Shown here piece by piece: positions 1 to 26,940 of a stretch of 26,940 nucleotides of DNA. Positions within the stretch are counted from its first letter, which is position 1. The number at the start of each line of letters is the position of its first letter. The notes beneath the pieces were generated by a model. It ran no database searches. It worked only from the letters and a program-made list of their open reading frames with translations, and was not told the origin of the DNA. Source of the stretch: a virus; IMG/VR virus record IMGVR_UViG_3300038420_000072, positions 1 to 26,940 of that record; one strand, written 5' to 3'. A program made the position numbers and the translations under genes.

Positions 1-553
1 TCGGCTTTCCTTCCTCATCCACATACGTGCGTCCTTGATAGTAGACCAACCGGTCAAACTCATAGACTGGGAAGATGACATACGGCTCCCACAGCGTTGA
101 CTGCGTGGTAAAGCCGACGTCAGCCTTGACCATGTCATCTAGCGTCAGGCCTTTTCGTATGGCCATCCGCTCAATCAAGGTCACGTAGCCAGATTCCCAG
201 TCTTCTACAAGCCTCTTAAACCCTACGGGCATGGTGATGTCAACCCACGATGGCACGACCCGCTCCTTCTCAACCTGGTTCATAAGCTCCTCGGCCGCCG
301 ACAACTCGATCGGCTTGTCCAGGTCTTCAACGTCGTAGCCAAGGCTTCGGCACCACCAGACAAAGTTGCCCGCATGGCCAGGCCGCTTGCCACAGATCCA
401 GCAGTTCGTCAGGCCCGTCGTCAAGTTTACTGACCTATTTCCGGTCTTATCATCACAATCCTTGTGCGGGCAGATGAACACCATCTCGTCTGGTGTTGAC
501 CTGTCAGGGACGTGGGTAAATAACTCCTTGACAACTGTGGCGATGTCGGCCAT
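1..553 (-). CDS. DNA primase-like protein, N-terminal part (runs off left edge)
   Basis: The gene starts at ATG 553 and leaves the window at its C-terminal side, so only the first 184 residues are visible. Near the N-terminus there is a zinc-finger pattern, C28-P-H30 to C33 followed by C51-W-I-C54-G-K. This resembles the CHC2-type zinc domain at the front of DnaG-like and phage primases, which binds template DNA before primer synthesis. The rest of the visible part (aromatic and basic residues, with FPVYEFDRLVYYQGR near the edge) fits the start of the catalytic region, but no TOPRIM motif is seen before the edge. It follows the small gene 555-770 by one base, so the two are probably co-transcribed. 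Primase is inferred from the zinc pattern; a helicase-primase or another zinc protein remains possible. Confidence 0.6.
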   Translation of the reverse strand, partial: MADIATVVKELFTHVPDRSTPDEMVFICPHKDCDDKTGNRSVNLTTGLTNCWICGKRPGHAGNFVWWCRSLGYDVEDLDKPIELSAAEELMNQVEKERVVPSWVDITMPVGFKRLVEDWESGYVTLIERMAIRKGLTLDDMVKADVGFTTQSTLWEPYVIFPVYEFDRLVYYQGRTYVDEEGKP

Positions 554-554
554 G

Positions 555-770
555 TCAGACTATCATCTCGATCTCTCTCACCTTGATGCAGATGCACCCT
601 ATCTGCCTCTTGTTCGTGATAACTGGGTCGTCCTCAAAGACCAAGGCCTTCTTTCCATCTGGTGAAAGTCTGTCAAGCCAGACCATGCGTTGATCTCTCA
701 AGATCATCGGCCTTCTCCGCATGACCCAGTCAAGCACCTGTGAAACATTCAAACTTGCAGTTGCACTCAT
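555..770 (-). CDS. small conserved-looking protein, unknown function
   Basis: This encodes 71 residues, starting MSATASLNVSQVLDWVMRRR and ending VREIEMIV. I chose ATG 770 over upstream in-frame codons because it sits 14 bp from the divergent gene at 785 and because the extra N-terminal residues look like antisense of that gene. The sequence is basic in the first third and then alternates charged and hydrophobic residues like a small beta-alpha domain. No family is recognised. Its stop lies directly before the primase-like gene, so a replication-linked role is possible by context only. Confidence 0.6.
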   Translation of the reverse strand: MSATASLNVSQVLDWVMRRRPMILRDQRMVWLDRLSPDGKKALVFEDDPVITNKRQIGCICIKVREIEMIV

Positions 771-784
771 CGTAGTTAAGGTGT

Positions 785-991
785 ATGAACTTGAGTCAGA
801 ACATCGCCATCGCAAATCGATTTCAGGGACATAAGGCCCCGATGACGCTGAACGAGGCCAATGCCCAGGTCCCACAGCGTGCGACGGCCCTGTTTGGAGT
901 TGGCCTTATCCGAAGGTTAGCCGCAGCACAGAAGGCCGAGAAGGCCGATGAGAGGCCAGCCCAAAGAAACCCAAACCTGATCAACTCCTAG
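785..991 (+). CDS. small basic protein, unknown function
   Basis: This encodes 68 residues, starting MNLSQNIAIANRFQGHKAPM. A TAAGG stretch 5 bases before the ATG is a reasonable ribosome site. The C-terminal half is rich in Ala, Lys, Arg and Glu and is probably a helix. The gene diverges from the minus gene at 770 with 14 bp between starts, and its stop shares a CTAG with the stop of the minus gene ending at 988. No family is recognised. Because it is short, a chance frame cannot be excluded, but the ribosome site and exact fit between neighbours support it. Confidence 0.55.
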   Translation: MNLSQNIAIANRFQGHKAPMTLNEANAQVPQRATALFGVGLIRRLAAAQKAEKADERPAQRNPNLINS

Positions 992-1797
992 CTGCCAAGG
1001 ACCCCACTGACATTCGAGATGATGTCAACTGGGACGATGTCATCCGCGTAGAACGTCGCGGTGATCAAGACGACCTTTGCCCCACCCTCATAGCTGATCT
1101 CCCCGATCTGCATCGTTGACAGCCAGCAGTTTTTCAACGTGTAGACTGCCGCGACCTCCATGGCAGACGTCGGGCCAATGCCGGACCCAGGTGAGAATGT
1201 CGTTGGCGGGTTGTTGGCCAAGTTTTGAGCATCCTTGAGTGAAAGGCCGCCAAGAAACTTGACGCTGACTGGGAAGGCATAGTTGGCCATGAAGTTGGCG
1301 TCCAACAGTGGCACGATGTCATTGGTAAAGCTCCCGCGGCCTGCCCTGACCAGCGCCCTCCACAGCGTCAGCAAGGCCCAGATCTCACTTCGCCTGACAT
1401 CATTTTCATTCCAGCTTGAGATGTCGTGGATGAACGTCATCCTGGTTTGGCCAAGAGGGCCGTCATACCCAGGGACGTTGTAAGGCCTTGAGTCCCTCAC
1501 CACCTCCTCTGGCTTGACAACCTGTTCCGGCAGAGAGACGCTGGCCACGTAGTAGCGAATCGTGGTGCTCTTCTTTCCAAATGGGCTGACCATGGAGGCA
1601 TACTGCCTCATCGTGATGCCAACATCGTCAACCATGTTGCCGATGTAGTTGTAGATCCCAGACCCGACCACCCCATTGAGGACCTGCCCAAGGTCCACCA
1701 TCCACAGGTCGGCACGCTGAGGCTCTAGCGTCAGGCTGCTGTCCGCCGTTGGCCTGCCCCATGGATTCATCGCGTTGACGAGCATATTCTTGTTCAT
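988..1797 (-). CDS. tail tube-like protein (T4 gp19-type fold), probable baseplate or tube-initiator paralogue
   Basis: This 269-residue protein carries LEPQRADLWMVDL near residues 23-35, which matches LDPQRTDLFRFLI in the tail tube protein at 12024-12716. Known T4 gp19-type tube proteins have such an N-terminal Arg-Asp-Leu strand. The rest has the beta-rich, Ser/Gly/Asn-rich look of tube folds, and the C-terminus KVVLITATFYADDIVPVDI resembles the closing strands of the other copy. Its neighbour is the baseplate spike gene (1807) rather than the sheath, so I infer a tube-like ring inside the baseplate, comparable to the tube-initiator proteins of contractile tails. The ATG start is only 9 bp from the divergent spike start. 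An alternative is a second tube subunit. Confidence 0.65.
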   Translation of the reverse strand: MNKNMLVNAMNPWGRPTADSSLTLEPQRADLWMVDLGQVLNGVVGSGIYNYIGNMVDDVGITMRQYASMVSPFGKKSTTIRYYVASVSLPEQVVKPEEVVRDSRPYNVPGYDGPLGQTRMTFIHDISSWNENDVRRSEIWALLTLWRALVRAGRGSFTNDIVPLLDANFMANYAFPVSVKFLGGLSLKDAQNLANNPPTTFSPGSGIGPTSAMEVAAVYTLKNCWLSTMQIGEISYEGGAKVVLITATFYADDIVPVDIISNVSGVLGS

Positions 1798-1806
1798 AAG
1801 TATGAC

Positions 1807-2841
1807 ATGAACACCTTCTTGGGCGTCTACGGGGGCCTAGTTGAGGAAAATCGCGACCCTGACCAGATTGGTCGGATCAAGGTCAGGGTCCCGGCTACCT
1901 TTGGCAATGCCACGGAGGTCCCGACCGACAAGCTCCCGTGGGCCCTGCCACGTGGGCTCCCATACGGAAACTCCAAAGACTCCGGTGGCATCAGCTGGCT
2001 GCCGGCCATCGGTGACACCGTCTGGGTCACCTTCTTAGATGGTGAGCCAGAGAAGCCACTATGGGAGTGGGCCGTGGCCCCAAAGCAGGTGCAGAAAAAT
2101 GCCATCCCACTAAAGCTGCATGAATACTCAGCAGACCAAGGAGGTTACCCTGACAGGGTCATCCTCACCCGCTATGGCCACAGCATAGAGATCAAGCCAA
2201 CCCAGATTACGATCACAACCAGTGAAGGCCAGCAGATCCTCCTCCAGACTAGCAAGTCGGCCTCCGGTGGGTCCGCCGCCTTGCAGACCCCAATTGGGCA
2301 GCGTGTCACACTCAACGACACCAGCCAGACCATCGTCATCCAGGCTGTTGACACGGCCGTCATGTCAGCTCCAACGGTCCAGGTCAATGCCCCAACTAGC
2401 GCATTGGTCAAGACAGAGCGCATGACGATCATGGCTGGAGCATCCATGATCGTCATCGAAGGAAACACGATCATCATCACAACAGGGTCTGGGGCCACGA
2501 TGCTCATCGATGACTCTGGCAACGTGTCTATCGGCTCGGCCAGCGGAGCTTGCCTCTCCTTAGAAGACAAGGTTCAACTCGGTGAACCGCTCGGAGCTGG
2601 GATAGTCATTGAAAATGGGAAGGTCTCAGTCAACGCACCCTCATTCATCATGAACACGGCCGCATGCTCCATCGGCACTGGAGCAGGCTTTCCGGTGCTC
2701 CTCCTAAACCCTCAGATGCTAGCCTGGCTCATTGGCCACACCCACACCAATGGCAATGACGGGTCACCCACAGGGCCACCTATCTTAACTGACCCTCAAT
2801 TTCCACAGGATGCCTCGTCTAAGACAATGCACACGACATAA
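1807..2841 (+). CDS. baseplate central spike protein (gp5/VgrG/gpV-like)
   Basis: This 344-residue protein begins FLGVYGGLVEENRDPDQIGR, the typical first strands of the OB-fold in gp5/VgrG-type spike proteins (pattern G-x-V-x-N-x-DP-x-x-x-GR-I-x-V-x-VP). WLPAIGDTVWVTF and PLWEWAV continue that domain to about residue 115. From about 120 to 290 there are short alternating Val/Ile/Thr repeats expected for a trimeric beta-helix needle. The C-terminus has H311-T-H313 followed by GNDGSPTGPP, like the HxH tip of simple phage spikes, where the trimer holds an iron ion. There is no lysozyme domain, unlike T4 gp5. It lies next to other baseplate genes and ends one base before the next ATG. Confidence 0.8.
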   Translation: MNTFLGVYGGLVEENRDPDQIGRIKVRVPATFGNATEVPTDKLPWALPRGLPYGNSKDSGGISWLPAIGDTVWVTFLDGEPEKPLWEWAVAPKQVQKNAIPLKLHEYSADQGGYPDRVILTRYGHSIEIKPTQITITTSEGQQILLQTSKSASGGSAALQTPIGQRVTLNDTSQTIVIQAVDTAVMSAPTVQVNAPTSALVKTERMTIMAGASMIVIEGNTIIITTGSGATMLIDDSGNVSIGSASGACLSLEDKVQLGEPLGAGIVIENGKVSVNAPSFIMNTAACSIGTGAGFPVLLLNPQMLAWLIGHTHTNGNDGSPTGPPILTDPQFPQDASSKTMHTT

Positions 2842-2842
2842 T

Positions 2843-3604
2843 ATGCCAACGATATCAACACCAGGTGGGAGCGTAGGTGGTGAGACAGGAGCAGGTGGCT
2901 CTGGGGTTGGTGGAGAGGCCGGGATTACCCCCGGTGAGGTCACGACTGCCTACACCAAGGAAACCACGCCTGTCGGGAAGGCCTACAACTACACGGTAGT
3001 CGTGACGATCCCAGTCCCGTTTCTAAACCTTAACCTTAACCTTGACCTCCTTGGAGATTTTATCCTGCCGGCTATGTCCGCGTTGGGTGTCCCAAAGGCC
3101 CATGCATGGCTAATCGCCAACGCCAACAAGGTCTTTCAGCATGTCATCAATGATGCCATGAAGCTGATCAAGGCCATCCCAGAGGCCACGGTCACGATCT
3201 TGGTGAGGCTGGGGACACTCACGGTCTTTAATGTCCAGCTCGTGGCCCAAAAGACACCGATGGTGGTAGTCCCACCGCAATTTCTCCTAGCGCTTCCAAG
3301 CCTAGCCGTTGACCTTAGCTTCAACATCTCATTTCCGGCCCCTCCACCGGTTGTGATCTATGTCCCAATCCCAGTCCCAGTGCTAGTGACGGTGCCACTG
3401 ATAACAGTCGGTGGAGGCCAAGTTGCAGCCTCCGCCGGTGCTGGTGTTGCCCAAGGGCCTCCTGGAGCGGCAGCGCTGGCGGCCATTGAGGCGGCCCCAG
3501 TAGGGGCTGGAGTTGCGGCTGGCGTCAGCATCCCCACACCCACCGTCAACTCAATACCAATCCTCCCTTCAATTGGGTCACCAATTTCACGGCCGAAGAT
3601 CTAA
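2843..3604 (+). CDS. hydrophobic, Pro/Gly-rich baseplate-region protein, unknown
   Basis: This 253-residue protein starts MPTISTPGGSVGGETGAGG, one base after the spike stop. A Gly-rich first 35 residues is followed by VVVTIPVPFLNLNLNLDLLG, where NLNLNLDL comes from a short tandem CTTAAC repeat in the DNA. A helical segment follows (residues about 85-125), then a Pro/Val-rich stretch VVIYVPIPVPVLVTVPLITV, and an Ala/Gly/Pro-rich tail ending ISRPKI. No signal peptide or catalytic motif is seen. Position between the spike and a tail-type protein suggests a baseplate or spike-associated part, perhaps one that touches membrane given its hydrophobicity. That role is inference. Confidence 0.7.
   Translation: MPTISTPGGSVGGETGAGGSGVGGEAGITPGEVTTAYTKETTPVGKAYNYTVVVTIPVPFLNLNLNLDLLGDFILPAMSALGVPKAHAWLIANANKVFQHVINDAMKLIKAIPEATVTILVRLGTLTVFNVQLVAQKTPMVVVPPQFLLALPSLAVDLSFNISFPAPPPVVIYVPIPVPVLVTVPLITVGGGQVAASAGAGVAQGPPGAAALAAIEAAPVGAGVAAGVSIPTPTVNSIPILPSIGSPISRPKI
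3020..3050 (+). repeat. short tandem CTTAAC/CCTTAA repeat inside gene
   Basis: About three copies of a six-base unit (AACCTT phase) lie in the coding sequence of 2843-3604 and encode NLNLNLDL. Being six bases long, gain or loss of a unit keeps the frame, so the number of Asn-Leu pairs could vary among relatives. Confidence 0.6.
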
Positions 3605-3618
3605 AGTAGTTAAATCGC

Positions 3619-4179
3619 ATGAGACTTGATGGATTTCTGACCCTGAAAGAGGTCACCCTCGCCGGCGGTCGTCTCTTGACCGGCGTTGAGGCGGCCAAGG
3701 CTGGGATCGTCAGGGCCGAGCCTTGCCAGCTAAGCAAGTGGCCAGAAATTGGGCCAGGAGAACTTCCCATTGGGACCAACATCCACACGGACTCTGGCCG
3801 GCAATACATGATCTATTGCTGGGGTGGCCGGTCTCCAGTGAGTGACTTTGTCTGCACCAACTTTGGCCTCGGGACAGGCATCGCCCCGGAGCAGGTGATC
3901 GACGTCGCCCTTGAGGCCCCGCTGACCTTCTACGACAGTGATGGTGACGGGACCGCCGACAGCATGTATAAGCCCGTCAACGGGATCGACTACCCTGAGC
4001 CTTTCATCGCCCGTGTCTCACTGACGATCTCCTCAACAGAGGCCCAAGGCGCCGGGATACTCATCTCAGAGATGGGCCTGTTTGCCGCCGACAACACGCT
4101 GCTTAACCGGGCTGTCCTTGACGTCCCATTCCACATGGAGAACGTGGCCAAGACCTACCTGTGGCGCCTCCGCTTCTGA
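3619..4179 (+). CDS. tail/baseplate structural protein with a DxDxDG calcium-type loop
   Basis: This 186-residue protein starts MRLDGFLTLKEVTLAGGRLL. Around residues 111-119 it carries D-S-D-G-D-G-T-A-D, matching the DxDxDG calcium-binding loop of EF-hand and thrombospondin-3-like modules. Near the C-terminus GAGILISEMGLFAADNTLL resembles the 'I-x-E-x-GLF-x-x-DG-x-L' segment common in phage tail fibre attachment and baseplate wedge proteins. It lies in a plus-strand row of baseplate-type genes, 14 bp after 3604. I infer a baseplate or fibre-connecting protein, possibly stabilised by calcium; the exact equivalent is not recognised. Confidence 0.7.
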   Translation: MRLDGFLTLKEVTLAGGRLLTGVEAAKAGIVRAEPCQLSKWPEIGPGELPIGTNIHTDSGRQYMIYCWGGRSPVSDFVCTNFGLGTGIAPEQVIDVALEAPLTFYDSDGDGTADSMYKPVNGIDYPEPFIARVSLTISSTEAQGAGILISEMGLFAADNTLLNRAVLDVPFHMENVAKTYLWRLRF

Positions 4180-4191
4180 TACTTAAGACGT

Positions 4192-4554
4192 ATGAATGTG
4201 CACGTTTACGACTCACAGGTTGTGGGTGAAACCACCTCGACCCTCTTCACCATGGTCCAGGCAAGCCCAGTCAATGCCTTGATCACCTTGCACAACGGTG
4301 GGTCGCACACGATCAACTATAGCTTCCAGGCGCTTCAAGGCGACGGGACGTGGGCCGACATCGAGGAACTGTCACCAGCCAACGACATCAACTCGACCCT
4401 CGTGGCTGGGCAGCAGAAGGCCATCGTGGTCAACAGCACAACTGGCCAGGTCCAGCTTGTGGGCAATGCCGACGGCGGGTCACTCCTCTACTTCTCAGTC
4501 ACACGGATCTACACCAGGGCCTCCGGAGGCCCTATCCCCTTGCTGGCGTTCTAA
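4192..4554 (+). CDS. small beta-rich structural protein, unknown
   Basis: This 120-residue protein starts MNVHVYDSQVVGETTSTLFT. Alternating Val/Thr/Ser/Gln with NYSFQALQGDGTWADIEEL and VLVGN-like turns suggests a beta-sandwich such as a tail or head decoration module. TAAGACGT just before the ATG gives a weak ribosome site. It is the last of the plus-strand baseplate row, and its 3' end overlaps the convergent exonuclease gene by 23 bp. No enzyme motif is seen. Confidence 0.7.
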   Translation: MNVHVYDSQVVGETTSTLFTMVQASPVNALITLHNGGSHTINYSFQALQGDGTWADIEELSPANDINSTLVAGQQKAIVVNSTTGQVQLVGNADGGSLLYFSVTRIYTRASGGPIPLLAF

Positions 4555-5428
4555 GCCTGGCGAGGCGGATCAGCTCTGCCTCATCTACCTCCGCGCCCCG
4601 TCCAGGGGCCTGCTCAAATGGAAAGTCGGCAAGCCGTGCCTCCAACTCTGCCACCAAAGCATCGTCTATTGCGACCTGGGCAGCCTCAGGGATGCCTTCA
4701 ATGGCCGTGTCGAGCAATGTCATCTCCAAACTCATCAGGAACTCCTGGGCCCTCTTCTCATCCATCTGCGCCAGGAGGGCGTCAACTACCTTGTCAAATG
4801 GGGTAGCTGGGTCGATTGTCGAGAACAGCTTTTCAACCTTCTTCTTCCCCCAGCCAGAGACCCCATCTATGCCATCACCTGGATCACCGATGATCGCCAA
4901 GGCGATGGCCACCTGGATTGGGGCGTGGATCCCAAACTTAGCGCAGATGGTGTTCCTGGTCAGGAGCATCTTCTCGTGAAGGTCGTAGATCCAGATCCGC
5001 TTGGTCTGGAGCTGGCGAAGGTCCTTGTCACCAGAGACGACGATGACCTGGTCTGCCGATGACCGTTCACATGCCGAGGCCACCACGTCATCGGCCTCAT
5101 AGGCTATCAGCCTGGCCTGAGCCGCGTTGAACATGGGCCCAAGGTGGGTTGCAAACTCCTCAAGCTTTGGGATGTAGTCAGCTGGCTTTTCCTGAGGCCG
5201 ATGCTTTGGGCTCTTCTGCTTCTCGCCATCCCAGCAAAACAAGGTCCTGTCCACGTGCCGCCCAAAGTAGTGTGAGCTGTTGCGAAGCATGCTTGTGACT
5301 GTCTTGAGCGCGATGTCTACTGGGTCACGTTGGACACGCTCAGCTGAGTAGCTGGTGCCAGGCTTGGCCTGGGCGACAAAGTAAGCCCTAGCCCAGAAAC
5401 TTGAGGCATCAAAGATGAGGTCAACCAT
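4532..5428 (-). CDS. 5'-3' exonuclease of the FEN / Pol I N-domain family (T4 RNase H-like)
   Basis: This 298-residue protein has the ordered acidic motifs of flap/5' nucleases: DASSFWARA with D7, CWDG with D67, YEADDVVASA with E111, D113 and D114, VVSGDKDLRQL with D134 and D136, and GDPGDGIDGVSGWGKKK with D182 and D185 followed by the helix-hairpin-helix-type DNA-binding Gly/Lys loop. Two metal ions held by these residues cut 5' flaps and RNA primers during lagging-strand work. Length fits the family (about 280-310). It overlaps the next upstream gene by 8 bp. It is a replication gene surrounded by tail genes. Confidence 0.9.
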   Translation of the reverse strand: MVDLIFDASSFWARAYFVAQAKPGTSYSAERVQRDPVDIALKTVTSMLRNSSHYFGRHVDRTLFCWDGEKQKSPKHRPQEKPADYIPKLEEFATHLGPMFNAAQARLIAYEADDVVASACERSSADQVIVVSGDKDLRQLQTKRIWIYDLHEKMLLTRNTICAKFGIHAPIQVAIALAIIGDPGDGIDGVSGWGKKKVEKLFSTIDPATPFDKVVDALLAQMDEKRAQEFLMSLEMTLLDTAIEGIPEAAQVAIDDALVAELEARLADFPFEQAPGRGAEVDEAELIRLARLRTPARG

Positions 5429-5627
5429 GACTTAACGAGGTTGAGATGACCCACTCTCCACAATGCTGCTTTGCCTCTTCAAGCGCCTTCACCAGCTTGT
5501 CTACATCATCCATGCCCAGAGGTATCCTCAAGATCTCAAGTCTAACCCAGATGCAGTTCGTCGTTGACTCTATGACGATCTTCTGCCTCTTCGACAAGTT
5601 GCCCGCACCAGGACCTATGTTCACCAT
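5421..5627 (-). CDS. small protein, unknown function
   Basis: This encodes 68 residues, starting MVNIGPGAGNLSKRQKIVIE and ending GEWVISTSLSHG. I chose ATG 5627 because a GGTGG stretch lies just upstream and because longer starts would run deep inside the zinc-ribbon gene. It overlaps that gene by 86 bp at the 5' side and the exonuclease by 8 bp at the 3' side. The C-terminal half, GMDDVDKLVKALEEAKQHC, is a clear amphipathic helix. No family is recognised; translational coupling in a minus-strand operon is likely. Confidence 0.5.
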   Translation of the reverse strand: MVNIGPGAGNLSKRQKIVIESTTNCIWVRLEILRIPLGMDDVDKLVKALEEAKQHCGEWVISTSLSHG

Positions 5628-5778
5628 TGATGCCACCACAGCCAGAACAGACTGGGATCTCACCACACCTCTGGCACACGTAGCCAGTAACATGCTTCTG
5701 GACGCCAACTCCGATGTCAACTTCTACGACATCTTCCTCGGCGGGCCCACCGCAGGTTGGACAGTGAACTTCAGCCAT
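5542..5778 (-). CDS. small zinc-ribbon protein
   Basis: This 78-residue protein starts MAEVHCPTCGGPAEEDVVEV. It has C-P-T-C-G near the N-terminus, then C-Q-R-C-G and C-S-G-C-G-G, plus a later Cys-Gly, so three CxxC pairs able to hold one or two zinc ions. Such small zinc ribbons in phages are often DNA- or protein-binding adaptors. ATG 5778 overlaps the stop of the Tat-signal gene (ATGGCTGA), which decides the start and suggests coupled translation. It overlaps gene 5421-5627 in another frame. Confidence 0.65.
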   Translation of the reverse strand: MAEVHCPTCGGPAEEDVVEVDIGVGVQKHVTGYVCQRCGEIPVCSGCGGINGEHRSWCGQLVEEAEDRHRVNDELHLG

Positions 5779-6277
5779 GCCTTTCCTTGAGCTTTGACTC
5801 AATCTTCGTCAAGATCTTACGCCGTGTCTCGTAGTCAACCTCATGACCATGGTAGGATGTTACCCGGCCGACTGTCACCGCGTCCAGCACTGGACTGCGG
5901 CCTGTCCTCTTGACGATGGGCCAGCCATCACTGCTCTTGCCCACCAAGACCACCCGATAGACCATCGGCATCATCCGCATGAGGAACGACTTGTCAACGG
6001 CCACGTGGACTGAATTTTCGTCGACCCGTGTAACCTTGAGCGTAGCCGGCTTCCCGTAGATGTCCACGCAGTCATAGCCCTTGATCTCCACCCCAAGCCC
6101 ATGGTTGATGGTTGCAGAGCAGCCCATCATCGTGGTCACATGGGAGACGTTAACATCGCCGACCATCTGACATGCCGGTAACTTGCCGATCTCCTCGTGA
6201 ACGATGGCCATGGCCTTTGGGATTGCCATGGCCGACCCTGCTACGGCCAGTGTCTTGAGAAATGTGCGTCGTTTCAT
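5771..6277 (-). CDS. Tat-signal-bearing secreted protein, unknown function
   Basis: This 168-residue protein opens MKRRTFLKTLAVAGSAMAIP, a close match to the twin-arginine consensus (R-R-x-F-L-K, then an Ala/Gly-rich hydrophobic stretch). A signal peptidase site is likely after A18 or A24 (A-M-A). Tat exports folded proteins across the inner membrane. The mature part is beta-rich with four internal Met residues near MRMMPMVYRVVLV and two Cys at the start; no catalytic motif is recognised. It sits between baseplate and zinc-ribbon genes in a minus operon. The role is unknown; periplasmic action on the host (envelope, superinfection or lysis-related) is inference. Confidence 0.75.
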   Translation of the reverse strand: MKRRTFLKTLAVAGSAMAIPKAMAIVHEEIGKLPACQMVGDVNVSHVTTMMGCSATINHGLGVEIKGYDCVDIYGKPATLKVTRVDENSVHVAVDKSFLMRMMPMVYRVVLVGKSSDGWPIVKRTGRSPVLDAVTVGRVTSYHGHEVDYETRRKILTKIESKLKERHG

Positions 6278-6289
6278 GCCAGGTAGAAC

Positions 6290-6472
6290 CTATCTTGGCA
6301 TGTTCTGCTGCCTCCTGACCTCCTCCTCTAACAGCCGGTTCATGGTGCCCGTCACCCACTCAACGGCGAAGGGTGGCACATCATTCAAGTTGATGTGTGC
6401 CCCACGGCCATGAAAGGCCATGGTTGTCAGGAGCTCCCAGTGGTTTCGTAGCGCGTTATACGACGCCGCCAC
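6290..6472 (-). CDS. small protein following the gp26-like baseplate gene
   Basis: This encodes about 60 residues from GTG 6472 (sequence MAASYNALRNHWELLTTMAF) or 43 residues from ATG 6421. The frame up to MNRLLEEEVRRQQNMPR looks like a real helical protein. It overlaps the 3' end of the gp26-like gene by 17 bp from the GTG start. In T4-like phages a small helical protein often follows this baseplate gene and is thought to help hub assembly; I use that only as context. The start codon is uncertain because neither has a clear ribosome site. Confidence 0.55.
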   Translation of the reverse strand: MAASYNALRNHWELLTTMAFHGRGAHINLNDVPPFAVEWVTGTMNRLLEEEVRRQQNMPR

Positions 6473-7229
6473 GAAAAAAGTTGCGGTTGAACTCGATCGT
6501 GTAGGTGAAGATCTTCCCACAGAAGTCACACCTGTAATCGACGTCATTGTCCAGCCGCGGGTGAAGCTCATCGACCTTGCTGCCAAGGTAGTCCTGGTCC
6601 TTTGGTGACAAGGCCCTGAACCAGTGAAGCAGCTCTCCCCTGGTGTCAGGTTTTCCACCACCGATTGAGACGATGCCCCAGATGATGTGGGCCGTCATGG
6701 ATGGAAGCTCCTTGGCCTCGTCAAACTTGAGAGCATCGATGGCCTTCTCGTCACCAACACGAAGAGGCCGGATCTCAACCTCATCACCTGAGTCAGGCAG
6801 GGTCACCTTGTCTGTCCCGCCCCAGCCAGGAGGCTTCTCGGCCAGCTTCCTGAGCTGATCAGGGATCTTCAGAGACTCCGGCTTGTTGGTCCTGTTGCAA
6901 AATGAGCAGACGGGCGAAAACTCAATCGTGTTCCCATGCCGAAGTGACCGGCTCACCAGCAAGATGGTGCTGGCGTCGCCAACGAAGAGCTCGTTGACAT
7001 CGGCCCCGTTGAGGTCGCACAGGTTCGGCACGATGTCGAACATGTTTGACCCTTGGTTCTTTCCTTGGGTGAGCATCCAGTCATCAACTTGGATGTCCCA
7101 CGGGTAGATCGTGATCTCACCATTCGGAAAGGCTTTTGGGTTGACAAACCCACCCGATAGCAGCCGAATGCGTTGCTTGAACTTCTCCCGAGCCGGGATG
7201 TCGATGGCTAACTTAGTCTTGATTGGCAC
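6456..7229 (-). CDS. T4 gp26-like baseplate protein with two zinc CxxC pairs
   Basis: From GTG 7229 this is 257 residues, starting VPIKTKLAIDIPAREKFKQR. It has FPNGEITIYPWDIQVDDWML at about 35-55, then C108-S-F-C111 and C234-D-F-C237-G-K, with an Ile/Phe-rich C-terminus. Known members of the T4 baseplate gp26 family have this order: an N-terminal 'LPS-x-G' type segment, a region rich in R-P-L-R, and paired CxxC at the middle and end. The family acts in baseplate hub assembly. The start could also be ATG 7289, but that would overlap the divergent kinase gene. It leads a minus-strand operon that includes the Tat protein. Confidence 0.65.
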   Translation of the reverse strand: MPIKTKLAIDIPAREKFKQRIRLLSGGFVNPKAFPNGEITIYPWDIQVDDWMLTQGKNQGSNMFDIVPNLCDLNGADVNELFVGDASTILLVSRSLRHGNTIEFSPVCSFCNRTNKPESLKIPDQLRKLAEKPPGWGGTDKVTLPDSGDEVEIRPLRVGDEKAIDALKFDEAKELPSMTAHIIWGIVSIGGGKPDTRGELLHWFRALSPKDQDYLGSKVDELHPRLDNDVDYRCDFCGKIFTYTIEFNRNFFRGGVV

Positions 7230-7236
7230 ACCTAGA

Positions 7237-7247
7237 AGAACAGTTCT
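7237..7247. promoter_or_regulatory. perfect palindrome between divergent genes (possible operator)
   Basis: AGAAC-A-GTTCT is a perfect inverted repeat with a one-base centre, nested in TAGAA...TTCTA, in the 29 bp between the gp26-like start (7229) and the kinase start (7259). Its position between two divergent starts suggests a binding site for a regulator, but an 11-base palindrome can arise by chance. Confidence 0.25.
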
Positions 7248-7258
7248 ACGAGGCTGAA

Positions 7259-7864
7259 ATGGGCAAGCTAATAGCATTTTCTGGCGCATGCCACAGTGGC
7301 AAGACCACGGCCATCCGTGACATCAAGGAGCACTTTGGCGACCGGATCTTGGTCGCCAGTGAGTGCATTCGCCAAAAGTCAGTTGTCAGCATCGACCAGA
7401 TCAGGAGCAACCCAAGGGCCTACCTTGAGTTTCAGTTTGAGGTCATCCGCGAAAAGTTCACGGCAGAGCAGGCCATCATCCAACAGAACCCCAACGCCGT
7501 CATCTTGACCGACAGGTCGCTGGCTGACTCGTTCTTCTACTATGTCTTCTACGTCGACAAGTCCACCCTGCCGCGTGAGCTGCTCGAGCGCTACACCGAC
7601 TTCTTCAAGTGGCTTTACTTCCGGACGCTGACATCAGCCAGGTGCTATGACCACATCTTCCTCTTCAGGCCGCTTAAGCCCGATGAGCCAGACCTGCTCA
7701 GGCCAGGCAACCTAGACCTCCTCCAAGATGTGGAGTTTTTCTTCATCAAGACCCTAGTCCTTGGGTTCTACTCGCAAACTAACGTGACAGAGATCAGCGC
7801 AGACAATGAAACCGACATCAACACCCTCTACAGTCTCGTCGACGCCTACCTTACCAAGGCCTAG
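7259..7864 (+). CDS. P-loop nucleotide kinase (AAA_28/NadR-like), probable dNMP kinase
   Basis: This 201-residue protein starts MGKLIAFSGACHSGKTTAIR, with Walker A G9-A-C-H-S-G-K15-T. The later TDRSLADSFFYY is the Asp-Arg segment seen in nucleoside/nucleotide kinases and NadR-type ATPases. DHIFLFRPLKPDE matches the 'lid' segment where such enzymes describe a hydrophobic strand followed by basic residues. I chose ATG 7259 because GAGG lies 6 bases before it. It is directly upstream of the dCMP hydroxymethylase-like gene, so I infer that it phosphorylates the modified nucleotide (hydroxymethyl-dCMP to the diphosphate). Substrate is inference. Confidence 0.7.
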   Translation: MGKLIAFSGACHSGKTTAIRDIKEHFGDRILVASECIRQKSVVSIDQIRSNPRAYLEFQFEVIREKFTAEQAIIQQNPNAVILTDRSLADSFFYYVFYVDKSTLPRELLERYTDFFKWLYFRTLTSARCYDHIFLFRPLKPDEPDLLRPGNLDLLQDVEFFFIKTLVLGFYSQTNVTEISADNETDINTLYSLVDAYLTKA

Positions 7865-8840
7865 CCCCGACCTAGAGATCCCAATTGACAACGTGCTTAG
7901 CCAGCGGTTTGATGACATGCTGGCCAGGCTCACGGTCAGGCCGATCATAAACGACAGGCGTGGCCAACTCAAGGAGATCATCGACCTTGGGGTCACGTTC
8001 AAGGACATCCCAGGGCCGATCTTCTTCTCATCTAGGATCCAACCACAAGAGGACATCTGCTATGTGGCCGCCCAACTGTGCTGGTATGCCAAAGGCCGCC
8101 AAAGGCTTGATGGGGTTGAGACCTATCGGCCAAAGATGTGGAAGCGAATGACAGACAGCCTAGCAACAAGACAAACTGATGTTGACCCTCGACTCGACCT
8201 GAACTCGAACTATGGCGAGTATGTCTTCAAGGAAGGGCAGCTTGACCTGGCCATCACCCGGCTTCACAAGGACCCAATGACCAGACAGGCAGTCATCCTG
8301 CTAAACCGGCCAAGTGTCCTGATCAGTGACACCCAGGACCACGTCTGCACGACCAGCCTGCAGTTTCTCATCCGTGACGGGAAGCTTCACTGCATCGCCA
8401 CAATGCGCAGCAATGAGCTCTGGGACGGCTTTCGCTACGACGTAGCATTCTTCACGTTCTTGATGGACTATGTCCGGGCTGAGCTCAGTGCCAAGGGACG
8501 CACGGGTATCGTGCTTGGCGACTACATCCACAATGTCGGCTCGTTTCACTGCTACACCCAGGACTCACTCTCTATCAAGTGCAGCTCAGACCTGGAGGGG
8601 TTGGCCTTTGTCTTCCCGCAGCTTAACCTGGGTGAAGGGCCGGCCCTGGTCAAGGAACTTCCACACCTCGAACAACTTATCAAGGCCATGGCCGGTCAGC
8701 CATCCAAGGGCCTGTCAGTCATGTGTGACACAGACTCTCGCGATGGTTGGAAACACTACCACACCATCGTCAACCTCCTCTTTCACGCGGCAAAGAGGAT
8801 CAACCAAAAAGACCTTGCCCACGGTCCACGCATCTTATGA
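7806..8840 (+). CDS. thymidylate synthase-fold enzyme, predicted dCMP hydroxymethylase
   Basis: This 344-residue protein (from ATG 7806; GTG 7893 is an alternative that avoids the 59 bp overlap with the kinase) shows the TS family order: DPMTRQAVI (phosphate-binding Arg), C181-T-T-S-L-Q-F (catalytic Cys), RSNELWDGFRYDVAFF, and GSFHCY (H-x-Y). Aligned without gaps to the E. coli TS segment RSCDVFLGLPFN, the base-reading Asn177 is replaced by D212. In T4 dCMP hydroxymethylase this position is also Asp, and an Asn-to-Asp change in TS is known to shift preference to dCMP. I infer synthesis of 5-hydroxymethyl-dCMP using methylene-tetrahydrofolate. It overlaps the carbamoyltransferase start. Confidence 0.8.
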   Translation: MKPTSTPSTVSSTPTLPRPSPDLEIPIDNVLSQRFDDMLARLTVRPIINDRRGQLKEIIDLGVTFKDIPGPIFFSSRIQPQEDICYVAAQLCWYAKGRQRLDGVETYRPKMWKRMTDSLATRQTDVDPRLDLNSNYGEYVFKEGQLDLAITRLHKDPMTRQAVILLNRPSVLISDTQDHVCTTSLQFLIRDGKLHCIATMRSNELWDGFRYDVAFFTFLMDYVRAELSAKGRTGIVLGDYIHNVGSFHCYTQDSLSIKCSSDLEGLAFVFPQLNLGEGPALVKELPHLEQLIKAMAGQPSKGLSVMCDTDSRDGWKHYHTIVNLLFHAAKRINQKDLAHGPRIL

Positions 8841-10573
8841 ACCTGCTCCTTACGCTTGGCCACAACGCATCTGCCATCTGGACCGATGGTGTCAACGTCA
8901 TTGGCTATGAGCAAGAACGACTGTCTCGGGTCAAGAGTGACTCCAACTTTCCTGGCTTAGCCATTGACAAGATTGCTGAGCAGGTAGGAGACCGCAAGCC
9001 GATTAACCTCTTCGTCTCACACTGGTTTGACTGCAAGTCACTCAAGACAGCCAAGCACCCTAGGCTGGAAAAATACTGGCATAGGCCAGCTGTCAAGAGG
9101 CTGACCAAGGGTGGAGGTGGCATCTTCGACATCAACTGGGCCTTCACCCACCACGACGCCCACGCCTGGGCAGCCATCGCATTCTACCGCCAGCACATGA
9201 CCAAGCTGCCAAGAGAGACCGTGCAGGTCATCGTCTGTGACGGGTTTGGAACTCGGCAAGAGGTCTTCTCCATCTATGCCATCGACCCATGGAACCACAG
9301 CTGGACCCCATGCCTCCACTCCAGGGTCTGTGGCTTCAGGTGGTCACTTGGCCTGCTCTACCAATATGCAACGTCATTCTGCAGGATGAAGGAAAACCAA
9401 GATGAGTATAAGTTCCTTGGCTACGAAAGCCGGATCAGGACGAACGCCTCTGCCCACACGGTCAAGGTGGTTGAAAACTTAGCCGAGGCCCTGGTCGAAA
9501 GGTGGTGGGCTGACGAGAGCCTGTTTGACGGCCACGTCACCTACAACGCCAACGACTTCATCCACACAGACAGCCTTCACAAGGTCAAGGCCTACTGGCA
9601 TGAACACTTTAGCAAGCTTCTCGAGAGGGTGAACATGTCAAACAATGGTCTCGTCACCCCAGAGAGTCTTAAAGGCCGGGCCATCATCGGCCACTACATC
9701 CAGACGATCCTTGAGACCTTCTACAAGAGGGTCATCGACGAGTTTCACATCAAGAATGCCATCGTGACTGGTGGCGTCCACTACAACGTCAAGCTGAACA
9801 ACTTCATCCTCAAGAGCATCCCTGGCCAATTTTGCGCCGTGCCACTTGCCGGAGACCAAGGGGCGGCCATTGGGGTCTACGTCAGACATGGCTTTCACTT
9901 TCCATTCACGTCACTCCAGTGGGGCCGAAGGGCCTTGCCACCATTCCCAGACCATGTGGGCACAGTTGAGATCGGTGAATCTGGGGCCCACTGGACAAAC
10001 AGCCGCAGCGCCTACGTCAGCATCATCACCGACCTCCTCAGGCAGGACATGATAGTCAACACCGTCACGGGAAACATGGAGTTCGGCCCCAGGGCCCTGT
10101 GCAACACGTCGACCTTAGCCCTGCCTACGAGGGAGAACGTGGACATCATCAACGCCCTCAATGGCCGTGACACCGTCATGCCGTTCGCTCCGGTGATGCT
10201 TGAGGCGACGGCCCGCAGTATGTTCAGCCAGGCAGAGCTCAGTCGCACCGTGGGCTCAGACCGCTACATGATCGTCACCCACGACTGGCGCAGGAAGGTC
10301 ACCACGGAGTTCGACGGCGTGGCCCACCCATATCCAGATGGCAGTGGCTTCTCAGGCCGGCCGCAGATAGTCTACCCGGGCGACCCCATGCCGATCCGTG
10401 AGATCCTCGAAAACCTGGGTGGCGGGCCGATCATCAACACCTCCTTGAACGTCCATGGGGTGCCCATCGTCTACTCCGAAGATGACGCCCTACACGACTT
10501 CAAGTTCAACCTGAGGATGTCAAAAGACCACGCCTTCAGGAAGGTGCCGGTGCTTGTCGTTGGGGCCTTTTGA
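8837..10573 (+). CDS. NodU/CmcH-family carbamoyltransferase, predicted DNA-base carbamoyl transfer
   Basis: This 578-residue protein starts MNLLLTLGHNASAIW, the usual opening of the family. Further motifs are EQERLSRVKSDSNFPGLAI, FTH105-H106-DAH109AWAA (metal/catalytic His cluster), GGVHYNVKLNN, LAGDQGAAIG, MEFGPRALCNTSTLALP at 414-430 and INTSLNVHGVPIVYS near 534. Length fits the two-domain fold (Kae1-like plus YrdC-like) that uses carbamoyl phosphate and ATP to carbamoylate hydroxyl groups. ATG overlaps the TS-like stop (ATGA). In phages, carbamoyltransferases next to dCMP hydroxymethylases are known to make 5-carbamoyloxymethylcytosine, so I infer that role; an antibiotic-type substrate is unlikely in this setting. 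Confidence 0.85.
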   Translation: MNLLLTLGHNASAIWTDGVNVIGYEQERLSRVKSDSNFPGLAIDKIAEQVGDRKPINLFVSHWFDCKSLKTAKHPRLEKYWHRPAVKRLTKGGGGIFDINWAFTHHDAHAWAAIAFYRQHMTKLPRETVQVIVCDGFGTRQEVFSIYAIDPWNHSWTPCLHSRVCGFRWSLGLLYQYATSFCRMKENQDEYKFLGYESRIRTNASAHTVKVVENLAEALVERWWADESLFDGHVTYNANDFIHTDSLHKVKAYWHEHFSKLLERVNMSNNGLVTPESLKGRAIIGHYIQTILETFYKRVIDEFHIKNAIVTGGVHYNVKLNNFILKSIPGQFCAVPLAGDQGAAIGVYVRHGFHFPFTSLQWGRRALPPFPDHVGTVEIGESGAHWTNSRSAYVSIITDLLRQDMIVNTVTGNMEFGPRALCNTSTLALPTRENVDIINALNGRDTVMPFAPVMLEATARSMFSQAELSRTVGSDRYMIVTHDWRRKVTTEFDGVAHPYPDGSGFSGRPQIVYPGDPMPIREILENLGGGPIINTSLNVHGVPIVYSEDDALHDFKFNLRMSKDHAFRKVPVLVVGAF

Positions 10574-10574
10574 C

Positions 10575-10611
10575 AAATTCTTGTTTACAAACTCTAGCCA
10601 GGCCGTATATT
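10575..10611 (+). promoter_or_regulatory. sigma70-like promoter, copy 1 of a duplicated element
   Basis: Directly after the carbamoyltransferase stop, TTTACA (10584-10589) and TATATT (10606-10611) are 16 bp apart. TTGTTTACAA also forms a short inverted repeat (TTGT/ACAA). The same element recurs at 18232-18268, with 16 identical bases (AAATTCTTGTTTACAA) and a conserved TATATTGA. The repeat of an intergenic element at the start of two plus-strand units is good evidence for a promoter, probably read by host RNA polymerase. Confidence 0.65.
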
Positions 10612-10637
10612 GACCTCATGCAGCTGTTCTGCAACTT

Positions 10638-11123
10638 ATGAAAATCAGTCAACGAAGCAAAGAAGAGCTGGTCACGGCGCTCACCGTCGTGGAGACAGCC
10701 CTGGGTGAAAAGCCCACCAAGGCGATGATCGTCAAGGTCCTTGCCGAACGCGGCTGGTGCTCTACCAAGAGTGCCGGCATCGAGACGACGTTCAAGACGG
10801 CAATCCTGGCCGCTGGCGTCGACCTCAACGAATACCCAAACTTTTCGAAGGTCATGGGTGACACTGGCCACAAAGCCGTCGAGAAGCCCGCCCCAACCAC
10901 CGCTGAGCCAGCATTGGCTCCTGCGGCACCGGCGCCACCCTCTCCCGAAGCTCCTGAGGGCCCTGGCGATTTCACCGTGGTGAACCTGAAAGCGGTCAGC
11001 CTGTTGCAGACCAAAGGCGACAAGACCACAACCCGCTTGGTTGGCTCCGACGAAGTGTTGAGTGGAAGCGTCGGCGCATCAGTCTTGCGTTCCAACTGCA
11101 ACCTGATCGAGTTCGCTATCTAA
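10638..11123 (+). CDS. unknown protein with helical N-domain and Ala/Pro linker
   Basis: This 161-residue protein starts MKISQRSKEELVTALTVVET. Residues 1-75 look like a small helical domain with many Lys/Glu (a winged-helix-type fold is possible but not shown). Residues about 84-110 are an Ala/Pro-rich linker, then a beta-like tail ending CNLIEFAI. It is the first gene after promoter copy 1 and probably an early or independently expressed protein. No ribosome site of normal strength is visible, and no family is recognised. It shares its stop region with the membrane-type frame that follows. Confidence 0.7.
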   Translation: MKISQRSKEELVTALTVVETALGEKPTKAMIVKVLAERGWCSTKSAGIETTFKTAILAAGVDLNEYPNFSKVMGDTGHKAVEKPAPTTAEPALAPAAPAPPSPEAPEGPGDFTVVNLKAVSLLQTKGDKTTTRLVGSDEVLSGSVGASVLRSNCNLIEFAI

Positions 11124-11200
11124 TCACAGCGCTACGGCGGTTCAACAAGATTGGCCAACTCGTCTATGGACCAGCGGCATTCACAGCAGGCGTCACTCTC

Positions 11201-11797
11201 ATGTCTGGGGGCAATTTCTCCTGGCTGTGGGTTTGTCCGGCAGTCTGGTTCGTTGGAATGCTGTTCAGCCACTTGGTCTTCGACCGTTGCGTCCTCATTG
11301 AACTTGTCGCCAGGTTTAAGAAACTTCACACCCAATTCGTGGCCAAGGCCGCTAGCTATAGGAGTGGTCCCTACCGCCCAATTCGTTGGGAGGTCAAGCG
11401 GACCTCGAACGTTGAAGTCGACACCGAGCTGGATGACCTCAGTGAGCCACCAAAATTAACACATGAAACCCACATATATCCTGATAGTCAAGACGGAGTC
11501 CGACGGGGACTACATGGCGATCAACACCCAGGATCTCAAGACGGTGCGAGTCAACCCGGAGAAGGAGACGGCAGTCGTGGTGACATCCTCCGCGAAGACG
11601 ACACTGGCGTGCATGACCAAGCACCGGCTGGAGCGCTTCCTGAAGGAGCTGAACGACCGCTACAACATCCTGAACCTCCCATCGCTCCAATACAAGGGGA
11701 CCAGCCACGACAACACGATCTTGGCGGTGGAGAGAGACGGGGTCAAAACCTACATCTGGCCGAAAGCCCTGTTCTCAGTTCAGCGCCGGGGCAATAA
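11201..11797 (+). CDS. possible two-helix membrane protein; both ends uncertain
   Basis: In the frame two ahead of its neighbours, a protein-like stretch runs from about 11105 to 11456: TALRRFNKIGQLVYGPAAF, then FSWLWVCPAVWFVGMLFSHL, then a basic and finally acidic tail EVDTELDDLSEPP. It predicts two membrane helices. The only ATG is 11201, inside the first helix; an ATC at 11123 overlaps the upstream TAA exactly where a TAATG start would be expected. The frame then fails to stop and reads 335 bp into the gene at 11463, where it becomes Gly/Pro-rich and shadow-like; a stop in the neighbouring frame lies at 11457. Either a single-base change disrupts the gene or another start is used. A charged minus-strand frame (11132-11335) is its codon-for-codon antisense and is the rival reading. 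Confidence 0.35.
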   Translation: MSGGNFSWLWVCPAVWFVGMLFSHLVFDRCVLIELVARFKKLHTQFVAKAASYRSGPYRPIRWEVKRTSNVEVDTELDDLSEPPKLTHETHIYPDSQDGVRRGLHGDQHPGSQDGASQPGEGDGSRGDILREDDTGVHDQAPAGALPEGAERPLQHPEPPIAPIQGDQPRQHDLGGGERRGQNLHLAESPVLSSAPGQ

Positions 11798-11945
11798 GGT
11801 CACCATCAAGGCCTTTGGCGACATGACGATCGAGCTCAGCGACCCGGAACGCCGCATTGGCCCCGAGCTCTTCACTCGCTTCGACGGGCTTGTGCTCGTC
11901 TCATCGCAGCCGCCTGTGGCGCCAGCCGGCCAGACCACAACCTGA
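11463..11945 (+). CDS. small protein of unknown function in promoter-terminator unit
   Basis: This 160-residue protein starts MKPTYILIVKTESDGDYMAI. The body alternates beta strands and a Lys/Arg-rich helix (TKHRLERFLKELNDRYNIL), and the C-terminus is a Pro/Ala/Gln tail. Codons end strongly in G or C (for example runs of AAG, GAG, ACG, GTG), more so than in the tail genes, which could mean high expression or a different origin. It is the last gene before a strong terminator. No family is recognised. Confidence 0.75.
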   Translation: MKPTYILIVKTESDGDYMAINTQDLKTVRVNPEKETAVVVTSSAKTTLACMTKHRLERFLKELNDRYNILNLPSLQYKGTSHDNTILAVERDGVKTYIWPKALFSVQRRGNKVTIKAFGDMTIELSDPERRIGPELFTRFDGLVLVSSQPPVAPAGQTTT

Positions 11946-11976
11946 TTCCCGGACACGACGGGCCCAGACACGACAG

Positions 11977-12010
11977 CGGCCCACTGGCAGCAGGCCAGTG
12001 GGCCGTTTTT
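11977..12010 (+). terminator. strong intrinsic terminator
   Basis: A perfect 12-bp stem (CGGCCCACTGGC / GCCAGTGGGCCG) with a 5-base loop is followed by TTTTT. It ends the plus-strand unit that starts at promoter copy 1. The minus direction has no T-run, so it works mainly for plus transcripts, and it separates them from the convergent tail tube gene. Confidence 0.9.
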
Positions 12011-12023
12011 GTCAACACCAGAA

Positions 12024-12716
12024 TCAGTCGATGATCATGTTCGCATCGCCCAGGTTGATGGGGTAAAAGCGGTCAACGACAAGCCGAAACGTGAGCGTCA
12101 CCGGCACGTTCCCCTCAGTCATGTTCGCGTCGGTAGGCTTCAGGTTGATGATCATGCAGCCCTCAAGCTTGTATTGCATCCCGACCTTCAGGCCAGCCAG
12201 TGGGTTGCCAGCAGCCGCGGCCGCCCCAAAGGCAGCTCCAACTGGAAATGCCGAGGCCCCGGCGGCCGCCTCGACAGCCCCAATCGAGGCCATCGAGCCA
12301 ATCCCACCAGTGGCAGAGATCTTCATCGGGACAAGCCAATAGAAGAACCCAGAGCACTTGATGTCGGAGGTCCTGACAACAGACCCAGTCTGCGGGTTGG
12401 ACGACAGGGCGTGCCAGCGATAGAGCATCTGGGCCGTCTTCTGGGTGAAGGCATAGCGGACTGGGACCTCGACCGGGGCCGTGGCCACGTCAGAGCCAAG
12501 GATGTGGTTGACCTGGTTCAGATACTTCATCTCGAAGGTCTGCTGAGCCCTGTCAGGAAATGGGAACCGCTCCACGGCGAACGAGACCGTGTCCTGCCAG
12601 ACGTTGACCCCATACCCAGGCAGGTTGATTAGGAAGCGGAACAGGTCCGTGCGTTGAGGGTCAAGGTTCTGGTGCTCAGACCCCCACTCGTTCTTATACA
12701 ACATTCTGTTGCTCAT
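12024..12716 (-). CDS. tail tube protein (T4 gp19-like)
   Basis: This 230-residue protein starts MSNRMLYKNEWGSEHQNLDP. LDPQRTDLFRFLI, the FAVERFPFPDRAQQTFEM segment and the C-terminal strand VPVTLTFRLVVDRFYPINLG are typical of gp19-type tube subunits, which stack as hexameric rings inside the sheath. An Ala/Gly-rich insertion (about residues 135-170, GIGSMASIGAVEAAAGASAF) is longer than in T4 gp19 (163 residues). It follows the sheath gene by 10 bp, the usual gene order. TAGGA before the ATG is the ribosome site. Confidence 0.8.
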   Translation of the reverse strand: MSNRMLYKNEWGSEHQNLDPQRTDLFRFLINLPGYGVNVWQDTVSFAVERFPFPDRAQQTFEMKYLNQVNHILGSDVATAPVEVPVRYAFTQKTAQMLYRWHALSSNPQTGSVVRTSDIKCSGFFYWLVPMKISATGGIGSMASIGAVEAAAGASAFPVGAAFGAAAAAGNPLAGLKVGMQYKLEGCMIINLKPTDANMTEGNVPVTLTFRLVVDRFYPINLGDANMIID

Positions 12717-12726
12717 AACATCCTAA

Positions 12727-15501
12727 CTAGCTGGTGACTGGGCTGCTGCTGATGCTGTTGATGGTCGCCCCAGAAGCGTTGACAGTCGCGTTGACGTAGA
12801 GCCGCTCCATCGTCCCGAATGGGATGAAGTTGAGGTTGACAACTGCCGCGTTTGCGTTTTGGACCTCGGCCGTGTTGTTGGACGCGTCCATCTTGAGGGC
12901 ATAGTCAGCCAAGGCCCTCGAGTCCTTGAGGACATCCAAGAACGAGGAGTAGTCGTTCGTGACCAAGGTCATCAGCTCCGGGTCGTTCGGGTCGAAGATG
13001 TATTTCCGGCCAAGGAGGTCCAGCTGGCGAACCATATACTTCGTCAGCATCGCCACGGCCAGATCGGTAAGCTTGTCAGTCTCACCTGGCGGAACACGCA
13101 GGAGCGTGCAGTTGCCGTAGATCAGGATCTCGCCATACTCGGCGAGGATTGGGTTGACCACCTGGCCGCCGCCATACATGGCCTGCTTGGTCGGCATGCT
13201 GAGGTGCGGGAACTCAATCGCGATGGCCCACGGGGACAGCACACCTCGCGTCTCACCAGCCGCGGCATACCACGGTGCGAAGTGGGTCGCCGTGTATGCC
13301 TGTTGGCGCATCAGGGCGATTGAGGGTGGCACCCAGACGTTCAGGCCAGTGAATGGGTCGACGATCTGGGCCCAGCTCCACAGCATGGCCCCATGCCAGG
13401 TGTCCAACTTGCCTCGGCCAATGCCGGCCACACCTGTCCCGTTGGTCCAGTCGACAATCGCCCGGCCGTTCAACCCCAGGGGTGGGTCGATGAGCGCCTC
13501 AGCAAAGATGGCCTCAGCGATTGAGAACATCTCCTGCTGGACGCCGAAGTCGGTGACACCCGGGACGGCGATGGCAGCCAGCCCGAGGTTCTTGCCCTGC
13601 ATGAGGAAGGCCTGGAGACCGGTGTAGGTGTCGGTCGCGGTGTCGTAGGTCCCGATGTAATCTGCAGGCTCGGCATTCTCACCGTCAAAGCCGAGGCCAT
13701 ACCCGCGGTTGGTGTCACCAAACACCGCAAAGTTGACAACCTGGACACCGATCCCCCAGCCGTTCATCGTGTTGGCCGGAGGCGTGAAGGTATTGTAGCC
13801 AAGGGTGCCAGAGACCGTATTCGACAGCATGCCGGAAGGGCTGTTGACATCGTCCGAAGCCAGGGTGAAGATCGCGATGTAGTCAGAGATCCCGTTGATC
13901 ATCGCCGGGTAGTAGGACAGCGACGCTGGGTCCGTCGACAGGTTGTCGATCGTCTCCACCAGTGACCCATTCAGGTAGGTCATGAACTTCTTCGTCCCAG
14001 GGGTGGAGCCTGGGGCTACCTTGGTCCACAGGCCAGTTGAGACCCCGTCGCTGTTGGCCCACGTGCCGGCCGAGGAGGCCACGATGTGCATGCAGGGTGT
14101 GGTCACAAAGGACCCGGCAGAGTCACGGTTGACCTTGTAAAGCTGCCCGGCCACGTAGGTGTCTTGAAGGGCCAAGGCCACGTAGCCAATCTCGTTGTTG
14201 TTCGACGGGTAGAGGTTGACGGTCGACCCACCGACGATCTCCTGGACCATGGCCTCGCGGGTAGTCCCAAACCCGGTTTGAGCAATCTGGATGAGGTCGC
14301 CTGGAGCTAGGATTGCGATGGTGATCGCGGTGGCACCGGCGGCTACCGAGACAGACCCTGATGGGACGTTGTTGTAGATCTTCAGGTTTCCCTGGGCCGT
14401 CATCTCGATGGAGGAGTAAACCCTGACGTATGTCCCCTGGGCCGTGAAGTCACCCGTCGATGTGAGGGCCTGCGAACCGTTGATCAACATCGTCTCGTTG
14501 GCAGACTTCGTCCAGTGGTAGAGAGACCCAGGGGCGACCGTAACTTGGACATACCCACTGGCCAACGACTTGCCATTCAGGATGTCCGAGCCCAGGCTTC
14601 CCGGGACGGTGACTGTCAACGTCGTCTGGCCAGACGTGGGGGTGTTGGTGGCGACTGTGGCGACCGTGAACTCATTGTTGATGACCGTCGAGTTCGTGTT
14701 GTCGATGTGGATCCTGTCATTGACCTGGAACACTAAGGTGACCACCGTGTCGTCCAAGATGATGGTCCCAACAGTTCCGGAGATGCTCATCGACACCACA
14801 GGCTGTGGCCCCACAACCCCGGAGACGGTGAACTCATACTCACCCTTGTTGCCAGAGACGAACCCTGCACTGCTGGTGTAGTCGTTCGCCCCATAGACCA
14901 GCGACTCAAGAAATGACTCGGCATTCGAGGCCGCGTTGGGCAGCGTGCTCCGGTCAATCTGGGCATTCTCGACATACTCATTGGACAGTGGGGCACTGCT
15001 GGACAGCACAAGGCCAACCAGGTCCGCTGTCGAGGGCAGTGTGGTCAACACCCCACCATCTGTGATGTAGCCAGTGACAATGGCGTTGGTTGAGGTGATG
15101 TTGCCGGGGCAGGTGACACGGAGGTAGTCACCGATCGAAAATGACTTGACCTTGGTCGTGAAGATCATCGTGTCAACGACCGGGTGAGAGCCAGAAGAGA
15201 ACGTGTGGGAGCTGGTGCCGTCGGTGGCGATGGCCTTATACTTCTTGCCAACCCGCGTGAAGACGATGCCATCCGAGTTTTGGGCCACGGCCGCAACGGC
15301 TTGGGCACCGTAAGGCACTGATGCCTGAGGATACCCAAACACCTGCAGATAGCCTTCCACAGATGAGATTGCCGTCGGGGTATCCATCGGGCCCTTGGTG
15401 CCCACGGCCAAGATGCCAGCCACGTAAGGGCTGGCTGGTGCCGTGACGGCGCTTTTGTCCGTGATAGTCGGATAGACGCCCGGAAATGTTTGGATGCTCA
15501 T
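12727..15501 (-). CDS. tail sheath protein (gp18-like), enlarged
   Basis: This 924-residue protein starts MSIQTFPGVYPTITDKSAVT, with PGVY and the segment GILAVGTKGPMDTPTAISSV typical of sheath N-termini. The C-terminal part (GNCTLLRVPPGETDKLTDLA, then a helical VAMLTKYMVRQLDLLGRKYIF) matches the conserved sheath core that carries the inter-subunit strands. Known contractile-tail sheaths are about 390-660 residues, so some 250 or more residues are extra, most of them Thr/Ser/Val-rich and beta-like between about residues 90 and 480, probably surface domains. It works with the tube gene downstream. ATAGGA is the likely ribosome site. Confidence 0.85.
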   Translation of the reverse strand: MSIQTFPGVYPTITDKSAVTAPASPYVAGILAVGTKGPMDTPTAISSVEGYLQVFGYPQASVPYGAQAVAAVAQNSDGIVFTRVGKKYKAIATDGTSSHTFSSGSHPVVDTMIFTTKVKSFSIGDYLRVTCPGNITSTNAIVTGYITDGGVLTTLPSTADLVGLVLSSSAPLSNEYVENAQIDRSTLPNAASNAESFLESLVYGANDYTSSAGFVSGNKGEYEFTVSGVVGPQPVVSMSISGTVGTIILDDTVVTLVFQVNDRIHIDNTNSTVINNEFTVATVATNTPTSGQTTLTVTVPGSLGSDILNGKSLASGYVQVTVAPGSLYHWTKSANETMLINGSQALTSTGDFTAQGTYVRVYSSIEMTAQGNLKIYNNVPSGSVSVAAGATAITIAILAPGDLIQIAQTGFGTTREAMVQEIVGGSTVNLYPSNNNEIGYVALALQDTYVAGQLYKVNRDSAGSFVTTPCMHIVASSAGTWANSDGVSTGLWTKVAPGSTPGTKKFMTYLNGSLVETIDNLSTDPASLSYYPAMINGISDYIAIFTLASDDVNSPSGMLSNTVSGTLGYNTFTPPANTMNGWGIGVQVVNFAVFGDTNRGYGLGFDGENAEPADYIGTYDTATDTYTGLQAFLMQGKNLGLAAIAVPGVTDFGVQQEMFSIAEAIFAEALIDPPLGLNGRAIVDWTNGTGVAGIGRGKLDTWHGAMLWSWAQIVDPFTGLNVWVPPSIALMRQQAYTATHFAPWYAAAGETRGVLSPWAIAIEFPHLSMPTKQAMYGGGQVVNPILAEYGEILIYGNCTLLRVPPGETDKLTDLAVAMLTKYMVRQLDLLGRKYIFDPNDPELMTLVTNDYSSFLDVLKDSRALADYALKMDASNNTAEVQNANAAVVNLNFIPFGTMERLYVNATVNASGATINSISSSPVTS

Positions 15502-15514
15502 ATATCAATCCTAT

Positions 15515-16255
15515 CTACTTCGACCTGAAAAACCGCTTGAAGGCCGCCCACACCTGCTGGCCTCCACTGCCCGTAGGAGGAGCCCCCAAAAGTGGGCCAC
15601 CCGCACCCGCATCCACACCCTCCATCTGGAGTATCCCAGCGGCTGTCGAGAGCGATGACGATGGCACGAGCTGGACCTTCGATGGCAGCTCACGCCCCGC
15701 CGCAGCTGCCTCCATGGCCCTCTGGACATTTGTCGGGCCCTGGGCTGGCTTTGCCGGAGCTGGCTGTTGTTGCAGCTGTGGCATGACCAGGGCCTTGTTG
15801 ACCGGGTTCAGCGGTGGCGGAGGCTCCTTGCCCAAGATCGCCGCTAGGATGGGGTCTTTTTCAGGTGGCAGTGGGGCCGTCACGACGTTGGGCTGGGCGA
15901 TCGTAGACACCGACAACTCGGCATCTATCGGGATGAAGGCGTTGGTGCTGATCACCTCGGCCAGCCTGTTGATAGTCTTGGCGTATGGTTTGAGCTCAGC
16001 GCTGTCCTGGATCTGGGATGCCAGGTTACGCAGGTGGGCCTCCAACGCGGCCTTGGTGGTTACCTTGGAGCTAGTCACCTTAGCTGGCTCCTCAGTCGGT
16101 TGGGCCAAGGCCGTAGGGTCGGTCTCACTCTTTCGCCACCATGGGCGAGACCGCCTTTGCCTTGCGAGGAGTGCAGCCGACGGGACCATCACTGGCACCA
16201 CGCTGTCTGACTCGTCCAAGAGTCGACGAATCGCGTTCACAGGCTTATTTGCCAA
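15515..16255 (-). CDS. unknown protein with Pro/Gln-rich C-terminus
   Basis: This 246-residue protein begins at TTG 16255, which overlaps the stop of the upstream gene (TTGGCAAATAA), giving MANKPVNAIRRLLDESDSVV. It has a basic patch (LLARQRRSRPWWRKSE), a helical segment (TTKAALEAHLRNLASQIQDS), a Pro/Gln-rich stretch (about residues 135-185) and a basic end AAFKRFFRSK. No enzyme motif is seen. It sits just upstream of the sheath gene, so a head- or tail-assembly role is possible by position only. Confidence 0.65.
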   Translation of the reverse strand: MANKPVNAIRRLLDESDSVVPVMVPSAALLARQRRSRPWWRKSETDPTALAQPTEEPAKVTSSKVTTKAALEAHLRNLASQIQDSAELKPYAKTINRLAEVISTNAFIPIDAELSVSTIAQPNVVTAPLPPEKDPILAAILGKEPPPPLNPVNKALVMPQLQQQPAPAKPAQGPTNVQRAMEAAAAGRELPSKVQLVPSSSLSTAAGILQMEGVDAGAGGPLLGAPPTGSGGQQVWAAFKRFFRSK

Positions 16256-16511
16256 CCGGGACCAGCAGGCTACACAAGAAGGGGACCGGCTCGGCCGCGC
16301 TTGGAAACTTCACGTGCGCCAACCCCGTGTCCTTATCGATCTTCGTCACCTTCCCGACTTGGCCCTCATAGGGAAATGTCGAGCCATCCACCACGGTGAC
16401 GTCATCGCCTTCAGAGACGTTGTTCATCCCAATCATCTCGCTGGCCGCCTCTTGGATTGAAGTCTTGCTCTTCAGGTCCACCCTCTCAAGGATTTGATCA
16501 ACTTTGTTCAT
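16245..16511 (-). CDS. small SH3/KOW-like protein
   Basis: This 88-residue protein starts MNKVDQILERVDLKSKTSIQ. After a helix, VSEGDDVTVVDGSTFPYEGQ followed by VGKVTKIDKDTGLAHVKF has the alternating V-x-V / G-x-V-x-x-I pattern of a KOW or SH3-like barrel, as in ribosomal L24 and NusG tails, where it contacts RNA or protein. I infer a binding adaptor, not a specific partner. It overlaps the next gene by 11 bp. Confidence 0.65.
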   Translation of the reverse strand: MNKVDQILERVDLKSKTSIQEAASEMIGMNNVSEGDDVTVVDGSTFPYEGQVGKVTKIDKDTGLAHVKFPSAAEPVPFLCSLLVPVGK

Positions 16512-16541
16512 AAAAACTCTGTCAGCATTCTTAGATACAGC

Positions 16542-16901
16542 TCACTCCGGCATGCAGGCCATGACAATGGCCTCAATGTCAAGGGATTCATGCCACTCCG
16601 ACCCAAACTTTAGCAGGTTGTAGACAAGCTCATCCTGTGGGTCAACTACGACTGAAAACTCTGCCTCACCTTCAGGCCCGCTCCTCTTGTGCTTGACTGA
16701 GATCCTCAACCGGTTTGCTAAGCTTCTGATCTGCTCTACCCTATGGGCAGCCACCGCCGGCAAGACAGGAGACTTCCTGATCTTGCCAAACTCTTCTAGG
16801 GCCTTGGCCAAGATCAGCTTTCGGTCAAGGCCTTCGTTGATGGCCTTCTCAAGTTCCTCATAGAGTGGGTCAACCAAGACCACATCAAGCTCGTTGCTCA
16901 T
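16542..16901 (-). CDS. unknown protein
   Basis: This 119-residue protein starts MSNELDVVLVDPLYEELEKA. The N-terminal two-thirds is helical with basic patches (HRVEQIRSLANRLRISVKHK); the end is acidic and Met/Cys-containing (IEAIVMACMPE). The ATG overlaps the stop of the upstream gene, so the two are coupled. No family is recognised; location in the tail/neck operon suggests a virion or assembly role. Confidence 0.65.
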   Translation of the reverse strand: MSNELDVVLVDPLYEELEKAINEGLDRKLILAKALEEFGKIRKSPVLPAVAAHRVEQIRSLANRLRISVKHKRSGPEGEAEFSVVVDPQDELVYNLLKFGSEWHESLDIEAIVMACMPE

Positions 16902-17464
16902 TCAGCTGACTTGATCTCAGCCAGAGCACCCTCACTCTTCTCTGGCCCCTTGGCCTGTGCTGGGTTGACAACCGGTTTGGCATCGCCTTCGATGGCAATC
17001 TCAGTGTGGCATGTCAGGCCCATCCAGCAGTTCGTCTGCTGCCAATAGGCCTCTGGTGGGATCTCAACCTCGATGATGATGTTACGGTAACCACTGTAGA
17101 CGATGAAGTCACCCTTCTGAGGAAAATAGTCCCACTTTTGCAGGTGGAGAAAGGCCATGATGACCTGGTTCGTGCGCCTTGGGATAAGCACCTTCGTGTT
17201 GAGGTCAAAGACCCACTTTTGCTTCGAGGTGTGCACTATCACCGGGATGAACAGCTCACGAGAAAACTGTGTTCTTGAAGACAACGGAACGTGCCAAACT
17301 GGATCTATCCGATCCGTCGACCGCTCCACCTCCAAGGTCTTAGGCGCAGGTCTTGGGGTATACTTTTGGACATACTCTGCGTAGACCTTAAGCGCAGTTT
17401 GAGTTTCTGCCAGCCTGAAAAGCGCGGGGTCATACAGAAACTCTTTCTGTTCCGTAAATTTCAC
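16898..17464 (-). CDS. unknown virion-assembly-type protein
   Basis: This 188-residue protein begins at GTG 17464 (MKFTEQKEFLYDPALFRLAE). A central beta-rich segment, WDYFPQKGDFIVYSGYRNII then EVEIPPEAYWQQTNCWMGL, looks like a small structural domain of the neck or connector kind; a Pro/Ala/Glu-rich tail ends it. The 'pQKGD-x-V-x-Y-x-G-Y' block is a pattern I associate with phage neck-region proteins, but I cannot name the family. It is the first gene of the minus operon leading to sheath and tube, and it diverges from the plus gene at 17479 with 14 bp between starts. Confidence 0.6.
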   Translation of the reverse strand: MKFTEQKEFLYDPALFRLAETQTALKVYAEYVQKYTPRPAPKTLEVERSTDRIDPVWHVPLSSRTQFSRELFIPVIVHTSKQKWVFDLNTKVLIPRRTNQVIMAFLHLQKWDYFPQKGDFIVYSGYRNIIIEVEIPPEAYWQQTNCWMGLTCHTEIAIEGDAKPVVNPAQAKGPEKSEGALAEIKSAE

Positions 17465-17478
17465 ACTATAACTAAGCT

Positions 17479-17781
17479 ATGAGTGCCCCAATTGACAGGC
17501 TAAGTATCGCATTGGCCGACCTGGCCGAAACTTTGGACATGTCAGACGAGGTTAAGACAGGCGAAAACTCATCCGCCGTCGTGATCATGTTTGATGGCAG
17601 TCAGCATCGAGTTAGCGCAGAAGATTGCGCTAAGTTTTTCGCCTCCAAGAAAACCGTTGGCCTGTTCTGTGATCTGGTCCCAAGCCCAGATGAAACCTCA
17701 ATTGAACTTTTCGACCTAAAACTAGACCAAGACGCGCTCTTTGAGCTAGAAGCGCGGCTCATGTCTGTTGAAGAAAAGTGA
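17479..17781 (+). CDS. small acidic protein, unknown
   Basis: This 100-residue protein starts MSAPIDRLSIALADLAETLD. It is acidic, with a helix at each end and a central strand pair (SSAVVIMFDGSQHRV, VGLFCDLVP). It overlaps the GTG start of the endonuclease gene by 4 bp. No family is recognised. The compact, acidic form is compatible with a regulator or an inhibitor, but nothing shows that. Confidence 0.65.
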   Translation: MSAPIDRLSIALADLAETLDMSDEVKTGENSSAVVIMFDGSQHRVSAEDCAKFFASKKTVGLFCDLVPSPDETSIELFDLKLDQDALFELEARLMSVEEK

Positions 17782-18233
17782 AGGAATCAGACCTTCCGCA
17801 GGTTTGCGCTCGATGTCATAAACAAAAGGCGGCCAATACTGGTCGGTTTTTCTGGAGCCGCACCCGGTATCACACCCGTGTCTGGGTATGCTTTGAGTGC
17901 TTGGATAGGCCAAAGATCCTGCGGCTTGCCAGGCCTGGAGAGGAAACGCCTCTCGAGAAGGAGGCTCGTGAAGCCTTGGAGCAGCTTCATGTCAAGGCCT
18001 TTGCCGAATACCCGATTGGTCGATTCATCTTCGACTTCGCCATCCCAAAGCTGCGGATGCTGATTGAGATTGACTCCGTTACCTATCACCGGCGCTGGCA
18101 CAACATGCTGGCTGACAAGAGGAAAAATGAGTGGGCCCAGAAGAACCTCTGGCACCTGGTCCGGATCCGCGCCCCAGACATCGCCCAACAGGTGGTCCAC
18201 GCCGTCATGAAGAGGGCCCAAGAACTCCGATAA
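17778..18233 (+). CDS. zinc-finger Vsr/DUF559-like endonuclease, possible homing enzyme
   Basis: This 151-residue protein begins at GTG 17778 overlapping the upstream stop. C10-A-R-C13 and C38-F-E-C41 form a zinc site. The rest, FIFDFAIPKLRMLIEIDSVT with D86, E97 and D99, then YH104, LADKRKNEW and LWHLVRIRA, matches the PD-(D/E)XK core of Vsr and DUF559 nucleases. Phage members of this group include free-standing homing endonucleases. An alternative is a restriction-like nuclease acting on host DNA. It lies immediately before promoter copy 2 and near the antisense HNH gene. Confidence 0.7.
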   Translation: MKESDLPQVCARCHKQKAANTGRFFWSRTRYHTRVWVCFECLDRPKILRLARPGEETPLEKEAREALEQLHVKAFAEYPIGRFIFDFAIPKLRMLIEIDSVTYHRRWHNMLADKRKNEWAQKNLWHLVRIRAPDIAQQVVHAVMKRAQELR

Positions 18234-18268
18234 ATTCTTGTTTACAAGTTCTGGCCCGGCAGTATATT
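18232..18268 (+). promoter_or_regulatory. sigma70-like promoter, copy 2 of a duplicated element
   Basis: TTTACA (18241-18246) and TATATT (18263-18268) are 16 bp apart, with the same AAATTCTTGTTTACAA lead as copy 1 and again placed right after a stop codon. It points plus-strand into the region of the HNH gene and onward to the amidotransferase, so it probably once, or still, drives that gene. Confidence 0.6.
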
Positions 18269-18286
18269 GATGCCATGATGACGACG

Positions 18287-18766
18287 TTAATATACGCGCT
18301 GAGAGCGCTTGTTCGCCCAGTCACCGTTCTCGATCGTCTTGATCCGGTGGCAGTTGGAACACAGCAGTTGGCACTTTCGAGCCTCTGCGACCAGAACCGC
18401 CCACGGTCGACTCATGGAAGCCGTAGTCAAGCTGAACAGTTTCGTAGCCGGGTTTCGGTGGTCGAAATCAAGCACCCTAGGATCGGTTATCGGGCATCGA
18501 CTACACTGTCCACCGAACATGTCAACCAACCGTTTCTTTACAGCGGCCAGTTTTGCCCTGTATCGCTTAGACGCATCCGCCATTATCTGGCAATATCTCT
18601 CTGGAGCACGTCTCCGGCGTTGGTCAGTAAGCTGATGTTGGCGTTCTCGGTTCTTGCGAAACCAGTTTCTGCCTTTAACCGCATAGTAAGCCCTTTTTTG
18701 GGCTCTCAACTTGGCCTTGTTTTTCGCATAGTAGTTGCGGTCGTAGTTTGGATCTTTGCACGGCAT
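18287..18766 (-). CDS. HNH endonuclease, probable free-standing homing enzyme
   Basis: This 159-residue protein starts MPCKDPNYDRNYYAKNKAKL with a very basic N-terminal DNA-binding region. The HNH core is seen at C88-S-R-C91, FD102-H103-R-N-P, and C136-S-N-C139-H140. Such enzymes cut a target DNA and copy their own gene. It is antisense to the genes on both sides, lying between promoter copy 2 and the amidotransferase. Because its codons contain no TTA, CTA or TCA, the plus strand stays open through it. That lets an in-frame extension run into the amidotransferase, but I think that is chance. Confidence 0.85.
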   Translation of the reverse strand: MPCKDPNYDRNYYAKNKAKLRAQKRAYYAVKGRNWFRKNRERQHQLTDQRRRRAPERYCQIMADASKRYRAKLAAVKKRLVDMFGGQCSRCPITDPRVLDFDHRNPATKLFSLTTASMSRPWAVLVAEARKCQLLCSNCHRIKTIENGDWANKRSQRVY

Positions 18767-18790
18767 GTGCTAAATACTCATGACCACACC

Positions 18791-19864
18791 GTGTCGATTG
18801 CCTGTGCCATCTTTGGCTGGAACGAGAAAATTGACAATGCGATCCTGAGGCGCCTCTTCACAGAGGCCCGCCCATTCGGGAACCACAGTGTCGGACTCGT
18901 GTATCTCGATGACGATGGCCCAAACATCTTCAAGCGGGCCATCGACCCAACTGCCTTCCTGCGGAACCACAACCACCGAGTTGAGCGCGCCTCTGCCTCC
19001 CAATTGGGATTTGGCCATGTCCGCTGGCCCACACATGGGGCTGTCACCGACGAGAACGCCCACCCGTTCACGTATGCCAAGGGTGATGGGCCACCGATCA
19101 TCTTCGCCCACAACGGGGTCCTTCGCAACTACCAGGAGCTGGCCACTGAGAAAGGCCTTGGCCACATCGCCGTGGACAGCCAGTGCCTTGGGCCACTCAT
19201 CGCCGATAAGGAACTTGGCCGGGCTGACGGCTCCACCGGCGTCATCTGGGTTCAGGACAACCGCCTCTTTGCCTACAAGCACTGGCAGGGCCTTCACGCC
19301 TACCAAGTTGACGTCAATGGCGTGCTTGGGACAGTCGTGGCGTCCCGGACGTGCATGGTGACCAACATGCACTACACCGTCTCGAGCTTCAAGGTAGTCA
19401 AGGAACTGAGGTTTGACTCGTATGTCGCCTATGAGGTGACCCAAGGCGACTTGATCCCACTGTGGGACAACCTGGAGATGACCCGTCCTCGGCCCAAGAA
19501 AAAGAAGAGGGCTGCCTTAGAGTGCAGTCAGCCACAGCTTCTCCCAGCCCCCAGGTTTCCGATCACCCAGGCAGCCCCAGCTCAGCTGGACGATGACAAC
19601 GCGGCAACTGAGAAGGTCAGGATGGCCTTTGAGATCATCGTTCTCTACGGCCCGGGTGTCTCCTGTCAGATCTTTGGCAACGGGCCAGACCAGATCTGTG
19701 AGGCCGTCAGCGAGTTTGTCCTGGCTGATGGTGGACTCACCATGGTGGGCGGGTCCCAAGTTGGTGATGAGTGGACCTCAACCAAGCTGGCCGAGTGGCG
19801 GGAGCAGGCCATCACCTACTTCAACAAGGATGTCCAGGTCATCTGTGAGACCGTCCTGGCATGA
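18791..19864 (+). CDS. class II (Ntn) glutamine amidotransferase
   Basis: From GTG 18791 this is 357 residues, starting MSIACAIFGWNEKIDNAILR. The class II motifs are in order: the Cys near the start with an AIFGW context, FGHVRWPTHGAVTDENAHPF, FAHNGVLRNYQEL and DSQCLGPLI. These form the glutaminase site, in which a free N-terminal Cys releases ammonia. Here the Cys is residue 5, so it needs removal of a short leader or a different start. No ATG in frame lies close by; an upstream in-frame ATG (18275) would put over 170 residues in front. The C-terminal 130 residues carry a KKKKR patch and an unknown domain. No synthase domain is attached, so the ammonia user is unknown. Confidence 0.75.
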   Translation: MSIACAIFGWNEKIDNAILRRLFTEARPFGNHSVGLVYLDDDGPNIFKRAIDPTAFLRNHNHRVERASASQLGFGHVRWPTHGAVTDENAHPFTYAKGDGPPIIFAHNGVLRNYQELATEKGLGHIAVDSQCLGPLIADKELGRADGSTGVIWVQDNRLFAYKHWQGLHAYQVDVNGVLGTVVASRTCMVTNMHYTVSSFKVVKELRFDSYVAYEVTQGDLIPLWDNLEMTRPRPKKKKRAALECSQPQLLPAPRFPITQAAPAQLDDDNAATEKVRMAFEIIVLYGPGVSCQIFGNGPDQICEAVSEFVLADGGLTMVGGSQVGDEWTSTKLAEWREQAITYFNKDVQVICETVLA

Positions 19865-20250
19865 AATACGTCATCTTTGAATACCCTAACGGGGCTCGGT
19901 TTCCGGTCATCTTCGGAAACCACACCACCCACTCGACCATCAAGCTCGAGATGGAAAAAGGAACCTATGCCAGGCCCATCTCTGCGGGTGAGTTCAAGAT
20001 CGGCCCACATGGGGTTGAAACCTTCGGTGAGTCATCTAGCCTTCACCTTAAGCCGCGCAAAACTGATGCTCGGATGCTCCTGTTCACGCTTACAAATGCC
20101 GATGCGTTATTGATTGAGCGAAACTGCGCCTTCATCGAGAAGAAGCGCCAGAAAGGTCTGGCGCTTGCACTAGGACCCATGTCAGAACCCAAGACCACAT
20201 TCGATCGGCGTGAGGCCGACTTCACCGACCCAACAGCAATCTTGCCATGA
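19861..20250 (+). CDS. unknown protein
   Basis: This 129-residue protein starts MKYVIFEYPNGARFPVIFGN, overlapping the amidotransferase stop (ATGA). It is beta-rich at the N-terminus, then has a Lys/Arg-rich helix (CAFIEKKRQKGLALALG). No motif is recognised. The overlap suggests that it acts together with the amidotransferase. Confidence 0.65.
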   Translation: MKYVIFEYPNGARFPVIFGNHTTHSTIKLEMEKGTYARPISAGEFKIGPHGVETFGESSSLHLKPRKTDARMLLFTLTNADALLIERNCAFIEKKRQKGLALALGPMSEPKTTFDRREADFTDPTAILP

Positions 20251-20615
20251 AAGAAAGCACCATCATCGCCAAGGCCATCCGCATGTTCAAGTGTGACACG
20301 GCCAGGATCTCAAGGCCATGCCACTGGATGTTCCTGATCATCGGCACAAGGAAACACACCAAGGACCAGTCTTCCGGCTGGTATGACCAAGACGGCAAGC
20401 GGCGTGATTTTGCCTACACTGAGGAGAAGGTGATCGCGTCCGGAAAGACCGTGGCCAAGCTCCTAGAGTCCATGGAGAGATATAGGTGGGCCCTCAGGTG
20501 GGAGACAAGGCAGAGGCGCAAGAGAGGCGCTCAGTTGATCTCACCGCGCGTCAGCGTGACTGACGACGTCACCATGCCGTTGACGACATTGTGCGTTGCC
20601 TCAAGCACGGCATAG
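20247..20615 (+). CDS. small basic protein with convergent 3' overlap
   Basis: This 122-residue protein starts MKESTIIAKAIRMFKCDTAR, again by an ATGA overlap with the previous gene. Residues 1-95 look real, with a basic helix ALRWETRQRRKRGAQL. The last 28 residues lie antisense to the end of the hub gene, an 85-bp convergent overlap. No family is recognised. Confidence 0.6.
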   Translation: MKESTIIAKAIRMFKCDTARISRPCHWMFLIIGTRKHTKDQSSGWYDQDGKRRDFAYTEEKVIASGKTVAKLLESMERYRWALRWETRQRRKRGAQLISPRVSVTDDVTMPLTTLCVASSTA

Positions 20616-21616
20616 ACCCCACTCCATGGGTTCAAGCTTGTCGCAGACTGGGTAAAGTCTAAGTTCACGAGGTCATCAACCCTCATCAAGATCTGGTCCG
20701 TCCTCAGTGTCACCACATACTCCTCCAGGTGGGCCAGCTCATACATGGCCTGGGCGATGAGTGTCGGCTCAATTGGCTGGTTTGCGCCAATGGTCCAGTC
20801 TACGATGCGAGGCCCACCCCTGATGCTTGAGAAGTTGGGGTAGCTCTTGGCCATCTTTGTCGTCGGCGGCTTGGAAAAGACCTGGCTGATGGTGCCACTG
20901 TGAGGGTTGAACACATGCATCAAGATCCCGGCCCCTCCAAGGTGGATCTGCTTCTGGGTTGAGTCATCAAACACGGCCGTCGTAGAGGGCCCAAAGAAGT
21001 GCCTAAGCGGGTAGGGCTTCTTCTTGTATCCAGTCGTGTGAAAGTGCAGCTCCCCATCTCGCACATAGGTCCTGAAGTCAGCCCTGCCATTTGAGTTGGC
21101 CGACCGCTTGAGAAGCCGCTCAGTGATAAACTCAAAGTCAGAGGTGTGTGACTGGATCAGGTTGAAGTTCCCATTAGTCGGCTCTACCACAGGGACCAGG
21201 CCATAGTTGTTGGCCACCGCCGTGACCATGTCACCAACAGTCCCTTGCCAGGCAGCCATGATCGTCTCACGGTCCATGATGGCAAAGTGGTCACTCGACT
21301 TCATCAAGATCGTATAACCCTCCGGCTTGGGGATTGACCTGAGCAAGACAACCAGGTGAGCCTGCCATGGGCTCCAGTTAACCTGGCTGCCAGCGTTGGT
21401 CCCGATACGAACGTAGACCAGCGGCGTTGGCGCCAGCATGGCATCGTGGAAGCTGCTGTTGAACGAGGTCACGTCTGTCGACGCGATCGTGTAGGTCCAG
21501 GTGGCCGGGACGTTGACTCGCTCTTGGATGATGACCCTGACAGGCGTGACGCCATCAACGGCCTGGATGACGCCGTGCTGCTTAAGGCCAAACTGGGTGA
21601 TGACCTGACCTTGCAT
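20531..21616 (-). CDS. baseplate hub protein (gp27 / gpD / XkdQ-like)
   Basis: This 361-residue protein starts MQGQVITQFGLKQHGVIQAV. It has the layout of hub proteins that hold the spike: N-terminal beta domain, a middle stretch like SDFEFITERLLKRSANSNGR then DGELHFHTT, and a C-terminal beta domain with LRTDQILMRVDDLVNLDF. In gp27/gpD-type hubs the 'F-x-x-x-L-L-x-R-x-A-x-x-x-G' block forms the conserved core. It would form a trimeric ring around the spike (1807-2841). Not next to the spike here; identity rests on this pattern. Confidence 0.6.
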   Translation of the reverse strand: MQGQVITQFGLKQHGVIQAVDGVTPVRVIIQERVNVPATWTYTIASTDVTSFNSSFHDAMLAPTPLVYVRIGTNAGSQVNWSPWQAHLVVLLRSIPKPEGYTILMKSSDHFAIMDRETIMAAWQGTVGDMVTAVANNYGLVPVVEPTNGNFNLIQSHTSDFEFITERLLKRSANSNGRADFRTYVRDGELHFHTTGYKKKPYPLRHFFGPSTTAVFDDSTQKQIHLGGAGILMHVFNPHSGTISQVFSKPPTTKMAKSYPNFSSIRGGPRIVDWTIGANQPIEPTLIAQAMYELAHLEEYVVTLRTDQILMRVDDLVNLDFTQSATSLNPWSGVYAVLEATHNVVNGMVTSSVTLTRGEIN

Positions 21617-21618
21617 CG

Positions 21619-21927
21619 TTACCGGCCGAGAAGCCGGTCAACGATCGCCTCGGCCATGCGACGCCCACCGCCTGGCTTCTGCCCTGCGCGGCGGGCTGTG
21701 AAGTTGGCATGCATGGAATGCTGAACTGGACCGACGGCGTCCTTGCTGTCAAACTTGCCGACGGTCCTGCCTCTGTTGAAAAGCTGGTTGCCAAGCCTAT
21801 ACCACATCGCCTGCTTGCGTGACATGCCGCCAGGCCTAGATGGGGCAAGGTCCTTGGAGGTAAGGCGAGAATACCGCTTCCCAAGCGGCGGGATGGGCAT
21901 CTTGCCGATGTCGTCTCTGCAGGGCAT
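21619..21927 (-). CDS. small basic protein, unknown
   Basis: This 102-residue protein starts MPCRDDIGKMPIPPLGKRYS. It is rich in Arg/Lys/Gly and Pro, with a C-terminal helix RRMAEAIVDRLLGR. It lies 2 bp before the hub gene and 1 bp after gene 21929-22456. Basic charge suggests a DNA- or assembly-binding role; nothing more is visible. Confidence 0.6.
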   Translation of the reverse strand: MPCRDDIGKMPIPPLGKRYSRLTSKDLAPSRPGGMSRKQAMWYRLGNQLFNRGRTVGKFDSKDAVGPVQHSMHANFTARRAGQKPGGGRRMAEAIVDRLLGR

Positions 21928-21928
21928 G

Positions 21929-22456
21929 TTATGACGGCCATGGGAATGACGACCAAGGCGGCTGGACCATCGCCTGAGGATACTTGGTCTCGGTCTTGTC
22001 GAAGCTCATCTGGTCCCACTGGAGGAGTGACTCGAGCGTGACCCTGACATTTGCGGGCCCGAGGCCGTCGGTGAAGACCTCAAGGTAAGACCGCTGGGTC
22101 TGAAACGTGACACGCACGCTGCCATAGCCACTGACGAAGAGCGTGCTCCCAGTCCCACTGTTGATGGCCACGATGTTCCCACGAAGGTCGCCACCGGCCG
22201 CGTCATAGAGCGAGCAGCGAGCACCAGACCCAGCCAAGACGGCACTCGTCCTGTCATCCAATGGGACAAAGCTTAGCTGGAGAGCCGTGTCCTCAAGGTT
22301 CTCGATGGTCGCGGAGACCACGCAATATCCTGAGGTTGGAGGAGCCGTGCTCGCCAATGCCGGGGCAAAGAGACGGAAGGTCGAATACCCGCTGATCATC
22401 GGGCATTGGAACTTGGTCTGCCTCGGGTTAGGCTGAGGATATTGTCCTGGATACAT
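21929..22456 (-). CDS. beta-rich structural-type protein, unknown
   Basis: This 175-residue protein starts MYPGQYPQPNPRQTKFQCPM. A short Pro/Gln-rich arm is followed by alternating beta strands (YCVVSATIENLEDTALQLSF, GYGSVRVTFQTQRSYLEVF) and a Trp/Pro-rich tail. This is typical of virion decoration or tail proteins. AAGGAGGA 9 bases before the ATG is the strongest ribosome site in this part, suggesting high expression, which fits a structural protein. Confidence 0.65.
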   Translation of the reverse strand: MYPGQYPQPNPRQTKFQCPMISGYSTFRLFAPALASTAPPTSGYCVVSATIENLEDTALQLSFVPLDDRTSAVLAGSGARCSLYDAAGGDLRGNIVAINSGTGSTLFVSGYGSVRVTFQTQRSYLEVFTDGLGPANVRVTLESLLQWDQMSFDKTETKYPQAMVQPPWSSFPWPS

Positions 22457-22458
22457 GC

Positions 22459-24306
22459 TTAGTCCTCCTTGCCGGAGATGGTCGGATTGCGCCGGCCTTT
22501 GCCAAACCGGCCGCGTTCACGGCTGGCGCTGGCACTGCCCCTGCCTTCACGGCTGGCACTGCCTCCAAATCCACGGCTGGCACTGCCCTCGCGGCTGGCA
22601 CTGCCGCGAGCGGCCTCCTCGTCACCAAGCTCGCGTTCCGCGCTGCCAAACTCAAACTCAGCGCTCCCTAGCCCAGCTTCCTCACCCTCGCTGCCAAGCT
22701 CACCGAACTCACTGCCGGCACTACCACGGCGAGGGCCGCCAAAGGCCCCGAACGAGTCCTCACCACCGGTGTCCAACGCATCGGCATCAAAACCACCTTC
22801 GCTGCCAGGCTCTGGAAACTCGACACCTTCCTCACCTTCTGGCCCGGCGAGGCTGGTCTGTTGCAAGGCCTGGACAGCCGGAACCAGCTCAGAGATGCCT
22901 GCGTTGATGGACCGCAGGAGGTTAAGAGCTTCGCTCTCGGCCGAGACCTCACCCTCCGCACCCGTTGTCGGAGGTTGATTTCCCATGGCGGCAATCGAAC
23001 CAGGTTGCTGCTGAAGGGCGGTCGTAGCATCCTCCATCATCCCCCTGACTGTCTGTTGTGCTTCCGTGAGGTTCATAATCATTGTCTTTGCCAAACTATC
23101 TACAGTCTTGCCTTCTTCACCTTCGCCCGGAATTTCAGGCGGCAAGGGTTCAGGTTTCAAGTCAACTATCCCGTGAAAGTCAAGTGGGTTGGTCTTAGCC
23201 GTAGGGTTCTTCCCACTCCCATGGCATGTGAAGCATGGCTTGCTGTCCTTCTGCCCGGTCCCCTTGCAAGTTGGACATGCATTTTCCTTCGTCACGCCCT
23301 GCTGAAGCTGCTGTGGCTCTGTCATCTCAGGCTCCTCTTCTCGCTTGGCCTTAGGGTGCTTCCCGGCAGCCTTGTCAATCGCCCCTGGCTTGCCCTCACG
23401 CTTGTTGAGCCTGGCAAGCAGAGTCTTGTAGTCTCTCGCCTTGGCCAAGGCCATGAGCTCTGGCTCGTTGGCATGCCGATGCTGGGCATAAGACACCAGC
23501 CGGCTAAGGGCGCTGCCATCATCTGGGCTGTCGCTCGTGATGATGTCCAGTGAGTTGTCAATCCAATTTCTCAGCGCCAAGATGTGCTTGCACAGGCCAG
23601 GCATGCCGGCAGGGTTGGTGATGTGTGGGGCCCGGTTGATGCACTGGTTCATGCTCTTCGGCCCAATCCTGCTGGCCCCCTTCTGCTTGTCAACCCACGC
23701 CCACCTATAGCGAAAGTCAGGGCAGGTGCAGTCCACGAGGCAGTCAAGGTCCATCAGTGGCTTGCGCTGCTTTGGCTTGATAAACTTGACGAAGCCCTTG
23801 TGCCGAAGGCCAGTCGTCGACGGTGAACTCTTGAAGTTGAAGAGGTAATACATCCCATCCTCAACGGCCCGGATGTTGAGTGGTGGGCCATGGACGGTCA
23901 AGCTGCGGATGACTCGCTTCGGCTCGCTGTAGTTCATCAGCTGCCGAAACGACATTCGCTCCTCGAGATATTGGACAGACTCCTCTCGCCTCATGGCATT
24001 CTTGATAGCCAAGTTGCCTAACTGAACTTCCTCTCGTGGGTTGGCCAAGACGTAGAAGTCATAGTCATCGATGATCACCCTGTAAAGCTTGTCCTCTGAC
24101 TTCTTCAGCCTAACAAATGAGGCCATATCTTCCTGAGACGTGTCAACAGATGCGGCTAGGTATCGAAAAGGCTCCAGAAGCTTCTCACACTTGGACATCG
24201 GAGGCCATGCATGACCCGTGTTTATGCGAATAACTGGTATACCTCCAGTTGGTGGACGAAACCGTGGCATCTCACACAGGTCGATGACAGCTCGGCTGTT
24301 CACCAC
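22459..24306 (-). CDS. SWIM zinc-finger protein with DnaJ-type zinc pair and low-complexity tail
   Basis: From GTG 24306 this is 615 residues. After an N-terminal region, C193-T-C195-PDFRYRW and C239-K-H241-ILALR form a SWIM-type CxC...CxH zinc finger, a DNA- or protein-binding fold. At 344-361, CPTCKGTG and CFTCHGSG match the DnaJ Zn-binding repeat, which grips unfolded proteins. A Gln/Ala-rich helical part follows, then about 130 residues of Gly/Ser/Glu repeats ending with GSASRE copies. The GTG overlaps the upstream stop (TGGTGGTGA). The mix suggests a scaffold-like binding protein, for DNA or for tail proteins given the operon; function unknown. Confidence 0.7.
   Translation of the reverse strand: MVNSRAVIDLCEMPRFRPPTGGIPVIRINTGHAWPPMSKCEKLLEPFRYLAASVDTSQEDMASFVRLKKSEDKLYRVIIDDYDFYVLANPREEVQLGNLAIKNAMRREESVQYLEERMSFRQLMNYSEPKRVIRSLTVHGPPLNIRAVEDGMYYLFNFKSSPSTTGLRHKGFVKFIKPKQRKPLMDLDCLVDCTCPDFRYRWAWVDKQKGASRIGPKSMNQCINRAPHITNPAGMPGLCKHILALRNWIDNSLDIITSDSPDDGSALSRLVSYAQHRHANEPELMALAKARDYKTLLARLNKREGKPGAIDKAAGKHPKAKREEEPEMTEPQQLQQGVTKENACPTCKGTGQKDSKPCFTCHGSGKNPTAKTNPLDFHGIVDLKPEPLPPEIPGEGEEGKTVDSLAKTMIMNLTEAQQTVRGMMEDATTALQQQPGSIAAMGNQPPTTGAEGEVSAESEALNLLRSINAGISELVPAVQALQQTSLAGPEGEEGVEFPEPGSEGGFDADALDTGGEDSFGAFGGPRRGSAGSEFGELGSEGEEAGLGSAEFEFGSAERELGDEEAARGSASREGSASRGFGGSASREGRGSASASRERGRFGKGRRNPTISGKED
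22519..22605. repeat. imperfect tandem repeat coding for GSASRE units
   Basis: The 14-base unit CGGCTGGCACTGCC occurs about four times with a few variable bases between, encoding Gly-Ser-Ala-Ser-Arg blocks at the C-terminus of the SWIM protein. It could vary in length between relatives by slippage. Confidence 0.7.
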
Positions 24307-24833
24307 CAGCCCCTCCCACGCTGTAACTTCCTTGGCTTTCCAAGCCGGTTAGGCTCCTCCTTTAACTTTGGCTTTGGCGTGGATGGCTCATAGTTCGGTG
24401 ACCGGCTCGCGATGTCAGACTCGCCAAAGATGGCCACGCCTGCATAGACCAGCTCACCACCTGAGATGCTTGGGTTCATCCTCCACAGCATGACATCATC
24501 TGGGGTGATGCCTAGGATCTTCTGCAACTTGAAGACCTGGTCACCTTTCAGCCTGGTCTTCTTGGCCCGGCTTATCAGCTCAAACCTGGCCCTTGGGTGC
24601 CCACCGAGCCTTCGGATGATGACAACCCCACCCGCCACCAAGCTATCGAGCGTGGCCCCAAAAAAGTTAAGGCCATGCAGAAAGTCCATAAGCCCATCGC
24701 ACTGAGCTTGAAAATCTGGGTCTCGGCTGACAAACCCATCAGGAAACTTGGGCATCTTTCCTGTGGCAAAGAAGATCGCCTTGGGCTCCTCACCCTCCTC
24801 GAATAGTTGATCGATCAGTTGCCTTGCCGTCAC
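24300..24833 (-). CDS. unknown protein
   Basis: This 177-residue protein begins at GTG 24833 (MTARQLIDQLFEEGEEPKAI). It has an alternating helix/strand core (ATLDSLVAGGVVIIRRLGG) and a long basic Pro/Lys/Arg tail ending RGRGWW, likely disordered and nucleic-acid or acidic-protein binding. It leads the minus operon ending at the hub protein and diverges from the Rad50-like gene with 29 bp between starts. No family is recognised. Confidence 0.65.
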   Translation of the reverse strand: MTARQLIDQLFEEGEEPKAIFFATGKMPKFPDGFVSRDPDFQAQCDGLMDFLHGLNFFGATLDSLVAGGVVIIRRLGGHPRARFELISRAKKTRLKGDQVFKLQKILGITPDDVMLWRMNPSISGGELVYAGVAIFGESDIASRSPNYEPSTPKPKLKEEPNRLGKPRKLQRGRGWW

Positions 24834-24838
24834 ACACT

Positions 24839-24853
24839 AACTACCTCTTAGTT
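24839..24853. promoter_or_regulatory. short inverted repeat between divergent starts (possible operator)
   Basis: AACTA-CCTCT-TAGTT lies in the 29 bp between GTG 24833 and ATG 24863. The 5-bp arms are weak evidence alone, but a second divergent gap (7230-7258) also holds an inverted repeat. Confidence 0.2.
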
Positions 24854-24862
24854 CTTCTGTCA

Positions 24863-26782
24863 ATGGCCAACCTAAACATCCGTGGGATTGCCATCCGGAA
24901 CTGGGCCACCATCACCACCGCCGAACTTGAATTTCCAGAATATGGGCTCGTGTTAGTCTTGGGAAATAACGTTGTCTCTGAAGGCCACCTCGACAGCTCT
25001 GGCGCTGGGAAGACAAACTTTGGGGCCGCCCTGTCCAAGGCAGTCATGGGCTTACCAGAAAAGCCACTCGTGAAATTTAGCCGCCGGCCACAGCGCAACG
25101 ACACCTATGTCAGGGTGGTGGCCGAACTCCAAGGACGGCCATTCGACATCGAGATCGGCTACAGGTGCAAGGAACTGAGCAGGACTGGCGAGGGGATTCG
25201 TTTCACACGCGCCGGGACGGCCGTCAGCCGCCCACACATATCCCTGACCAAGGAGGAGCTGGCCAAGGTCACCGGGATAGCGTCTAACCTGGCCCAGTGG
25301 ACAATCTGGGTAGACGGTGACAAGATCCAGTTTGACGAGCTGCCACAGGCCAAGGCCGTCGACCTCCTGATGACAACCCTGCACCAGCCACCGTGGTTAG
25401 CTGCCACAAAACGAAGCCGTGAGGTCCTTGACCACTTCTCAGGCAAACATAACATCCTCTCTAGTAATGCTGACTCCACGCGTGAAAAGGTCAGTGAATC
25501 AGCTGGTGAGGTTGAACAGGCCATGGCCACACTTACGGCGGCCACGGCGAGATATGACACAGACGTGGCCGAACACCAAGCTAGGGTTGACGCAGCTGAA
25601 AGCTACATAAGACTTCACAGAAAGAGGTTAGAGGCCATCGAAGCTGGGCAGAGAAACATCACCAAGAAACTCAAGCAGATCGAAGAGTCAAAGGCCGAAA
25701 GGCACAAGGCCATCGAGTCATCTAAGGTTGAGATTGACGGCAACTTGCTCAAGGTCCAAGAGGAGATCCAAGGCCTTGTCAAGGCCCACACCACAAGGCA
25801 AAATGCCAGGGCCAGTGAAGAGACACTTCTAAACCGGCCTAAGGTCTGCCCAACATGCCAAAGAGATTGGGTCATGCCCACAGAGCAGTTTGAGTCATTG
25901 CAGAAAAAGGTGGGTGAACTCCGTCAGGCCGAAGACTCCGCCAAGGCCGCCCTTGACAAGGCCAGGCTTCGTGAAAAGGCGCTGAGAGGCACGCAGGCAG
26001 GCCTAAACCAGCAGGCCAGTGAGCTAAACGCCGACAGGCCCACACGACGGCTTAGCAAGGCCCACCAAAAGCTGGGTCTTATAGCCGGGGAGATCGCGGC
26101 TGATGTCCGACAACTGGAGCAGCGCCTGCGTGGTCTAGCCGTGCCTCCAGATCGCTCCAAGGTCGTTGAGGCCGAAACCAGGCTGGCAGACAAGCGGGCC
26201 GAGCAGCTCCGGCTTCAAGAAGGCTTGTCCAGGATGTCTGGGGAGCTATCCGAAAGTGAGCAGATGATCTCGGTCATCAAGTATTGGGTTGGGGCCTTTG
26301 GGGCCGCTGGGGTGTCGAACATGGTCCTGCGCGAGGCCATTGGCCCACTCAACGAGATCGCCCGCCGAGTCTCCCACGCCATGACCTGTGGCATGCTTGA
26401 GATCAGCTTCTCAACTCAGCGTGAGCTGGCCACAGGCGAGGACAAGGACGAGCTGGTGGTCAACATCAAGAACGTCTTTGGGTCGGACGACCTCGACATG
26501 AGCAGCAAGGGGGAACGCATGCTGGCCAACCTGATCATCGCCGAGACCTTGTCTGAGCTAAGCCAAGCCTCAAGCTTGGTCAACTTCAGCTGGTATGACG
26601 AAGTTGCCAGAGGCTTGCCACCCCACGTGCGCGCCGTCCTCTACCAATATCTCAAGGAAAAGGCCGAGCGCGGACGCCAGCTCATCTTTGTCGTTGACCA
26701 CAACAACGAGAGCGCCGCCTTTGCGAACTATGTTCTCATGGCTGAAAAGACATCGGCTGGGACACAGCTCAGGTGGCAATGA
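24863..26782 (+). CDS. Rad50/SbcC-like ATPase (T4 gp46-type recombination endonuclease subunit)
   Basis: This 639-residue protein starts MANLNIRGIAIRNWATITTA. The Walker A region is G34-N-N followed by an insertion and then SSGAGK50-T-N, the split P-loop seen in phage gp46-type proteins. A coiled coil (about 190-500, Lys/Glu/Ala-rich) has the zinc hook C329-P-T-C332 in the middle. The ABC signature is SSKGERMLANLIIAETL near 547, followed by a Walker B-like WYDEVARG near 577. The protein would pair with a gp47/SbcD nuclease to process DNA ends for recombination-driven replication. That partner is not in the window. Confidence 0.85.
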   Translation: MANLNIRGIAIRNWATITTAELEFPEYGLVLVLGNNVVSEGHLDSSGAGKTNFGAALSKAVMGLPEKPLVKFSRRPQRNDTYVRVVAELQGRPFDIEIGYRCKELSRTGEGIRFTRAGTAVSRPHISLTKEELAKVTGIASNLAQWTIWVDGDKIQFDELPQAKAVDLLMTTLHQPPWLAATKRSREVLDHFSGKHNILSSNADSTREKVSESAGEVEQAMATLTAATARYDTDVAEHQARVDAAESYIRLHRKRLEAIEAGQRNITKKLKQIEESKAERHKAIESSKVEIDGNLLKVQEEIQGLVKAHTTRQNARASEETLLNRPKVCPTCQRDWVMPTEQFESLQKKVGELRQAEDSAKAALDKARLREKALRGTQAGLNQQASELNADRPTRRLSKAHQKLGLIAGEIAADVRQLEQRLRGLAVPPDRSKVVEAETRLADKRAEQLRLQEGLSRMSGELSESEQMISVIKYWVGAFGAAGVSNMVLREAIGPLNEIARRVSHAMTCGMLEISFSTQRELATGEDKDELVVNIKNVFGSDDLDMSSKGERMLANLIIAETLSELSQASSLVNFSWYDEVARGLPPHVRAVLYQYLKEKAERGRQLIFVVDHNNESAAFANYVLMAEKTSAGTQLRWQ

Positions 26783-26940
26783 TCATATTCATCATCAAAA
26801 GAGCCCAATACTTTTGGAAGCACTGGAAGCTTGGAGTTCACCTGATCTTTCGAACCAGGCGATTTGGCGTCAACAACAAGTGGTGGGGCCCGTTTGACTC
26901 CTTGTTCGGGGCAAAGACCTGGAAACAGCGGCTTAACCTG
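26779..26940 (+). CDS. start of an unrecognised gene (runs off right edge)
   Basis: ATG 26779 overlaps the Rad50-like stop (ATGA). The 54 visible residues (MIIFIIKRAQYFWKHWKLGV, later RTRRFGVNNKWWGPFDSLFG) are basic and Trp-rich. A gp47/SbcD-type nuclease often follows gp46, but the metallophosphatase motifs of that family (an early D-x-H) are not seen in this part, so I make no identification. Confidence 0.6.
   Translation, partial: MIIFIIKRAQYFWKHWKLGVHLIFRTRRFGVNNKWWGPFDSLFGAKTWKQRLNL

Follow-up and report, generated by a model that had tools for sequence, protein, structure and literature searches.

A phage family of SWIM zinc-finger proteins with a proposed nested gene in its long-tailed members

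Introduction

SWIM zinc fingers have been described as binders of DNA or protein. In phage lambda, the scaffold Nu3 is nested in the gene of the protease C, so that the two products have their C-terminus in common. C and Nu3 interact during head initiation (PMC3224144), and in phage T4 a second start codon in the gene for gp21 gives rise to an essential short form (PMC9026906).

Here we analyse a 26.9 kb virus record, the whole of which is called the window below, and in it a gene whose ORF we verified on the minus strand, with a GTG start and 615 codons for amino acids (Table 1). An earlier note on this DNA had read the encoded protein as a SWIM finger joined to DnaJ-type zinc repeats and a repeat-rich, probably disordered tail, acting perhaps as a DNA-binding chaperone or condensate-like scaffold in virion assembly. 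All three parts are present in the ORF, but a comparison of 56 relatives indicates that they are not one conserved machine: the SWIM finger, the disordered repeat tail, the structural operon and the virion-assembly setting stand, and the chaperone does not. The SWIM finger is a known kind of domain; the new part is the nested gene proposed below.

Table 1. Features of the SWIM gene and its surroundings, in window coordinates
Feature	Position	Strand	Remark
SWIM protein, long form, 615 aa	22459..24306	-	47% identity to L001 over the full span
N-terminal domain, residues 1–112	23971..24306	-	Clear match in the nearest relative only
SWIM core domain, residues 116–260, conserved	23527..23961	-	56-sequence alignment; AlphaFold2; PHROG 18980
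SWIM ligands C193-x-C195	23722..23730	-	Conserved 56/56; CxC required by the scan pattern
SWIM ligands C239-x-H241	23584..23592	-	Conserved 56/56; CxH outside every scan pattern
Two CxxCxGxG motifs, residues 344–365, DnaJ/anti-TRAP-like zinc knuckle	23212..23277	-	
Two predicted tail helices, residues 402–433 and 456–486	22849..23103	-	AlphaFold2; conserved in tail alignments
Internal late-promoter-like element, TGTAGATA	23097..23104	-	Sole TGTAGWTA match in the window
Proposed nested in-frame gene, ATG 23074–23076 (M411), 205 aa tail-only product	22459..23076	-	
GSAS/SRE repeats, residues 568–597, within disordered tail 489–615	22516..22605	-	
Downstream 175 aa gene (cluster 2), follows SWIM in long-tailed loci	21929..22456	-	Predicted beta-sandwich
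177 aa gene overlapping the SWIM start, N-terminus MTARQLIDQLFEE of a recurrent motif	24300..24833	-	
TAGTTA element upstream of the SWIM operon	24838..24843	-	Third-best PWM match in the window

A SWIM core defines the family

Searching viral contigs with the SWIM region turned up 136 relatives, and 80 of these were retained. An alignment of 56 sequences has just four invariant columns, C193, C195, C239 and H241, precisely the ligands that the earlier note had assigned to the finger. In profile-HMM searches the window protein taken alone fell below the curated cut-offs for both of its supposed domains (E 0.22 and 11.6 bits against a cut-off of 19.6 for SWIM; E 4e-4 for DnaJ_CXXCXGXG), and among the 56 family members the SWIM profile PF04434 matched 33 at E ≤ 0.1 and the DnaJ profile a single one, the window protein itself. 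Because the SWIM ligands are invariant, PF04434 is found in 33 of the 56 members and DnaJ in one, we take the SWIM core to define the family.

The core is predicted by AlphaFold2 to adopt a confident fold (pLDDT mostly >90 over residues 116–260), and the domain N-terminal to it a moderately confident one (pLDDT about 75–90 at residues 25–108). As in PF04434, the ligands follow a CxC...CxH arrangement; the difference is that in the window family the finger is embedded in a larger, phage-specific core. That core is homologous to PHROG 18980, a group of unknown function (E 5.7e-10), and to SWIM proteins of the isolates Motura, PaBG, Yoloswag and SP-15 (tblastn E 3e-7 to 1e-2), which measure about 140–220 aa and lack the tail. 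At full length, the protein of L001, on a 230 kb contig, is 47% identical to the window protein from end to end. The named BFVD matches at E < 0.001 were phage proteins, among them the Motura protein, labelled SWIM-type. A PDB fold search with the window model gave no significant match (best E 0.08), and a profile search for a solved structure among the relatives found none.

A cellular origin was considered and not retained: scanning genome contigs yielded only 6 matches, all weak and on MAG contigs. A plasmid search yielded none. Yersinia phage phiR1-37, checked as a possible studied relative, had no match, a search of defence families turned up nothing convincing, and a search on phage SWIM proteins found no relevant paper in the literature collection covered. 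Each of five larger records carries one SWIM gene, as judged by SWIM profile search. The window protein is best explained as a member of an uncharacterised family of SWIM zinc-finger proteins that is restricted to phages and whose genes lie with those for the virion in large myophages.

One further member bears on the finger itself. Inteins prefer functional sites of conserved proteins (PMC7765530), and the SWIM gene of L154 (577–3441) contains a 402-aa intein, with Cys1, a terminal Asn, Cys+1 and a LAGLIDADG domain, placed exactly between the two CxC cysteines. Given that preference, the site of insertion supports a functional importance of CxC. The comparison describes an uncharacterised protein family of large phages and singles out four residues as the most important.

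A proposed nested gene in the tail

The tail of the window protein (residues 484–615) is rich in Gly, Ser, Glu and Arg, with GSAS at residues 568, 574, 582 and 590 and a short DNA tandem array at 22528–22605 underlying the repeats. Its stretch from residue 489 to 615 is predicted to be disordered (pLDDT <50, AlphaFold2), which, with the four GSAS copies, agrees with the disordered repeat tail proposed earlier. GSASRE-like repeats are found in the window phage and its nearest relative L009 only. What the alignments indicate to be conserved in the tail goes beyond that first view: besides two predicted helices, which form the conserved part of the tail protein across the long-tailed group, there are a promoter-like element and an internal start codon.

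The element reads TAG[A/T]TA, in most cases with A or G in front, and lies upstream of a conserved tail methionine in the long-tailed group. It was noticed first in the SWIM genes and tested elsewhere afterwards. We located it 5–47 nt before the conserved start in 16 of 20 long-tailed SWIM genes (at more than 40 nt in L014 and L030), and L010, L019, L022 and L027 are without the exact element; the start was located by pattern after inspection and, because the genes are related, these are not 20 independent tests. First, when synonymous codons were resampled in 2,000 trials, the element arose in 0.64 genes on average and never in more than 4. Second, the Val codon within the element is GTA in 15/15 cases, as against 13% elsewhere. 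Third, in L026 the element sits in another codon frame. The resampling, the codon bias and the frame of L026 together suggest that selection acts on the DNA and not on the amino acids alone, and the sequence under DNA-level selection (16/20 against at most 4 when resampled) would be a candidate expression signal of a nested gene.

The same element recurs before other genes. In the 45 nt ahead of conserved gene starts, [A/G]TAG[A/T]TA was found 38 times against 1.7 expected, an enrichment of about 22-fold. We built a position weight matrix (PWM) from 44 such sites, leaving out the window and the SWIM genes, and its six best matches in the window include the starts of a 186 aa gene at 3619, the SWIM operon, the tube, the sheath and a 188 aa gene at 17464; the internal SWIM site ranked 10th over both window strands. 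The element is thereby a candidate late promoter of the window phage group, supplied for phages of which this analysis found no cultured member.

Just upstream of window genes, [A/G]TAG[A/T]TA was seen at those starting at 3619(+), 12716(-), 15501(-), 17464(-) and 24833(-), as well as in group A loci; its distance to the gene start is mostly 4–7 or 15–28 nt, and a conserved upstream box is absent. The loci L032–L057, some of which are near-duplicates, have another candidate promoter element, TATTTATA: it was counted 54 times in the 40 nt ahead of gene starts, where 2.6 were expected, and it precedes 14 of the 26 SWIM genes there.

The internal element might serve the downstream gene, cluster 2, alone, in which case the tail methionine would be incidental and only the long SWIM protein made. 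Cluster 2, whose predicted beta-sandwich fold is not diagnostic (TM below 0.5), comes after SWIM at a distance of at most 40 nt in loci with both genes, and a look at the 110 nt ahead of cluster 2 revealed no GTAGWTA element of its own. An incidental methionine is harder to reconcile with a start codon that is ATG in 19 of the 20 genes, with the GTG that L012 has 5 nt past the element, and with a methionine that is invariant in 17 aligned tails and marks the point at which tail conservation begins; the spacing between element and start, moreover, is like that ahead of sheath genes. A promoter for cluster 2 alone is the alternative that survives best, and we still consider it unlikely.

An internal in-frame start codon, as in the lambda C/Nu3 layout, is conserved in the long-tailed group, where the tail seems to hold a nested gene that is read in the same frame and has a start signal to itself. 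The gene would then make two proteins, a long one with SWIM core and tail and a short one consisting of the tail. A search for a stand-alone tail gene elsewhere found none. As it stands, the nested gene with its own promoter-like signal is a testable proposal.

Gene neighbourhoods

Structural genes neighbour the SWIM gene in the window, coding for a hub/tail-like protein (20531–21616), the sheath (12727–15501), tube-like proteins and a spike, which bears out its earlier placement in a structural operon. The gene order of the window group is a small or PDZ-type gene, SWIM, cluster 2, a hub-like protein and, further on, the sheath. A second group has SWIM downstream of a gp23-type capsid gene, and a third has it between neck (Ad2) and sheath, a setting shared by Bacillus phage SP-15; in the group of PaBG, Motura and Yoloswag it lies ahead of sigma, SSB and RecA genes. 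All told, the relatives are phage proteins whose genes adjoin those for head, neck or tail in three of the groups and those for sigma, SSB and RecA in the remaining one. Given that SWIM stands next to a capsid, neck, sheath or hub gene in the first three, virion assembly is the likeliest setting, in line with the earlier note.

Several other genes of these loci deserve mention. An N-terminus resembling M-x-A-R-x-I-I-D-x-L-L-x-E, reminiscent of a capsid targeting sequence, is common to otherwise different proteins: those of window 24300–24833, of the genes just upstream of SWIM in L011, L015, L016 and L017, and of G001 12935–13480. The upstream gene in L016 encodes a PDZ-like domain. Divergent from the SWIM operon, window 24824–26782 encodes an SbcC/Rad50-like protein with a CPTC zinc-hook-like motif, and an SbcC-like gene occupies the same place beside the operon in much of the group. 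By eye, nucleotide-kinase-like, thymidylate-synthase/hydroxymethylase-like and carbamoyltransferase-like genes stand in a row at window 7223–10573, possibly a DNA base modification cassette, and a class II glutamine-amidotransferase-like protein is encoded in the middle of the structural region, both in the window (18131–19864) and in L001 (9680–10858).

The fourth neighbourhood raises the question of whether the SWIM protein regulates late transcription, through DNA or a phage sigma factor, and has no part in assembly. The DNA or protein binding described for SWIM fingers would suit such a role, as would the order in the PaBG/Motura group, where a sigma or RNA polymerase gene, with SSB and RecA after it, comes either immediately downstream of SWIM or within a few genes. 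We tried PaBG virion proteomics as support for assembly, with a negative outcome: the 14 virion bands identified (PMC7412058) do not include the SWIM homologue gp120, which gives no support to an abundant structural role in PaBG. A regulator sits less well with the window group and two others, where SWIM lies within a capsid/neck/tail block, and with the promoter-like elements that the SWIM operon or gene shares with structural genes. Regulation is, on balance, an improbable reading, second among the alternatives.

Next in order comes a head-internal protein: its N-terminus would direct it into the prohead, a prohead protease of the T4 type would cleave it, and it would be ejected along with the DNA. 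T4 gp21 cleaves after L/I-x-E, and ten N-terminal residues are enough for targeting (PMC9026906). Nearly all long-tailed and capsid-linked members have a hydrophobic-x-Glu motif before the core that fits this published rule, similar sites occur in capsid proteins of the same phages, and genes for a T4-type prohead protease and a gp23-type capsid protein were present in 8/8 large contigs tested. Several members begin with a short amphipathic peptide, and a related N-terminal motif was counted 20 times against 3.8 expected, including in the gene immediately upstream of SWIM. These patterns are loose, however, and were picked after inspection; the Glu is mostly followed by Arg, Lys or an acidic residue, which sets it apart from the capsid sites; the conserved Glu could be structural; and in the window protein the stretch up to the site is 116 residues long. 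We therefore regard a head-internal protein as doubtful.

A DnaJ-like zinc-knuckle motif in one phage

The two CxxCxGxG motifs noted earlier are real in the sense that they start at residues 344 and 358 and that the pair was reproduced in 0/20,000 residue shuffles of the window protein. The two CxxCxGxG stand at a spacing similar to that in the DnaJ central domain and anti-TRAP (RtpA). DnaJ differs in having four repeats and a J domain, and in the window protein there was neither a profile match to a J domain nor an HPD tripeptide. The DnaJ-type cysteines, and with them the pairing of SWIM and DnaJ motifs, occur in 1 of the 56 aligned sequences, that of the window protein; at the corresponding position L001 has a Pro-rich linker. 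The region is predicted with a pLDDT <50 (AlphaFold2), and as far as the alignment reaches the zinc knuckle is a private insertion of one phage in a non-conserved, disordered linker. Being missing from every relative, the motif is not part of the family's function, and the DnaJ-type chaperone was rejected on this family comparison.

That SWIM and a DnaJ-type zinc domain cooperate as a DNA-binding fusion chaperone is accordingly highly improbable: both motifs are found in the window protein, the pair beyond chance, yet the DnaJ cysteines are confined to that member, two repeats stand in place of four with no J-domain match, and the knuckle falls in a low-confidence region. The pairing is a one-off and a poor guide for experiments.

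Discussion

We lean, with somewhat more confidence than doubt, towards a late SWIM protein for virion assembly that is made in two forms, long and short, from a gene whose proposed internal promoter would also serve cluster 2. The long form, SWIM core plus tail, would start at the GTG of the full gene, and the short, tail-only form would come from the in-frame nested gene, under a promoter shared with the next gene. The tail-only form may be an acidic assembly or scaffold-like protein; the tail that both have in common would bring the long form into the same assembly, where its SWIM finger would reach phage DNA or a further virion protein. The tail-sharing step is proposed by analogy only, with lambda protease C and scaffold Nu3.

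A broader version would extend this to a whole lineage of uncultured large phages. One gene would there have two products, a SWIM zinc-finger protein and an acidic, tail-only assembly protein, the latter read from an in-frame nested gene behind a late promoter of its own; through the tail it has in common with this scaffold-like partner, the SWIM protein would bring its zinc finger into the assembling virion. We hold this version more tentatively, doubt here somewhat outweighing belief.

Compared with lambda C/Nu3 and T4 gp21/gp21s, the proposed internal start in the window has a promoter-like element of its own, and its short product is a predicted one. The long form is also of another kind, a SWIM protein and not a protease. 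What the three would have in common is the arrangement itself, an in-frame internal start through which a late gene also yields its C-terminal part as a short protein.
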